The notes under the pieces: generated by a model
Seen by the model: the letters and a program-made list of their open reading frames with translations, nothing else
Database searches by the model: none
What the model was told of the DNA's origin: nothing
Translations under genes and position numbers: made by a program
In this document: one piece after another, positions 1 through 64,000 of the stretch
Numbering within the stretch: the first letter of the stretch is position 1
Layout of the letters: every line of letters begins with the position of its first letter
DNA from: Methanolobus sp.
GTDB taxonomy: Archaea > Halobacteriota > Methanosarcinia > Methanosarcinales > Methanosarcinaceae
Direction: 5' to 3'
Assembly (NCBI RefSeq): GCF_016278365.1
Contig: NZ_JADQBZ010000007.1
Span: 1 to 64,000 of the forward strand
DNA: 64,000 nt

Positions 1-680
1 ATATAATGCTGCACCTGATTGATGATATGCCGCCAATTGATGCAGTTTTCATTACGCATGACCATTACGACCACATGGATTACCAATCCATCGTAAAACT
101 AAACAGCAAAGTATCGCACTTCTTTGTTCCTCTCGGGTGTAGTGCTCATTTGATACGATGGGGGGTTCCGGAAGAGAAGATCACGGAACTCAACTGGTGG
201 GAAGAAACGGAGTATCAGGGCTTGACCGTTGCTTTGACACCATCCCGACATAGCTCTGGAAGAGATCCATTCAGTATCGATACCACACTCTGGGGAGGAT
301 GGGTAATTCTGGGAAGCAAAAACAGAATATATACCAGTGGAGACGGTGGATATGGTCCGCATTTTAAGGAAATCGGGGACCAATACGGACCTTTTGATCT
401 TACCTTGATCGAAGGTGCCCAATATGACCGGAAATGGTCGGAGATTCATATGATACCGGAGCAATCAGTCCAGGCTAATCTGGATGTAAATGGTGAGACC
501 ATGATGCTGATGCATTGGGGAGCATTCACGTTAGCCAATCATGCCTGGAATGAACCAATAGAAAGGGCGCTGGAAGAAGCAGGTGAAAGGGAAGTGAACA
601 TAATTGCCCCTCAGATCGGTGAAACTGTCCTATTGGATTCAGATCTGCAAATGCCTCCGACTTCATGGTGGTATCTCTGA
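1..680 (+). CDS. MBL-fold metallo-hydrolase (partial, 5' end outside window)
   Basis: C-terminal part of a metallo-beta-lactamase-fold hydrolase, most like the NAPE-PLD/UlaG branch. The zinc-binding signature THDHYDHMD lies near the visible N-terminus, followed by the conserved SRHSSGR segment, a GDGGYGPHFKEIG stretch and a late MHWGAF histidine motif, in the order usual for this branch. In this branch the HxHxDH motif normally lies some 80-100 residues into the protein, and the frame is open to the window edge, so the ATG at 6 is probably internal and the gene starts upstream. Family members hydrolyse phosphodiester or lactone bonds; the substrate here cannot be told. It is followed by a 300-base gap and then the flavoprotein cluster. 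Confidence 0.85.
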   Translation, partial: IMLHLIDDMPPIDAVFITHDHYDHMDYQSIVKLNSKVSHFFVPLGCSAHLIRWGVPEEKITELNWWEETEYQGLTVALTPSRHSSGRDPFSIDTTLWGGWVILGSKNRIYTSGDGGYGPHFKEIGDQYGPFDLTLIEGAQYDRKWSEIHMIPEQSVQANLDVNGETMMLMHWGAFTLANHAWNEPIERALEEAGEREVNIIAPQIGETVLLDSDLQMPPTSWWYL

Positions 681-860
681 CCTAGAAACACACATCGATC
701 CGTCTGCATTATTGGCAGAGAATAGTAAAGCACCTTCATCATTCGAGGCAGAATAGAGTGAAGTAATTATGCAAAAATCAGAGGGAATCCGATAAATTAC
801 TTACATTCCATTATTCTGCATAATACTCATCCTTATATACAAGTAAATGTTTTAAGTAAA

Positions 861-878
861 TGACTGATTGGTCACTCA
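861..878. promoter_or_regulatory. Operator-like palindrome A (TetR-type)
   Basis: TGACTGATTGGTCACTCA: 7-base half sites around a 4-base centre, matching TGASTGA-N4-TCASTCA. It begins about 25 bases after the TATA box at 833-840, that is over the expected transcription start, where a bound repressor would block initiation. Three further copies of the design occur at 932, 3688 and 3735. Palindromes of this size with alternating TGA/TCA are common TetR-family targets; the identity of the regulator is inference. Confidence 0.65.
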
Positions 879-931
879 CACTTTAGTACCACCCCTAAAA
901 TCCACTCTCATCACCCCAAAACCAACCAAAT

Positions 932-949
932 TGAGTGACTGATCATTCA
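932..949. promoter_or_regulatory. Operator-like palindrome B (TetR-type)
   Basis: TGAGTGACTGATCATTCA, the second copy of the palindrome, 71 bases downstream of copy A and about 40 bases before the flavoprotein start. The half sites are TGAGTGA and TCATTCA, so one position is not symmetric. It would lie within the 5' untranslated leader of a transcript starting near copy A. Confidence 0.6.
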
Positions 950-988
950 TTTTCAAATAAATTAAGATAACACCAATGAGGTATGAAA

Positions 989-1624
989 ATGAAAGTATTA
1001 TTAGTAAACGGAAGTCCGCATGAGAAAGGTTGCACCTATACTGCTCTTACGGAAGTAGCAGAGACATTGAAAGAAGAAAGCATCGACACTGAGATTTTTT
1101 GGATCGGGAAAAAACCACTATCCGGGTGTACTGCCTGCCGGAGCTGTGCCAAAACTGGAAAGTGTGCATTTAACGATAAAGTCAACGATTTCCTTGACAT
1201 TGCCAAAGATGCTGATGGATTTTTCTTCGGTTCACCTGTACATTATGCCGCTGCCACTGGCGCTATAACATCTTTTATGGACTGTGCATTCTACACAAAC
1301 CTGCTTGGAGGCAGAAATACCTTTTATTTGAAACCTGCAGCAGCAGTTATCTCTGCACGCAGAGCAGGAACTACAGCCACACTTGACCAGCTTAATAAGT
1401 ATTTCACCATTTCGGAGATGCCCATAATTTCATCTAGATACTGGAATATGGTTCATGGAGCAAAGCCGGAAGATGTAAAAAAGGATCTGGAAGGATTGCA
1501 GACCATGCGTGTGCTTGCACGGAATATGGCATGGTTCCTTAAGTGTAAGGAAGCTGGCATGAAGGCTCGCGTACAGCTCCCGGTGAAGGAAGAGATGATC
1601 TTTACAAACTTCATTCGGGAATGA
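989..1624 (+). CDS. Iron-sulfur flavoprotein (Isf family)
   Basis: FMN- and 4Fe-4S-binding flavoprotein of the NADPH-dependent FMN reductase fold, 211 residues. It opens with the flavin phosphate loop LLVNGSPHEKGCT and carries the compact cysteine cluster C47-x2-C50-x2-C53-x5-C59 that defines Isf proteins of methanogens, followed by the GSPVHYAAATGA flavin motif. Family members take electrons from ferredoxin and can reduce oxygen or peroxide; a stress role is inference. Start chosen at 989 because GAGGT (978-982) is correctly spaced for it; an in-frame ATG at 983 touches that site. First gene of a flavoprotein cluster under palindromes A and B. Confidence 0.88.
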   Translation: MKVLLVNGSPHEKGCTYTALTEVAETLKEESIDTEIFWIGKKPLSGCTACRSCAKTGKCAFNDKVNDFLDIAKDADGFFFGSPVHYAAATGAITSFMDCAFYTNLLGGRNTFYLKPAAAVISARRAGTTATLDQLNKYFTISEMPIISSRYWNMVHGAKPEDVKKDLEGLQTMRVLARNMAWFLKCKEAGMKARVQLPVKEEMIFTNFIRE

Positions 1625-1677
1625 TCAGTATTTGAGATTTTTGAGTGCTGGTAAACAAAAAAAGTGGGACAAAACTG

Positions 1678-2205
1678 ATGAATTTGAAAGATAAGAAATG
1701 TCTGATAGCCTATTATTCCCGTAAAGGGAATAACTATGTTAGTGGACAGATCATGAATCTGCCGATCGGTAACACTAAAGTGGTAGCTGACATGATCTGG
1801 GAAATAACAGGGGGCGATGTTTTCCAGATTGATACTGTAAAGTCATATCCAAAGGATTATTCTGCAACCACCAACATGGCAAAAAAGGAATTGAATGAAA
1901 ATGCCAGACCGGAACTTTCCGGCCATGTGGAGAACATGGAATCTTATAACGTGATATTCCTGGGTTATCCTAACTGGTGGGGAACGATGCCAATGCCGGT
2001 GTTCACATTCCTGGAAGAATATGACCTTTCAGGAAAGACCATTGTCTCATTCTGTACGCATGAAGGAAGCGGAATAGGTCGCAGTGAGAATGATATTGAA
2101 AAGCTTTGCCCGGAAGCGACACTTTTGAAAGGCTTCGCTATTTATGGATCTCGTGTAAGTGCTGCAAAAAAGGATGTTGCAGACTGGTTGAACCAACTAT
2201 CATAA
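1678..2205 (+). CDS. Flavodoxin-family protein
   Basis: Flavodoxin-like FMN protein of about 175 residues. The phosphate loop follows LIAYYSRKGNN, with an inserted stretch before the first helix as in the flavodoxin_4 group; GYPNWWGTMPMPVFTF is the second FMN contact, and THEGSGIGRSENDI is the third loop. It probably carries electrons or acts as a quinone or flavin reductase. An upstream GTG at 1645 is in frame, but homology begins at KCLIAYYS, so the ATG at 1678 is preferred; its ribosome site is weak. It lies 53 bases after the iron-sulfur flavoprotein and 65 bases before a second one, consistent with one transcript. Confidence 0.85.
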   Translation: MNLKDKKCLIAYYSRKGNNYVSGQIMNLPIGNTKVVADMIWEITGGDVFQIDTVKSYPKDYSATTNMAKKELNENARPELSGHVENMESYNVIFLGYPNWWGTMPMPVFTFLEEYDLSGKTIVSFCTHEGSGIGRSENDIEKLCPEATLLKGFAIYGSRVSAAKKDVADWLNQLS

Positions 2206-2270
2206 CTTCACAAACTGCTTGAATATCGATATTTGAGAATCTTTAACTGACAAATAAGGAGATAATTTCA

Positions 2271-2810
2271 ATGAGCAAAAAAGTATTGATACTATCCGCC
2301 AGCCCGAGGAAAGGCGGAAACTCCGACCTGCTGTGTGACCAGTTCATGCGTGGAGCAGAAGAAGCGGGCAACCAGTCTGAGAAGATCTTTGTGAATGACA
2401 AGATGATCTCCTACTGTATAGGCTGTGGAGTCTGCTTTAACAGAGGGAATGGATGTTCCCAGAAGGACGACATGGATGAGATACTGGAGAAAATGATTGC
2501 AGCAGATGTGATCGTAATGGCTACTCCGGTGTACTTCTACACATTGAACGGTCAGATGAAGACCCTGATAGACCGTACCTGTGCCCGATATACAGAGATC
2601 AGTGACAAGGATTTTTATTTCATTGTAGCAGCTGCCGTAGATAGCGAACCGGCCATGGAGAGAACACTTGAGGGATTCAGAGGATTCACTTCCTGTCTAG
2701 AAGGACCAAATGAAAAAGGTGTTGTCTATGGAACAGGTGCCTGGAATATAGGGGATATCAAAGGAAGCAAAGCAATGGACCAGGCATATGAAATGGGGAA
2801 GGCGGTTTAA
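2271..2810 (+). CDS. Iron-sulfur flavoprotein, second copy
   Basis: Second member of the Isf/NADPH-dependent FMN reductase group, 179 residues, only distantly similar to the one at 989. Flavin loop LILSASPRKGGNSD, cysteine cluster C49-x2-C52-x2-C55-x6-C62, then ATPVYFYTLNGQMKTLIDR, the flavin-binding and dimerisation motif. A clear ribosome site (AGGAG) precedes the ATG. It probably binds FMN and a 4Fe-4S cluster and shuttles electrons from ferredoxin. Having two Isf-type genes and a flavodoxin in a row suggests a small redox or detoxification operon driven from the promoter at 833. Confidence 0.87.
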   Translation: MSKKVLILSASPRKGGNSDLLCDQFMRGAEEAGNQSEKIFVNDKMISYCIGCGVCFNRGNGCSQKDDMDEILEKMIAADVIVMATPVYFYTLNGQMKTLIDRTCARYTEISDKDFYFIVAAAVDSEPAMERTLEGFRGFTSCLEGPNEKGVVYGTGAWNIGDIKGSKAMDQAYEMGKAV

Positions 2811-2926
2811 TCCTGGAAGAAAAATAATGAGTGGAGCAGGATTATCCAAACCGAAAATTGAACAATTATCTGGAGATGGCAGGCTGGAAAATTATTTTTG
2901 GCCGTTCTTGCGGCTGATTAATTACT

Positions 2927-2956
2927 CGTGATAGATTGTTGATAAAATCTATCACG
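2927..2956. repeat. Perfect 11-bp inverted repeat
   Basis: CGTGATAGATT (2927-2937) and AATCTATCACG (2946-2956) form a perfect 11-bp stem with an 8-base loop. It lies between the flavoprotein operon and the hydrolase remnant. It is followed by an interrupted T/A stretch, so it could be a terminator for the flavoprotein operon or an operator for the remnant. The sequence alone does not decide. Confidence 0.5.
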
Positions 2957-2992
2957 ATTTTCAAAAATATTAAGTTCAGAGAAAATTGACGA

Positions 2993-3525
2993 ATGGAAAA
3001 ATACCGGAGGTACTTAAAGACGATAAAGATCAATCCAATACTCATCATTGGACTACTGTTTATCTTGGCAACATTTATTACAGGCTGTATGGAAAAAGAT
3101 ACTGTCATTCATCCTGTGCCCGAAGGTACAACAGTTACTTCAAACTCGACAAGTAATGGGAGGATTATTCTTTATGGGGCAGTTCGGCGGGTGCCAGGAT
3201 GGCCGCTCGGCTCGGTTCAAATGGAGCTTTTGCCTATGGAGGGAATGATATTCCAAAACCATGTACTGTTGTAATGGCTTATACCGGTCATTCGGATTTT
3301 TCTCTAAATGACCCACCGACCTTTGTTACATCGAGCGAAGATGATCCCATTGCCAGTGTATCCGCTATTGAAAGACGTGTAGAATCCATGAGAAGTGCCG
3401 GAATATATGTCGAGTATCGTAAATACAAGAATGCCGGGCATGGCTTTGGGCTTGGTACAGGCACTGATGCCCAAGGGTGGATAGAATACGCAATCCGCTT
3501 TTGGGAAGAGCATATGTCTGACTAA
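2993..3525 (+). pseudogene. Lipoprotein alpha/beta hydrolase remnant (deletion and frameshift)
   Basis: Two pieces of one esterase-type alpha/beta hydrolase in different frames. The first (2993-3274) has a lipoprotein signal peptide ending in the lipobox FITGC and then loses homology. The second, readable from about 3157, encodes YSLWGSSAGARMAARLG with the nucleophile elbow GSSAG, then PPTFVTSSEDD, which supplies the acid residue, and NAGHGFGLG, which supplies the histidine, ending at 3525. The oxyanion-hole half of the domain between signal peptide and elbow is missing and the frames do not join, so this is read as a decayed gene. Start codons at 2993 or 3199 could still yield short peptides. 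Confidence 0.75.
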
Positions 3526-3542
3526 TACAAATGATCAAGGTA

Positions 3543-3577
3543 AAAAGTTCACGGGATAATCGGTTCTGTGGACTTTT
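3543..3577. terminator. Stem-loop after the hydrolase remnant
   Basis: AAAAGTTCAC (3543-3552) pairs with GTGGACTTTT (3568-3577) with one G-U pair or mismatch and a 15-base loop. It lies just after the stop codon at 3525. It may end transcription, although archaeal termination depends mainly on T-runs. Confidence 0.35.
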
Positions 3578-3687
3578 CATAGAACTTGTTCGTAAATTTT
3601 AGATACATGCTGGGTAGCTGAAGGAATAGAGTATATCTACCCAAAATAATGAATAGTTCGAAAAGAGATTAATTTGCCATAATCATG

Positions 3688-3705
3688 TGAGTGATTGGTC
3701 AATCA
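3688..3705. promoter_or_regulatory. Operator-like palindrome C (TetR-type)
   Basis: TGAGTGATTGGTCAATCA, third copy of the 18-bp palindrome. It abuts the upstream side of the TATA box at 3711-3719 (AATATATAC), so a bound protein would also cover the BRE position. Its centre TTGG is identical to that of copy A. Confidence 0.62.
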
Positions 3706-3734
3706 AAGCAAATATATACTAATATCTCCAAGTA

Positions 3735-3752
3735 TGACTGACTATTCAGTCA
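3735..3752. promoter_or_regulatory. Operator-like palindrome D (TetR-type)
   Basis: TGACTGACTATTCAGTCA, fourth copy and the most symmetric. Its centre lies about 28 bases after the centre of the TATA box at 3711-3719, over the expected transcription start, the same geometry as copy A. It controls the aldo/keto reductase gene at 3801 if functional. Confidence 0.65.
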
Positions 3753-3800
3753 TTATATTGTGATATAATCTTATACTATTCAAAATACAGGAGAACTAAG

Positions 3801-5000
3801 ATGTTATACAGGAAAATGCCAAAGAACGGAGACGAACTTTCGATACTTGGATTCGGATGCATGCGCCTCACCTCAAAGGAAGACGGCAGCATAGATGAAG
3901 AAAGAGCCACCAAGCAGGTACGCCATGCAATTGACAAGGGAGTGAACTATGTTGACACGGCCTGGCCCTATCACATGGGAGCAAGCGAGCCATTCCTAGG
4001 TCGAGCTCTTGCTGACGGCTATCGCGAGAAAGTAAAGATTGCAACAAAACTTCCTTCATGGCTCATAGAGAGCCGGGAAGACATGGATAAATTCCTGAAT
4101 GCTCAGCTTGAGAAATTGAACACCGATCATATCGACTATTATCTCATACACGCTCTCGTTGGTGATTTGTGGGACAGTGCTGAAAAACTGGGTGTAGCGG
4201 ATTTTCTTGATAAAGCCAAAGCTGATGGTCGCATTATAAATGCTGGTTTTTCCTTCCACGGAGCAGCAGAGGATTTCAACCGCATAGTAGATGCTTATGA
4301 CTGGAATTTCTGCCAGATACAGTACAACTTCCTGGATGAAACGAACCAGGCAGGTACCGCAGGTCTGGAATATGCAGCCTCCAAAGGTCTTGGTGTTATC
4401 ATCATGGAGCCTCTGCGTGGAGGGAATCTTGTAAAGAACGTGCCTCATGCCGTGAAAAATATCTGGGACGAAGCCCCGACAAAGAGGTCCTCTGTAGAAT
4501 GGGCTCTACGCTGGATATGGGATCATCCTGATGTCACAGTGGTTCTTTCCGGTATGAACGAGGAGGCCCATGTAGAGGAGAACCTTAGAATAGCATATGA
4601 AGCATACCCGAATTCGCTGACAGAAGCGGAAATGCAGCTGGTAAAGAGGGTGGAAAGCAAGTACCGCGAGCTTCTGAAAGTGGGATGTACTAGTTGTCAA
4701 TATTGTATGCCCTGCCCGGCAGGTGTGAACATTCCGCTCTGTTTCGAGCATTATAACAACCTGGCTCTCGTGGACAACCCTGAAGGGGAACGGTTCATGT
4801 ATGCTGCACGTTTGGGCGGTGCTGTCGCTCTCGGGGAACCAGAGTTTGCATCCCTGTGCATACAGTGTGGAGAGTGCCTTGAGAAATGCCCCCAGAGTAT
4901 TGATATACCAACGGTTCTTGCATCGGTTGTGGAAGAACTGGAAGGATCTGACATTGAGCAGAGAGCTGCCATGGCAAGGGAGATGTTCAAGCAGGTATAA
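3801..5000 (+). CDS. Aldo/keto reductase with C-terminal ferredoxin domain
   Basis: Oxidoreductase of the COG1453 group: an aldo/keto reductase barrel (about residues 1-280) followed by two cysteine clusters for 4Fe-4S binding, C296-C299-C302-C305 and C353-C356-C359-C363. The catalytic tetrad is visible as D52, Y57, K83 and H117 (YVDTAWPYHMG, IATKLPSW, YYLIHAL). The usual electron donor for the fused form is thought to be ferredoxin in place of or besides NADPH; the substrate is unknown. AGGAGA precedes the ATG. It is under palindromes C and D and so probably co-regulated with the flavoproteins at 989-2810. Length of 399 residues is normal for the family. Confidence 0.9.
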   Translation: MLYRKMPKNGDELSILGFGCMRLTSKEDGSIDEERATKQVRHAIDKGVNYVDTAWPYHMGASEPFLGRALADGYREKVKIATKLPSWLIESREDMDKFLNAQLEKLNTDHIDYYLIHALVGDLWDSAEKLGVADFLDKAKADGRIINAGFSFHGAAEDFNRIVDAYDWNFCQIQYNFLDETNQAGTAGLEYAASKGLGVIIMEPLRGGNLVKNVPHAVKNIWDEAPTKRSSVEWALRWIWDHPDVTVVLSGMNEEAHVEENLRIAYEAYPNSLTEAEMQLVKRVESKYRELLKVGCTSCQYCMPCPAGVNIPLCFEHYNNLALVDNPEGERFMYAARLGGAVALGEPEFASLCIQCGECLEKCPQSIDIPTVLASVVEELEGSDIEQRAAMAREMFKQV

Positions 5001-5147
5001 ACAGCGGAAATTATCTGCCGTACAAAAAGACAACAATAAATATTGTTTCAGGTTCTTTTGTTGAAAGATCAGACAGTATTCCATTTCAATTTGTTCATCT
5101 TTTTGTTAACTATTGAAATATTATCCTTTTTAGGAAAGGGTTATCAC

Positions 5148-5948
5148 ATGGAACTCACTGAGCTTTTCAGAGCTGTCAAAGACGGAAAAATAGATGTTGA
5201 GACTGCGGAACAGCAGGCACGTGGTCTTGGTTTTGTGTCCTATTTGGATATTGCAAAACTGGATTCCCACAGGAAATGCAGAACGGGAGTTATCGAGGCT
5301 GTTCTTGCCGACTGCAAAGAGCCTGATGATGTCGTTGAGATTGCAAGGGTGATGGTCTCACATAGCAAAAGAGCTCTGATCACCCGTGTATCTGCAAAAC
5401 ATCTTAAGGCTTTGAAAGCAGCATTTGCTGACGATAAACTTGAGTGGAACAGTCGGGCCCGTGCAGCTGTAGTCCATGACGGTACTCTTGCTCCAAAAAC
5501 TGGCGGAGTTGTAGGAATCATCTCTGCAGGCACGGCAGACATTCCGGCCGCAGAAGAGGCTAGGGTTGTAGCTTCCGAAATGGGGTGCGAGACTGTTACC
5601 GTATACGATGTAGGAGTTGCAGGTATTCATAGACTCGTTCCCGAACTTCAGAATATGAAATCGAAGAATCCGGGGGCTATCGTGGTTGCAGCCGGAAGGG
5701 AAGGCACACTTCCCACGATAGTCTCGGGACTTGTTGATGTGCCTGTGATAGGTCTTCCTGTTTCCACAGGCTACGGTGCAGGCGGCAAAGGAGAAGCTGC
5801 CCTGATGTCGATGCTCCAGTCCTGTTCCACACTTGCAGTCGTTAACATTGATGCAGGTTTCGTAGCAGGGGCATATGCGGCCAGGATAGCGAACATGATC
5901 GCATCTGCAGGAACAGGATGTAAGAAAGAACAGGAGGAAAGATCATGA
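5148..5948 (+). CDS. larB: Nickel-pincer cofactor biosynthesis protein LarB
   Basis: Carboxylase/hydrolase that carboxylates the pyridinium ring of nicotinic acid adenine dinucleotide, the first step toward the nickel-pincer nucleotide. The C-terminal half is PurE-like, with the segments GIISAGTADIPAAEEA, VVAAGREGTLPTIVSGL and PVSTGYGAGGKGEAAL, which are highly typical of LarB; the N-terminal 100 residues are the family-specific domain. The reading frame is open back to 5043, but homology and a purine-rich ribosome site (AGGAAAGG) favour the ATG at 5148, giving 266 residues, the usual length. It overlaps the following larC by four bases (ATGA), indicating translational coupling. Confidence 0.92.
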   Translation: MELTELFRAVKDGKIDVETAEQQARGLGFVSYLDIAKLDSHRKCRTGVIEAVLADCKEPDDVVEIARVMVSHSKRALITRVSAKHLKALKAAFADDKLEWNSRARAAVVHDGTLAPKTGGVVGIISAGTADIPAAEEARVVASEMGCETVTVYDVGVAGIHRLVPELQNMKSKNPGAIVVAAGREGTLPTIVSGLVDVPVIGLPVSTGYGAGGKGEAALMSMLQSCSTLAVVNIDAGFVAGAYAARIANMIASAGTGCKKEQEERS

Positions 5949-6977
5949 GATCACTAATATTCAATCCTTTTTCCGGGGCAGCCGGAGATATGATCCTTGG
6001 ATGTACTCTGGACCTCGGAGCTGACAGGGAATCCGTAAAAGAACTCATAGAAGCTTCTGCTCCCGTATCTGTGGATATAAGGGAAGTCGTGAAAAAGGGA
6101 ATAAAAGCCTTAGATGTCAGGATAAACGTACCGGAAAGAGAGCATGCACGCACATATCCCGAACTTGTGGATCTGATAAAGGAAGCAAGACTGCCTTCTA
6201 GAGTGGAGGCAAGTGCACTCGATATCTTTTTGAAGATGGCAGAAGCTGAAGCCTCGGTCCATGGAGTGGATGATCTAGATAAACTCCATTTTCATGAGGT
6301 GGGACAGAGTGACGCCCTTGCGGATGTCATTGGCTCTTCGGCAGCCATCCATTCCCTTGGATGTGATTCTGTTTACTGCACTCCTATCAATGTGGGAAGT
6401 GGAACTATAGAATGCGCACATGGGACTCTGCCGGTCCCCGCTCCGGCTACTCTTGAACTGCTCAGGAAAGGAAAACTCTATTTCAGAGGAGGAAATGAAG
6501 AAAAAGAACTTCTGACTCCGACAGGGGCTGCTATACTTTCCCATTTTGCAAGACCTGTAGAAACTTTTCCACAGGGCAGGGTAATTTCAATAGGCTATGG
6601 AGCCGGAGATACCGAGCTTAAAGGGCCAAACGTACTCCAGGGAATATTGTCTGATCTGGATTCCTGCCTGATCCCTGATATGATAGAAGTGCTTGAGACA
6701 AATGCTGATGATGTGAGCGGGGAAGTACTGGGTAACCTGTTCGAGGAATTGCTTGCTATGGGGGCAAGAGATGTTGCAATAGATGCTTAAATTTGAACTT
6801 GAAGGGCAAATGCATGAATCCGCAGTGAAGATTGCCAGAGACATTGAAGGTGTTTTGCTCAATATCTCTGCTGAGTTTGAGGACTGTAAGAAAATTGCAA
6901 GAACAAGTGGTATTCCTGTAAAGGAAGTTATGAGAAAGGCAGAAGAGGTCGCAAGAAAGGTATTCCAACATTCCTAA
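5945..6977 (+). pseudogene. larC: larC, nickel insertion protein, broken by internal deletion and frameshift
   Basis: LarC inserts nickel into the pincer cofactor in a CTP-dependent reaction. The first frame (5945-6790) starts MRSLIFNPFSGAAGDM and runs through FHEVGQSDALADVIG and LETNADDVSGE to GARDVAIDA, then stops. The second frame (6783-6977, shifted by one) carries the family's C-terminal end, LLNISAEFEDCKKIARTSG and VKEVMRKAEEVARK. Together they cover about 344 codons, whereas LarC is usually near 390-430: the section between GARDVAI and the second frame, which holds the basic KKGR-type nucleotide-binding motif, is missing. Some bacteria make LarC by programmed frameshifting, but the missing block argues for a real deletion. 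The N-terminal half may still be made. Confidence 0.72.
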
Positions 6978-7429
6978 GGTCAAGAAAGTTTGATTTTTCC
7001 GTGATTCAGTTACGATCGATTTTGGAGAGCTTGAACGAGAGAAAAAACAGTACATACATAACAATCAACTTTTTTGTATTATGTATGCATTAATGCATAT
7101 TTTATTATTTGAATATGCTTAATATTATATCGTTAAAATTGACGATATTCAAATTGAACTACTTAATATATAGTTAGGAATGACGATAAATTTGCTGCAT
7201 ATTACATATTATTTATTATATTTAATTGTTAGATTTGTTTATAGAAAAATACTCGTACATTTTAATGTACTATTGTTCGAATTCATGTAAGAAACGATAT
7301 TACAACAGTTTGAAATTATTTCATAGAACTACTTAAAGTAAGCGTATCTTTTAAATAATATATTATTTTACACTATGTTTTCGGAACTACTGTTAAATTG
7401 AAGAAGCTATATAATGGATTCAAATGATA
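6978..7429. other. AT-rich intergenic region, no gene seen
   Basis: About 450 bases of very AT-rich sequence between larC and the convergent regulator gene. Several TATA-like stretches occur, and GAACTACTTAA appears twice (about 7157 and 7327), but nothing gives a convincing gene, RNA or promoter assignment. Confidence 0.5.
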
Positions 7430-8224
7430 TCATATATCTGTTATTGGTACTGAATCCTTTAAATAGTAATCAAAGAGGTCCTTTCCCCATTCAAGCGCAG
7501 TGGTGCTATAAGATATCAATGATTTTCCATCGGAGTTACCATCGTTTCGTAACATGACAAGTAAAATACAGTAATCATTCACTGCAAAATAGAGAGAATG
7601 AAATGATTTATCGTATAAATAGAAATGATTGTTTTTGTTGCTCAATAACTGCTGAAGCTCTGTAAAGTGTTGTATCCTTAGTTTTTCGAAGAATTCTTTT
7701 GTGAGGACCATTTCAATTTTTACTTCATTCTCTGCCCAGAGATTGAACAGATCCATAAAATTAGGGTGAAATATGTTAGTAACGGCGCACATTCTCTTTG
7801 ATGATGCTGTTGTCCCAATCAACTCCCAGTTAGGTTGATTAATATCGCATAATAATGGCTCGATTATCTTGTAGGGGTATAGCTCTTTTATCCTTTGCAG
7901 GAGTGCAGGAGGAATGAAATTTAAATCGCGGTTTCCCATGTAATCTACATCAACGTCAAAAACATTCAGTGTATCCAGAAAGAAAGTAATTTCATCAACG
8001 ATTAATTTCCCAAGGACTGTCAATTGATAGGTATCCTTGTGGTGAGAAACGAGATAATGCTTTTCAAGTACCTTCACCTGTGGCAGCAGTGCCGTCCTGG
8101 TAGTATCCAGCGACTCCAGAATGGCAGGCATTTCCTTAGGCCCGGCCTGTAACAACAGGAGCAGGTTCTTTCGTTTCTCGGAGGCAAATATAACCTCATG
8201 TAAAGGTTTATTCATTCCCAACAC
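7430..8224 (-). CDS. FilR1/Msr-type winged-helix transcriptional regulator
   Basis: DNA-binding regulator of the archaeal ArsR-like group with a FilR1 (formerly DUF1724) domain. Residues 1-90 form a winged helix (ILESLDTTRTALLPQVKVLEKHYLV, then the wing DTYQLTVLGKLIVDEI). Residues 130-255 are the effector domain, with NIFHPNFMDLF and EVKIEMVLTKEFFEKL, characteristic of the methanogenesis regulators of Methanosarcinaceae. In Methanosarcina, relatives (MsrA-F) control methyltransferase genes. The target here is unknown; the nearest methyltransferase trace is the truncated corrinoid gene at 36652. M4 is an alternative start. 264 residues, full length. Confidence 0.85.
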   Translation of the reverse strand: MLGMNKPLHEVIFASEKRKNLLLLLQAGPKEMPAILESLDTTRTALLPQVKVLEKHYLVSHHKDTYQLTVLGKLIVDEITFFLDTLNVFDVDVDYMGNRDLNFIPPALLQRIKELYPYKIIEPLLCDINQPNWELIGTTASSKRMCAVTNIFHPNFMDLFNLWAENEVKIEMVLTKEFFEKLRIQHFTELQQLLSNKNNHFYLYDKSFHSLYFAVNDYCILLVMLRNDGNSDGKSLISYSTTALEWGKDLFDYYLKDSVPITDI

Positions 8225-8570
8225 TCTCTGATCGGCAGGTAAATAATGCTATTTAAAACGAATCGTAGTTCTAATTTCAGATGCAAGTACAAAATCTATT
8301 AACGGCTTCATTCCACATCCCAACCCCGAAAAGCTTGTCCACTTAATGTATTTATGGAGTTGTGCTATTTAAAAGAGGCAGAAACTTTAACGCCTATTGA
8401 AAATGTATTGGCATTAAAAACTCGCCTGCACGCTAAATAGGTTATTATCTGCATGATTAAAACTGGTTCATGTTATGTAAACGTGACTTGCTAGAAATTG
8501 CGTGTATTGGGTCGCTCGCAAAAGGAAGCGTAATTGATGTAAGAAGTCACCTTATTCACAAGATAGTGGT
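8225..8570. other. Intergenic region
   Basis: Contains a TATA-like TTTTAAATAG on the minus strand at about 8249-8258, suited to the regulator gene. No gene or RNA is seen in the rest. Confidence 0.4.
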
Positions 8571-9617
8571 TCATGGATATTCGACATCTGCATTGTTCCA
8601 CCACTCATAAATGTTCTCACAACTAGTAATCCAGGCGTTTTTTTGATTGCAGTAGTCAAGTATTTTTACATATAACTTATTCCATTCCTTTAAATGCGGA
8701 GAACTGAAAATATTATTGTGCCATAGTAATGTTATTATGCCGTTATACTTATGCCCGACATCCAGTATCTGCTTTGATATCTCCCAGGCCTGCCTGAAAG
8801 AGCCTGCCTGTTCAAAAAGTGCTATATCCATGATATTAAGAGGTATTTCCAGGATATCCAGCGCCTTTCCCTCTGCATATGGCCTGAAAGGATGACACAT
8901 ACCATTCCTGAAACCTACGACATTATTAAATCCCAGGGTGGTATCATATTTGAAGCCCGCTTTGGAGAGTATTTCCCATGACTCGCTTATCTTTAACTTG
9001 AGGTAATGGTTCCTGAACCCAATAACCGGCTTCCCCAGGACCGCTTCAAGCTTTTTCTTTTCATGGACCACATTCTCATAGTTGTCGTAGGAATAGTAAC
9101 CGCCATGCAGCCCTACTTCGCAGCCTCTGTCAACGATTTCCCTCATATAGTTCCCCACATCTTCTATATCATACCTGAACCTCCTGGGATCCTTTTCTGC
9201 AGTCAAAAAATAAAAAGAGGACTTTGCATCGAACTTCTCCTCGATATCCATTATTTCCTTGAAATTTATATATGGTGACTGCTGTTTGCCGTTAACCCTC
9301 CACAGGGTGTGCTTTTTTAACTGGGCCAGATTTGCATCTTTGACCGAGTGCAGCATTGATAGGAAGCTATGATGGAAAGGCGGGTAGATATCATCGATAT
9401 CATGGGTCAGACATACCCCGAATTTCCTGTCTTCAGGAAATTCTACTTCAAGGCCATTTTCAATAAATGTCCTGGAGACATCAGGGGAAAGGACCTCACC
9501 GGTATCGTGCTTTTCAAGGTCGCAGTAACTGTCCACAGATGAATATTGGCCAAATTCATCACCTTTAGCGATGAATCTGCCCCATATTTTCGGTTGCTGC
9601 TTTATTGAATCATACAT
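8571..9617 (-). CDS. Polysaccharide deacetylase-family protein
   Basis: NodB-like carbohydrate esterase of the family-4 type, 348 residues, with no signal peptide. The metal motif appears as LTHDIDD (about residue 90), the catalytic HxxxH region as CEVGLHGGYYSYDNYENV, and the third motif as GFRNHYLKL, where R is kept but the usual P is replaced. TLLWHNN near the C-terminus supplies the last histidine. Proteins of this group, common in archaea with surface polysaccharide loci, probably N-deacetylate a cell-surface or nucleotide-linked sugar. No glycosyltransferases surround it here, so the pathway is not clear. The ribosome site is weak; a TATA-like ATTTATAA lies about 60 bases upstream. Confidence 0.82.
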   Translation of the reverse strand: MYDSIKQQPKIWGRFIAKGDEFGQYSSVDSYCDLEKHDTGEVLSPDVSRTFIENGLEVEFPEDRKFGVCLTHDIDDIYPPFHHSFLSMLHSVKDANLAQLKKHTLWRVNGKQQSPYINFKEIMDIEEKFDAKSSFYFLTAEKDPRRFRYDIEDVGNYMREIVDRGCEVGLHGGYYSYDNYENVVHEKKKLEAVLGKPVIGFRNHYLKLKISESWEILSKAGFKYDTTLGFNNVVGFRNGMCHPFRPYAEGKALDILEIPLNIMDIALFEQAGSFRQAWEISKQILDVGHKYNGIITLLWHNNIFSSPHLKEWNKLYVKILDYCNQKNAWITSCENIYEWWNNADVEYP

Positions 9618-9716
9618 TTATACCCGCAGGAAAATCTTCCAGCCTGGCTGGAATGAAGTCCAGATACGCCGTTATAAATTTAGTCACACTCATCTTCCTG
9701 GTCAATTCATGTTTAT

Positions 9717-9863
9717 TTAAGGCGAGATCAGTTCAAACTGGCTCACACCTGGAAAATCCTGTTGGAATATATCTTTGGCTTTGTTTTTTGTATCGGCATG
9801 AACAGGCACTTCTCTTAAAATCTTTTCATTTTCGTCTTCACGGAATTTTACCCAAAAACACAT
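9717..9863 (-). CDS. Small conserved-looking hypothetical protein (48 aa)
   Basis: A 48-residue soluble protein starting MCFWVKFREDENEK. The start is chosen because a perfect AGGAGG lies 9 bases upstream of this ATG on the minus strand; the longer frame to 9905 lacks such a site. No family recognised. The pattern (short strand, helix KNKAKDIFQQDF, ending FELISP) suggests a small alpha/beta fold. It is the first of a string of tiny minus-strand genes. Confidence 0.55.
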   Translation of the reverse strand: MCFWVKFREDENEKILREVPVHADTKNKAKDIFQQDFPGVSQFELISP

Positions 9864-9915
9864 AGTGTAGTTCCTCCTATTCTTCATTACATGTTCAAGT
9901 TGCACAGGTAGTGTA

Positions 9916-10116
9916 TCAGTTTCTGGCTGGCTGTTGCTTTGAAAGCTTATGGAACTTCCTGAGCATCATTTTTAAAGATCTGTCCCTGATCGCATCCCTC
10001 TCTTTAATGGAGGAATTACTGGACAAATGGTGCCCGCAGTCTGGACAGAAATAGAATACTTTCCTTCCAAGAACCTGCTTTTTAAGTGCAGCTTTGCACC
10101 TGGAACAAGATATCAT
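9916..10116 (-). CDS. Zinc-ribbon protein (66 aa)
   Basis: Small protein with two CxxC pairs, CSRC (residues 4-7) and CPDC (about 24-27), spaced like a zinc ribbon, then a basic C-terminal helix rich in K and R. It probably binds zinc and perhaps nucleic acid. AAGGA lies at proper distance before the ATG. No named family recognised. It lies 53 bases from the 48-residue gene and 24 bases from the next zinc-ribbon gene, so the run may be one transcript. Confidence 0.6.
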   Translation of the reverse strand: MISCSRCKAALKKQVLGRKVFYFCPDCGHHLSSNSSIKERDAIRDRSLKMMLRKFHKLSKQQPARN

Positions 10117-10140
10117 TTCTTGCTTCCTTATTTCTCGATA

Positions 10141-10278
10141 CTATGCGAATAACATTACCGAATCCATTCTGGCAGTCCCCTTCTGGGTCCAGTATCCACA
10201 ATTCGCACAATGTTGTATATTTTGGTCCATGAAATGAAGACGTGCCTTACATTCCGGACATTCTTTTAATTGTTTCAA
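10141..10278 (-). CDS. Zinc-ribbon protein, tandem copy 2 (45 aa, TTG start)
   Basis: 45-residue protein with CPEC and CANC pairs 17 residues apart, then WTQKG. The frame is open to an ATG at 10332, but that extension overlaps the neighbouring copy in a different frame and makes no sense. The likely start is TTG at 10278, preceded by GGTGAG, a good match to the archaeal ribosome site. This TTG overlaps the stop of the copy at 10275-10409 (TTGA), pointing to translational coupling. Confidence 0.55.
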   Translation of the reverse strand: MKQLKECPECKARLHFMDQNIQHCANCGYWTQKGTARMDSVMLFA

Positions 10279-10409
10279 ATACTCACCCCATAAGCATTGA
10301 AAAATATGCCTTTTCTGGCTCGGTATCCACATATCTCACGATGCTGTATTTTTAGATCCATGTCATGCAGGCGTAGCTTGCACTCAGGACATTCTCTTAT
10401 CTGTTTCAA
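10275..10409 (-). CDS. Zinc-ribbon protein, tandem copy 1, degenerate site (44 aa)
   Basis: Paralogue of the next gene, clearly a tandem duplicate: both share LKQ[IL][RK]ECPECK.RLH.MD..IQH. It starts with TTG at 10409 and stops at 10275. The second CxxC is damaged: the position of its first cysteine is R and the motif reads HREICGY in place of HCANCGY, so the zinc site has three cysteines plus a possible histidine. It may be decaying or have changed metal ligands. Its ribosome site (GGGGT) is weaker than that of copy 2. Confidence 0.45.
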   Translation of the reverse strand: MKQIRECPECKLRLHDMDLKIQHREICGYRARKGIFFNAYGVSI

Positions 10410-10987
10410 TTATGTACCCCACTTACATCAGGAAATATAGTTTCCCCATTCGTGTTATATGAATGCCCCGGGAACTTCATCCTGACACTTGATATGAATC
10501 ATCTGTTTTTATTTAAGGTAAACCGTTATTAAATTCAACAGCTTGTTTCAAATCACATGCCATTGAATTTTTCGATAACGTCTACTTATAATCCTTCTGA
10601 AAGAAGAATGGTAACAGAATACACTGTTTCTATGGATTTTCAGCTTTTATTCAATGTACAATTAATATAAAATTAAATATATTACAATGCAGATGCTAAT
10701 TTTCAACAAAAGCTGGTTTAAGTATTCTCAGGTATGAAAGATTATTCCGGATTATGAAAACAGTTTTCAATAAGTGCAATATGGGACTTGGGTATAAGCA
10801 TAGTTACGGTCATGGTTTGCTGGATTTGATAATGTGGCTTTTATATAACCATTTATTATCCAAAATTTCTTTTTATTTTCTTGAAAGTAAGTTTCTGGTT
10901 ATTGTACTCATGAGACTGTCCAATAAAATAGTTAAACAATAATATTATAATAACTATTTATTTATATGTTGACAGTAGATAGTGGTT
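10410..10987. other. AT-rich intergenic region
   Basis: About 580 bases between the small-gene run and the Cache lipoprotein. A 62-codon frame at 10754-10942 exists, but its composition follows the AT-rich background and it has no ribosome site, so it is not called. TATA-like elements occur near 10950-10975 before the lipoprotein gene. Confidence 0.4.
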
Positions 10988-12385
10988 ATGTCATTATCTA
11001 TACGCTGTAAATATCTATTCCTTGTTGTGGCGCTCACCGGAGCGCTGGTTCTGGCTTCAGGATGCCTCTTGGAAAGTGAAGATCCCTCTGCAGACCTGAG
11101 TGGCTCCGCGCCAGCTCTCAACTCCTCAGTATCTCCGGAGAAACTCGTAGTGTTCGTTGAGGAAGCTCACGAATATGCGCAAATTCACGGAAAGGAAGCG
11201 GCTCTGCGGGAGTTCAATGACCAAAACGGCCAGTTCATTGATGGTGAACTCTATATCTTCGCCTACGATTCTGAAGGTACTACACTGGCTCTTCCCTTCC
11301 AGCCCGAGGTCATCGGGACTGACCGGTGGAACAACACGGACATAAACGGCACAGCATATGTCCGGGATATTGTTACCACTGGACAGTCAGGCGGGGGATT
11401 CACCCGATATCTCTATGCAGACCCTGCAGATAATTTCACGGTCAAACAAAAACTCAGCTATGTGATGATGGTGGATCAGAACTGGGTTATCGGAGCTGGC
11501 ATCTACTTCCCAGACATACGGCCGAAAATGACAACGGATGAGCTGGCTGCATTTGTAGAGAATGCTTCGGAATATGTAGATGCGGTTGGGGAGGATACTG
11601 CTCTTGACGAGTTTTCAAAAAAGGACGGGCAGTTTTCGAATGATGTTGCCTACATATACACTTACGATCATAACGGGACACTTCTTGCAGACCCCTATAG
11701 CTCCGATGTCGGGAAGAACTTTATGAACTGGACCGATATACGTGGGCTACCGGTGGCCCGGATAGTTGCGGATACTGCTTCCAATGGCGGAGGATTCATA
11801 GCATACCTGTATCCGGTAGACGGGGATGGAACAATAGATGAGAAGGCAAAGAGTTCCTACCAGCCTGTGCTCAGTTATGTCTCCCCGGCCGGAGAGCGTT
11901 TGTGGATTGTCTCTGATATATACTTCAGTGATCTAACAGGTGAAGGTTCAGGCAAGGTATCACAGATGGTCGAACTTGTTGAGAACTGTGCTGCCTATGG
12001 AAAAGATCAAGGATCTGATCTTGCATTTGCCGAAATATCGAACCGTTCCGGAACGTTTGTCGATGGAGAAGGGCACTATATCTATGCCTACGACTACAAC
12101 GGCACGCTACTCGCCCATCCCTACCTGCCGGAGATGATCGGATCCAGCCTTATAGAGAAGCGCGATCCGTTCGGGATGGAAAATATCCAGGCGCTTGCGG
12201 ATACAGCACGTTCCGGTGGCGGTTACATAGTATTCGTGTGGCCTAACCCGGATAAAGAGAATAGGGAAGAACTGAAGATTGGTTATGTTCTCCCGGTAAA
12301 TGACACCTGGTGGGTCGGTTCCGGAGTCTATCTGAGCGAGATCACGGGGGAGGATTCATTCCTATCCTCCTCAGTTCCCACATAA
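10988..12385 (+). CDS. Secreted lipoprotein with three tandem Cache-type sensor domains
   Basis: Extracellular lipoprotein of about 465 residues: signal peptide LFLVVALTGALVLASGC with lipobox ASGC, then three repeats of a single-Cache fold (about 45-183, 185-320, 325-455). Each repeat has the helix LVxFVExAxEYA, the strand YIFAYDxxGTxLAxP, a GGGFxxYLY/VWP turn and an ending W.VGSGVYLSEITG-like strand. Cache domains bind small organic ligands outside the cell, usually feeding a kinase or chemoreceptor. This protein has no transmembrane output module, so it may be a ligand-binding partner or scavenger. The ATG at 10988 is preferred to the GTG at 10982. Confidence 0.8.
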   Translation: MSLSIRCKYLFLVVALTGALVLASGCLLESEDPSADLSGSAPALNSSVSPEKLVVFVEEAHEYAQIHGKEAALREFNDQNGQFIDGELYIFAYDSEGTTLALPFQPEVIGTDRWNNTDINGTAYVRDIVTTGQSGGGFTRYLYADPADNFTVKQKLSYVMMVDQNWVIGAGIYFPDIRPKMTTDELAAFVENASEYVDAVGEDTALDEFSKKDGQFSNDVAYIYTYDHNGTLLADPYSSDVGKNFMNWTDIRGLPVARIVADTASNGGGFIAYLYPVDGDGTIDEKAKSSYQPVLSYVSPAGERLWIVSDIYFSDLTGEGSGKVSQMVELVENCAAYGKDQGSDLAFAEISNRSGTFVDGEGHYIYAYDYNGTLLAHPYLPEMIGSSLIEKRDPFGMENIQALADTARSGGGYIVFVWPNPDKENREELKIGYVLPVNDTWWVGSGVYLSEITGEDSFLSSSVPT

Positions 12386-12883
12386 TCTCCTATTTTTTGC
12401 ATAACTCCCTTTCATTTCCCTCCACAGAATCCTATTTTGTCTAAGCATTTTCATACTCCGGCTCTTTGACACTCATCAACTATATCCGTAATGTCTTCAG
12501 GTGCTCTGCTCTATCCATATGTAGAACTAGACCACCAAACTATGGAGACAGTCAGGAGCTGATAATCGACAAATATCAAACTATATTATGATATTAATTA
12601 TTTATTCGAAAAGGATATAGGAAAAGTCTGTATCCAATGTATCAGGCATATTGAAAAAAGAGAGTTAGAATGAACAGTTCAGAGGTTGGTGGCACGGGTA
12701 TCGGCTTGTGATCTTCTGTGTTCTCTGTAATATCTTGTGGTTGAGCTCAAAATAATGGTTTTTTACACAGCCGCTTTTTTCGTTAATATTATTTACTAAA
12801 TCAATGCCTTGAGGACGATACTAACCCTGTCAAAGACGGGGGAATACGTATCATAATTCCTCTTCAAAGGACATTATATGGTT
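12386..12883. other. Intergenic region between convergent genes
   Basis: About 500 bases between the Cache lipoprotein and the terminator of the beta-helix gene. No supported gene, RNA or repeat was found. Confidence 0.4.
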
Positions 12884-12911
12884 AAAAAATAGCTGAGGGC
12901 TTAGAGCCCTC
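12884..12911 (-). terminator. Intrinsic-type terminator of the beta-helix gene
   Basis: Read on the minus strand just after the stop codon of the surface-protein gene: a perfect 7-bp stem GAGGGCT/AGCCCTC (12895-12901 and 12905-12911) with a 3-base loop, followed within a few bases by a run of six T. A strong stem-loop plus T-run, probably ending this transcript. Confidence 0.65.
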
Positions 12912-12913
12912 CA

Positions 12914-15900
12914 TTATCTTTCTGTTTTTTTTACAATTACGATCACAAGGGCCAGAATAATTACTATGCCGATAATCCAATAAAGATAGCCAAAACCACC
13001 TTTATCTTCAACCGTTTTTTCTTCTGCACTCTCAGTGAATGTTTCAGCAACTGCTCCTTGCGTTTCAGCTACTATGTCCTGTGTTTCTTCTGAATCGGTT
13101 CCGAACAGTGCATAGAGTGAGAAATGGCTTATCATAGCTGTTGCCCTGCCATTTTCCCAGTCAACAGTTGTTTCAAGGGCGATCCATCCCTCTTCGGATG
13201 TGTAAGTGTAGATTACCGGAGCACGTCCTTCAAACAGTTCCGGATCGAAATCCATTGTTATCATTACCTCCTGACTGAATGTGGTTCCGGAAGGACCGAA
13301 CCTGAAGTAAAGGCCGGACTCGATGACCTCTCCTGGAGTATCGGCAGGCAGGGAGGACGGAGTGGTGATTATTATACTGCTCACAGGATTGCCGAAAGGA
13401 TCAAGAGCTTTAGTTCCTTTATAAAAGGTCAATGTTGTGGATGTATCTGATGACTTTACAACAGAGTCACCAGTTATTTCCCCATCATTACCTAAAGGCA
13501 GATCTGTTATGGTCCCTTCTCTTCTTTCCCTTTGAACTGCAGAACCACTGTTAGAACGGGGAGTTTCTCCATCTATGAAAAGTGCCAATGTAACTGTGTA
13601 TGTTGGGCTTTCTTCCATTATTCCAACAGGAGCAACACCATCATTTTCATTAATGGTTGCAGAAACATAGTTACCGCTGGTGTTGAGTGTGGCATTTGGA
13701 ACTTCGACCCATTCATTGCCATTCAGCCTGAACAAAGCGATTGAAGATTCATCCTCATTGCTCATGCCAGGGTTTTCATAGTGAAACTTGATTTCCGTAC
13801 CTAGGTAGTCTATCGATTCAAGGGCAATGCTACTCAGGTAATCGGGTGAGCGGATAAAGTCTACATAGCCATTGACGTTGGTTTTACCGGATAAAGATAC
13901 GGAGTTTGAATCGTATCCTCTTAGATAGGTCTTGCCATAATCAGTTACAAAAGACATCTGTGCCAGGTCTTCGGTCAGTATGAGATTGTTTACGGTAGTG
14001 TTCAGTGACCTCAATGCATAAAATGCATAATAATTGCCTGTTGAATAGGTACCTGATAGTGTATTGTTGTAACAATCCACAATATGCACTCCATATGATA
14101 CTGGTGGAATATCATCACTGTATATGGAGTTAATCATATTTGCAGAACTGGATACAAAATTACTGTTGAACTTATTAATGATATTGTATTCGTTAAATGG
14201 AGTGTTGCTTAAAGATCCACTATCCATACTTCCCACACCAAAGCCAGAATCGCCTGTACTATCCTTGACGATGTTATTGCCCAATACATTATCACTTGAC
14301 TCCTGAAGAATAATGCCCGCTAATGAATTACTATTAGCGGTGTTATCTATCAGTTCATTGTCGCTTGATTCGTAAAATCCGATACCGGCAATATAATTTG
14401 AATTGGCGATATTACTGACTAAACTGTTATTAGCAGAAGATTCATGGTCAATACCAATCAAATTATCATTGGCAGTATTGTATGTCACGTCATTATTGTC
14501 TGATCCTAGAAGTCCGATACCTATCAGATTGGAATTGGCTGTATTGTTCTCTAAAGTGTTCCTATCAGCAGAATTGATAAGAACGATACCGACTAAATTG
14601 CCAGTGGCAGTATTACTGTTCAGGGTGTTGTAGTTACTTGAACCCGAAAGAGAAATCCCGTATCCACTGTTGGAATTAGTAATACTGTCGGAGAGCGTAT
14701 TGTTATTGGATGCACTGATAAAAATGCCATAATCGTTGGTGTTTGCTATGATGTTGTCAAGAACGTTAAAACTGGAATTGAATAGATAGACACCTGATTC
14801 ACACTCTGATGCTGAGAAGTTCTCTATTATCGAATTGTCCGTATATGCAAATACTGCGCCTGCAAAAGCATTCGAGACTTCAATTTCCCTGACAGTGATG
14901 TTAGTTGAGTTTACGACGTATACCTGCCCTACACCAGGGGGAATTTCTTCGTCCGCTTGACTGACTAAGTAATAGAGTGGCTTTCCATTAATTAAATTAT
15001 TAGTATTATCGATATTATGGATGAAATGCTCAAGGCCAGGTCCGTAAACGCCAAAATTGTAATCATTTGACCCCATTGTGTTATTCATCAGGGTATTGTT
15101 GGTTGAATATTCCAGGTAAATGCCATGATCGTTAGAGGTGGCAGTGTTGTTGGTTAAGATGCTGTTGTCAGAATTATAAAGTTTGATGCCTGTGTCACTT
15201 CGAGTGGCAGTGTTGTCTGTTAAAGCATTGAAGTTACTTGAATTGTAAATGTAAACACCTTTATCCAAGTTGTCACTTGCAGTGTTGTTTGTCAACGTAT
15301 TGTAACTTGAAGAGTTGAGATAAATGCCGTGATGAGTATTGTTGCTGACAATATTGCTGCTAATGGCATTGTCATGGGAGTTGTAAAGATCGATCCCGGA
15401 TTCAGGATTGTCAGTGATGACATTGTCTTCTAATGTATTGTTTCCCGAGTGATCAAGATAGATGCCATCACAGCCATTGGAATTGATAGTGTTGTTGCTG
15501 ATGATATTGTGTTCACTTGAAGAATAAAGAGCAATACCATCCCACTCGTTATTGCTGACAATATTATTGGTCACAGTATTATAGTAACTTGAAGTGTAAA
15601 GATAAATACCTTCAAAAGTGCTGGAATTTACAATACTGTCGGATAATGTGTTATTATTTGATTCATCGATAATAATGCCATAATCGTTGTTATTTGAGCT
15701 GATGTTATTAAGGATATTTAAATCAGACTTAAATAAGTAAAAGCCATATTCACATTCTGATGCAGTGACATTCTCTATTTTTGAATTGTTGGTATATGCA
15801 AATGTCACACCGTCTAAACAACTCGACACTGTAATATCCTTAACAGTGACATTGGTGGAGTTAACGACATAAACCTGTCCTGCATCGGATGATACCTGCA

Positions 15901-16546
15901 TATTTGCCTGATCTATCAAATAATAGAGTGATTTTTCATTGACCAGATTACCAGGGTTTATATCATGGATAAAATGTTCCATGCTTGTTCCATAAACACC
16001 AAAATTGTAGTCATTTGATGTCATTATGTTATCGATAAGGGTATTGTCAGTTGAATCATACAGGAAAATACCATATTCGTTGGAATTGAGCGTATTGTTG
16101 GTTAAAGTGCTGTCAGTTGAAGAGCTCGTATAAATGCCAAAGGAATTGTTTACTAAATGATTTTCTGAAATATTACAGTTTGAAACTGATTGCACATAAA
16201 TACCACTATATTCTGAAGCGCCTGTTATGTTAAATCCGTGGATTGTGACGTTGTTGGCAGTGATATTGAATACATGGTCAGGTGACGCTGCCTGCACGAC
16301 AGTGCTTGCAGAGCCGTTCTCAGCACGAATTGTAACTTCCTTATTCACCACTATATTCTCAATGTAAGTTCCATCACTTACGGTAATTATGTCACCGTCA
16401 GTTGCATTAGTAATTGCAGCGGCAATAGTATCGTTCCCCATATTTTCTCCTACAAGGATATTAGCTGCATGTGCTGTTCCTATGCATAAGAGTAAAACTA
16501 ACAATACTATCGGATACTTCAATATTCCTGATTTTGTTCTTCCCAT
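12914..16546 (-). CDS. Large surface beta-helix protein (NosD/PbH1 repeats)
   Basis: Cell-surface protein of about 1210 residues. Signal peptide (LLVLLLCIGTAHAA), then some 750 residues of right-handed parallel beta-helix repeats of about 22-24 residues with the NosD pattern N.ISNNxxxNSxxGIxLxxSSNNTL. After this come a beta-sandwich-rich region and a C-terminal membrane anchor (YWIIGIVIILALVIVIVKK). The core contains a large internal duplication: SNDYNFGVYG...HFIH...GQVYVVNSTN...ASECE occurs twice, about 340 residues apart. Such proteins are typical of Methanosarcinaceae cell envelopes and may bind polysaccharide or mediate adhesion. Start chosen at 16546 (GGTG before ATG); an upstream in-frame ATG at 16591 would spoil the signal peptide. 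Confidence 0.83.
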   Translation of the reverse strand: MGRTKSGILKYPIVLLVLLLCIGTAHAANILVGENMGNDTIAAAITNATDGDIITVSDGTYIENIVVNKEVTIRAENGSASTVVQAASPDHVFNITANNVTIHGFNITGASEYSGIYVQSVSNCNISENHLVNNSFGIYTSSSTDSTLTNNTLNSNEYGIFLYDSTDNTLIDNIMTSNDYNFGVYGTSMEHFIHDINPGNLVNEKSLYYLIDQANMQVSSDAGQVYVVNSTNVTVKDITVSSCLDGVTFAYTNNSKIENVTASECEYGFYLFKSDLNILNNISSNNNDYGIIIDESNNNTLSDSIVNSSTFEGIYLYTSSYYNTVTNNIVSNNEWDGIALYSSSEHNIISNNTINSNGCDGIYLDHSGNNTLEDNVITDNPESGIDLYNSHDNAISSNIVSNNTHHGIYLNSSSYNTLTNNTASDNLDKGVYIYNSSNFNALTDNTATRSDTGIKLYNSDNSILTNNTATSNDHGIYLEYSTNNTLMNNTMGSNDYNFGVYGPGLEHFIHNIDNTNNLINGKPLYYLVSQADEEIPPGVGQVYVVNSTNITVREIEVSNAFAGAVFAYTDNSIIENFSASECESGVYLFNSSFNVLDNIIANTNDYGIFISASNNNTLSDSITNSNSGYGISLSGSSNYNTLNSNTATGNLVGIVLINSADRNTLENNTANSNLIGIGLLGSDNNDVTYNTANDNLIGIDHESSANNSLVSNIANSNYIAGIGFYESSDNELIDNTANSNSLAGIILQESSDNVLGNNIVKDSTGDSGFGVGSMDSGSLSNTPFNEYNIINKFNSNFVSSSANMINSIYSDDIPPVSYGVHIVDCYNNTLSGTYSTGNYYAFYALRSLNTTVNNLILTEDLAQMSFVTDYGKTYLRGYDSNSVSLSGKTNVNGYVDFIRSPDYLSSIALESIDYLGTEIKFHYENPGMSNEDESSIALFRLNGNEWVEVPNATLNTSGNYVSATINENDGVAPVGIMEESPTYTVTLALFIDGETPRSNSGSAVQRERREGTITDLPLGNDGEITGDSVVKSSDTSTTLTFYKGTKALDPFGNPVSSIIITTPSSLPADTPGEVIESGLYFRFGPSGTTFSQEVMITMDFDPELFEGRAPVIYTYTSEEGWIALETTVDWENGRATAMISHFSLYALFGTDSEETQDIVAETQGAVAETFTESAEEKTVEDKGGFGYLYWIIGIVIILALVIVIVKKTER

Positions 16547-16785
16547 CAAAACACCTTTTGTTATTGGAAACTTGATTCTGAAAGAACACATGCATAATAT
16601 AAAAAACAGTTGATATAATGCTCCTGGTTTTCTGAAACCTCTCTTTTCCGTTGCAACTGGCCGACTTTTAACTCTTAAGTATTTACTATACTCAGGAAGA
16701 ATAAGACATTTAGAATAATCATCTTTATATATGAATTTCCCTTTTAAAATAATTACTCAACAATGAAATCTCACGGGAATCTGAT

Positions 16786-18096
16786 ATGGCAGGTATACTG
16801 GAAAATTATTTTCACCTGAAAAAACACGGAACTGATGTAAAGACCGAAGTTATGGCCGGCATTGTCACTTTCATGACAGTGGCATACATAATTGTTGTAA
16901 ATCCTGCAATACTTGAGGCAGCCGGGATACCTTTTGGTCCATCCATGGTGGCGACGATATTATCTGCAGTTTTCGGAACTCTTCTAATGGGGGTATATGC
17001 AAAAAAACCAATTGCAATAGCTCCATACATGGGTGAGAATGCTTTTGTCGCGTATACTGTTGTGGGAGTGCTGGGCTATTCATGGCAGACGGCACTGGGT
17101 GCGGTATTCATAAGTGGTGTCCTTTTTACGATACTGACAATTTCAGGCCTCCGGAACAAAACTATAGATGCTGTTCCTGATAATCTCAAATATAGTTTTG
17201 CGGCCGGGCTTGGTCTGTTCATAACCTTTATCGGGCTTGTTAATGCAGGTGTTGTTTCACTTGGTGTGGAAGGTGCTCCTTTGCATGTGGGAGCTCTCAA
17301 TACTATCCCTGTAGCTCTCACACTGTTTGGTTTTCTGGTGATAAGCACATTGATGATAAAGAAAGTAAAAGGTTCTATACTGATCGGTATCATTATCACG
17401 GCAATCCTGGGTTTCGTAACAGGTGTCTCCCAGACACCTGACAGGATAGTGAGCATGCCGCCAAGTATTGCTCCAATCCTATTCCAGCTCGATATTGCCG
17501 GAGCACTTACATGGGGTTTCTTCGCAGTGATCCTTACTATGTTCACAATGGACCTGATGGATACAATGGGCACTCTTGTGGGTGTCTCCTTAAAAGCAGG
17601 TTATATGGACGAGCAAGGCAGGCTCGATGATATGGAAAAACCTTTCCTTGCAGATGCACTTGCCACAATGTTTGGTGCACTTGCCGGTACTACTACCACA
17701 GGCGCTTATATCGAATCTGCGACCGGCATTGAAGAAGGTGGAAGGACCGGACTTACTGCAGTTGTGATCGCCTTCCTTTTCACGTTAGGCTTGTTCTTTT
17801 ATCCTGTCTTCTCAGCAATACCGCCAGCTGCTACATCTCCTGCTTTGATAGTCGTTGGTCTTCTTATGATGGGCTCTATAAAGAAGATAGATATGGAAGA
17901 TCTCACTGAGATGATACCTGCTATGGCAGTGATAATCCTCATGAGCTTTACCTATAATCTCGGAGTTGGTCTTTGCGCCGGTTTTGTCCTCTTTCCTCTC
18001 CTTAAACTGGTCAGCGGCAAAAGAAGCGAAGTTAAGCCGATAGCATGGGCATTGTTCGTCCTGTGCTCCATGTTCTTCATATTCTATCCATACTGA
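16786..18096 (+). CDS. NCS2-family purine permease (AzgA-like)
   Basis: Membrane transporter, 436 residues, of the hypoxanthine/guanine/adenine branch of NCS2. Typical signatures are VMAGIVTFMTVAYIIVVNP in the first helix, APYMGENAFVAYTVV and LMDTMGTLVGVSLKAGYMD, and TTTTGAYIESATGIEEGGRTG in the binding region. About 12-14 hydrophobic segments are visible. It takes up purine bases with a proton. Its stop codon lies only 17 bases from the leader-distal end of the CRISPR array, so the array's old end abuts this gene. Confidence 0.9.
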   Translation: MAGILENYFHLKKHGTDVKTEVMAGIVTFMTVAYIIVVNPAILEAAGIPFGPSMVATILSAVFGTLLMGVYAKKPIAIAPYMGENAFVAYTVVGVLGYSWQTALGAVFISGVLFTILTISGLRNKTIDAVPDNLKYSFAAGLGLFITFIGLVNAGVVSLGVEGAPLHVGALNTIPVALTLFGFLVISTLMIKKVKGSILIGIIITAILGFVTGVSQTPDRIVSMPPSIAPILFQLDIAGALTWGFFAVILTMFTMDLMDTMGTLVGVSLKAGYMDEQGRLDDMEKPFLADALATMFGALAGTTTTGAYIESATGIEEGGRTGLTAVVIAFLFTLGLFFYPVFSAIPPAATSPALIVVGLLMMGSIKKIDMEDLTEMIPAMAVIILMSFTYNLGVGLCAGFVLFPLLKLVSGKRSEVKPIAWALFVLCSMFFIFYPY

Positions 18097-18113
18097 ATTG
18101 GGTAGAGTATGGA

Positions 18114-21100
18114 TGTTCCATCCCCACACATGTGGGGAACTCATCCCTGGATGATTTGTGCTCCGGTTCTTTTTCGGTTCATCCCCACACATGTGGGGAA
18201 CTCTTCCCTCTATCAATGGCCTTCTCAACCTTTGACGGTTCATCCCCACACATGTGGGGAACTCGTGTAGAAGCCAGAGGAACCCGTGAAGGTGGTCGGT
18301 TCATCCCCACACATGTGGGGAACTCTGTCACCCATGTAAAGCCTCCTTTAGTTTATTCGGTTCATCCCCACACATGTGGGGAACTCGCTGTTGCGTATAC
18401 CTGGCCTTAGTTCGGTCCAGGTTCATCCCCACACATGTGGGGAACTCGTTTTTGTTGATGGCAAGCCTGCTAAATTTGGCGGTTCATCCCCACACATGTG
18501 GGGAACTCTCTGATAGTTGCTGTGGGGTTTGTTACGAGCCCGGTTCATCCCCACACATGTGGGGAACTCTAGGCCTAAATTGTCACGAGTCCCTATAGTG
18601 CCGGTTCATCCCCACACATGTGGGGAACTCCATCGATGATGCGCATCAGGTGAATGTGTGTACGGTTCATCCCCACACATGTGGGGAACTCGAGATAGCT
18701 ATCAGCTTGTAGGCAGTCCAGAACGGTTCATCCCCACACATGTGGGGAACTCTTTGACTCATTTTTGATAGATCCTGTTGGTATCGGTTCATCCCCACAC
18801 ATGTGGGGAACTCTCAGCAATGCACATGGTTTCAGTTTCAAGAGTCGGTTCATCCCCACACATGTGGGGAACTCCCTCTTTGGATATACCAATGTCATTG
18901 AGATTTCGGTTCATCCCCACACATGTGGGGAACTCTGCATGAAAAATGCCCTCTACCAGATGTAATGCGGTTCATCCCCACACATGTGGGGAACTCGGTT
19001 GCTGTGGCATTGTAGTCTTCTGTACCGTCGGTTCATCCCCACACATGTGGGGAACTCTTTGCAAAGCTGTCGGGCTGTTGTTGAGTTTGCGGTTCATCCC
19101 CACACATGTGGGGAACTCGAAACTGCTAACTTGCAAATGGTATTCGGTGTCGGTTCATCCCCACACATGTGGGGAACTCCTCTGGAACATCAAGTCAGGG
19201 AGAGAATAGAACGGTTCATCCCCACACATGTGGGGAACTCTGTTTCCGGGACGACATCATCTATTACATCGACGGTTCATCCCCACACATGTGGGGAACT
19301 CTTCCGAAACGCTAACCCCATCAAAGCCTCATGCGGTTCATCCCCACACATGTGGGGAACTCTTTTCCTTAGCTATAATTAGTTCATATGGTGACGGTTC
19401 ATCCCCACACATGTGGGGAACTCCTTCAAGGGCGGGGAAGCTCAATTTAAAACCGCGGTTCATCCCCACACATGTGGGGAACTCATTCGTAGCCCTACGC
19501 GCCATCAGCTCACCATCGGTTCATCCCCACACATGTGGGGAACTCCAGTGATAGCAGTATTGTCATCATGCTGGTGACGGTTCATCCCCACACATGTGGG
19601 GAACTCATATGCAACATCATTGAGGCGCAGGACACAGTCGGTTCATCCCCACACATGTGGGGAACTCCGTATGTTCCAGTCTACGAATCACATGCGTACC
19701 GGTTCATCCCCACACATGTGGGGAACTCAGCCCTTATTGACATTTTCTCTCCTATGGAGTCGGTTCATCCCCACACATGTGGGGAACTCCCTGCACAACC
19801 CATTGCCATACCGTAGAATCTCGGTTCATCCCCACACATGTGGGGAACTCTCATAACCGAATTAGATAGTATAAACGTTACGCGGTTCATCCCCACACAT
19901 GTGGGGAACTCATAACCTGTCAAAGACGCTATATCAATGAAAACGGTTCATCCCCACACATGTGGGGAACTCCTCATCAATAAAATAAATAAAATAACAA
20001 GTGGCGGTTCATCCCCACACATGTGGGGAACTCTAGGCTGTGGTGTCACTCTCTCGTATTTCCTCCGGTTCATCCCCACACATGTGGGGAACTCTGTAGC
20101 ATGAGTATTCGTTATGGCGGCAAGCGCGGTTCATCCCCACACATGTGGGGAACTCTATGTCGCAGCTAATGCAAAGCATAAGTTTGACGGTTCATCCCCA
20201 CACATGTGGGGAACTCTGATCAGACAATTTAGAGAACGTGGAAAGAATCGGTTCATCCCCACACATGTGGGGAACTCTGCTTCTGGATGTTTCTTAATTC
20301 TGCTAACTGCGGTTCATCCCCACACATGTGGGGAACTCCATATGAATTTGCAGGAAATCACCGCGACACCCGGTTCATCCCCACACATGTGGGGAACTCT
20401 TCACTACGGTTTACAATACCAATTAAACAGACGGTTCATCCCCACACATGTGGGGAACTCAGAGTATCCAGTATCAACAGGAATATCTAAAACGGTTCAT
20501 CCCCACACATGTGGGGAACTCTTCACTACGGTTTACAATACCAATTAAACAGACGGTTCATCCCCACACATGTGGGGAACTCAATTGCAACCGATGGTGT
20601 TTATTCTGATAAACCGGTTCATCCCCACACATGTGGGGAACTCTTCTGGTTTAGTTACTACTTGTATTCTGTAACCGGTTCATCCCCACACATGTGGGGA
20701 ACTCTTCTTACATGGACTATGAGTACGTTTGTCGACCGGTTCATCCCCACACATGTGGGGAACTCTTCACTACGGTTTACAATACCAATTAAACAGACGG
20801 TTCATCCCCACACATGTGGGGAACTCATCAGAGTCTCTATGGGTAGTAAAAAAAGTTGCGGTTCATCCCCACACATGTGGGGAACTCGGAATAGACAGAG
20901 ATATTGATGTAGTGAATGTCGGTTCATCCCCACACATGTGGGGAACTCCCGGATGTACCTGTTCACTTCTCTGATCACATCGGTTCATCCCCACACATGT
21001 GGGGAACTCCATTCCACAACATTTTTATGCTTAGAAACTATCGGTTCATCCCCACACATGTGGGGAACTCTAGCTGTTTCTACAGGGGCTCGCAGGGAAG

Positions 21101-21192
21101 ACCGGTTCATCCCCACACATGTGGGGAACTCAGGATCGTAAGCAACCATGTCAAGGTGATCACCGGTTCATCCCCACACATGTGGGGAACTC
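18114..21192 (-). CRISPR. Type I-E CRISPR array, 51 repeats and 50 spacers
   Basis: A 29-base repeat with palindromic core CCCCACACATGTGGGG, 51 copies at an exact 61-base period from 18114 to 21192, leaving 50 spacers of 32 bases. Read on the minus strand the unit runs GAGTTCCCC...GGGGATGAACCG, close to the bacterial type I-E repeat. Transcription is therefore from the cas side (21192) to the permease side. The copy at 18114-18142 is degenerate, marking the leader-distal end. All other repeats look identical apart from the outermost base of the sixth (18419 is A where others have C). One spacer is present three times (20400, 20522, 20766). Confidence 0.97.
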
Positions 21193-21329
21193 TGTGCATC
21201 TTTTATGTAATTAATTAGGAAAGAGGATTCTGACTTTCCCACATAAGTAACTATCATCTACATTATACATATTTTTGGATAATTGATTCTGCAAATAAAT
21301 ATTTACGTGCATAGAAATCCTCTTTTACT
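21193..21329 (-). promoter_or_regulatory. CRISPR leader
   Basis: AT-rich 137-base gap between the first repeat and the end of cas2. On the minus strand a TATA-like stretch lies at 21263-21275 (AAAAATATGTATA), which would start transcription about 45 bases before the first repeat. New spacers should be added at 21192. No IHF is known in archaea, so any integration-guiding element in this leader must be different from the bacterial one. Confidence 0.7.
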
Positions 21330-22506
<1,177 letters not shown>

Positions 22507-22531
22507 GGATTACCACTTCATTCTATGTGAA

Positions 22532-23140
22532 TCAGATTTTAGCAAGAGTTAAGAGACCGCACCCAAAAGATTTAGCTGGACCAATTCCTTTTGTCATTTT
22601 AGAGAGCAATAATTCAGGTTCTTCGGCAGTTAGAATCCCTAAAAAAGTTACAGTTTGAATCTTACCAATATGCTTGTCTCCAGATTTATTTTTGTAAAAA
22701 TGAAGCACGCTCTTTTGAACCAATTCAACTGAGTCAACTTCAGCACTACCTGCTAATTGTCTCTTTAGCCATGCTACTATTTCCTCATCATGAATAAGGG
22801 GCACTCTTATTTTGCCTTGATTTTCTGTCTTTCCATCTTTGTCATTTATTTTTTTAGTTGGATTCGCACACAACATGAACCTATAGCTATTCCCGGATTT
22901 TATGTCAAGATTAACTTCCTTTGGACCTTTTAACAGTATCAGTTCCTCAGATACTGCTTGTGGCTGAGAGATAGATTGCAACAATATGTGTTGTTCGCAC
23001 TTTTGCCCGATGCTTTCAACTCGAAATAAGAAAGAACGTTCATCATCAGCTTTATCCGGGAACAACTGCCATATTTTCCGATGTAATTGATATGGATCTA
23101 CCGGTTTATTGGATTTGAGCAAACACTTACTGTAGTACAT
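22532..23140 (-). CDS. cas6e: CRISPR RNA endonuclease Cas6e (CasE)
   Basis: Cleaves the precursor transcript at each repeat hairpin and stays bound to the 3' handle in Cascade. The catalytic histidine is in YQLHRKIWQLFPD (residue 20 from the chosen start), and the glycine-rich RNA-binding loop GIGPAKSFGCGLLTL is at the end, as in the E. coli protein. Start set at 23140 (MYYSKCLL) because AGGAG is 6 bases ahead; the ATG two codons earlier abuts that site. Overlaps cas5e by 14 bases. Confidence 0.95.
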   Translation of the reverse strand: MYYSKCLLKSNKPVDPYQLHRKIWQLFPDKADDERSFLFRVESIGQKCEQHILLQSISQPQAVSEELILLKGPKEVNLDIKSGNSYRFMLCANPTKKINDKDGKTENQGKIRVPLIHDEEIVAWLKRQLAGSAEVDSVELVQKSVLHFYKNKSGDKHIGKIQTVTFLGILTAEEPELLLSKMTKGIGPAKSFGCGLLTLAKI

Positions 23141-23816
23141 GTTCATCTCCTAAAATGTATATTGTTCTGGTAGCAAATTGCCTTACAGGGTCTTTGATAG
23201 GAACATCACGGATTTGCATGGGTGAGGAACCTGCTAGTTTTTGTTCACTATATATAGTGCCTTGTTTCGGTTCTATCTGATCAAGTGCTTGCTGAATATT
23301 CTCAGCTGATACAATTTTTTCGAATAAAGGCCGATGTATAGGACATGACCGACGCCCTAGAACAGGAGTGTAATGGGGATTTTGAATAGCTTCCTTTACC
23401 CTTTTCAAGGTGTAAACCGCATCATCTCTAAAGCCTAATGCTAATGTAAATTCTGCGTCGTACAGATATTCACGATAAGAAATAATTGCATCTGGTCTTG
23501 GGCTTCCGTCGACTTTACGGGCATCAAGGACCGTATGATAGTCTGTCAATTTTTGCATCCTTAATGGCTTTTCCTCGATACGGCCAAAATGTTCTGTTTT
23601 GAGCTTACGGCGGTCTGCCCTCACAATGAGCTCAAAACTGGCGTTTAAATCTGCCCTGCTTTGGATGTCAGATCTGTCTATGCCCAGACAAGCTCCCAGC
23701 AAACCTACAACTGCACTGCGAGTAGGAAATATGTGGCTTGGACGATAATCCTCAAAGGTATGCCCACCCCAGGATTGCATTGCACCCTGCAACTTGATTA
23801 TTAAATATTCTTGCAT
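23127..23816 (-). CDS. cas5e: Cascade subunit Cas5e (CasD)
   Basis: Binds the 5' handle of the crRNA at the foot of the type I-E interference complex. 229 residues. Typical N-terminus with LQGAMQSWGG and RPSHIFPTRSAVVGLLGACLG, then LGRRSCPIHRP near residue 160. Order cse1-cse2-cas7e-cas5e-cas6e is the standard type I-E arrangement. 15 bases separate it from cas7e. Confidence 0.94.
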   Translation of the reverse strand: MQEYLIIKLQGAMQSWGGHTFEDYRPSHIFPTRSAVVGLLGACLGIDRSDIQSRADLNASFELIVRADRRKLKTEHFGRIEEKPLRMQKLTDYHTVLDARKVDGSPRPDAIISYREYLYDAEFTLALGFRDDAVYTLKRVKEAIQNPHYTPVLGRRSCPIHRPLFEKIVSAENIQQALDQIEPKQGTIYSEQKLAGSSPMQIRDVPIKDPVRQFATRTIYILGDEHVLQ

Positions 23817-23831
23817 GGTTTATATCCCAGC

Positions 23832-24965
23832 TCAATTTGCATCGTTTATTAACCATTCTTTCAGCTTTGAGAGGTCAGCACCCACATTCATTGCATTTTC
23901 TAGATTGCATTTTTTTGTGCTGAAGAGACCTTTCTTGTCATCAGTTAAGCCATAAGCACTGGAAATCGTTTTATGATAATCCAGCAAGGCGTTAATTGAA
24001 GGCTCCATGAATCCGTTTCCTTTTGCTCTAACAGGACTTTCAAAAGCATTTGCTAATGAAATTGGTTGATCGCTAAAACTGACAAGTGCGAAGTCTGCGA
24101 GATTAAAAGCTGCAAAAGCATTCTGTTTGGCAGATGGCACGACCGTTGCCAGCATATGCAGGACATGTGCAGCAATATCTAATGCTTGCTCGCGGTCTAC
24201 ATCGCCTAAGTTTTCCTGAAGCTGCCGGAGGTTTAGACTTGCATATCGGTAGAATACCCCTGAACTGAATTCAGTTGTGTCTAAGTGAGCAGAACCTGTT
24301 TCCCCAGTCTCTTGGTTCAGATCATCAACCGCAGTGAACCAATCTATGTCAGTATCTACTGTATGTGTTGTTATTGCATGTGCGACTGCCAGTGAAGCGT
24401 CCACAATAGTCATTATTCCTGAAGTAGCCATTCTTCCGGATAAGGCAATATCCTGACCATTTTGTAATGCTTCACGGAACAGCTTCACCTTTGTCTTATC
24501 ATCCAGAAGTTTCTTTTTATCTGTTGCATTTTTCCATTCCTTTTCAAATTCCTTCTCGTCCGGAAATTGTCTCTGTAATTGTTGATATAACTGGCAGTAT
24601 TGTTCCACTTCAGAAACAGTCCATGCTGCGACTGCACCAGACTGAGTGTTCTCTTTGATCTCCGGTTCACCAGAAATCAGCGACATGACAGCTTTTACCA
24701 AGTTTTCATCATATTTGTCTTGCAAAGCTTTTACGTACTTTGCTGTTAGTTTTCCTAATTGCCTGGTTCGATCACTTGGTTTTCCAATGTGGTTTTCATA
24801 GTAGTCTGAATGTCTCATGGCCCTCTTCAGACTCTGACTGGATATTCGGGTTCTTTTTACTCCACCGAATACAGCGGTTTTCTGCATGTTCATGTCATCC
24901 CTGTTAAGATTGGATGGGCTGTGCGAAATCAAAATATGGTAGTTGACATAATTCTTTTCATCCAT
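23832..24965 (-). CDS. cas7e: Cascade backbone subunit Cas7e (CasC)
   Basis: Forms the six-subunit crRNA-binding backbone of type I-E Cascade. 377 residues, the usual size. Visible family hallmarks: HILISHSPSNLNRDD, FGGVKRTRISSQSLKRAMR near the N-terminus, GRMATSGI, and AHLDTTEFSSGVFYRYASL in the middle. The ATG follows AGGAGGAG and lies 3 bases after the stop of cse2, so the two are translated together. Confidence 0.95.
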   Translation of the reverse strand: MDEKNYVNYHILISHSPSNLNRDDMNMQKTAVFGGVKRTRISSQSLKRAMRHSDYYENHIGKPSDRTRQLGKLTAKYVKALQDKYDENLVKAVMSLISGEPEIKENTQSGAVAAWTVSEVEQYCQLYQQLQRQFPDEKEFEKEWKNATDKKKLLDDKTKVKLFREALQNGQDIALSGRMATSGIMTIVDASLAVAHAITTHTVDTDIDWFTAVDDLNQETGETGSAHLDTTEFSSGVFYRYASLNLRQLQENLGDVDREQALDIAAHVLHMLATVVPSAKQNAFAAFNLADFALVSFSDQPISLANAFESPVRAKGNGFMEPSINALLDYHKTISSAYGLTDDKKGLFSTKKCNLENAMNVGADLSKLKEWLINDAN

Positions 24966-24968
24966 GAT

Positions 24969-25409
24969 TTACTCCTCCTCTTTCGTGTAAATAAAGAAAC
25001 TTTGAACAAGTTGTTTTTTTGATCGTTTCCCCCAATAGAACAGATTTTTCCCAAATACATCCCAATCGATGCTGCTTAACTTGGCTTGCTGGACTGCACG
25101 ACGTAATTGGACCAGATCATTTGGTGAACTTGAACGGACAATCTGAAAAATGCGCTTCTCACTGATTTTCGCATCACTGAGTTGCCTGCCTAAAAGCTTG
25201 GTATTTTCGCTATGCTTCTCAGCAAATGGCAAAAGGAAAGCTACACGTGCCAGCGGTCTTATTTCTCCTGGATTGTGATATCCTATAAGGTGGTAAAATG
25301 CTGGCAAGCATTCCAGGTCTTCTGGATTTGAAGCACGCCTTATTTCGGCACGTTGCCCATTATCCAGCGTTTCCCAGAAACGTTGATGAAGTTCAGTAAA
25401 AGGAATCAT
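24969..25409 (-). CDS. cse2: Cascade small subunit Cse2 (CasB, Cas11e)
   Basis: Small helical subunit present in two copies in Cascade, stabilising the crRNA and the non-target strand. 146 residues, mostly helix, with the LRRAVQQAKLSSIDWDVFGKNL region, close to the end and typical of CasB (ELR..V..A...I.WD.L...L). GGAG precedes the start. Located between cse1 and cas7e as expected. Confidence 0.92.
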   Translation of the reverse strand: MIPFTELHQRFWETLDNGQRAEIRRASNPEDLECLPAFYHLIGYHNPGEIRPLARVAFLLPFAEKHSENTKLLGRQLSDAKISEKRIFQIVRSSSPNDLVQLRRAVQQAKLSSIDWDVFGKNLFYWGKRSKKQLVQSFFIYTKEEE

Positions 25410-25453
25410 AGTGATACTCCAGATTTAAATATTTGCTGATTATACAGACTCAT

Positions 25454-26935
25454 TCAATTCTCTCCTATTTTTTTTAATGCTCCATTTAGTCTTGCACGGA
25501 TAACAACTATATATCTGAGAAATTTAGGATCGTGTTCATATGGTAACATCAGCTGGTCAAATATGCTTCTGCACAAAAAATTTAATGAGCTCTTGAATGT
25601 GCCTATTTTATGATCTGCTTGTTGCCAATCCATTTGAGAAATATAACTATGAATCAAAGATTCAGATTGTTGATAAAATAAATCTTGACCTTTGTCAGAA
25701 AGACCTATTACACCATTTTCTCCTCCTATATTTTTAGCTACTCCATACAGTTTGTTCCTCAATTCATTTTTGTAATTGAGACTCAGAGAAACAAGATACT
25801 TGATATTTTCTTGTCCAGTGTTGTTATCCCATCCCTGAGAAATAGACAATAGTTCATGTCTACGCTGTTCGATCTTAGCTTGATTGTTACGATAGCCCCC
25901 GATAATTAAATGAAGTGATCTGCCTCTAAAAAGGTCTCTATATTGTTTTATTACCAAAGGAGGCTCATGTCCTTCTTTATCCATATCTTCTCTAATCAGG
26001 ATATTAGTTAATTGAGTCCAAGCGGGTGCAGTAGTGGTAAATGAAAGATATGTTTCTTTTCGACCATCCTTACCTAAACTCCATTTTTTAGGACTATGGG
26101 GATGTAGCCAACGATGTTCGGGTTCATCTTTTAACTGGTAGGTCATTTTTTCGGACGACATACCAATTACTTTAGAACCCTCAACAGCTAATTTGATTTT
26201 AGCCGGTTGCCAAAACAGGCCACGTCTAAAACCAATTTGATAAGAGTAAAATTCTGATTGTGGAACAATGAGATCCATCCAAGTTGGCAAATCTTTCTCT
26301 TGCTTTGCTTCAAAATTAGGATAATGCGTTTGAATGGTTTCTCTAGTTAGTATATTGCACCATATTGTTTGCCGTAAACTCTCACTTACAATTAATGTAG
26401 TAGCTGGTGCACCACCTCTTAAACTACTTTTAAATCCTCCACCTTCAGAAGGAGCATTTAATGCACGATTGAACAAAGCAATTGTAGCAATGTTCAAATC
26501 CAACATGTCTACATCTTCAATGTCATTGAAAAATTTATGCGACGATGCAGATGTGCTTGTTTTTTCTGGCAGTCCCGTTAATAACGCTTGTGGGGACTTT
26601 ATTTTACTAGCCTTTACATTTGTACACTGCATGAACGGATATTCAGGATGCAATAAATCAAACCATTCTATATATGGTAATATTCCCTTCTCATAGTCCG
26701 CCTCTTTCATCGGTTTGCTATATGCCTCTCGCAAATCGTCTTCATCATCCGGCATGAACACAACTTGTACAATACAAACTATCAGTTGCAAAGCAGCCAT
26801 TTCCATATCATCGCGGGATAGGCAGATATGCCAGTCCTCATCGTTACAAAGCAAACGCTTCAGGCTGATAGTTTCAAACTGCCCTTGCTTTTGAACTGGA
26901 ATCCAATTCTCGGTAAGTAAATTAAAACCCGTCAT
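25454..26935 (-). CDS. cse1: Cascade large subunit Cse1 (CasA, Cas8e)
   Basis: PAM-recognising large subunit that recruits Cas3. 493 residues, normal for the family. N-terminal FNLLTENWIPVQ is a hallmark of CasA, followed by ALQLIVCIVQ, PFMQC and GGAPATTLIV in the central domain and a four-helix C-terminal bundle. Its ATG overlaps the cas3 stop (ATGA), so it is translationally coupled to cas3. Base composition is somewhat lower in GC than neighbouring housekeeping genes. Confidence 0.94.
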   Translation of the reverse strand: MTGFNLLTENWIPVQKQGQFETISLKRLLCNDEDWHICLSRDDMEMAALQLIVCIVQVVFMPDDEDDLREAYSKPMKEADYEKGILPYIEWFDLLHPEYPFMQCTNVKASKIKSPQALLTGLPEKTSTSASSHKFFNDIEDVDMLDLNIATIALFNRALNAPSEGGGFKSSLRGGAPATTLIVSESLRQTIWCNILTRETIQTHYPNFEAKQEKDLPTWMDLIVPQSEFYSYQIGFRRGLFWQPAKIKLAVEGSKVIGMSSEKMTYQLKDEPEHRWLHPHSPKKWSLGKDGRKETYLSFTTTAPAWTQLTNILIREDMDKEGHEPPLVIKQYRDLFRGRSLHLIIGGYRNNQAKIEQRRHELLSISQGWDNNTGQENIKYLVSLSLNYKNELRNKLYGVAKNIGGENGVIGLSDKGQDLFYQQSESLIHSYISQMDWQQADHKIGTFKSSLNFLCRSIFDQLMLPYEHDPKFLRYIVVIRARLNGALKKIGEN

Positions 26936-29511
26936 TTTTTAACCTTCTGCAAACCTCTGTCCTGAGTATAAAGTAAGTAACCGTCATCATAATCAAAACG
27001 CCATCCTTCGCCTGCTTTCATCATAGGTAAGTAATGTAATCCATTCTGGCTTTTGGGTAATACAGACCTCCAAAAATTGCTATCTGGAACACCCAGACTG
27101 TTTTGGCTCAAAAGCTCGCGATCAAACTTATCATTGGGCCTGGGAACAGGAATGCCATCCAAAAAGTGCTTTACTCCGCTTTCTTCCGTCACCGGGATCA
27201 CACTTAGATTCATTTTCCCTTCTCTGGTGAGCGCATTTGCATTACCTTCAGAGTCCATAAAGTAAGTATCGGCCTGAGTCAGCCCCTTTGAGATCCACTT
27301 ACTTGCCCACTCCTCCGTTTCATATTCTTCATGTAGTTTAGTCAGTGATTCCGGTTCGTTCTCCCATTTGTCCTTAACATAAACACGTTCAATCCAATCA
27401 CGGTATGCTTCTGGAAACTTTATTGTACCGTTTTGCTCCAACAGGCATTGAGTACGCCAAAGAACTCTGGTATTTTTATAAATAAGATTGTGCAATCCAT
27501 ATATTTTCTTTGGATTTTCCATTAAATCTGCGTCATTGATATTTGGCATTACAACCGTGCATCGTGGCTTGTTATAAGATTCTGGACGTTGCTTAAAATG
27601 TCTGTGCAACCTCCCCATACGCTGAAATAGCAGATCAACCGGACATATAAAAGAAATCATCCAATCAAAATCGATATCCAATGATTGCTCTATTACTTGA
27701 GTTCCAACTAATATCCTACCTTGATTTAAACTATCTTTTCCGTAATTATCCTTAACTGCTTCTTCTTTGTTCATTCTGTCACAGTATCGATATCTTGAAT
27801 GAAAAATATCAACGGATACAGAAGTCATTTCACTGAGATGATGTGCATATATTTGTGCATCATCGACTAAATTGCAAACAACGCCGACTTTAGCCCCATT
27901 CTCCACCGCTTTAACTATCTGTTCAAGTTGTTCATTGGTTATTGAGCAATCATCACTCTTCCACAAATCGATTTCGACGTTTTTTTCCTGAATACAATTC
28001 TGATCCTCCAATGTGAATGTATGAACATCACTATCTTTTGCCTGCATGATCAATGGATATGCCTGTTCATCTCTCGCTTCACCAGTACCCCAAGCATTGC
28101 ACAAGGATTGTTTTTGGTATGCCGGAAGAGTTGCAGACAATAAAATAACACTACCACCAGCTTGTTTCTGCTGTTTGATAACTGCTTCCAAAATACCGTA
28201 CATGTAAGCATCATAAGCATGAATCTCATCAATGATCAAAACACCTTTTCCAATCCCAAAACTGCGAACAAAATAATGTTTTAAAGGTTTTATTGCTGAA
28301 AGCATGACCTGATCAACAGTAGTCACAGCAATTTGCCCTAAAAAAGCACGTTTTCTGCTGGAAGATAACCATTCACTACATTGTGATCCGGCTTCAAAAT
28401 CACCCTGAATGCTTGTGAATCGTTTGTGTTTTTCAACCATTCTTTTGAAGTGGTCATTTGAGTCCCGCTTCCCATGTGCCAGTATAATATTGTCCCTGCT
28501 TCCGAATATTTTACCAGCAACTTTTTCCAACCGATCCAGCATTGCGTTTGCAGTCGCTTGCGTAGGCAAAGCAAAAACAATACTATCCGCTAAGCCAGAT
28601 GCCAATAATTTGGAAGCGTAAGCCAAAGCAGCTTCTGTTTTTCCACTACCGGTATTCGCTTCAATTATGATCAAAGACTGTTCTACTGACAATCTATCGA
28701 TTAGTGTCTGTATGTTCTGTGGAGTGTAATCAGGATAAAGAGCTTCCATTCCACCGATGGTGTTTATGTGAGATAACAGGCCAAAGTCATTCAAAGAATT
28801 CAAAGCATTCTCTTTCCTGCTAACAAAATACTTTTCCAATGATGATTCATTCTGTTGAAATTCGAAATACTCTCTATTAGAACCCAGCCAATCACAAACA
28901 CTACAAAATCCTGCAAGCAATACTGGTGGATTTTTTGTAGGAATATCATCAAAAGTAATACCAGCAGGTTCCAAAAAGATGCGGCTCAATTCTTGTACCC
29001 ACTTTTGACGAGCAATGCAGTCTTGCATTTTTATAGACTCATCAACAAACGGAGGAAGATTGGGTTCAGCGTTTGTAGGTATTGATCCGTGATGCCCTGC
29101 AACTGAAGCAAACCAATTTTGCAACCATCTTTGTCTTTTGTAATCAACATCCCTAAAATACAAGTCTTCACTTTCAAGCACAAACCACTTGTACCCTTCA
29201 TCACCGTGAAAATAATCTTTACTTCTTATGCCCGCAGGCAAGTTGATTTTGTAGTTTTCTGTTGCCAAATCCAAATTTTTCATCTGGAATCTAATGTCAA
29301 ATTTGCCAAAATCGTGTAAGGCAATAAAAAACATTACCCATGCATAAGCTTGTTCTTCAGACAAGCCTGTTTCGTGGGAAAAACTCTGACGTATGCTAGG
29401 ACTGTTCTCCCACCATTGATCAGCCACTGCCGCAACATCCATAGAGTGGTATGGCAATAGATGCCAATATAATTCTTCGGCCTTGCCCCAGTATTTGTAT
29501 ATGTTTTCCAA
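26932..29511 (-). CDS. cas3: CRISPR-associated helicase-nuclease Cas3
   Basis: Degrades target DNA after Cascade binding. 859 residues. HD nuclease domain first: YHSMDVAAV (H22), ALHDFGK (H66-D67) and VAGHHGS. Then the superfamily 2 helicase: Walker A ANTGSGKTEAALAYA near residue 290, IIDEIHAYD (DEIH box), LLSATLP, and QVIEQSLDIDFDW with QRMGRLHRH as motifs V and VI. All catalytic residues are visible, so it should be active. First gene of the cas operon, with a promoter in the gap shared with csa3. Confidence 0.95.
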   Translation of the reverse strand: MENIYKYWGKAEELYWHLLPYHSMDVAAVADQWWENSPSIRQSFSHETGLSEEQAYAWVMFFIALHDFGKFDIRFQMKNLDLATENYKINLPAGIRSKDYFHGDEGYKWFVLESEDLYFRDVDYKRQRWLQNWFASVAGHHGSIPTNAEPNLPPFVDESIKMQDCIARQKWVQELSRIFLEPAGITFDDIPTKNPPVLLAGFCSVCDWLGSNREYFEFQQNESSLEKYFVSRKENALNSLNDFGLLSHINTIGGMEALYPDYTPQNIQTLIDRLSVEQSLIIIEANTGSGKTEAALAYASKLLASGLADSIVFALPTQATANAMLDRLEKVAGKIFGSRDNIILAHGKRDSNDHFKRMVEKHKRFTSIQGDFEAGSQCSEWLSSSRKRAFLGQIAVTTVDQVMLSAIKPLKHYFVRSFGIGKGVLIIDEIHAYDAYMYGILEAVIKQQKQAGGSVILLSATLPAYQKQSLCNAWGTGEARDEQAYPLIMQAKDSDVHTFTLEDQNCIQEKNVEIDLWKSDDCSITNEQLEQIVKAVENGAKVGVVCNLVDDAQIYAHHLSEMTSVSVDIFHSRYRYCDRMNKEEAVKDNYGKDSLNQGRILVGTQVIEQSLDIDFDWMISFICPVDLLFQRMGRLHRHFKQRPESYNKPRCTVVMPNINDADLMENPKKIYGLHNLIYKNTRVLWRTQCLLEQNGTIKFPEAYRDWIERVYVKDKWENEPESLTKLHEEYETEEWASKWISKGLTQADTYFMDSEGNANALTREGKMNLSVIPVTEESGVKHFLDGIPVPRPNDKFDRELLSQNSLGVPDSNFWRSVLPKSQNGLHYLPMMKAGEGWRFDYDDGYLLYTQDRGLQKVKK

Positions 29512-29543
29512 TTATTATCACTTGTAACAAATTATTGACAATA

Positions 29544-29588
29544 TACTGAGTAATTTACTATAAATCAACTTTACTAAATCACCCAGTA
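29544..29588. promoter_or_regulatory. Large imperfect palindrome over the cas3 promoter, candidate Csa3 operator
   Basis: Two 19-base arms, 29544-29562 and 29570-29588, identical at 15 of 19 positions when one is inverted, with a 7-base spacer. The minus-strand TATA-like GATTTATAGTA for cas3 (about 29556-29566) lies inside it. It is 33 bases from the cas3 start and about 150 from the csa3 start. A dimer of the neighbouring Csa3 could bind here and set cas3 expression; this is inference from position and symmetry. Confidence 0.55.
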
Positions 29589-29740
29589 ATTAATTAGATT
29601 CAATTTCTATCAAATGTTAATATTGTACACCTTTAATATATACTTTACTATTCTTTATCTGAACAGTAACACATACGAATATAGATATGTCTATTTACCC
29701 TGATTAAAACTATATAGAAACATTAACATACTATTCTCCG

Positions 29741-30340
29741 ATGTCCAATCTAACACTCATCACTACACTCTACACCCTTGAACCTGTACTTGTCTGTGTG
29801 ACACGCCTCTCGCCTTCAAGATTGATCATACTCACGGAGGATGGGGCCGTGGACAAGAAAGTGCAGGCGGAGCAGATGCTGGAAGCTACATTCGGGAAGT
29901 TCATCGAAGTGAAGAAACTCATCACTTCCCTGTACGACACCGTGAGGGTCGCACAGGACGTGGCCGGTGCGGTTGAAGAAGAGCACGGGCGGGGCAACCA
30001 GGTGATGATTAACGTCTCAGGAGGAAGGAAGCCCCAGGCATTCGGAGCCCTGTTTGGAGCCTACGCGCGCAGCGACATGGTAAAGCGGGTCGTTTACGTG
30101 ACCGAAGAGGACAACTTCATGATAGACTTTCCCATCCTGAGCTTCAACATATCGCCCACGAAAAAGGCAATACTCGAGCACATCAGGCAGGGTGAGAAAG
30201 CAGTTACTGTCATTGCCGGTAAGGTGGGTATCTCACGAGGGATGGCTTATAACCACATCCGGGAACTCAAGGACATGGGATACATATCCGATGATGAGGG
30301 TTTCAGTATAACCGATTCGGGAAGGCTGGCAGTCATCTGA
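29741..30340 (+). CDS. csa3: CARF-domain transcriptional regulator Csa3
   Basis: Regulator of CRISPR loci: N-terminal CARF (Rossmann-like) domain, about residues 1-130, with INVSGGRKPQAFGALFGAYA as the ligand loop, and a C-terminal winged helix, about 140-199 (AGKVGISRGMAYNHIRELKDMGYI). CARF domains sense cyclic oligoadenylates or other nucleotide signals. Csa3 is best known from type I-A systems of Sulfolobales, so its pairing with a type I-E operon is unusual. Divergent from cas3 with 229 bases between starts; a TATA box lies near 29634-29642. GC content is visibly higher than in the cas genes. Confidence 0.87.
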   Translation: MSNLTLITTLYTLEPVLVCVTRLSPSRLIILTEDGAVDKKVQAEQMLEATFGKFIEVKKLITSLYDTVRVAQDVAGAVEEEHGRGNQVMINVSGGRKPQAFGALFGAYARSDMVKRVVYVTEEDNFMIDFPILSFNISPTKKAILEHIRQGEKAVTVIAGKVGISRGMAYNHIRELKDMGYISDDEGFSITDSGRLAVI

Positions 30341-30705
30341 CCCAGCAAAGAATAAGCAATAAGGAAGAGGGATGAAGAGGTTATCCAATTAGAATTTTGA
30401 TTTTAAAGCCTATTCATTTTTTCATTAAGACTATCTATTTTTCAAACAACTGCCTAGACATGGATTTACAGGATTAACACGGATTCATGGTAGTGCTGGA
30501 AACTAAGACCGGAAAAAGATAAAATCCGTGTAAATCCCGTGTTAATCCGTGTCTTGATGTTCCATGGATGGATACGAATCGTGAAATAGTAAGGAACGCC
30601 GTCAAATTAGAACGGGAGGGTTTCAGGAGCTAATAAGGTATCCTCTTTGAGATTAGTTTCTGATTCCAGAGCTCTTATATACCTACAACCCAAAAGTATC
30701 TTATC
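30341..30705. other. Intergenic region with inverted repeat
   Basis: Holds an imperfect inverted repeat (listed separately) between csa3 and a toxin-antitoxin remnant. No gene seen. Confidence 0.45.
30458..30556. repeat. Imperfect inverted repeat with GGATTAACACGG arms
   Basis: GGATTTACA and GGATTAACACGG on the left (30462-30482) recur inverted as TGTAAATCC and CCGTGTTAATCC on the right (about 30530-30548). Sequences of this kind recur in intergenic DNA of many methanogens and bacteria as short mobile or hairpin-forming repeats; a function is unknown. Confidence 0.5.
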
Positions 30706-30903
30706 ATGAGGAGCTTCCATACTTTTACTCGTAGGTTTAGCAGTAAAAAGATAGCTGGAGTCAGGAAAGCCTCTTATCCTTCTGAAGAATGTTTGGATTC
30801 TGAGTTCATCAAAGAAGTAGAGCAAAGTATACAGGACGTTAAAAACGGAAAAGGTACAAAGTACGATTCACTTGAAGATTTGTTTGCCAGCTATGAAAAA
30901 TGA
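30706..30903 (+). CDS. Antitoxin-like small protein (RelB/DUF-type), possibly N-truncated
   Basis: 65 codons. The C-terminal half (SEECLDSEFIKEVEQSIQDV, then KYDSLEDLFASYEK) resembles antitoxins that precede RelE-type toxins in methanogens, where a helix wraps the toxin. The N-terminal 20 residues are odd and no good ribosome site is seen, so the original start may be lost. It overlaps the next frame by four bases (ATGA), the normal toxin-antitoxin arrangement. Confidence 0.45.
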   Translation: MRSFHTFTRRFSSKKIAGVRKASYPSEECLDSEFIKEVEQSIQDVKNGKGTKYDSLEDLFASYEK

Positions 30904-31136
30904 CATATCGGATTCTTACATCACCTGATTTTGAGAAGGAGATCGCGACTCTGTTCAGGAAGTATCCTGCAGTAAACCCTTTTCAAAACCTCAGGGCTTG
31001 CGGTCATCCGGGACAGGAAAATGCGCGGGAGCAACGCCGGAAAAAGAATGCAGGCTTGCCCCCTCACAAACTCACGCCGGGACTTCCATCTTCTTTTCAC
31101 GGTCCCAGTGGCGGTGCTCTTTCATTGCAGCTATAA
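30900..31136 (+). pseudogene. RelE/ParE-type toxin remnant
   Basis: Starts MTYRILTSPDFEKEIATLFRKYPAV, minus its middle a typical opening of RelE-superfamily mRNA interferases (strand, then helix with a basic face). After about residue 25 the homology ends and the frame runs on as low-complexity sequence into the 3' end of the catalase gene on the other strand. The catalytic C-terminal strands are absent, so an active toxin is unlikely. It overlaps the antitoxin-like gene by four bases. Confidence 0.5.
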
Positions 31137-33198
31137 AGGATTCATTGAACGCGTTACTCCCGCCGGAGTTACGGACCGTTACAACGCCCCTGTCTGTCAC
31201 AACAGCGGAACCGGGCTCTGCAAGGTTAACTCCCATTATGCTGGAAGCTGCGAGCAGATCCACGCCGTCGCCTGTCGCTCCGATAGGCTTGCAGTGTTTG
31301 AAAACCTCATTGATGAAGTGGATAGCATCTCCCTGCATCCTGAGGGTGTTTATGCTCTCCTGACCTCCGGGGATATATACAGCGTCGTACATTACGGAAG
31401 CTGCACCTTCAAAATTCTTGTCGACCTCCATTTCCTTCCCATCGGAATTTTTAAGCATCTTCCTGAACTTTGAAATGAGATCGGCCTGTGCTCCTGCACC
31501 CATCAGGGCCTTCTTGACGCTCTCTATCTCTGCATAGTTGTACCCGTCAGCAGCAAGAATTGCGACCTTTCTGCTCTTGACCGAGTCCTTGCGTGTATGC
31601 TCGCTCAGTTCCTGGCTGACATTCCTTGATTTCTTTGTCACAGGAGAGCCGCCCTTCATTTTAGGCGCATCCGCAGCAACACCTTTTGCTATTTCAATAG
31701 CAAGGTCCCCATCAACATTATTGAACATGTCCACAATACCTTGCCTGATACTGCGGTCTTTGACCTTCCCCACCTCAAAATGGAATGCCCTTATGATATG
31801 CATCTTCTCAGGCTCTGACATGCTGTTCCAGAAGAGCTTGGCCTGGCTGTAGAAGTCCTTGAACTTCTCGCTCCTGGCACGGATCTTCCGGCCTTCCACC
31901 TTCTCTGCATAGTGCACGAATGCCCCTTCCTCTGCAGATGCAGGTTTTGGCAGGCCTTGGGCAACCGAGTTGGGGAAGTAGCTTCCCTTGCCTTTGTTGA
32001 TGGTCATGCGGTTGTAGCCTTCCCGCTGGTTGTTACTGATGGGTGCAAGAGGCCTGTTGATAGGTATCTCATGGAAATTAGGACCACCAAGACGTATCAG
32101 CTGCGTATCAAGGTAGGAAAACAGCCTGCCCTGCAATAGGGGGTCGTTGGAGAAATCTATACCCGGAACTATGTTCGCAGGACAGAACGCAACCTGTTCC
32201 GTTTCCGCAAAGAAATTATCCGGATTGCGGTTAAGTGTCATCTTACCGATCCACTTGATAGGCACATCCTCTTCCGGCCAGATCTTTGTCGGGTCAAGGA
32301 TATCGAAGTCAAAGTTGAACTCATCCTCTTCTTCAAGGAGCTGCACACCCAGTTCATATTCGGGATAGTGTCCCATCTCAATGGCTTCCCACAGGTCACG
32401 TCTGTGGAAGTCAGGATCCTTCCCTCCTGTTTTCTGTGCCTCGTCCCACACCATTGAATGGATACCAAGCATTGGCCGCCAGTGGAACTTAATGAACCTG
32501 CCCTTACCCTGTGCATTGACAAAACGGAATGTGTTGACACCAAATCCCTGCATCATCCTGTAACTTCTCGGGATACCGCGGTCTGAGAGCAGCCACATTA
32601 TCATATGAGCATTCTCCGGATGCTGCGCCACGAAATCCCAGAAAGTATCGTGAGCCGCTGAGGCCTGTGGTATCTGATTATCCTGTTCAGGCTTGATGGA
32701 GTGAACAAGGTCCGGGAACTTCATGGCATCCTGGATGAAAAAGACCGGGATATTGTTACCCACTATGTCATAATTGCCCTCTTCAGTATAGAACTTAGTT
32801 GCAAAGCCTCGCACATCTCTTACAGTATCAGCTGAACCCCTGAAACCAACAACTGTAGAGAATCTGACAAATACAGGTGTCTTCTTAGAAGGGTCCTGGA
32901 GGAACTTTGCGGAAGTATACTCCGCCAGGGGTTCATACACCTGAAAAAACCCATGCGCTGCGGAACCCCTTGCATGAACTACCCTCTCAGGTATACGCTC
33001 GTGATCAAAATGTGTCAGCTTTTCTCTAAAGTGAAAATCCTCAAGCAGAGTTGGTCCCCTTTCTCCCGTTTTGAGCGATATGTCTGTATTTTCGACCCTG
33101 AGTCCCTGATTGGTAGTCAGGAACTCCCGTTCCTTATCCTCACTGAACTGTTCAAGTTGCTCGTTTTTGCTATTTTCATTTACTTTCCCTTTCTCCAT
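31072..33198 (-). CDS. katE: Large-subunit catalase (HPII type) with C-terminal DJ-1/PfpI-like domain
   Basis: Haem catalase degrading hydrogen peroxide, about 708 residues. The catalytic histidine is in VVHARGSAAHG, the asparagine in VGNNIPVFFIQD, and the haem-ligand tyrosine in RLFSYLDTQLIRLGG. After the catalase core (about residues 40-520) comes a linker and a flavodoxin-like DJ-1/PfpI domain (KVAILAADGYNYAEIE to the end), as in clade 2 enzymes. The frame is open to 33369, but GAGG before ATG 33198 and the lack of homology upstream favour that start. Catalases of this size are patchy in methanogens, suggesting transfer from bacteria. Symbol assigned by resemblance. Confidence 0.92.
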   Translation of the reverse strand: MEKGKVNENSKNEQLEQFSEDKEREFLTTNQGLRVENTDISLKTGERGPTLLEDFHFREKLTHFDHERIPERVVHARGSAAHGFFQVYEPLAEYTSAKFLQDPSKKTPVFVRFSTVVGFRGSADTVRDVRGFATKFYTEEGNYDIVGNNIPVFFIQDAMKFPDLVHSIKPEQDNQIPQASAAHDTFWDFVAQHPENAHMIMWLLSDRGIPRSYRMMQGFGVNTFRFVNAQGKGRFIKFHWRPMLGIHSMVWDEAQKTGGKDPDFHRRDLWEAIEMGHYPEYELGVQLLEEEDEFNFDFDILDPTKIWPEEDVPIKWIGKMTLNRNPDNFFAETEQVAFCPANIVPGIDFSNDPLLQGRLFSYLDTQLIRLGGPNFHEIPINRPLAPISNNQREGYNRMTINKGKGSYFPNSVAQGLPKPASAEEGAFVHYAEKVEGRKIRARSEKFKDFYSQAKLFWNSMSEPEKMHIIRAFHFEVGKVKDRSIRQGIVDMFNNVDGDLAIEIAKGVAADAPKMKGGSPVTKKSRNVSQELSEHTRKDSVKSRKVAILAADGYNYAEIESVKKALMGAGAQADLISKFRKMLKNSDGKEMEVDKNFEGAASVMYDAVYIPGGQESINTLRMQGDAIHFINEVFKHCKPIGATGDGVDLLAASSIMGVNLAEPGSAVVTDRGVVTVRNSGGSNAFNESFIAAMKEHRHWDREKKMEVPA

Positions 33199-33644
33199 GA
33201 TCTTGTCCTCTTCAGTTGTATGATGGAACTTTTCGAATTCCCAGTGTTGCCACTTAGATCGAATACGATAGCACGAGCAATCTCCTGATCGCACATAACG
33301 GAAAGAGGCAGAAAAGCATTTTTGCTCTGCGGAATCATCCTGCCTTTTTTTAGCATACTTTTTTGGCATGCTATGATGGAAGCTCCAGATGACTATACAA
33401 TAAGCTCCAGATCCGTTCTAATGGAATGGCTGGCTGCTTAAATATAAGCCAAGCTACTTTCTGCTACCTACTCCCCCTTTAAATATAGGTGTTCATCATT
33501 ATTTGAATGTTTTTATATATCTTGGGGTAAATATTTTAATCCTAATGCTTCAAAAAAAGTAATTCTGTGCATAAGATCTAATTTTGCTGTTGATCATTAG
33601 GAATTGGGAACATTACTGCGACCACATAAGAACAGGATGGTTTC
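33199..33644. other. Intergenic region upstream of the catalase
   Basis: Two minus-strand TATA-like elements, at about 33439-33449 and 33478-33489 (TATATTTAAA reading on that strand), could drive the catalase with a leader of some 200 bases. No other gene is seen. Confidence 0.45.
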
Positions 33645-36155
33645 TCAGAGCACACCATCAAAGTAATGTCCCTGTGTGGTATACTCGCTCCTGGAAAGTG
33701 GCCTGCAGCTTTTCCCCTCCAGTCCACTCCTGTAAGCTCGTATTGTTTCCCTTATCTCTTTTTTGCTATTCATGGACAGGTAAAGTCTGAGCACGCCTAT
33801 GCCGCTGTCTCTCAGGCTCTCCAGATGTTCACGCATATCAAGCACCTTTGAATGATAGATCAAAGTGCGTCTTCCCGTGCGCTTTACAGGGAAATTCTCT
33901 CCTTTGTTATCTTCAAGTGATACGTTGCTGCCCTGTTCAAGGATCTTTCTGTCAACAAGGGGCTTTAAAAGATCGTTCTCTGTTATAAGAAGCAACTCCC
34001 TGCCATATGCAAGCAATTCTAACTGATGCTGCTCTCCTTCCTTTCCGGCCGCTGAGGAAATGTCCTTTATCTCCTCCAGGTTCAGTTCAGTGGAAAGTGT
34101 GACCCTTCGGGCCCCCGATTCAAAATAAGCAGAAGCTGTCTCATTATTGAATATATTCAGCTCCCTCTGGGCCACAAACGATATTCCCATCTGCACTGCA
34201 ACTCTCACGGTGCCGGGATTTGAGCATGCTACCGTGAATTTTGCCCGGTGCACATCTTCCATCAGCTTTTTCAGGGCCTCAAGCTCATGATCGAAAGCCA
34301 CCTGGGGAGTGACAAAGACTATCTCTGTTCCCTTTGCCCGTATCTCACCGATATGCAGGCTGTTCTGAGCCTCTGTCAGTTCACTGAACATCTCAATAGG
34401 TATATAAATGATATCAGCACCGGCATTCACAGCAGCAAACAGTGATTCGGTGCTGCTGACATCAGCGCTCAAAAGAAGTCGTTTTCTGGTTTTTGCAAAT
34501 GCGATATCTGCAGGCTTTATGTTTTGCTTTCCAGGTTCCCGGATCGCACATCCATCTGCAGCAGGCTGTTTCCTCTCTCTCTTATATGACATCAGAACCG
34601 CTTCCTGGAGAAGTGACACTGCCTGCCTCCTTGCATTAGTAAGGACACCAACAGGTATGAAGATGTTCTCATCTGATACAACTTCGACAGAGCCTGGATG
34701 ATAGGGTGTGTCACCAAGTTTTTCCATAGCCCGCGATATCTGTTCACCAGTAGTCGGAGAGCTTATCGCCTCCAGGACAACAAAATCATCTGTGAAGGAT
34801 ACAGAGTTTCTGTTTTCTTCCATCTCTATCCTGAGCTTTTCTCCAAGGCGGGCAAATACCCTGATAACAATCGGGATAGTCCGTAGCTTCTTTTTCCGGA
34901 TGTTGTCGATGAGCCTGTTGTCGGTTGAAAGAAATACTTCATCCTGTGGCCGGACAGCCTTGCCAGTCTTGGGGCTGATCTCAAGAATAACCTCTTCGCC
35001 TTTTGAGGCCTTTTCAACCCTTTCCCCTCCGGAAGTGATGAAGTCGACCCTGCAACCGAGCATTCTCATGCTGGTGAGTATTCCGATCCCGTCCTTGTCA
35101 TTGATGTCCTGCAGGAGTTTTATTTTCAGGCCTGCATGGTGTTTTGACCGGGATATCTCCTTTACCCTGCCAAGAGTAAGACCATAACTTGAACTGTATT
35201 TCTGGTGTGTGACATCCTTCTGTCCTAAAACAAAACCCTTTGTAAAGCCTCTGTAAAACAGTTTTGCAAGATCCGTCTCATAAGCCTCAATTTCCTGGGA
35301 ACTGAGATTACTGCCGGTCCTGCATATCCTCTCGACTGCCGTCTTATAGGCTTCAGAACTTGCGGTCACATATTCCGGTTTTTTCATCCGCCCTTCTATT
35401 TTCAGGCTTTTTATGCCGGTCCTGACTATACTGGCAAGTTCGGGAAGAGTGCAAAGTTCGGCACAGCTTATGGGATATTCACCTATTAATCCCCTGCCTG
35501 CCTCCTCTCCGTCGATCATCAGATGATACTGCCTGCGGCACGGCTGCGTGCAGGCCCCCCTGTTTGCACTTCGGTCGCTGAGGAAACTGCTGAAGAGGCA
35601 TCTGCCTGAGTAGGAATAGCACAGAGCCCCGTGGACGAAGAGTTCAATATCAATGTTGCTCCTGTCAACGATATCTTTGACCTGTTCCACAGTAAGCTCT
35701 CTTGAGAGTATGACCCTGGATGCACCTGCCTCTTCAGCAAAGGCCACTCCCTCCAGGTTATGGATGGTCATCTGGGTGCTTGCATGTAATGGAAGATCGG
35801 GATAGGTGCTGCTTAGCATCTTCATCAGTCCCAGGTCCTCAATTATGATGGCATCGATCCCATAGGAATATGCCTTATCGACAACATCAAGCGCATTCTG
35901 TAGTTCTTTCTGCTTGACAGGGATGTTCAGTGCCAGGAAAACCTTAACGCCTCTGGAATGCGCAAGATCTATTGCTTCTTCCAGTTCGTCCAACCTGAAG
36001 TTCTTTGCCCCCTTTCTTGCATTAAAATCCTCTACCCCAAGGTATACAGCATCAGCTGCTCCCTTTATTGCACCAAGCAGGGCTTCAGTATCGCCTGCAG
36101 GAGCCAGTATTTCCGGTGGCTGGCAGTATTTGTAAATATTATCACTAGCGGTCAT
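33645..36155 (-). CDS. U32-family peptidase/RNA-modification-like protein with duplicated domain
   Basis: 836 residues. The first half is a classical U32 (YhbU/RlhA-like) barrel: PPEILAPAGDTEALLGAI at the start, DAVYLGVEDFNARKGAKNF, LELF VHGAL-CYSYSGRCLFSS and RGACTQPCRRQY with the conserved cysteines, and then the DUF3656-like middle. The second half (from about residue 545, LLLSADVSSTESLFAAVNAGADIIYIP) repeats the barrel in weaker form. In bacteria, relatives (RlhA, TrhP) hydroxylate 23S rRNA or tRNA using prephenate-derived or iron-sulfur chemistry; older annotation is collagenase-like peptidase. ATG 36155 is chosen; GTG 36161 is an alternative. Confidence 0.85.
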   Translation of the reverse strand: MTASDNIYKYCQPPEILAPAGDTEALLGAIKGAADAVYLGVEDFNARKGAKNFRLDELEEAIDLAHSRGVKVFLALNIPVKQKELQNALDVVDKAYSYGIDAIIIEDLGLMKMLSSTYPDLPLHASTQMTIHNLEGVAFAEEAGASRVILSRELTVEQVKDIVDRSNIDIELFVHGALCYSYSGRCLFSSFLSDRSANRGACTQPCRRQYHLMIDGEEAGRGLIGEYPISCAELCTLPELASIVRTGIKSLKIEGRMKKPEYVTASSEAYKTAVERICRTGSNLSSQEIEAYETDLAKLFYRGFTKGFVLGQKDVTHQKYSSSYGLTLGRVKEISRSKHHAGLKIKLLQDINDKDGIGILTSMRMLGCRVDFITSGGERVEKASKGEEVILEISPKTGKAVRPQDEVFLSTDNRLIDNIRKKKLRTIPIVIRVFARLGEKLRIEMEENRNSVSFTDDFVVLEAISSPTTGEQISRAMEKLGDTPYHPGSVEVVSDENIFIPVGVLTNARRQAVSLLQEAVLMSYKRERKQPAADGCAIREPGKQNIKPADIAFAKTRKRLLLSADVSSTESLFAAVNAGADIIYIPIEMFSELTEAQNSLHIGEIRAKGTEIVFVTPQVAFDHELEALKKLMEDVHRAKFTVACSNPGTVRVAVQMGISFVAQRELNIFNNETASAYFESGARRVTLSTELNLEEIKDISSAAGKEGEQHQLELLAYGRELLLITENDLLKPLVDRKILEQGSNVSLEDNKGENFPVKRTGRRTLIYHSKVLDMREHLESLRDSGIGVLRLYLSMNSKKEIRETIRAYRSGLEGKSCRPLSRSEYTTQGHYFDGVL

Positions 36156-36375
36156 TTTCACGAGGTATGATGTTTATCTATAGTGTTATTTATGATAGTG
36201 CCTAACAAGTGTATTATTTAAAACGGTTTCTCAGAACATCCTTTAGTGTGAGGTGTTCAGCTCTTGCAGAAACTCATATTTTTCGGACGACACGAATAAA
36301 TATGATCATTCTTCTCCTTAAATTGAAGAAGGCGAAGAATGAGAATTAAATGTTCCGGAAAGAGAGGGGTTATGT

Positions 36376-36564
36376 ATGGCTATAAGTAAAGTTTATTTTC
36401 AGATCATATGTTTTATTGTGTTTTCACTCTCATACCTGGTTATAATCAATCTGTATTTTATGTCAAGAGGGAATGCTGCCTGGGTTTTTGCTCCGGGCAC
36501 CTTGCTGGTCGGTCTGGTGGGATATTGGATAGGTGATTATCTCTATACGCGCTATTTTAAATAA
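36376..36564 (+). CDS. Small two-helix membrane protein
   Basis: 62 residues with two hydrophobic segments (IICFIVFSLSYLVIINLYF and PGTLLVGLVGYWIGDYLY) joined by a short loop RGNAAWVFA. GAGGGG precedes the ATG. No family recognised; it lies 87 bases before the truncated corrinoid gene with its own TATA-like region between them. Confidence 0.6.
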   Translation: MAISKVYFQIICFIVFSLSYLVIINLYFMSRGNAAWVFAPGTLLVGLVGYWIGDYLYTRYFK

Positions 36565-36651
36565 TATTCTAAATATAAAACCAGGGCACCAAAAGAATTA
36601 TATACGTATGAATATTATCAGATTTAATATATAATAAAAGGTTGTTATAAT

Positions 36652-36969
36652 ATGCAAACTTCACAATTGACCGGCCAGGATATTATCAGTATGGCAAAAC
36701 ATGCCGTAGTAAGCCTTGACATGGAAGAAGCTGAACATGCTGCAAGGGAGGCGCTTGAAGCAGGCCTTGATCCTGTGACATTCATCGAAAAAGGATTTGT
36801 GGCCGGCATGAAGGAGATCGGAGATATGTTCGAGGAAGACAAAATCACACTTATGCAGATATTTGCGGCTTCAAAGATCATGGACGCAGGTCTTGATATC
36901 CTAAAACCTGAAATGGATAACCCGGAGCATAAGTTCTGTTTCTTTGGGAATATCGCCATGAGTGTTTAA
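36652..36969 (+). pseudogene. Truncated methyltransferase corrinoid protein
   Basis: 105 codons matching only the N-terminal four-helix cap of the corrinoid proteins of methanogenic methyltransferases (MtmC/MtbC/MttC type): SMAKHAVVSLDMEEAEHAAREAL, GFVAGMKEIGDMFEEDKI and AASKIMDAGLDILKPEM. The B12-binding Rossmann half with the DxHxxG cobalt-ligating motif is missing; after KPEM the frame reads only a short unrelated tail and stops. No methyltransferase or pylB-type partner is adjacent. It is most simply a remnant; a separate cap protein cannot be excluded. Confidence 0.7.
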
Positions 36970-37067
36970 AAGTGCGAATGACCGTAAAGAAATCAATGGG
37001 ATAAATAAAATAAAGGATTTTATAAAGGTGTGAGCAGGCTTTTAAATCTGATTATTGTCTGTTCCTC

Positions 37068-37820
37068 TCAAAAAGTACTTCCTGAGACGATTTCCATTAT
37101 TGAATCCCTGCAACTGCCTTCTATATGTATCACGGAGAATTTCGACTCCAGCATCTTGGCAAACTCCGGGCAGAAACTTGAGAGCGGAACCTTATCGTCA
37201 GCCCACCACATCCGCCTGTAATGACTCAGGTATCCGAAATTGTTCCTGAACTTATAGAATTCCCTCACTTTTCCCACTCCGGCAAGCCCTTCGGATTCCA
37301 GGGGTAACACCACGATATCATTCAGCCTCATGCCCATTGTAAAATTGAAAATGTCCTCAGACCATACATCAAGAACTGACTCGTCAAGCCCGGACAGTTT
37401 TGCAATGATCATCTCCTTGATCTGCTCACGTTTTTCAAAGTTATCGAACTTATCCATGGTCTCGTCAAAGTGCTTCAATTCCTCATTGAAGTTCTTCAGT
37501 TTCCTGTTAAGTCCCTGCATCTTCCTGACCACTTCAGGGCGCTCTGAAGAGAAGTCAAGGTCCTTGGTGGCCTCCTCGAATTCCTTCCTGAACTTGTCAT
37601 CAAAATCTCTGTATTGCTCCCCCAAGTAGAAGTGTTTCTTGTGATCAGCAGGTGTGTCCCTCAGTTCCATGAACTCCTGGCCAAACTGCTCCAGAAGGTG
37701 CAGGTTCAGGTCCAGGGAAAGCACTCCTCTCTCGAAACAATCCTTTTCCTGGTGGCCGCAGTATCCCGCGCGCACTATCCATACATTTGCCTTGCGTTGG
37801 TAAACCATATTGTCTCTCAT
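37068..37820 (-). CDS. Hypothetical protein with split beta-barrel-like ends and central coiled coil
   Basis: About 250 residues. The N-terminus (KANVWIVRAGYCGHQEKDCFERGVLSLD) and the C-terminal half (NDIVVLPLESEGLAGVGKVREFYKF, then NNFGYLSHYRRMWWADD) resemble the two parts of the small modified-base-binding or gating domain found at the start of Mrr-like restriction enzymes. Between them a charged helix-rich stretch of about 90 residues (KFRKEFEEATKDLDF to REQIKEMIIAKL) looks like a coiled coil. This reading is weak. The first ATG, 37820, is used; TTG 37832 and ATG 37808 are also possible. A TATA box lies about 40 bases upstream. Confidence 0.6.
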   Translation of the reverse strand: MRDNMVYQRKANVWIVRAGYCGHQEKDCFERGVLSLDLNLHLLEQFGQEFMELRDTPADHKKHFYLGEQYRDFDDKFRKEFEEATKDLDFSSERPEVVRKMQGLNRKLKNFNEELKHFDETMDKFDNFEKREQIKEMIIAKLSGLDESVLDVWSEDIFNFTMGMRLNDIVVLPLESEGLAGVGKVREFYKFRNNFGYLSHYRRMWWADDKVPLSSFCPEFAKMLESKFSVIHIEGSCRDSIMEIVSGSTF

Positions 37821-38101
37821 ATAAGTATGCAATTATTCTAACTAATAGTCACTCGCAGTTACTTAAATATATAATACTCAGGCTCTACAGAAACCTGCAT
37901 TCTAATTCAAATATATGTCCCCTATGATTATATTATTCGATCTGTATTTATTCTGAGCGTCCTACAGAGCCAATAGTTAGTTATATCTTATTGAATGTGG
38001 TTTGTGATAAGCATAATCCATGGGAGCTTACAGGTACCCCGCTTCACAAAGATCGATGTGATATATTCCAGCGAGCTCCCAGTAAAAACAACGGACATAA
38101 T

Positions 38102-39292
38102 ATGATGCCTGATGATTCGTATGATATAATAGTTGTTGGCGCCGGACCGGCAGGTTCCACGGCAGCCATGTATGCAGCCCAAAGAGGCATGTCTGTGCTC
38201 CTCCTGGATAAAAAGAAGGATATTGGAACGCCTCTCCAGTGCGGAGGCTTCCTGCCCCACTATGAGACCCTGCATGAACTGGTCCCCAATGCGGAATTAC
38301 CCTTCACCCTCGAAGAAATACCCTCTAACTGCATCCATGCTACCACCTCTTACCAGCGTTTCATAGCTCCTGACGGTTACTCAAAGGGATTTCACGTTAC
38401 TGCTGACGCTATCGACAGGAGGCGCTTTGACAAGCATCTCGCAAGGCAGGCTGCAAAAGCCGGTGCACATCTGCTTGTCGGGACCAACGTCACGGAAGTA
38501 AGAGGCACTGAACTTATAATGGACGGAGTCTTTGGGGAATTCGTCGTCACAGGTAAGATCATCATCGGAGCAGACGGGCCGAACTCAGTCGTTGCAAAAG
38601 CTAACAATATGCTAAGGGGTGCCGACCCTATGGGCACTGGCACAGCATTCGAGTATGAGATCAGCGGCGCAGATACGGACAGGGAAGCCGTGGAAATGTA
38701 TTTCGGAAAGGAATATGTGCCCGGAGGTTATGCCTGGATCATCTCCCAGGGGGAGGACACGGCCAATATAGGTGTCGGCATTCGCGAAGCAATGTTCGGT
38801 CAGGGAATGTGTGCAAGAGACTACCTTGACAAGTTCATGCATGAGCACCCCCTTGCAAGCAAAAGGCTTGAAGACGCGTCCATATTATCCGTTGTTGCCG
38901 GCCTTGTACCCGTTGGTGGTGCGCCGAAGATTACAGCCACCAACGATACAATCATAGCAGGAGATGCCGCAGGACATCTCATCGCCACCAACGGAGGCGG
39001 CATATCCACTGCAATGGTCGGTGGCAAGCTTGCAGGTGAAACGGCCGCTGATCACCTAGAAGGCAGGTGCAGTCTCATAGAATACGACAGGCGCTGGAGG
39101 GAGCAGATGGGAATGGAAATAAGGACCTCGGTATATGCGCGCAAGCTCATGGATAAGCTCATGCTCTCGGATAAGCTCATGAGCGCCGCTATAAGAATGA
39201 TCTCACCGGAACATATGAAGGCCATCCAGTGCGGACAACTTCCCGCTCCTGTCAGAAAGAGCCTTTTGAAACTTAATATAGGTCTTGACTGA
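38102..39292 (+). CDS. Geranylgeranyl reductase-family flavoprotein
   Basis: FAD-dependent enzyme saturating the isoprenoid chains of archaeal lipids or quinones. About 397 residues. FAD site DIIVVGAGPAGSTAAMYAA at the N-terminus, CGGFLPHYETL with the conserved active-site cysteine, GADGPNSVVAK, the YxWxxxxG-type motif YVPGGYAWIISQGED, and IAGDAAGHLIATNGGGISTAM binding the flavin. The frame opens at 37991, but homology begins with MPDDSYDI, so ATG 38102 (or 38105) is the start. Followed after 2 bases by the GGCT-like gene. Confidence 0.88.
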   Translation: MMPDDSYDIIVVGAGPAGSTAAMYAAQRGMSVLLLDKKKDIGTPLQCGGFLPHYETLHELVPNAELPFTLEEIPSNCIHATTSYQRFIAPDGYSKGFHVTADAIDRRRFDKHLARQAAKAGAHLLVGTNVTEVRGTELIMDGVFGEFVVTGKIIIGADGPNSVVAKANNMLRGADPMGTGTAFEYEISGADTDREAVEMYFGKEYVPGGYAWIISQGEDTANIGVGIREAMFGQGMCARDYLDKFMHEHPLASKRLEDASILSVVAGLVPVGGAPKITATNDTIIAGDAAGHLIATNGGGISTAMVGGKLAGETAADHLEGRCSLIEYDRRWREQMGMEIRTSVYARKLMDKLMLSDKLMSAAIRMISPEHMKAIQCGQLPAPVRKSLLKLNIGLD

Positions 39293-39294
39293 AT

Positions 39295-39669
39295 ATGTAT
39301 ATATTTGTTTACGGCTCACTGAAAAAAGGGTTCTCAAGGCATGATCTGATAGAGGGCTCGACTTTAATCTGCAAGACCCGCACCAAGGATCACTTTGCTA
39401 TGGTTGACCTGCATCGCTTTCCCGGTGTGATCAAAGAGCAGAGTGTATCCCCGATATATGGGGAGGTTTATGACATCACCGACAGTTTGCTGGATGATCT
39501 GGATGATTATGAAGGTGACTGGTACTGCAGGGAACAAGTGAAACTTGAAGCAGGGTTCACAGCCTGGATGTATTTTCTCAAAAATATCCTTGGTAATGTA
39601 AAGAAGTACGGGATAGTTAGTGAAGGCCTCTGGAATGAGAAGCAGGAGAATAAGTATGTCGGAGAATAA
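39295..39669 (+). CDS. Gamma-glutamylcyclotransferase-fold (AIG2-like) protein
   Basis: 124 residues. The N-terminal FVYGSLKKGFSRHDLI is the substrate-pocket signature of the GGCT/AIG2 fold, and the acid residue lies in LDDLDDYEGDWYCREQV. Such proteins open gamma-glutamyl amides with formation of 5-oxoproline; the substrate here is unknown. It starts 2 bases after the reductase and overlaps the radical SAM gene by 14 bases, so the three form one transcript. Confidence 0.82.
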   Translation: MYIFVYGSLKKGFSRHDLIEGSTLICKTRTKDHFAMVDLHRFPGVIKEQSVSPIYGEVYDITDSLLDDLDDYEGDWYCREQVKLEAGFTAWMYFLKNILGNVKKYGIVSEGLWNEKQENKYVGE

Positions 39670-40291
39670 TAAATTAACTAACGGGAACAAAGAAAGCCGC
39701 TTCACCGGAGGGACCATTGGTTATGAAGCTCACGGGAATCTCTATCTTAATATAACTAACAGGTGTACCGCAAAATGCAGTTTCTGTCTTCGGGATATGT
39801 GTGACGGCGTTTATGGTTATAGTCTCTGGTTATCAGCGGAGCCTACTTACGATGATATCATAGAGGAGCTTGAGGGCAGGGATTTGAGACGATACAAGGA
39901 GGTCGTGTTCACTGGATTTGGAGAGCCGACATGCAGGCTTGATACTCTTCTTGAGGTAACCAGGTGGCTCCATGAAAAAGGTAAACGGGTGCGTCTGGAT
40001 ACCAACGGTCATGCCAAACTCATGTATCCTGAAAGGGATGTCGTCGCAGAACTAAAAGTGGCAGGTATGGAATCTGTCTCTGTCAGCCTTAATGCCGAAT
40101 CCGGGGAGAAATATGATCAGCTTTGCCACCCTGCATTCAACAATGCATATGCATCTCTCCTGGAGTTTACAAAAGAATCTGTAAAAGCAGGCATGAGAAC
40201 TCAGATGACGGTTGTGGGTATGCCTGATATTGATATAGAAAAATGTGAAAAGATAGCAACCGGCCTTGGAGCTACTTTTCGTGTAAGATAA
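39656..40291 (+). CDS. Radical SAM protein, TatD-linked type
   Basis: About 211 residues. The cluster motif CTAKCSFC (CxxxCxxC) binds the 4Fe-4S and S-adenosylmethionine; TGFGEPTCRLDTLLE and VRLDTNGHAKL are further barrel motifs. Similar to the small radical SAM proteins that are usually linked to tatD. No tatD is present here. ATG 39656 follows AGGAG and is preferred over upstream ones. Its stop lies 2 bases from the stop of the convergent engB. Confidence 0.85.
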   Translation: MSENNKLTNGNKESRFTGGTIGYEAHGNLYLNITNRCTAKCSFCLRDMCDGVYGYSLWLSAEPTYDDIIEELEGRDLRRYKEVVFTGFGEPTCRLDTLLEVTRWLHEKGKRVRLDTNGHAKLMYPERDVVAELKVAGMESVSVSLNAESGEKYDQLCHPAFNNAYASLLEFTKESVKAGMRTQMTVVGMPDIDIEKCEKIATGLGATFRVR

Positions 40292-40293
40292 GA

Positions 40294-40920
40294 TCAGAAG
40301 TACTTGTACAGATCATCCCTCTTCTCAGAATGCAGGCGCTGCCTGATAATGGAGTTCAGGGGCTTGATCTTGCCCTGCTTTGCACTGATGGGTGCGATAA
40401 TGTCTATCCATTGTCTCCAGGGAGGCAGCATTCCAAGCTTGTTCGCGATGTCATCAAGGACAGTGTTCTGCTCTTCTTCTTTTACTTTGTCCATTTTATT
40501 GACAGCTACAACAGTATCGATATCAAGCTCCTTCAGGAAGTCGTACATCTCAATATCTATCGGAACCTCGTTCCTTGACTCCCAGCGGTCCACAACTTCC
40601 ACAAAAACAGGACCATCGACAACCATTACAGCCATACGGATTCGCCCGGCTCCTTTTTCTATGTAGCGCACTATCTGGTCCTTTACGATGTCCTGCTTGC
40701 GCTCCTTAATACCGCTCATGAACCCGAAACCAGGCATATCTGTCAGGAGAAGGTCTGAAAAGCGTATCTGTGTAGGTTTCAGTGTAACGCCGGGGCGTTT
40801 ACCTACCTTTACTCTCTGCCCTGTGACCTCCCTGATGAGAGAGGATTTACCCACATTGGACCTGCCGACAAATATGATCTCAAAATTCACTCCTTCAGTA
40901 AGATCTTCACTCTTAGCCAT
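40294..40920 (-). CDS. engB: GTP-binding protein EngB (YihA/YsxC)
   Basis: Small GTPase of the TrmE-Era-EngA-like class, aiding large-subunit ribosome assembly in bacteria. 208 residues. G1 VGRSNVGKSS, G2 RPGVT, G3 TDMPGFGF, G4 VNKMD, G5 ISAKQG all present. Archaeal members carry a short insert in the helical part, as here. Preceded by the DHH gene with a 6-base gap, so the two are co-transcribed. Confidence 0.93.
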   Translation of the reverse strand: MAKSEDLTEGVNFEIIFVGRSNVGKSSLIREVTGQRVKVGKRPGVTLKPTQIRFSDLLLTDMPGFGFMSGIKERKQDIVKDQIVRYIEKGAGRIRMAVMVVDGPVFVEVVDRWESRNEVPIDIEMYDFLKELDIDTVVAVNKMDKVKEEEQNTVLDDIANKLGMLPPWRQWIDIIAPISAKQGKIKPLNSIIRQRLHSEKRDDLYKYF

Positions 40921-40926
40921 TATAAC

Positions 40927-41940
40927 TCACACTTGAACCTTAAGTATTTCTTTTCCTATCGCAACATCCATATCCTGCAGGAATTGCACAAAAGAAGCCG
41001 CCGGGATTCTTGCTCCTGCTGCTGCGGCGTGACCTCCGCCTGTACCTCCATGCTTGAGTGCGATAGTTTTTAGCAACCTGTTCAGGTCGATATTTTCTCT
41101 TGACCTTAGGCTCATATCATATACATCTTTATGGTTGCGATACTCGGCAGCTATGCCCACCCCGCGCATTCCATACGATGCTGCGTAAATCGCAGATTTT
41201 GACATATATCCTTTCGCATCGATGACATATGCCATGTTCTGAAGGGACACAACATCTTTTTTCACTCTGAGGCGCAAGGCTTCTTCAAATCGCGCACCTT
41301 CCCTCGCTATCTCAAGTACACCCGGGATCTCGGTGGGGATCATGTCTTGGGAAAGGGGATGAAGCATTTTTCGTTTGAAATCGTAATTGCGGCCCATATG
41401 AATAAGAGCCTGTATGAGCGTGCCTGCCTGGAAGAAAAGGCTTCTTTTATCCCAGTCCTGCAACCATTCCCTGATAGAAGGAGTATTATCGTAATAGTCA
41501 CCGATGGCGCCATATATTGCCACTCTGCGCATGTCACTGTTCAGCCGGTCCTCCAACACCTTATATGTCAGCTCTGAAGAGCACATGTTAAGGTCGTTAT
41601 GCATCCACTCGACATCCCAGTACTTATCCGGCAGAGGATGATGGTCAATATATGTTATGCTGGCATTTCGGGCAAGCTTTTCAAGACGTTTATACAGTTT
41701 GGTGGATGACCTGACATCAATAGCAATATCACAGATGATTATATTCCTGTATCCATCCGCCATCTTCAGTTCATCAAGTATACCTACCGGAGAAGTAAAA
41801 TACACATCTGCATCAGGGTAGGCACTCTTGGCAATAGCACCGGAGCAGACACCGTCAGAATCCCCGTGTGTCAGGATAAGGGTCCTGTTCATGTCGGAAT
41901 ATATGCGTTTTATCCCGCTTGCTGTTTTTGATCTGTTCAT
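40927..41940 (-). CDS. DHH-family phosphoesterase
   Basis: 337 residues. N-terminal DHH domain: THGDSDGVCSG (motif I), IICDIA (motif II), YIDHHPLPD (DHH motif), and AIGDYYD (motif IV). C-terminal DHHA1 domain with GGTGGGHAAAAGARIP. Archaeal members act as nano-RNases or 3'-5' exonucleases related to RecJ/GAN. The metal-binding residues are intact. A second in-frame ATG at codon 17 (41892) lies right before the conserved domain and could be the true start. Confidence 0.88.
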   Translation of the reverse strand: MNRSKTASGIKRIYSDMNRTLILTHGDSDGVCSGAIAKSAYPDADVYFTSPVGILDELKMADGYRNIIICDIAIDVRSSTKLYKRLEKLARNASITYIDHHPLPDKYWDVEWMHNDLNMCSSELTYKVLEDRLNSDMRRVAIYGAIGDYYDNTPSIREWLQDWDKRSLFFQAGTLIQALIHMGRNYDFKRKMLHPLSQDMIPTEIPGVLEIAREGARFEEALRLRVKKDVVSLQNMAYVIDAKGYMSKSAIYAASYGMRGVGIAAEYRNHKDVYDMSLRSRENIDLNRLLKTIALKHGGTGGGHAAAAGARIPAASFVQFLQDMDVAIGKEILKVQV

Positions 41941-41970
41941 TTATAGTAAAGGAAAGCGCTATTATGTATT

Positions 41971-43242
41971 TTACTTTTGCCTTAAGTTTGATATGAACTG
42001 CTTGACAGCATCCGCAAGATCATAGAATATCCGGAATATCCCATGGTCCTCTTTCACAACTGCAGGCTGCTCCGCATTTATGCTATCATATGATGCATCT
42101 TCCGGGGAAATATCATCGTAGTACCCATCCTGTTCATATCCATCCTGCCCATATTCATCTGCTACATATAGCATATATCGTCTTGAATTAACAGTGTCCT
42201 CATAGTCCCGGGGATCCGTAAAAGTAGCTTTTGCCGACGGCATCACAACACTTCCGGCCTTATCCATCCGCAGTGAGTATGTAAGGGTGATATTTTCAGA
42301 CGGGTGCAGGATCTTACTGCTACTTATAGTGCCTCCCACAAGCACAGCTCCTGTGGCGATCTCATCAGAGACTGACACATAGGCAGCCCGATCGCCTTCA
42401 TTAACAGCACTTACCTGTATCTGGATAACATCATTCACCTGCACATTTTCGGCAGAATGGGATTTGGTAAGGTTTATATAAGGGCCATGAACAATAAGCT
42501 GTGTATCGTGGAACGTTTTCTTGTAAATTCTATCGTCCATACTGACCAGCACCTGCGTACCGGTGAAATTATAAGTACCAGGCCTGAGAGCCTTAAGGGA
42601 GTAGCTATAGGACTTCTGTCCGTTAGCAGCAATAGTGGAGTTCCAGTCCATATCGATATCGGGATCAAATACCAGGCCGCCCGGGATTTCCTGGATAAGT
42701 TGTATCGTTGTAGGAACAACCCTGAGGTTTCGGACCTTTATCTCAAAGTGAGCCCGCTCATCCATGTATACTTCTTTTGCCCGGTTCTCTTCCACAATAA
42801 TTGTCTTATCTATCTTCTCAATGACAACTGTCGGGGTCTGGGATACATTTGAAAGAAATACAGTAATGTTCGTGTAGGGCACCGGGATATTGTTACCCGT
42901 AACAACGCTCAGTGCAGTGATGTTGAGCCGGTCTCCAAATATATAATTGTCAGGGATGTTGGAATTGTTCACGGCAAGAATCGTTTGCCATGATTCGGAA
43001 CGGTCGCTCAGTACCGTCAGCATCACATAATCACTATCTGTATCGAATGCTTTGGAAGGTGAAAAGTCAGCAGCTTTTATCATGTAGCCGCTGGCATTGA
43101 CTTCTTCTCCCCAGTAAAGCGTATAGTTTCCTGTCTCAAGCCACTCGACACCGCCATCATCGGTAAACGATTCTGCATTTGCAAGGCTGCAGAGGCATAC
43201 AAGAAGGGCCAGCACTCCCATTCTTAAAGCTATCTGTCTCAT
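41971..43242 (-). CDS. Secreted surface protein (COG1361-like), paralogue 1
   Basis: 423 residues. Signal peptide (MGVLALLVCLCSLANA), an N-terminal domain (GNYTLYWGEEVNASGYMIKAADF) and two or three immunoglobulin-like repeats with VYMDERAHFEIKVRN and ITLTYSLRMDKAG, many N-glycosylation sites, then an acidic Y/D/Q-rich stretch and a short amphipathic C-terminus without a sortase tail. The family (also DUF11-like) is common in methanogen envelopes. It lies 8 bases after its paralogue and shares its design, so the pair is a tandem duplication. Confidence 0.75.
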   Translation of the reverse strand: MRQIALRMGVLALLVCLCSLANAESFTDDGGVEWLETGNYTLYWGEEVNASGYMIKAADFSPSKAFDTDSDYVMLTVLSDRSESWQTILAVNNSNIPDNYIFGDRLNITALSVVTGNNIPVPYTNITVFLSNVSQTPTVVIEKIDKTIIVEENRAKEVYMDERAHFEIKVRNLRVVPTTIQLIQEIPGGLVFDPDIDMDWNSTIAANGQKSYSYSLKALRPGTYNFTGTQVLVSMDDRIYKKTFHDTQLIVHGPYINLTKSHSAENVQVNDVIQIQVSAVNEGDRAAYVSVSDEIATGAVLVGGTISSSKILHPSENITLTYSLRMDKAGSVVMPSAKATFTDPRDYEDTVNSRRYMLYVADEYGQDGYEQDGYYDDISPEDASYDSINAEQPAVVKEDHGIFRIFYDLADAVKQFISNLRQK

Positions 43243-43250
43243 AGTCTCTA

Positions 43251-44852
43251 TTATTGTTCCCTGCGCTTGATCACGGCAAAGACACAGATAAGGATGAATA
43301 TCATCAGAGACCCTTCAAAACCAGGTTGCACCCTGGTATCATCAGAATTGGTTACTGTGTTGTCTGTGGAAGAAGAACTGCCCGATGTGCTGCTGGGAGT
43401 GTCACTCTGGGAGTTATCAGAAAGAGAAGCGGAAGTCTGCTCTTCCGGGTCTACAACCGACAGTACGGGCATGTTGGATATCCTTTCACCTTTAAAGCCT
43501 TCCATATCAATGAACGTAGCAGTTGTTGCAGGCATCTTTACCTCTCCTGTCTCCTTCGTTCTGATCACATATGAGTATGTGGCTGATTTGCCTCCTTTCA
43601 TAACTTCCTTGAACTCCAGGTTCCCGCTTACAAATGATACGCTGGATGGCATACTTTCTGCTGTTGTTACACTGGCATCCTTGTTACCCTGATTATGCAC
43701 AGTTATAGTCACAGTAGCTTCTTTGCCAGGGCTCACGGAAGAAGGACTTATGGTTTTAGTAAGAACTATATTGGGTCCATTAACTTTGACCTTGGGTGCT
43801 TCTGACTTGAATGTGTGCACCTTGCCGTCGGGCCCTGTGAATGTAGCTGTCGTTGCAGGAATTGTTATCTCGCCGGTCTTTGTGGGTTTCAGTGTATATT
43901 TAAAAAGGTCTGCCTTTGTCTCACCTTGGCTAAAACTGACTGTTGTTTCCTGATTGGTATTATCCTGCAATTCAAAATACTCGCTGATCGAATCGGTGAC
44001 TGTTGCGGAACTGACACTATAGATTCCTTTATTGTATACACTCACTGAAACGTAAACAGCCTTATCCATGTATATTTCCTTGGCAATAGTCTTTGTAATT
44101 ATAAGTTCGACAACAGGCTCTATGGTCAGGGTCTTTATTTTGTCATGGGAGTGTATCTGGTTGTTAATGTCCTTAGATTTAGTTGTTACCTTAAAATCGA
44201 TCTTTGTCTGGTCCCAGTACTCAGAGGCCTTGAATTTAACAACTATCGGCTCAAGTACTTCATCTTCTTCCACATCATTAAAACTATATTTAATTTTTCC
44301 GGAAGTTTGTTCCATTCCACATGAATCTATTTCTACGTCCATATTGTAGGCTTTGGCATCACCTTCGTTCTTGATATTTATTGTTGCTGTAATAATAGAA
44401 GAACCAGTATACCTTGGATCATAAGTGTCTTTATCAGTGCTTATATCGATTTTCATCTTTGGATAAGCTCTCTTATATACTTTAACTGCAGTTTTTGGAT
44501 CTTTCATATTGCCTGTCCATGAGTCAATATTAAGGGTCACGGAATCAACAACTACTTTGATGTCATTGCCACTATCTGTATCACGGTAAGTCAGAGTTTC
44601 TCCAACACGCAAAGGGGAAATTGCTTTTACCTGGTTGTTCCTGGAAATGCTGATGCTGACAAAACCTTCTGCATTAAAGTCCTCAGCTTTGATAACATAG
44701 CTATCAATTGTTAATGTACCTCCCCAAGCAAGGGTGCCAGTCTTATCTGCACCATCCTTCCATTCAATATCATCCACAGTATAGGCTAATGCAGGCAGGC
44801 AGAGAAGATACATCGATAAAAGTAAACAAATAAGGGATTTTTTTAGCATCAT
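43251..44852 (-). CDS. PGF-CTERM surface protein (COG1361-like), paralogue 2
   Basis: 533 residues: signal peptide (LLLSMYLLCLPALA), a first domain like that of the neighbour (GTLTIDSYVIKAEDF), three immunoglobulin-like repeats with KEIYMDKAVYVSVSVYNKG, a Ser/Thr-rich linker and a PGF-CTERM tail (PGF, then a hydrophobic helix and KRREQ). The tail is recognised by archaeosortase A, which removes it and attaches a lipid. So this copy should be anchored, unlike its neighbour. A GAGGTT site precedes the ATG. Confidence 0.85.
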   Translation of the reverse strand: MMLKKSLICLLLSMYLLCLPALAYTVDDIEWKDGADKTGTLAWGGTLTIDSYVIKAEDFNAEGFVSISISRNNQVKAISPLRVGETLTYRDTDSGNDIKVVVDSVTLNIDSWTGNMKDPKTAVKVYKRAYPKMKIDISTDKDTYDPRYTGSSIITATINIKNEGDAKAYNMDVEIDSCGMEQTSGKIKYSFNDVEEDEVLEPIVVKFKASEYWDQTKIDFKVTTKSKDINNQIHSHDKIKTLTIEPVVELIITKTIAKEIYMDKAVYVSVSVYNKGIYSVSSATVTDSISEYFELQDNTNQETTVSFSQGETKADLFKYTLKPTKTGEITIPATTATFTGPDGKVHTFKSEAPKVKVNGPNIVLTKTISPSSVSPGKEATVTITVHNQGNKDASVTTAESMPSSVSFVSGNLEFKEVMKGGKSATYSYVIRTKETGEVKMPATTATFIDMEGFKGERISNMPVLSVVDPEEQTSASLSDNSQSDTPSSTSGSSSSTDNTVTNSDDTRVQPGFEGSLMIFILICVFAVIKRREQ

Positions 44853-44905
44853 TTAACCTCATGTGTATTATTAATAATATTGAAATAGATATTAATTTTA
44901 TGGAG

Positions 44906-45406
44906 TCAGTTTTTTGGTATAAGTGTTTTATAACCTTTTATCTGAGAAGGCCTGTCAATTGCTGTTGTTCTGGAGGTGGAACTTGGAAGGTCGGTCATGG
45001 TAGGCTGCTGTATGAGTCCTGCTGTGTTCGCATCTGCGGTTCGCTGGCTTTTGTACCCCGCTTCGATAGTTTTATTTATAGCAACCTCTGAATATTCAGG
45101 AAAAATATTTGTCCTCTCAGATTGCTTTTCTGAGCTCCTTTTTGACATATCGGACTTAAGGTCTCTTTCCTTGGCCCTGGTCCCATATTCTTTGCCGTCC
45201 CTGTAGTTTTGCATGACGAGCTTTCCAAGACCGGATTCTCTTGCCAGATCCTCAAGCATTGAGTATTGCTCGCTCACCCAGCCAAGTTCGGAATGTTTGT
45301 GATACCCTACTTCAAAACCAAGCTTGTACGAACTTTTAACAAGCTCATCGATCTCAGATCTGGTGAGTTGCGTTTGCTCTTCTTTCTTTTTGAAAAACCT
45401 GACCAT
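44906..45406 (-). CDS. Hypothetical basic/charged protein, partner of the KaiC-like ATPase
   Basis: 166 residues, soluble, starting MVRFFKKKEEQTQLT. The N-terminal half is helical (LTRSEIDELVKSSYKLGFEVGYHKHSELGW, interrupted by Y/H). The C-terminal half is rich in S, T, K and disordered-looking. No family recognised. It starts 12 bases after the ATPase stop, so the two are cotranscribed. Possibly a regulator or substrate of that ATPase. Confidence 0.65.
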   Translation of the reverse strand: MVRFFKKKEEQTQLTRSEIDELVKSSYKLGFEVGYHKHSELGWVSEQYSMLEDLARESGLGKLVMQNYRDGKEYGTRAKERDLKSDMSKRSSEKQSERTNIFPEYSEVAINKTIEAGYKSQRTADANTAGLIQQPTMTDLPSSTSRTTAIDRPSQIKGYKTLIPKN

Positions 45407-45418
45407 GGTTTCACACCC

Positions 45419-46162
45419 TCACTCAAGCAATTCTTGCACAGCCATGCCTCTTTCCGTGAAACCCACACCCCGCAGGTTACAGTCATGCTTAGTTCCTCTC
45501 ATTTTGATTATCTGGATGGCACGTGTCATAGTCTTATCGTAGAGGAAATTATGCAGGAATATGACCCCATGAGAAGCAAACTGCTCTGTGGAGTAAACTG
45601 TCGGGTCCGTCATCTCGGATATCAGTATCGTGGTACATCCTAATTTCTTGAGGTTGCGGATGAACCTACTCATCTCTTTTTCCTGAAGGGATGGGTCCTT
45701 TGAAGTGAAACGGATCGCTGACACTGAGTCAATTACCAGCCGCTTTACACCATACTCAGAGACATAGCATGCAATTTCCTTGTATACTGTTGCCGGGGAA
45801 GGAGCACCCTGGTCGCCAGGAGAATTGATCATGTCGTGTTCATGGATACCGCGTTCATGCAAGTCATCGATAAAACCATAATCCATCCTTGGACCGAGGT
45901 CCGCGAACAATAGTTTTTGCATCTTGATCAAAGTCACTACGTTCATACTGTAGTTTGACATGTCATCTATTATGTTCTGCGGGCTCTCTACCAGGCTCAC
46001 ATAAAGGCCGACTTCTCCAAGTGCTGCTCCCTGTGCAAGATATTGGACACAGAAAGTGGTTTTACCACTTCCGGGGGGCCCGCTGAGAAGATAAACACGT
46101 TCCGAGAGTAATCCTCCTTGCAGGATTTCGTCAAGACCATCTATTCCAGTTTTAATTCTCAT
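45419..46162 (-). CDS. KaiC-like RecA-superfamily ATPase
   Basis: 247 residues with one RecA core: LLSGPPGSGKTTFCVQYL (Walker A), YGVKRLVIDSVSAIRF (Walker B and sensor) and STEQFASHGVIFLHN as in KaiC/RadB-like ATPases. Archaeal single-domain members often serve signalling or, as FlaH, archaella assembly. No archaellum or chemotaxis genes are near, so the task is open. Transcribed with the 166-residue gene downstream, divergent from the Nif3-like gene. Confidence 0.82.
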   Translation of the reverse strand: MRIKTGIDGLDEILQGGLLSERVYLLSGPPGSGKTTFCVQYLAQGAALGEVGLYVSLVESPQNIIDDMSNYSMNVVTLIKMQKLLFADLGPRMDYGFIDDLHERGIHEHDMINSPGDQGAPSPATVYKEIACYVSEYGVKRLVIDSVSAIRFTSKDPSLQEKEMSRFIRNLKKLGCTTILISEMTDPTVYSTEQFASHGVIFLHNFLYDKTMTRAIQIIKMRGTKHDCNLRGVGFTERGMAVQELLE

Positions 46163-46328
46163 AAGGTGCCCTCTGTAAATATACTAGATTTTATTATATT
46201 TATGGTGTACATATATATTACTGTTATTATTCAGCAAATAGTATACATGACATTATTATACATAAAACTATTATAATATAGTATTGGAATGCGACATATT
46301 GAAATTACTTGAAAAACATCATTTATCT

Positions 46329-47069
46329 ATGAACCTTTCAGAAGTAGTTGCTGTCCTAGAACAACTGGCCCCTCCTGAGCTGGCGGAGGATTTCGATATT
46401 GGTAGAATTGGATTGACCCTGGATCTTGAGAATGATATTCAGAAAATAGCCGTTGCCCTTGATCCCACAAAGTATGTGTTAAAAAGGGCCGCAGAGATAG
46501 GTGCGGATATACTTGTGACCCATCACACTCTTATCTTTCATCCGCTGAACCTTGTCAGGAAACCGCTTGCAGATATTCTCAAAATAGCTCTGGACAACAA
46601 TATTTCCCTGTACTCGATGCACACCAACTACGACAAAGCAAAAAATGGTATCAATGACGCACTTGCAAAACGCATCGGTCTCTCTAATATCATTGACACG
46701 GATATCGGAAGGATAGGAACTATCAGTCCGTGCCCTGCAGAGACCTTTGTGAACCATGTTGCAAAAAGCCTGAACACCCATGTCCAGTTCACTGGCAGGA
46801 AAGAAGAGATCAGCAAGGTGATGGTCTTTGGTGGGAGCGGTTTTAAAGAAGAGTACCTTTCCATCGCAAAAGAAAATGGAGTCGATGCTTATGTTTCCGC
46901 TGAACTGAGACATGATATCATACGCTCATGGGAGGACATGCTGCTTATTGATGCAACACATTACGCAACAGAAAATCCGGGCATGCAGGACCTGTGTCTC
47001 CGGCTGGAGGAAAGGCTCAGGATGGATGTGGAATTCATTGACCACAATCCCTTCATAGAAGTAATTTGA
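46329..47069 (+). CDS. Nif3-like dinuclear metal centre protein
   Basis: About 246 residues of the NIF3/DUF34 family, a hexameric toroid with a two-metal site. Motifs: LEQLAPPELAEDFDIGRIGL, ILVTHHTLIFHPL (metal histidines), YSMHTNYDKAKNGINDALA and, near the end, LIDATHYATENPG. In bacteria relatives act as GTP cyclohydrolase-like or metal-chaperone enzymes. The frame opens at TTG 46284, but homology begins at ATG 46329. Followed after 6 bases by a tiny acidic gene. Confidence 0.85.
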   Translation: MNLSEVVAVLEQLAPPELAEDFDIGRIGLTLDLENDIQKIAVALDPTKYVLKRAAEIGADILVTHHTLIFHPLNLVRKPLADILKIALDNNISLYSMHTNYDKAKNGINDALAKRIGLSNIIDTDIGRIGTISPCPAETFVNHVAKSLNTHVQFTGRKEEISKVMVFGGSGFKEEYLSIAKENGVDAYVSAELRHDIIRSWEDMLLIDATHYATENPGMQDLCLRLEERLRMDVEFIDHNPFIEVI

Positions 47070-47075
47070 GGATCC

Positions 47076-47222
47076 ATGTCTGATAATAACGATCACATTG
47101 ATGAGGATGAGCTGGAGGAAATGTTGGAAGACCAGTCAAAGCTCAAGGAAAAGCCGAAACACAGGGGATACGGAGATTATGAGAGAAGAGGCATTTACAG
47201 GGGGCCTTCGGTAAAAAAGTGA
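47076..47222 (+). CDS. Small acidic hypothetical protein (48 aa)
   Basis: 48 codons starting MSDNNDHIDEDELEEMLED and ending RRGIYRGPSVKK. GAGG precedes the ATG by 4 bases, and it starts 6 bases after the Nif3-like stop, so it is probably co-translated with it. The protein has an acidic front (residues 1-20) and a basic, R/Y/G-rich back, which suggests it binds another protein or nucleic acid. No family recognised. Confidence 0.6.
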   Translation: MSDNNDHIDEDELEEMLEDQSKLKEKPKHRGYGDYERRGIYRGPSVKK

Positions 47223-47239
47223 TGCAGTAAAGAGGCAGA

Positions 47240-47788
47240 TTAGGATGAACCTGGCCCTTCCTGCCTGTTATCAATGACCTTTTTCCCGCGCTCTGCGGGG
47301 ATTATTTTCAGCTCTCCGCCATTAAACTCATTTTTAAGGGGGTCGATTGATGCAATTCTGTCAAGTGTTACGGCAACTGCAGCAACCTCTGAATGGGGCT
47401 GGTTGCCTACCGCAACATTCCAGTCCGCCATTTCATATATCTCGAAAGGGACCTTCTCAGCCCCCACAACAATCATGAGATCTTCACACTGCCCGATATC
47501 AGCCGCGACATCAGGCAGGTTCACACCATACATGGATAAATGGCAGACTTTACCGCCTCCTTCTTTCCACTTCCTGATCTCAGTCTTCCAGTTCACATCG
47601 TTCTTAACATAGAAATTTCCGCCCCATCTTTTTGCAACATCGAGTATGTTTTCCGCTAGCTTGCGGTCATCTGATGCCAGCAACATGCCCTCGGCACCAA
47701 AAGCCCTTGCAGTCAGGCCTACGTGAGTGGTTATTCTTTTATCCCTCACCGGGCGGTGGCCAAGTCTTAAGATAACAATCCTTTTCAT
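47240..47788 (-). CDS. tRNA (cytidine(56)-2'-O)-methyltransferase, archaeal Trm56
   Basis: SPOUT-class methylase that modifies C56 of archaeal tRNAs. About 182 residues. LRLGHRPVRDKRITTHVGL at the N-terminus is specific to the family; VGAEKVPFEIYEMADWNVAVGNQPHSEVAA is the knotted SAM-binding region. Start at ATG 47788 (AGGTG upstream; ATG 47791 is also possible). It lies 13 bases after the AMP phosphorylase stop, on the same strand and probably the same transcript. Confidence 0.9.
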   Translation of the reverse strand: MKRIVILRLGHRPVRDKRITTHVGLTARAFGAEGMLLASDDRKLAENILDVAKRWGGNFYVKNDVNWKTEIRKWKEGGGKVCHLSMYGVNLPDVAADIGQCEDLMIVVGAEKVPFEIYEMADWNVAVGNQPHSEVAAVAVTLDRIASIDPLKNEFNGGELKIIPAERGKKVIDNRQEGPGSS

Positions 47789-47801
47789 CATGCACCTGTG
47801 C

Positions 47802-49322
47802 TCAGAGTCCCTTGATCTCATCCACTCTTTCAATGAGCATTCCCTCAACGAATATAGGCGGGAACTCCCTTGCATATCTTACTGCGTCTGCAAGTTTCTC
47901 TTTTTTATCGGCATAAACCGTGAGAACCGGCTGACCCTTCTCCACGGACTCACCGCGCTTTTTGTGTATCAGGACACCTGAACCCTTGTCATTGGGAGCA
48001 CCTGCGAAACGTGCCAGCTGCACAATTCTCTTATTGTAGAACTCTATAATGTATCCGTTGGAAGGCGCCAGAATCTCTGCGGTGTACTGGCCCACAGCTA
48101 TGTCCTTGTGGGTGATGTCAGGATTTCCACCCTGTATTGCGATTATCTCTTTCATTTTTGCCAGAGCTTTGCCATTTCTAAGGGTTTCAAGAGCAAGTTC
48201 CCTACCCTGCCCACGAGGCGCGGCTCCGCCCATTTCAAGCAGCATGCCTGCAAGAATGACACTTTTCTCAATAAAACTGTTAGGACCTTCCATAGTCTCA
48301 AGGACTTTCAGGGCTTCCCTTACCTCAAGTGCAGGACCCACGGTCCTTCCCACTGGCGAGGCTCCATAGGTCAGGGCGCAGTCCACATCCATACCCAGTC
48401 GCTCTCCCAGGCTTATGAGGTCCCTTGCAAGTTTGCGTCCGGCCTTTACATCAAGTATCTTCGTTCCGGGACCGATGGGAATGTCCATGACAACTTTCTG
48501 AGCCCCGACAGCACCTTTTTTAGCCATGATGGATGCAAGCAGCTGGCAGTGGGGATCAACAGAAAGCGGGTATTCTATCTTAATGAGCTTGTCATCGGCA
48601 GGTGCAATATTGGTTCCGCCGCCCCATACAATTACCCCTCCGACCTTTTCGGTCATTTCCTTGATCTGTGCAGCCGTAAAGTCCACTGGTGCAAGTATCT
48701 CCATGAGGTCAGCGGTACCTCCCGCCCCGGTTATGGCACGTGAGCTGGTCTTTGGTATGAGCAGGCCGTTAGCTGCAACTATCGGGACTATGAGAAGGGT
48801 TATCTTATTTCCCGGAACTCCTCCTATGGAGTGCTTGTCCATTATCGGGGAACTTGCGAACTTTATCTGCTCACCGGTTTCTATCATAGCTCTTGTCAGC
48901 CATTCGGTCTCATCCTCCGACAGGTCCCTTATATATGTAGACGTAATGAATGCGGCGAGCTCAACCTCGCTAAGGTTCTCTTCCACTATATCCCTGACAA
49001 GCAGATTTACCTCATCCCTGTCCAGTTTCTTGCCATCCATTACCTTCCTGACAATATGTGCCGACTTGGGTTTATCCGCAGGCTCAACTTCAACAGCCTC
49101 GGTCCACTGTTTGCCGAGCTGCTCCTGAACCTCATGATACACACCGATCATTCCCGGAGCTATCATGTCCTCCGTAAAATCCACGATCGCAGTTAAGGTA
49201 ACATGATTGCGCACCCTTACCCTGTCACCTTCATAGACACCAAGCTCCTTGGCATCCATTGAATTCATCACAACTTTGTATTTACCGACCTTGATATCAA
49301 TGGGTTGTACTTTTAACTGCAT
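47802..49322 (-). CDS. deoA: AMP phosphorylase
   Basis: Converts AMP and phosphate to adenine and ribose-1,5-bisphosphate, the first step of the archaeal AMP pathway to RubisCO. 506 residues, with the archaeal N-terminal extension (VVMNSMDAKELGVYEGDRVRV, a small barrel), then the pyrimidine-phosphorylase fold: MDKHSIGGVPGNKITL (phosphate loop), TSSRAITGAGGTADLMEIL and DVKAGRKLARDLISLGE. The frame runs to 49592, but homology and the site AGGTGTGATC set the ATG at 49322. Neither RubisCO nor the isomerase is in the window. Divergent from the deaminase gene. Confidence 0.92.
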   Translation of the reverse strand: MQLKVQPIDIKVGKYKVVMNSMDAKELGVYEGDRVRVRNHVTLTAIVDFTEDMIAPGMIGVYHEVQEQLGKQWTEAVEVEPADKPKSAHIVRKVMDGKKLDRDEVNLLVRDIVEENLSEVELAAFITSTYIRDLSEDETEWLTRAMIETGEQIKFASSPIMDKHSIGGVPGNKITLLIVPIVAANGLLIPKTSSRAITGAGGTADLMEILAPVDFTAAQIKEMTEKVGGVIVWGGGTNIAPADDKLIKIEYPLSVDPHCQLLASIMAKKGAVGAQKVVMDIPIGPGTKILDVKAGRKLARDLISLGERLGMDVDCALTYGASPVGRTVGPALEVREALKVLETMEGPNSFIEKSVILAGMLLEMGGAAPRGQGRELALETLRNGKALAKMKEIIAIQGGNPDITHKDIAVGQYTAEILAPSNGYIIEFYNKRIVQLARFAGAPNDKGSGVLIHKKRGESVEKGQPVLTVYADKKEKLADAVRYAREFPPIFVEGMLIERVDEIKGL

Positions 49323-49532
49323 GATCACACCTTTAGATATGTCAACTGCATTAATCGATAAATAACTAAGGGTAAAATGTTTATGGCAATTTACCTGGTT
49401 AGTGACACTTATTTGTAGCAGGTTGCCTGGCAGCCGGCTTGATACTGAGTGACATAAGCTGCGTGTACCTGCACACATCCCGTATCCTGCATGACCACTG
49501 CTCTTAAAACCAATAAGTAACGATACAATTCT

Positions 49533-49997
49533 ATGAATTATTTCATGCAGACGGCCATAGATGAAGGCAGGCACGGGATGGATCATAATCACGGAGGACC
49601 ATTCGGTGCGGTGATAGTGAAGGACGGGAATATCATCTCAAAAGCCCACAATGATGTGCTCAGGACCAATGACCCTACGGCTCATGCGGAAATACTGGCT
49701 ATCAGGCAGGCCTCCGAAGTCCTTGACAGTTTTGATCTGTCCGGGTGTGAGATATACGCCACCTCGGAACCATGTCCCATGTGTCTTGCCGCTATTTTCT
49801 GGGCCCGCATCAAGACTGTCTATTTCGGCTCCGATAAGGAGGAAGTAGCGAAAATAGGATTCGATGACAGCCGTTTCTATGAGCTGCTAAAGGGAAATGG
49901 TGACGGGTCGCAACTCAACAGAGTCAATATTGAGAGAGATAAATGCATGGAACTGCTTGAACGCTGGGAAAGGAAACCTGACAAGCAGATGTATTAA
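49533..49997 (+). CDS. Cytidine/deoxycytidylate-type nucleoside deaminase (guanine deaminase-like)
   Basis: 154 residues. Zinc-binding motifs HAEILAIRQAS (HAE) and SEPCPMCLAAIFWARI (PCxxC), with GGPFGAVIVKDG and TNDPTAHAE in the substrate pocket. The pattern fits the guanine deaminase or tRNA-adenosine deaminase branches; the order GGPFGA...C-terminal DSRFYELL fits guanine deaminase best. It probably works in purine salvage; the purine permease at 16786 and AMP phosphorylase next door fit this. Confidence 0.87.
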   Translation: MNYFMQTAIDEGRHGMDHNHGGPFGAVIVKDGNIISKAHNDVLRTNDPTAHAEILAIRQASEVLDSFDLSGCEIYATSEPCPMCLAAIFWARIKTVYFGSDKEEVAKIGFDDSRFYELLKGNGDGSQLNRVNIERDKCMELLERWERKPDKQMY

Positions 49998-50092
49998 AAA
50001 CGCAAAATACATCCACAAACCTTATTACAAGAAGAACGCCTATTGAAATATTTATATATTAAAATAATGGCCTTACAGGCGGATTGACAATA

Positions 50093-51277
50093 ATGCCCCT
50101 TCAGGATTTTACAGCAAGCATTTTTTCATTTGTTATAACTTTGTTGCTTATACTGTTGCTCAAATATCTCTTCAGGGAAAAGATGTTCTTTTCCAAGGAT
50201 AAGATCATACAGCAGCTGGTCATTCTTATCATTCTTGTCATTGGTATGGGAATAGTTGTATTGACTCTTCCCCTGAGCACTGAAGACAAGAATATTATTC
50301 TTACTCTAACAGGTATCGTCATCGGTGCGACCATAACCTTTTCTTCGACCACATTTGTAGCCAATGCCATGGCAGGTATAATGCTCAGGATGATCAGTCC
50401 TTTCAGAAAGGGCGATTTTATCAAGATAAATGATACGTTCGGAAGGGTCACTGAGATAAATTTCCTGCATACTCAGATACAGTCCATTGACAGGGACCTT
50501 GTCATGATCCCAAACCAAAAACTGATATCAGACCCTCTCAAGACCATCCGTTCATCGGGAACCATTATCACAACCAGTGTTTCCCTTGGATATGACATTT
50601 CACGTAAGAGCATTGAAAAGAACCTGCTGCTTGCAGCTGAAAATACAGGTCTTGAAAGCCCTTTTGTACATGTCACAAACCTTGGGGATTTTTCAGTCAC
50701 CTATAAGGTAGGAGGACTGCTCAAAGATCTGGAAAGCCTTATCACCAAAAGGTCTGATTTCAAAAAGAACGTCATGGATTCACTGCATGGAGCTGATATT
50801 GAGATAGTTTCACCCACTTTCATGAATCAGAGAGTTTTCGGTCAGGATTATGTATGTATTCCTCCTGAAGAGAAGGACGAAACTCCGTCTCAACCGGATG
50901 TGACCGTGCCAAAAACCGAGGATATAATATTTGATAAAGCCATAGAAGCCCGAAATCTGGATGCTATATATACTAATTGGGACCATTTTACAGAGAGAAA
51001 GAAGTCACTCGAAGGAAAACTAAAAGAGCTGAAAGATGAAAAAACCATAGAACAAGTGAAACTTGAACTATTGTCCCTGCTAAAACAGGAAGAGGAACTG
51101 AAGCCATCTCTGGAGATACTCAGGAACAGTGCTGACATCCAAACTGATATGGATGATAAAGAAAGAGAACGCATTCTTAATCTTATAGTTGATCTTGAGG
51201 CAAAAGAGCTTGTAATTGACGAGAACTACCGCAAATTGGAGAACAGGGTAGAAAGGCTGCTGAAAAGGCATACATAG
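50093..51277 (+). CDS. MscS-family mechanosensitive channel with coiled-coil tail
   Basis: About 394 residues. Three membrane segments (residues 8-25, 38-60, 68-88), the pore helix TFVANAMAGIMLRMI and the beta-domain motifs FRKGDFIKINDTFGRVTEI and MIPNQKLIS are typical MscS. After the beta and alpha-beta domains comes a C-terminal charged helix region of about 90 residues (RKKSLEGKLKELKDEKTIEQ to the end), probably a coiled coil. It opens in hypo-osmotic shock. ATG 50093 chosen; TTG 50084 is an alternative. Confidence 0.88.
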   Translation: MPLQDFTASIFSFVITLLLILLLKYLFREKMFFSKDKIIQQLVILIILVIGMGIVVLTLPLSTEDKNIILTLTGIVIGATITFSSTTFVANAMAGIMLRMISPFRKGDFIKINDTFGRVTEINFLHTQIQSIDRDLVMIPNQKLISDPLKTIRSSGTIITTSVSLGYDISRKSIEKNLLLAAENTGLESPFVHVTNLGDFSVTYKVGGLLKDLESLITKRSDFKKNVMDSLHGADIEIVSPTFMNQRVFGQDYVCIPPEEKDETPSQPDVTVPKTEDIIFDKAIEARNLDAIYTNWDHFTERKKSLEGKLKELKDEKTIEQVKLELLSLLKQEEELKPSLEILRNSADIQTDMDDKERERILNLIVDLEAKELVIDENYRKLENRVERLLKRHT

Positions 51278-51368
51278 ATTTTTATATATCTATATCGATG
51301 ATTCATCGGACGGCAGATTATTCAAAATGAAGAAAAATACTTCAAACTAAAGGTTGTTTACACTCTCA

Positions 51369-52250
51369 ATGATAATAGGCGTGCTTGGACCCAAAGGTTC
51401 CTATACGGAAAAGGCAGCTCAACAGTGGCTTGCTGAGAAACGCAGTAATGAGTGCAGAATTAAATGCAATGATGCACAGGAGGGTGATTTAGCTCTTGAA
51501 TATTGCGAGGATATACAGGATGTTTTCTCATTCCTTCGTGCCGGTTCTTTAGATGTTGGCCTTGTACCTGTGGAAAACTCCATTGAAGGATCCGTCGGGA
51601 TCACTCTTGACATGCTCCTTGAACATGATGTTGCAATTGTAGGGGAAACTGTTGTTGCGATCGAGCATTGCCTCCTGTCAAAAGGCAGAAAGGAAGATAT
51701 CAGGATAATCCTCTCGCATCCTCAGGCCCTTGCTCAGTGCAGGCATTTCCTTAAAGAGAACTTCAAAGGAGTTGAACTGCGGACTACGGGAAGTACATCC
51801 CACGCCGCAAGGCTCGCCACGGAGTTCGAGGAAATGGCAGCCATCGCATCCCGCGAATCTGCTCAGACGTATGGCCTGAATGTCCTGTTATCCAATATTC
51901 AGGACAGGGAACACAATCACACCCGTTTTCTTACTATAGTGCGCTCAGAATCTTCCTCAATCTATTCCAACCACATCGGAAATGTATACAAGACATCAAT
52001 AATACTCTACCTGGACCGTGACAGGCCCGGAGCTCTTTATGAGATACTTGGGGAGTTTTCCCTCCGGAAAATAAATCTCACCAGAATAGAGTCAAGACCT
52101 TCTAAAAAAAAACTTGGCGATTACCTGTTCTATATAGATCTGGAAGGCAGCACAAGCGATGATAATATAAAAGAAGCAATATATAATATAGAGTCAAAAG
52201 TAGGTATGCTCAAAATGCTTGGCTCATATCCGGCATCTAACCCGGTATGA
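51369..52250 (+). CDS. pheA: Prephenate dehydratase
   Basis: Makes phenylpyruvate from prephenate for phenylalanine. 293 residues: the catalytic domain (IGVLGPKGSYTEKAA, PVENSIEGSVGITLD, the TRF motif as HNHTRFLTI) and a C-terminal ACT domain (RPGALYEILGEFSLRKINLTRIESRP) for phenylalanine feedback. All motifs intact. AAAGGT precedes; ATG 51369 is the likely start, the TTG-initiated longer frame less so. Confidence 0.93.
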   Translation: MIIGVLGPKGSYTEKAAQQWLAEKRSNECRIKCNDAQEGDLALEYCEDIQDVFSFLRAGSLDVGLVPVENSIEGSVGITLDMLLEHDVAIVGETVVAIEHCLLSKGRKEDIRIILSHPQALAQCRHFLKENFKGVELRTTGSTSHAARLATEFEEMAAIASRESAQTYGLNVLLSNIQDREHNHTRFLTIVRSESSSIYSNHIGNVYKTSIILYLDRDRPGALYEILGEFSLRKINLTRIESRPSKKKLGDYLFYIDLEGSTSDDNIKEAIYNIESKVGMLKMLGSYPASNPV

Positions 52251-52292
52251 AACTCGTGTAACAGCAAATAATAATTAAAAGCGGTGCTTAAA

Positions 52293-53177
52293 ATGGACAT
52301 CAGGAAGTTCGTGCAAACCCAGGAAGCTGCCCTGAAGAAGTACCGCAGGACCTATAAACTGCTTGATTTCCTCACCATCCTTACATTATTTTACACACTA
52401 ATGGTGGTCCTGAGTATTGACCAGGCATTGCCGATCATCCGCACCTTTGAGGTACGTGCGGGAACAGCTTACAACGTGGCAGGCCTCAGCATTGCTTTTG
52501 AAACAGTGGTGCTTCTGACAATATCCGTACTCGTATCTCTGGTGCTGACTTTCATTCTGCACAGAAAAGATAAGAAGATTAGCACTATTGAACTGGTTGA
52601 AGAAAAATATCCCAGCCTACGGGAAAGGCTTCGCACTGCCTATGACAACATAAGCCTTGACACTATTATAGCCAATGACCTGAAGCAGACAGTGTCTTCA
52701 GCTGTTGAAAGCGTAAGGTCATCTATGTTCCTCCGGAAAAAGAGGGTGAACTTTGGTTTAATTGTGTTAATAGCTTCTGTTCTGCTGCTGACTTTTGTGA
52801 CTTTGAACGATATACATGCAGACATGACCCCGGAAGACTGGAAAGGCTTGGTAGACAATCTCCCCTTCGTTCCAGACAGCTCAAATGGAGATGATCTCGT
52901 CGTCATCGATGACGACCCTCAGGAAAGTGCGGGTACAGAGAACCTTACAGGACCTTCTGCAGTCATCGTGGTGGAGGGGACGGAAGTGGACCTTAGCTTA
53001 CCTCCGGGATCCGGAGTTGGCTTCAATCCGGGTAATGATACTGAACAGGATACGGACTTTGTGCCATCCTCAAGTTACGAGATCGATGCTATATCCTCGG
53101 ATACGTACTACGAAAGTTTCCCGGCGGGCTATGAAAGTGTGATCAAGTCTTACTTTGAGAAGATGGCAGAAGAATAA
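52293..53177 (+). CDS. Membrane protein leading the MoxR operon
   Basis: About 294 residues: helix-rich cytoplasmic start (VQTQEAALKKYRRTYKLLDFL), three membrane segments (26-46, 65-88 and about 148-168) and a large C-terminal domain with many D, S and P. Similar in placement to the uncharacterised membrane proteins (DUF7502-like) found ahead of MoxR/DUF58 in methanogens. GGTG precedes the ATG. No function assigned; it is likely part of the membrane complex served by MoxR. Confidence 0.68.
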   Translation: MDIRKFVQTQEAALKKYRRTYKLLDFLTILTLFYTLMVVLSIDQALPIIRTFEVRAGTAYNVAGLSIAFETVVLLTISVLVSLVLTFILHRKDKKISTIELVEEKYPSLRERLRTAYDNISLDTIIANDLKQTVSSAVESVRSSMFLRKKRVNFGLIVLIASVLLLTFVTLNDIHADMTPEDWKGLVDNLPFVPDSSNGDDLVVIDDDPQESAGTENLTGPSAVIVVEGTEVDLSLPPGSGVGFNPGNDTEQDTDFVPSSSYEIDAISSDTYYESFPAGYESVIKSYFEKMAEE

Positions 53178-53250
53178 CAGGGTTGACTGCCGGATTACTA
53201 AATTTATATTTACCAATACATCCAAAGGACGAGAACAAAGGAGAAAACTA

Positions 53251-54222
53251 ATGGCTAGCGACATTAACTCAAGGGATCTGACACAAACATACAGGGTTGC
53301 CGGAGATATGTTTGGCACCCTTTTCAAGGAAATCGGAAAGGTGGTTGTCGGTCAGAACGATACCGTAGAGCAGATAATTATTGCGATACTGTGCAACGGG
53401 CACGCTCTGGTCGAGAGTAACCCGGGACTGGGCAAGACCCTCACCATATCTACTATCTCAAAGTCAATGGACCTCAATTTCAGCAGGATACAGTGTACCC
53501 CTGACCTCATGCCGGCTGATATCACAGGAACTCATTTCATCGAAGAAACCGGTGGCTCAAAACATTTCAAATTCGAGCCCGGACCCCTGTTTGCCAATAT
53601 AGTGCTTGCTGATGAGATAAACCGTGCATCGCCAAAAACACAGTCCGCACTCCTTGAAGCTATGCAGGAAAAACAGATAACTGTCGGTAATGACACTTTC
53701 CTGCTGGAGCAGCCGTTCTTCATTCTTGCCACACAGAACCCTATAGAAATGGAAGGCACATTCCCGCTTCCGGAGGCTCAGCTTGACAGGTTCCTCCTCA
53801 AGATACTGGTGGATTATCCAAGCTATGAGGATGAGATAGAGATAGTGAACCGCTATACACGCTCCATAATGCCTACTGTTGGCAAGGTTGTTAACAAGAA
53901 CACGCTCCTTGACCTGCAGAGGCTCACAAGGGACGTGCCTATCGCTGACGACATCAAGAGCCGTGTGATCAAGATAGTTATGACCACACGTATCAGGAGC
54001 GAGTTCATAGAGTACGGTGCTTCCCCGAGGGCTTCCATTGGCCTTATCCTTGCAGCAAAGGCACGGGCACTGATCAAGGGGAGGAACTACGTCAGTAATG
54101 AGGACATTGAGGCCATGGCCTATCCGGTCCTGAGGCACAGGATAATACTGAGCTTTGAATCCGAAAGGAAAGGGATCACAACAGACCAGGTTATCAGGAA
54201 TATCCTCGAAAAGACCAAATAA
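53251..54222 (+). CDS. MoxR-family AAA+ ATPase
   Basis: Chaperone-like ATPase of the MoxR subgroup, 323 residues. Walker A is ESNPGLGKTLT, Walker B LADEINRASPKTQSALLEAM, sensor 1 FILATQNPIEMEGTFPLPEAQLDRF. AGGAG lies before the ATG 53251. MoxR proteins work with von Willebrand A-domain proteins to insert metals or assemble complexes. It is second in a five-gene run and 40 bases before the DUF58 gene. Confidence 0.93.
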   Translation: MASDINSRDLTQTYRVAGDMFGTLFKEIGKVVVGQNDTVEQIIIAILCNGHALVESNPGLGKTLTISTISKSMDLNFSRIQCTPDLMPADITGTHFIEETGGSKHFKFEPGPLFANIVLADEINRASPKTQSALLEAMQEKQITVGNDTFLLEQPFFILATQNPIEMEGTFPLPEAQLDRFLLKILVDYPSYEDEIEIVNRYTRSIMPTVGKVVNKNTLLDLQRLTRDVPIADDIKSRVIKIVMTTRIRSEFIEYGASPRASIGLILAAKARALIKGRNYVSNEDIEAMAYPVLRHRIILSFESERKGITTDQVIRNILEKTK

Positions 54223-54262
54223 CCTTCCACTCCTGAGAAACACCCAGATCCAATATCCGGCA

Positions 54263-55144
54263 ATGAGCGACAAGAAACATACTATCGATGTTGACTTTTT
54301 CAGGCAGCTTGACCGCTTCACTTTCATGGTGAAGAAAAGGATGTCGAGCACATACGCTGGAAACAGGCGTTCCCTTCACAGCGGCAAAGGACTTGATACG
54401 GTCGGCTACAGGGAGTACAACCGGGGAGACGAACTCCGATCAGTTGACTGGAAAGCCTATGCACGCTCTGAGAAGCTCTACGTGCGCCAGTTCGAAGAGG
54501 AAAAGTCCCTCACTACCCATATCTTACTTGATGCCAGCAAAAGTATGGACTACGGGAGCGGTGATATATCCAAGTTCGAATATGCAACGATGCTGGCAGC
54601 CGGTTTTGCATACCTTGTTACAAGGGACAATGACAAGTTTGCTATCTCGACATTCTCTCAGGATGTAGATATCACAAAACCGCGCCGGGGAAAGAGATAC
54701 CTGTTGCAGATGATCGATAGGCTGGAGGAAGTGCATCTTGAAGGCAGGACTGCCATCGACCAGGTCACCTCCCAGTATGTCAAAGCTATCAGTTCAAGGT
54801 CCCTGATAATTATAATTTCGGATCTCCTTGATGATCCCGCATCTATCGAGTCAGCCGTTTATCGCTTTGCTGACCATGACCTCATACTTATACAGGTCCT
54901 TGACAGAGCAGAAAGTATGCTTACCCTGCACGGTCACAGTAAGCTGGTAGATGTTGAAACGGGAGCAAAGCTGGATACTTACGTCAGCGAGGACTTCAAG
55001 AATGAATACCAGAAAAAGCTGACAGAGCATATTTCCAGGATTACTGCTGTGTGTGACAGGGTCGGCGCTGAGTTCTATACCGTTACCACCGACGTACCTG
55101 TTTTTGAAGCCTTCCTCAACACCATCAGCAGGAGGATGTGGTAA
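54263..55144 (+). CDS. DUF58 (von Willebrand A-like) protein
   Basis: 293 residues. GKGLDTVGYREYNRGDELRSVDWKAYAR is the DUF58 signature, followed by a VWA fold with the MIDAS LLDASKSMDYG. DUF58 proteins are the usual partners of MoxR, carrying a metal-ion-dependent adhesion site. Starts at ATG 54263; the reading frame is open further up, inside moxR, but this start is best. Its stop overlaps the next start (TAATG). Confidence 0.9.
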   Translation: MSDKKHTIDVDFFRQLDRFTFMVKKRMSSTYAGNRRSLHSGKGLDTVGYREYNRGDELRSVDWKAYARSEKLYVRQFEEEKSLTTHILLDASKSMDYGSGDISKFEYATMLAAGFAYLVTRDNDKFAISTFSQDVDITKPRRGKRYLLQMIDRLEEVHLEGRTAIDQVTSQYVKAISSRSLIIIISDLLDDPASIESAVYRFADHDLILIQVLDRAESMLTLHGHSKLVDVETGAKLDTYVSEDFKNEYQKKLTEHISRITAVCDRVGAEFYTVTTDVPVFEAFLNTISRRMW

Positions 55145-57015
55145 TGCCTTTCGAATCACCTCTTGCACTTGCAGCTCTTGCAAGCGTGATACCGCTTATA
55201 CTGTTATACCTGCTACGCCCGAAACCGCTTCAGGTGCTTGTGCCTTCCCTGATGTTCCTTATGAATATCCGGGAGGAGAAAAAGCGGTTCTACACTTCCA
55301 TAACAAAACTGATAAAAGATCCGCTATTCCTGATACAGTTGCTTGTGCTGATATTACTGGCACTCGCTGCAGCAGCACCTTTCATCGAGACCCAGCAGCC
55401 TCTCAGCGGAGAGCATACTGTTATAATCATCGACTCATCCGCAAGCATGCAGACCGACGGTCGGTTCAGTGACGCGATCTCAAAGGCCGGTGACTATGTA
55501 AGTAACACGAACACTATAATCCTTGCAGAGAACGTACCCGTGACCGTGCTTTCATCTGCGGGATCCTCGGCTGCCTATGAGACTCTGGATTCCCTGCAGC
55601 CAAAGGCAGTGGTCGCAGATATCTCATCGGCCGTTTCCGCGGGGATGAGGACGCTCTCGCAGGAAGGCGGAAGGATAGTCGTCATCTCCGATTTCTCCCA
55701 CTGGGACGGGGACGATCCCGTGAATGCCAAGAACCTTGCCGAATCCTACGGATTACAGGTCGAATATGTCCTTGTGGGCAGCAGTACCGGCAATGTTGGC
55801 ATTATCCAGGGGGAGGTCTCGGCAGTGGAAGGAAGTTACACTTACACCGGTGTCTTGAAAAACTACAACAACGGCAGACAGAGTGTGAACCTGAATATCG
55901 TCAATGAAGGCGGAAATGCACAGCAGGTAAGTCTTAGCGTACCTGCCCGCTCCACCCAGCAATTCAAGGTGACAAATCTTAAGACAGGCATAACCGAAGT
56001 AAGGATTGCAGCCGCTGACAGTCTCATGGTCGACAACGTGGCATATATATCAGTCCCCCCCTCATCCTCCAAGCAAATGCTTGTAGTGTCAGATACCGAT
56101 AAACTCCCATCCCACACCGCTCTCTCGCTCATGCCTAATGTCCAGACCAACCTGCTTGAAGGAGTGCCTTCGGACCTTTCAAAATACAGCGTTGTTGTCA
56201 TTGCCAATAAGCAAAGGACTCTCGCATCCAATGAGGTATCCACTCTTAACAGCTTCATCAGGGGTGGCGGGGAAGTCGTTTTCATAGCCAGTGAAGCCCT
56301 GTCCGCGAACAAAGCAGGAACGGATCTGCAGAGCCTGCTGCCTGTAAGCACAGGCAATGTTGCGAGTGCTGAAAGGGGTGTGACGCTCAGGGTGTTGCAG
56401 GAAACAAGACTCAGCGAGGATATCAAGTTCAATGAGGTTGCAGTCTACGAGTATCTTAATGCTACCGCACGAAGAGATGCAACAACCCTTGTGGCTACCA
56501 CTACAGGTACTCCTATGCTTGTCTACAGTACCTTGGGAGAGGGCACAGTGGTCTATCTGGGACTGAACGATGCTCTTGGCGAGGATGCCTGGAACAATTT
56601 CCATAACCTTCCTGAGTATCCGGTGTTCTTGTTCCAGCTGGCAGGCTGGCTTGGAGGCACCGGGAGCATCTCGGATTATAACCTGAAGACAGGCGCTGTA
56701 TCCGCACTTGCCAGGGAACAGGAGATACAGACGCCAAACGGTGTGCAGACCACAAATCGTGTGCATTATGATGAAGCGGGTGTCTATACAGCTGCAGGAA
56801 AGAGGGTCGCTGTCAACCTGTATAATGACAGGGAATCCGACACAACCCTTACCGGGCAGGATGTCATAGACCGCTCAAAGGCAAAGGATTCTCCCGGTAT
56901 CGTACGAGCCAGCAGCTACACCGCAAAGAACTACCTGGATACATATATGATAATCATAGTTTTCCTACTGGTCATGCTTGAATTAATGATAATCAGAAAA
57001 AGGGGTGAGCTGTAA
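55144..57015 (+). CDS. BatA-like membrane protein with VWA domain
   Basis: 625 residues. N-terminal membrane helices (SPLALAALASVIPLILLYLL and PLFLIQLLVLILLALAAAAPF) flank a BatA motif (LLRPKPLQVLVPSLMFL), then a periplasmic-side VWA domain with MIDAS IIDSSASM, a CARDB-like beta domain, a class-I glutamine amidotransferase-like region, and a C-terminal helix (TYMIIIVFLLVMLELMII). GGAGG precedes the ATG. Starts and stops overlap by one base with both neighbours (TAATG). Confidence 0.85.
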   Translation: MPFESPLALAALASVIPLILLYLLRPKPLQVLVPSLMFLMNIREEKKRFYTSITKLIKDPLFLIQLLVLILLALAAAAPFIETQQPLSGEHTVIIIDSSASMQTDGRFSDAISKAGDYVSNTNTIILAENVPVTVLSSAGSSAAYETLDSLQPKAVVADISSAVSAGMRTLSQEGGRIVVISDFSHWDGDDPVNAKNLAESYGLQVEYVLVGSSTGNVGIIQGEVSAVEGSYTYTGVLKNYNNGRQSVNLNIVNEGGNAQQVSLSVPARSTQQFKVTNLKTGITEVRIAAADSLMVDNVAYISVPPSSSKQMLVVSDTDKLPSHTALSLMPNVQTNLLEGVPSDLSKYSVVVIANKQRTLASNEVSTLNSFIRGGGEVVFIASEALSANKAGTDLQSLLPVSTGNVASAERGVTLRVLQETRLSEDIKFNEVAVYEYLNATARRDATTLVATTTGTPMLVYSTLGEGTVVYLGLNDALGEDAWNNFHNLPEYPVFLFQLAGWLGGTGSISDYNLKTGAVSALAREQEIQTPNGVQTTNRVHYDEAGVYTAAGKRVAVNLYNDRESDTTLTGQDVIDRSKAKDSPGIVRASSYTAKNYLDTYMIIIVFLLVMLELMIIRKRGEL

Positions 57016-59465
57016 TGGTAAGCTTTGAGCATCCGGAAATGTTCTGGCTTATTCTGCCTGTCCTGATAGGCGGAATATACCTTCTAAGAAAAGCCACGAA
57101 GAAAGGCCTCATCATTTCCAGGATCATAGTTGTTGCACTGCTTATCATCGCACTGGCGTCTCCCTATACACTCAGCCCCAGGGTGACTGTGGACGACAAT
57201 CCCAACATTGTCCTGATCTCCGATGAAACGGAAAGCATGAACATCTTTGACAAGCAGGCTGCAACCAATCTGTATGAATCACTGGCAGCGAAAACACCCA
57301 CTACACTTGTCAGGCTCACCGGGGATAAGACTGCCCTGGGAGATGCAATTATGCAGTATTCCACAGGAGATAACCAGTTAGTAATGATAACGGACGGGAA
57401 CAGCAACAGTGGAGCTGACCTTGAAGAAGCCCTGAAATTTGCACAGGATATCGGGACCACGGTATACTATGTTCAGCCCGACCTTACGTCCAACGATATC
57501 ACCGCTCAAATCACTGGCGACAAGACGGTTATCGTGAACAACGTGAACCAGTTCGATATGATCATCTCCCAGGCTGGCACCGGGGAGATCAGCTACCGCT
57601 ATGAGTTGTACATCAACGATCAGCTTGCAAGGAGCGCAAATGTCGTGCAGGAAGGCAGGCAGAAGAACATAACGCTTCATGACATCAAGTTCTCAAAGCT
57701 TGGAAAGCACACTATGAAACTGGTAATCATACCTTCCGGCGGTGACAGCGACAATATCAATAATGATTTCTATAAATCGGTATATGCTATCCCTAAACCC
57801 AAAATAACTGCCATCGGTCTTGAAACCGGCTCCCCCCTTGCCTATTCACTGCAAAACCTCTATGCAGTCTCAACGGCAACGGACCTGTCCAGTATAGATG
57901 GCAAGAAGGCGATAGTGATTGACAATACACACGCCAATTCCTTCTCGCAGAGCGATGTGACGAAGCTCAAAGCTTTCCTTAATGACGGACATGGGATCGT
58001 AGTAGTCGGCGGGGACCACTCATACAACTATGGTAACTACCTTGACTCTCCGATCGAGGAGATACTTCCGGTAGTATCCAGACCCACTGACTGGAGCGGA
58101 GGAAGGAATGTAGTTCTGGTGCTTGATGTATCGGGGAGTTCAGTCGATTACAATATGACTACAGACATAGTTTCAAATGCAGTCAAAATAATAAAAAATG
58201 AGAATCTAAGGGACTCACATGTAGGAATTATTACTTTTGGGAGTAAGGGGTTTGACTTCTCTAACGGACTATTATATCTTGGCACTTCTTCAAATATAGA
58301 ACTTTTAGAACAGCAATTAGAAGAGATGAAATTTGGTGGTGGAGAAACCAATTTGAATGAAGGATTAGAAGTTGCTGAAACTTGGTTAGAGGATGAAACA
58401 GGTGAATTAGAAATTATAATAATTTCCGATGGAGCAATTGACTCTTACAAAGAAACAATAGCAATATCTCAAAGGCTTCATGCGAAAGGTGTTAATTTTT
58501 ACTTCCTTCATATTAATTCAGGCGATAAAGGCCAAGATGGTTTACTAGACGAAAATGGTAACTATGTGAGTAAAAGAATAATGGAAGAAGTAAACGGATC
58601 TCATGTTTGGCTTGAGAAGGGAGAAAGAGCAAATATAATATTTAGCGGTATACAGCAGCCTTCCGATCAAAATGATACTGCATTTGGTTCATTCCCTCTC
58701 ATAGAACTCAACACGCAGCATTTCATAACACGTAATGTTGAAGTGGAGGGTGAGATTACAGGGTACAATGATGTCACACCCAAGGCTGGAGCCGACAGGC
58801 TGGTTATCACAGCCACAGGTAAACCTGTACTCACTACCTGGAGATATGGCCTGGGGAGGGTAGCAGCCATTACAACTGATAATGGGGAGCGGGGCGGGAA
58901 CAGGTGGGGAACCGCACTGTATTCCGGCAACAATTCAAAAATAGTCTCCTCAACTGTTAACTGGGCCATAGGCAACCCCCGCGAGGAAACGGGTGCAGTT
59001 GTGGAAGCACCGGATACATGGTACGGAACACCTGCCGATGTTGTGCTTACAATGTATGATACCGGCATCCCTATCCTGAAGCTCAACGGTGACAATGTTG
59101 ATCTTTCCCTTACAGGGAACAATGTATATGAAGCGAGCATCAGTCCCGACACCATCGGAGTGCATGACCTTTCGGGTTATCCGCTGGCCGTCAACTATGC
59201 GCTGGAATATCGCGATGTAGGTCTCAATGAGAACCTGCCTTCCCTCATCAGGGCCTATGGGGGCAACACATATACAGAAGATGAGGCGCGTGCCAGCCTC
59301 CTTACGGAAGCCCGGCAAAAATCCCAGAAACTGGTGCGCGATATCGTCAGCCATAAGATGTATTTCCTGCTTGCCGCTCTTATAATCTTCCTTGGTGAAG
59401 TGATAGTCAGGAGAATCAGGGAAATAAGGGAAATGAAGAAAATGCAGAGCGAGATGCAGGGCTAA
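57015..59465 (+). CDS. BatA/BatB-like membrane protein with VWA domain (mosaic composition)
   Basis: 816 residues. Two N-terminal membrane helices (MFWLILPVLIGGIYLL, IVVALLIIALASPY), a first VWA-like domain (VLISDETESMNIF), a glutamine-amidotransferase-like region with VVVGGDHSYNYGNYL, a full VWA domain (VLVLDVSGSSVDYN, MIDAS) from about residue 366, and a C-terminal helix with a basic tail. The VWA domain is encoded by a much more AT-rich stretch, about 58145-58670, with different codons (AGA, TTA, ATA) than its flanks. Last gene of the operon, with a T-run at 59483. Confidence 0.83.
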   Translation: MVSFEHPEMFWLILPVLIGGIYLLRKATKKGLIISRIIVVALLIIALASPYTLSPRVTVDDNPNIVLISDETESMNIFDKQAATNLYESLAAKTPTTLVRLTGDKTALGDAIMQYSTGDNQLVMITDGNSNSGADLEEALKFAQDIGTTVYYVQPDLTSNDITAQITGDKTVIVNNVNQFDMIISQAGTGEISYRYELYINDQLARSANVVQEGRQKNITLHDIKFSKLGKHTMKLVIIPSGGDSDNINNDFYKSVYAIPKPKITAIGLETGSPLAYSLQNLYAVSTATDLSSIDGKKAIVIDNTHANSFSQSDVTKLKAFLNDGHGIVVVGGDHSYNYGNYLDSPIEEILPVVSRPTDWSGGRNVVLVLDVSGSSVDYNMTTDIVSNAVKIIKNENLRDSHVGIITFGSKGFDFSNGLLYLGTSSNIELLEQQLEEMKFGGGETNLNEGLEVAETWLEDETGELEIIIISDGAIDSYKETIAISQRLHAKGVNFYFLHINSGDKGQDGLLDENGNYVSKRIMEEVNGSHVWLEKGERANIIFSGIQQPSDQNDTAFGSFPLIELNTQHFITRNVEVEGEITGYNDVTPKAGADRLVITATGKPVLTTWRYGLGRVAAITTDNGERGGNRWGTALYSGNNSKIVSSTVNWAIGNPREETGAVVEAPDTWYGTPADVVLTMYDTGIPILKLNGDNVDLSLTGNNVYEASISPDTIGVHDLSGYPLAVNYALEYRDVGLNENLPSLIRAYGGNTYTEDEARASLLTEARQKSQKLVRDIVSHKMYFLLAALIIFLGEVIVRRIREIREMKKMQSEMQG

Positions 59466-59768
59466 ACCAGCCTGCATCATTCTTTTTTAGATATTCACCC
59501 AGCCTTGCTAGAATTTGTTGCCAAGAGACTTGTTATCAAGTATGATAACAAATGATTAAGCCATGGCTGCCATTGAAAATACTATCTTCCAATCGTATCA
59601 ACCTGTTGCAGACCAGTTTTTTGAGTAAACATCCTGTTTTAGTAAGCTCTATTGAGGCTTTTTATTACTAATGAGCATAAATTCACAATTGTTATATGCG
59701 AAATTAATATATACTGGTTCAAACTACTACACTCTTACGTTAAAGGCATACACACAGAGGAACAGTAA
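59466..59768. other. Intergenic region before metY
   Basis: Opens with a T-run (59483-59488), probably the terminator of the VWA operon. A perfect inverted repeat TTGTTATC / GATAACAA lies at 59530-59551 with a 6-base loop. A TATA box, TTAATATATAC, at 59704-59714 serves metY. No gene seen. Confidence 0.5.
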
Positions 59769-62539
<2,771 letters not shown>

Positions 62540-62572
62540 ATCTACTTTTTTCTTTCATTTTTGTAGGGGAAA

Positions 62573-62647
62573 CAGTACTTCTGGTTCTTGAACTCTGACG
62601 CAGTACTTGGAACTATTTATATAGGCTGCTGATTTAATACAGTACTG
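62573..62647. promoter_or_regulatory. Three CAGTACT sites around the promoter of the winged-helix gene
   Basis: CAGTACT occurs at 62573-62579, 62601-62607 and, extended to the full palindrome CAGTACTG, at 62640-62647. A TATA box (TATTTATATA, 62614-62623) lies between the second and third, and the third covers the expected transcription start. This arrangement suggests autoregulation by the protein encoded at 62668. Confidence 0.6.
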
Positions 62648-62667
62648 TTACAAAACAGAGGTATTAT

Positions 62668-63039
62668 ATGATCGACTTTGCCTGTAAGGAGTTTAAGATA
62701 GAAGCTGTCATCAAATGCGGTTTGAACCTGACAAAAGCTGACCTTGAGGTTCTGAGACACTTTCTCCAGTTCGGTCAGGATTGGCTCAACACCGAGCATA
62801 TTGCAGAGGATCTGGGACTTAACCTTTCAACGGTCCAGAGAAGTGTAAAGAAACTATATGAACGTAACATCCTCATCCGCTCCCAGAACAATATGGATGG
62901 CGGAGGATACTTCTTTGTCTACAAGATTCGTAGCAAAAAGGAGATAAGGGAACTCATAATGCAGGTTGTCAACAGCTGGGTGAACAGGGTCGATACTGAA
63001 CTGCAGGCCTGGGCTGAAGAAAAGCACGAAAAGAAGTGA
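62668..63039 (+). CDS. Winged-helix transcriptional regulator
   Basis: 123 residues. A winged helix spans about residues 22-90: LTKADLEVLRHFLQF, NTEHIAEDLGLNLSTVQRSVKKLYERNILIRS as helix-turn-helix, and GGGYFFVYKIRSKKEI as wing. The C-terminal helix suits dimer formation. It resembles the MarR/TrmB-like regulators of methanogens; its ligand is unknown. AGAGG precedes the start. Likely controls itself and the iron-sulfur membrane gene 79 bases downstream. Confidence 0.85.
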   Translation: MIDFACKEFKIEAVIKCGLNLTKADLEVLRHFLQFGQDWLNTEHIAEDLGLNLSTVQRSVKKLYERNILIRSQNNMDGGGYFFVYKIRSKKEIRELIMQVVNSWVNRVDTELQAWAEEKHEKK

Positions 63040-63117
63040 TCATGTAGTACAGGTACACAGAATAAAATTATCATACTCAAAACATCCTATTCAAAATCTT
63101 AAATCAAGAGTGTAATC

Positions 63118-63732
63118 ATGCTTAAAATAACTCCATACCTGGGCATTTTTGTCCTTATAGTATCCATCGCAGGACTCTGGTTCCCATTGCTTGGCTATTT
63201 CCTGTTGCTGGTCTTTGCCACACTTATGATCACCAGTATCTTCAGGGGAAGGTGGTTTTGCGGGAATCTCTGCCCCAGAGGAAGTTTCAATGACTTCTGG
63301 GTAAGTAGGATATCCAGAAGCCGGAAAATACCAAAATCCCTCCGGAGCTTCTGGGTGAGGGTTCCAATCCTTGCGCTTATGATGGGATTCATGGGCTACA
63401 GGCTCATATCAACACAGGGGATCATAAACCAAATCGGAATGGTCTTTGTGGTCATGTGTCTGATAACCACTACAATAGCACTCATTGTAGGTGTCAGTTT
63501 CAGTCCGCGTACATGGTGCACCTTCTGTCCCATGGGAACCATGCAGAACATCATCGGCGGTCACAAGTACAGATTGCATGTAGATAACTCAAAATGTATT
63601 GACTGCAACAAATGTGATAAGAAGTGCCCCATGCAACTTGAAGTGCATAACAACGAGCACAAACCGGATTGCATAAAGTGTGGCAGATGTGTTGCAGCCT
63701 GTCCTACAAAGGCGCTAGCATTCAAAAACTGA
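63118..63732 (+). CDS. NapH/CcoG-like 4Fe-4S membrane protein
   Basis: 204 residues with four membrane helices. The CxxxCP motifs FCGNLCPRGS (C48, C52) and CTFCPMGT mark the NapH/CcoG/RnfC-like family. Two ferredoxin clusters follow (CIDCNKCDKKC and CIKCGRCVAAC) at the C-terminus on the cytoplasmic side. It probably moves electrons between a cytoplasmic ferredoxin and a membrane partner. No partner is next to it. Starts 78 bases after the regulator. Confidence 0.88.
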   Translation: MLKITPYLGIFVLIVSIAGLWFPLLGYFLLLVFATLMITSIFRGRWFCGNLCPRGSFNDFWVSRISRSRKIPKSLRSFWVRVPILALMMGFMGYRLISTQGIINQIGMVFVVMCLITTTIALIVGVSFSPRTWCTFCPMGTMQNIIGGHKYRLHVDNSKCIDCNKCDKKCPMQLEVHNNEHKPDCIKCGRCVAACPTKALAFKN

Positions 63733-63795
63733 ATATTCGGTGCAGGTAAATTTGTCTGTGATGTAAATTGCGGAAAATATGAAGGATATTCAATC

Positions 63796-63815
63796 CCCCT
63801 TCCTTTAGGAAGGGG
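63796..63815. terminator. Stem-loop between convergent genes
   Basis: CCCCTTCC (63796-63803) and GGAAGGGG (63808-63815) form a perfect 8-bp GC-rich stem with a TTTA loop. It lies between the stop of the NapH-like gene (63732) and that of the convergent minus-strand gene (63896), and could end transcription from both sides. Confidence 0.6.
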
Positions 63816-63895
63816 CAATTAACTTTAAAATTAAATTTAGAACTAATTTTTATAATTGAAATTCTATTTATCTATCAGGCTATAATCCTGTTTAT

Positions 63896-64000
63896 TCAGA
63901 ACCTTGCTTCTATCATGAAAGTCTCTTCCAGTTCCATACTTTCATCGGTTTCAACAACTGACACGACTTTCTTAATCCTGTATTGCCCCTCTTCTATTTC
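63896..64000 (-). CDS. C-terminal end of a minus-strand gene (partial)
   Basis: 34 codons open to the window edge, ending EETFMIEARF and a stop at 63896. The segment reads EIEEGQYRIKKVVSVVETDE with an alternating, strand-like pattern, so it is real-looking, but too short to name. It is convergent with the NapH-like gene. Confidence 0.5.
   Translation of the reverse strand, partial: EIEEGQYRIKKVVSVVETDESMELEETFMIEARF

Follow-up and report, generated by a model that had tools for sequence, protein, structure and literature searches.

Probable replacement of a VWA domain by recombination in a MoxR/BatA-type operon of Methanolobus

Related systems and the architecture of the operon

Exposed proteins with a single variable domain and a conserved remainder have been described in both archaea and bacteria. 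VARTIG of Thermococcales is an extracellular archaeal protein whose body is conserved and in which interspecies exchange has rendered one domain hypervariable; its role is unknown, self/nonself recognition or conflict has been proposed, and its authors saw no close counterpart in other archaea (PMC8416519). The myxobacterial kin-recognition receptor TraA, located in the bacterial outer membrane, has a tested role in self-recognition (PMC6372800). VWA proteins linked to MoxR ATPases are known from other contexts. In NorQ/NorD it is the client, rather than the ATPase, that the MIDAS of the VWA domain touches, and MIDAS mutants lose client activity while still binding the ATPase (PMC9976466). Bat operons encode membrane-anchored BatA-type VWA/MIDAS proteins that are proposed to face the periplasm and whose function is elusive (PMC3557215). 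For archaea a MoxR-VWA secretion module has been predicted, in which an ATPase of COG0714 is combined with vWA and Ig-like proteins that are secreted (PMC5898192).

The operon studied here lies in a 64-kb window, the whole stretch of DNA that was analysed, from the genome of Methanolobus sp. (G000), and all its features are on the + strand. It starts with a gene for a DUF7502 membrane protein (52284–53177), followed by genes for a MoxR-type AAA+ ATPase (53155–54222; PF07726, E 1.6e-60), a DUF58 protein (54263–55144, with the start codon picked by eye; PF01882, E 3.7e-44) and a BatA-type partner (55138–57015; PF07584, DUF7408, DUF7406), in which the BatA N-terminal double-transmembrane domain is recognized by PF07584 with 50.3 bits and by TIGR02226 with 23.9 bits (cut-off 23.05). 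The last gene (57015–59465), an open frame of 816 codons, encodes a membrane protein of 816 amino acids in which one VWA domain has been swapped and the scaffold around it is constant. Judged by these parts, the operon is a member of the Bat-type (MoxR-DUF58-BatA-VWA) group. Nearly all of the 60 relatives searched carry an orthologue of the last gene, and two genera (g7 and g11) have a second, more distant copy of about 870–890 amino acids with its own VWA (L104, L105, L115). The spacer 3' of the gene (59460–59750) is about 290 bases long in G000 and about 1830 in the relative G026 (L121, 12228–14059).

The AlphaFold model of the last gene product (mean pLDDT 84, pTM 0.57) shows, in order, two helices, a VWA-like domain at residues 64–155, a beta sandwich at 162–259, a split GATase1-like domain, a beta domain and a C-terminal helix. 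The N-terminal transmembrane helices (residues 7–26 and 30–47; 57033–57155) are separated by the basic loop RKATKKG, and the C-terminal one (residues about 781–800; 59355–59414) precedes a basic tail. Basic residues after helix 1 and after the last helix suggest that the large part between them, some 730 residues, lies outside the cell. The protein contains two VWAs, of which the first (57204–57479; DxTxS and D127 kept and near-invariant) is fixed and unswapped here, and the second is variable. Between the first VWA-like domain and the GATase1-like domain lies what we call module M, an Ig/CARDB-like unit (codons 177–251, 57543–57767, unexchanged in G000) within the beta sandwich, to which the CARDB domain of PF1109 is the nearest fold (TM 0.84 to the target). 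The remaining best domain-level matches of the fold search were ordinary VWA domains; a sequence search of solved structures returned none.

The GATase1-like domain, whose Pfam match is weak (PF07090 at residues 565–625, 27.3 bits against a cut-off of 27), has its second half at residues 560–652 (58692–58970); residues 263–353 (57801–58073) are assigned from the model as its N-terminal half. In the model the two halves are interrupted by the second VWA (363–534) and a disordered linker (545–556), and this insertion within another domain makes the VWA a natural unit of exchange. It is a clear VWA by sequence (PF00092, E 1.8e-12, Pfam span 365–505) with an intact MIDAS: the motif DVSGS (D371, S373, S375; 58125–58139), in invariant alignment columns, the threonine T445 (58347–58349; serine in seven relatives) and the aspartate D472 (58428–58430).

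A replaced domain and its origin

The sequence-only reading had pointed to an AT-rich patch over the VWA of the last gene, and this was borne out: GC content at 58145–58670 is 34.2% versus 49.4% in the remainder of the gene, and windows of 300 bases give 33–36% in the patch and 45–52% in its flanks. GC at third codon positions is 24% in codons 378–552 versus 56% elsewhere in the gene, and when the GC contrast is computed likewise for 96 family genes, the value of the patch falls short of their mean by 3.3 SD. The unusual codon usage also claimed is real for TTA, which occurs 7 times in the 175 codons of the patch versus once in the roughly 609 others, and for ATA (12 versus 16); for AGA (2 versus 4) the evidence is weak. 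ATC and CTG are absent from the patch and occur 30 and 21 times in the rest. The reading frame is kept throughout, as had been noted. Since 3% of all 526-base stretches across the window are equally AT-rich, composition alone is a hint and not decisive. Further stretches of the window with at most 36% GC are found at 6667–17046, 25231–29851, 36098–36745 and 43931–44966.

It is the comparison with relatives that makes the patch decisively real. Amino acid identity of G000 to its two closest relatives, G026 and G021, is 95–97% in the flanks (97% for G026, and 98% in the C-terminal part) and 46% in the VWA, while the VWAs of G026 and G021 are 97% identical to each other. Over 51.3–61.7 kb the DNA of G000 and G026 is about 95% identical and, non-coding stretches aside, drops to 41–63% in coding DNA only at 58100–58700; the next lowest coding windows, near 56.0–56.2 kb, have 83–86%. 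Our baseline comprised about 20 genes at 37–62 kb together with the BatA gene in 30 genomes. In windows of 60 residues no other real gene among these 20 falls below 65% identity to G026, versus 32% for the VWA gene. The operon partners are 99% (MoxR), 97% (DUF58) and 97% (BatA-type) identical to those of G026 and were thus unchanged when the VWA was swapped. In the DUF7502 protein, amino acids about 126–185 are 33% identical to G021 and yet 97% identical to G026 (L122); this stretch is perhaps another exchanged outer part.

Codon alignment with G026 and G021 and a segment fit delimit the replaced segment as the whole VWA, codons about 361–554 (58095–58676), with the best fit at codons 368–554 (log-likelihood ratio 131; 56% different inside, 3% outside). 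The patch had been described as starting just after the MIDAS serine and ending with the domain. The former is correct for the AT-rich part (about 34% GC, 58141–58680), but the replaced segment begins near 58095–58116, before the MIDAS, and is slightly longer at the other end as well, with its 3' limit near 58676, about 20 codons past the folded domain in the disordered linker. Such a segment could in principle come from a chimeric assembly or contamination, as the genome is a draft of 19 contigs with 1.1% contamination. However, the patch lies inside a contig of 250 kb, both its joints are in frame and fall on homologous sites, and single-contig genomes such as G002 show this pattern too, so that an artefact is barely credible.

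The patch has saturated synonymous sites, whereas flank dS is 0.28, and this excludes in-place mutation as the principal cause. Rapid positive selection on the resident domain, with no recombination involved, would fit the high dN of the patch (0.45) but neither its saturated synonymous sites nor the fall in third-position GC, and the VWA of G000 is sister to those of three other species. Synonymous divergence and the trees already contradict this explanation, which we consider hardly conceivable. In the flank tree G000 groups with G026, G021, G023 and G006 (support 100/100), and in the VWA tree with G002, G022 and G007 (99/99), three species that sit elsewhere in the flank tree. In AU tests, whose P-values here and below are somewhat generous as the groups to be tested were chosen once the first trees had been seen, VWA data reject the position that G000 takes in the flank tree (ΔlnL 33, P = 0.018), flank data reject its VWA grouping (ΔlnL 370, P = 3e-88), and VWA data reject a pairing of G002 with G004 (P = 2e-11). 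Patch and flanks thus give different trees and not the same one, and a strong drop in GC is not found in all relatives, two outcomes that agree with the proposal of the sequence-only reading that the domain was replaced. With incongruent trees supported by AU tests, dS saturated in the patch only and sharp shared limits, recombination with a divergent relative almost certainly replaced the VWA domain.

We call the VWA type of G000, G002, G022 and G007 Y-type and the ordinary VWA of the nearest species, such as G026, H-type. In these terms, a divergent and AT-rich relative of the Y-type allele of Methanolobus supplied a complete VWA with its MIDAS through homologous recombination, and this VWA displaced the H-type that the nearest species still keep. 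The scattered positions of G002, G022 and G007 in the flank tree show that the Y-type allele has spread over separate Methanolobus lineages. The VWA of G000 is only about 50% identical to theirs, and a donor search through 112 genomes of the family and GTDB r220 gave 52% at best (Methanolobus vulcani B1d, which is G022). The Y-type is therefore old and the immediate donor unsampled. Among viral contigs, none of 177 pattern matches could be confirmed as related. A VWA of Methanosarcinales archaeon METP1 is 38% identical to the patch over 93 residues (L131).

A donor within the same genome was also considered. Whole-domain swaps with fixed limits recall programmed switching, in which the locus receives copies of silent VWA cassettes that lie at other places in the genome. 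Yet G000 holds no second VWA copy of either type (in a draft of 19 contigs, where a gap could hide one), its sole other match to the H-type VWA having 30% identity at E 0.01, and we think such switching very unlikely.

Recurrence of the exchange in two families

The sequence-only reading had described a single swap, and it turned out to be one of many. Conserved flanks with a divergent VWA occur in at least nine close pairs among 96 genes of the family: G000/G026, G064/G066, G036/G066, the G005 group/G025, G002/G004, G060/G061, G130/G132, G092/G091 and G077/G078. Identities of flanks and VWA are 96 and 50% in G064/G066, 90 and 44% in G002/G004, 89 and 46% in G060/G061, 88 and 29% in G005/G025, 87 and 38% in G130/G132, and 85 and 30% in G077/G078. 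The event in G005/G025 is the least certain by tree: a clade that unites G025 with the G005 group is not rejected by the VWA data (P = 0.149), so fast divergence could account for this event. In a second family (f5) the same pattern appears five times among 27 genes, for example in G150/G054 (89 and 34%), G146/G149 (89 and 53%) and G145/G139 (88 and 36%). Exchange between the two families was not seen, the VWAs of each grouping apart with support of 100. As one genome per species was sampled, the exchange observed is one between species.

In most pairs the divergent segment starts at residue 365–379 and ends at 541–575; earlier starts are found in G005/G025 (296) and G077/G078 (276). Incoming VWAs are usually AT-rich, and all but one (G102) of the eleven most negative differences in GC between VWA and flanks belong to genomes with a divergent or misplaced VWA. 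These data show that one VWA slot has been refilled repeatedly across the family.

Nor is the VWA the only part affected, which likewise had escaped the first reading. Module M of G021 has been exchanged (54% identity to G026 versus 96% in the flanks; dS 1.88 versus 0.23; L003, L122), and to judge by its divergence that of G134 has probably been as well (dS 0.74 versus 0.38). The protein thus holds two exchangeable units.

The main rival to a functional reading is neutral tolerance: the VWA would be the most tolerant domain, accepting that of any divergent relative, partial swaps would misfold, and no change of ligand would have been selected. Such mosaicism would explain why segment limits match domain limits, and unswapped VWAs, too, evolve somewhat faster than flanks (a median of 4–14 points of extra divergence when all pairs are counted, those with a swap among them). 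However, in the unswapped close pairs G078/G079 and G028/G075 both dS and dN of the VWA are near the flank values, so constraint on the VWA is not weak. In these Methanolobus pairs with a swapped VWA, the last ~490 residues of the BatA-type partner, which is the part that was sampled, bear no domain swap (segment log-likelihood ratios of 3–16 versus up to 139). The distribution of variability within the domain also argues against neutrality. D371, S373, S375 and D472 are unchanged in every gene checked, so that all retain the metal site, with the variability concentrated around it: in 19 allele representatives three of the four MIDAS-adjacent loops have a very low identity of 0.20–0.25, and the four loops on this side, assigned from general VWA topology and not from model coordinates, range over 10–40, 9–25, 6–14 and 7–16 residues in length, while other loops differ by at most 2. 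A kept metal site with variable loops would look like the pattern expected of changing ligand specificity. We consider neutral mosaicism doubtful on balance.

A possible role and likeness to known systems

The explanation that we favour, with a probability of roughly 0.62, is that the last gene encodes the external ligand-binding VWA of a MoxR/BatA-type complex, swapped recurrently under diversifying selection. By analogy with NorQD and from the operon itself, the protein probably forms an assembly or chaperone-like complex together with the MoxR ATPase and the proteins of DUF58 and BatA type; in this complex the VWA would be the putative ligand-binding head, binding through its metal site as NorD does. 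As the loops around the kept site are exchanged as a block, each swap would most likely change an external or surface partner and leave the rest of the machine untouched; the ligand would be encoded outside the operon. Diversifying selection from a changing partner, for example viruses, rivals or a surface protein that is the client, may keep divergent alleles in circulation. That the external ligand has changed under such selection seems to us rather likely, and that the swap altered the client, as first suggested, is plausible.

S-layer proteins were considered as co-varying clients. Long S-layer-domain proteins of G000 and G026, compared over matching frames, are 85–93% identical and contain no block that has been replaced; a shorter frame has 82% identity with a stretch of 48% near its end. 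As the proteins compared in this way lack a matching block swap, a co-varying S-layer client is not supported.

A more speculative and rather unlikely extension is that this is a recombination-driven hypervariable recognition system of methane-cycling archaea, a MoxR-linked complex whose external MIDAS head is traded between species for self/nonself recognition or for escape from viruses or rivals. The clients of the widespread MoxR/BatA/VWA operons are mostly unknown, and the repeated exchange of exactly one domain by recombination indicates where contact with the outside is made. H, Y and other VWA types on near-identical scaffolds make up a natural set of variants for finding the ligand. 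In the open-access literature, which leaves many journals uncovered, we found no previous account of swapped VWAs in MoxR/BatA-type operons. The swapping would also stand as a rare archaeal example of domain-bounded hypervariability beyond Thermococcales.

By evolutionary behaviour the nearest systems are VARTIG and TraA, and by parts the MoxR/VWA chaperone pairs and Bat operons. Two other kinds of variable system fit less well: saturated synonymous change and alleles common to other species speak against the target of a diversity-generating retroelement, and the silent copies of the variable segment that mark cassette or phase-variation systems were not found in the G000 draft. The archaeal secretion module is built around arCOG01314, and the accessible part of its description (PMC5898192) does not mention domain exchange. 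Bat operons (PMC3557215) share the MoxR and membrane-anchored BatA-type proteins, but here the last gene has its VWA inserted in a GATase1-like domain. As in NorQ/NorD, a MoxR ATPase gene stands beside that of a VWA protein with an intact MIDAS; the VWA of NorD, however, is cytoplasmic and its client fixed (PMC9976466), whereas the one described here is predicted to lie outside the membrane and is exchanged. TraA, though unlike our protein in fold and system, has an exposed variable domain with a tree unlike that of the full protein and a conserved remainder (PMC6372800). VARTIG likewise joins a conserved body to one exchanged domain, but our protein is not VARTIG. There it is the C-terminal Ig domain of a large secreted protein that varies, small downstream genes share the variable domain and feed recombination, and gene content shifts (PMC8416519), while here an internal MIDAS VWA, with an internal Ig/CARDB-like module, is exchanged, the C-terminal part is constant, and the operon is stable with no second copy in the draft.
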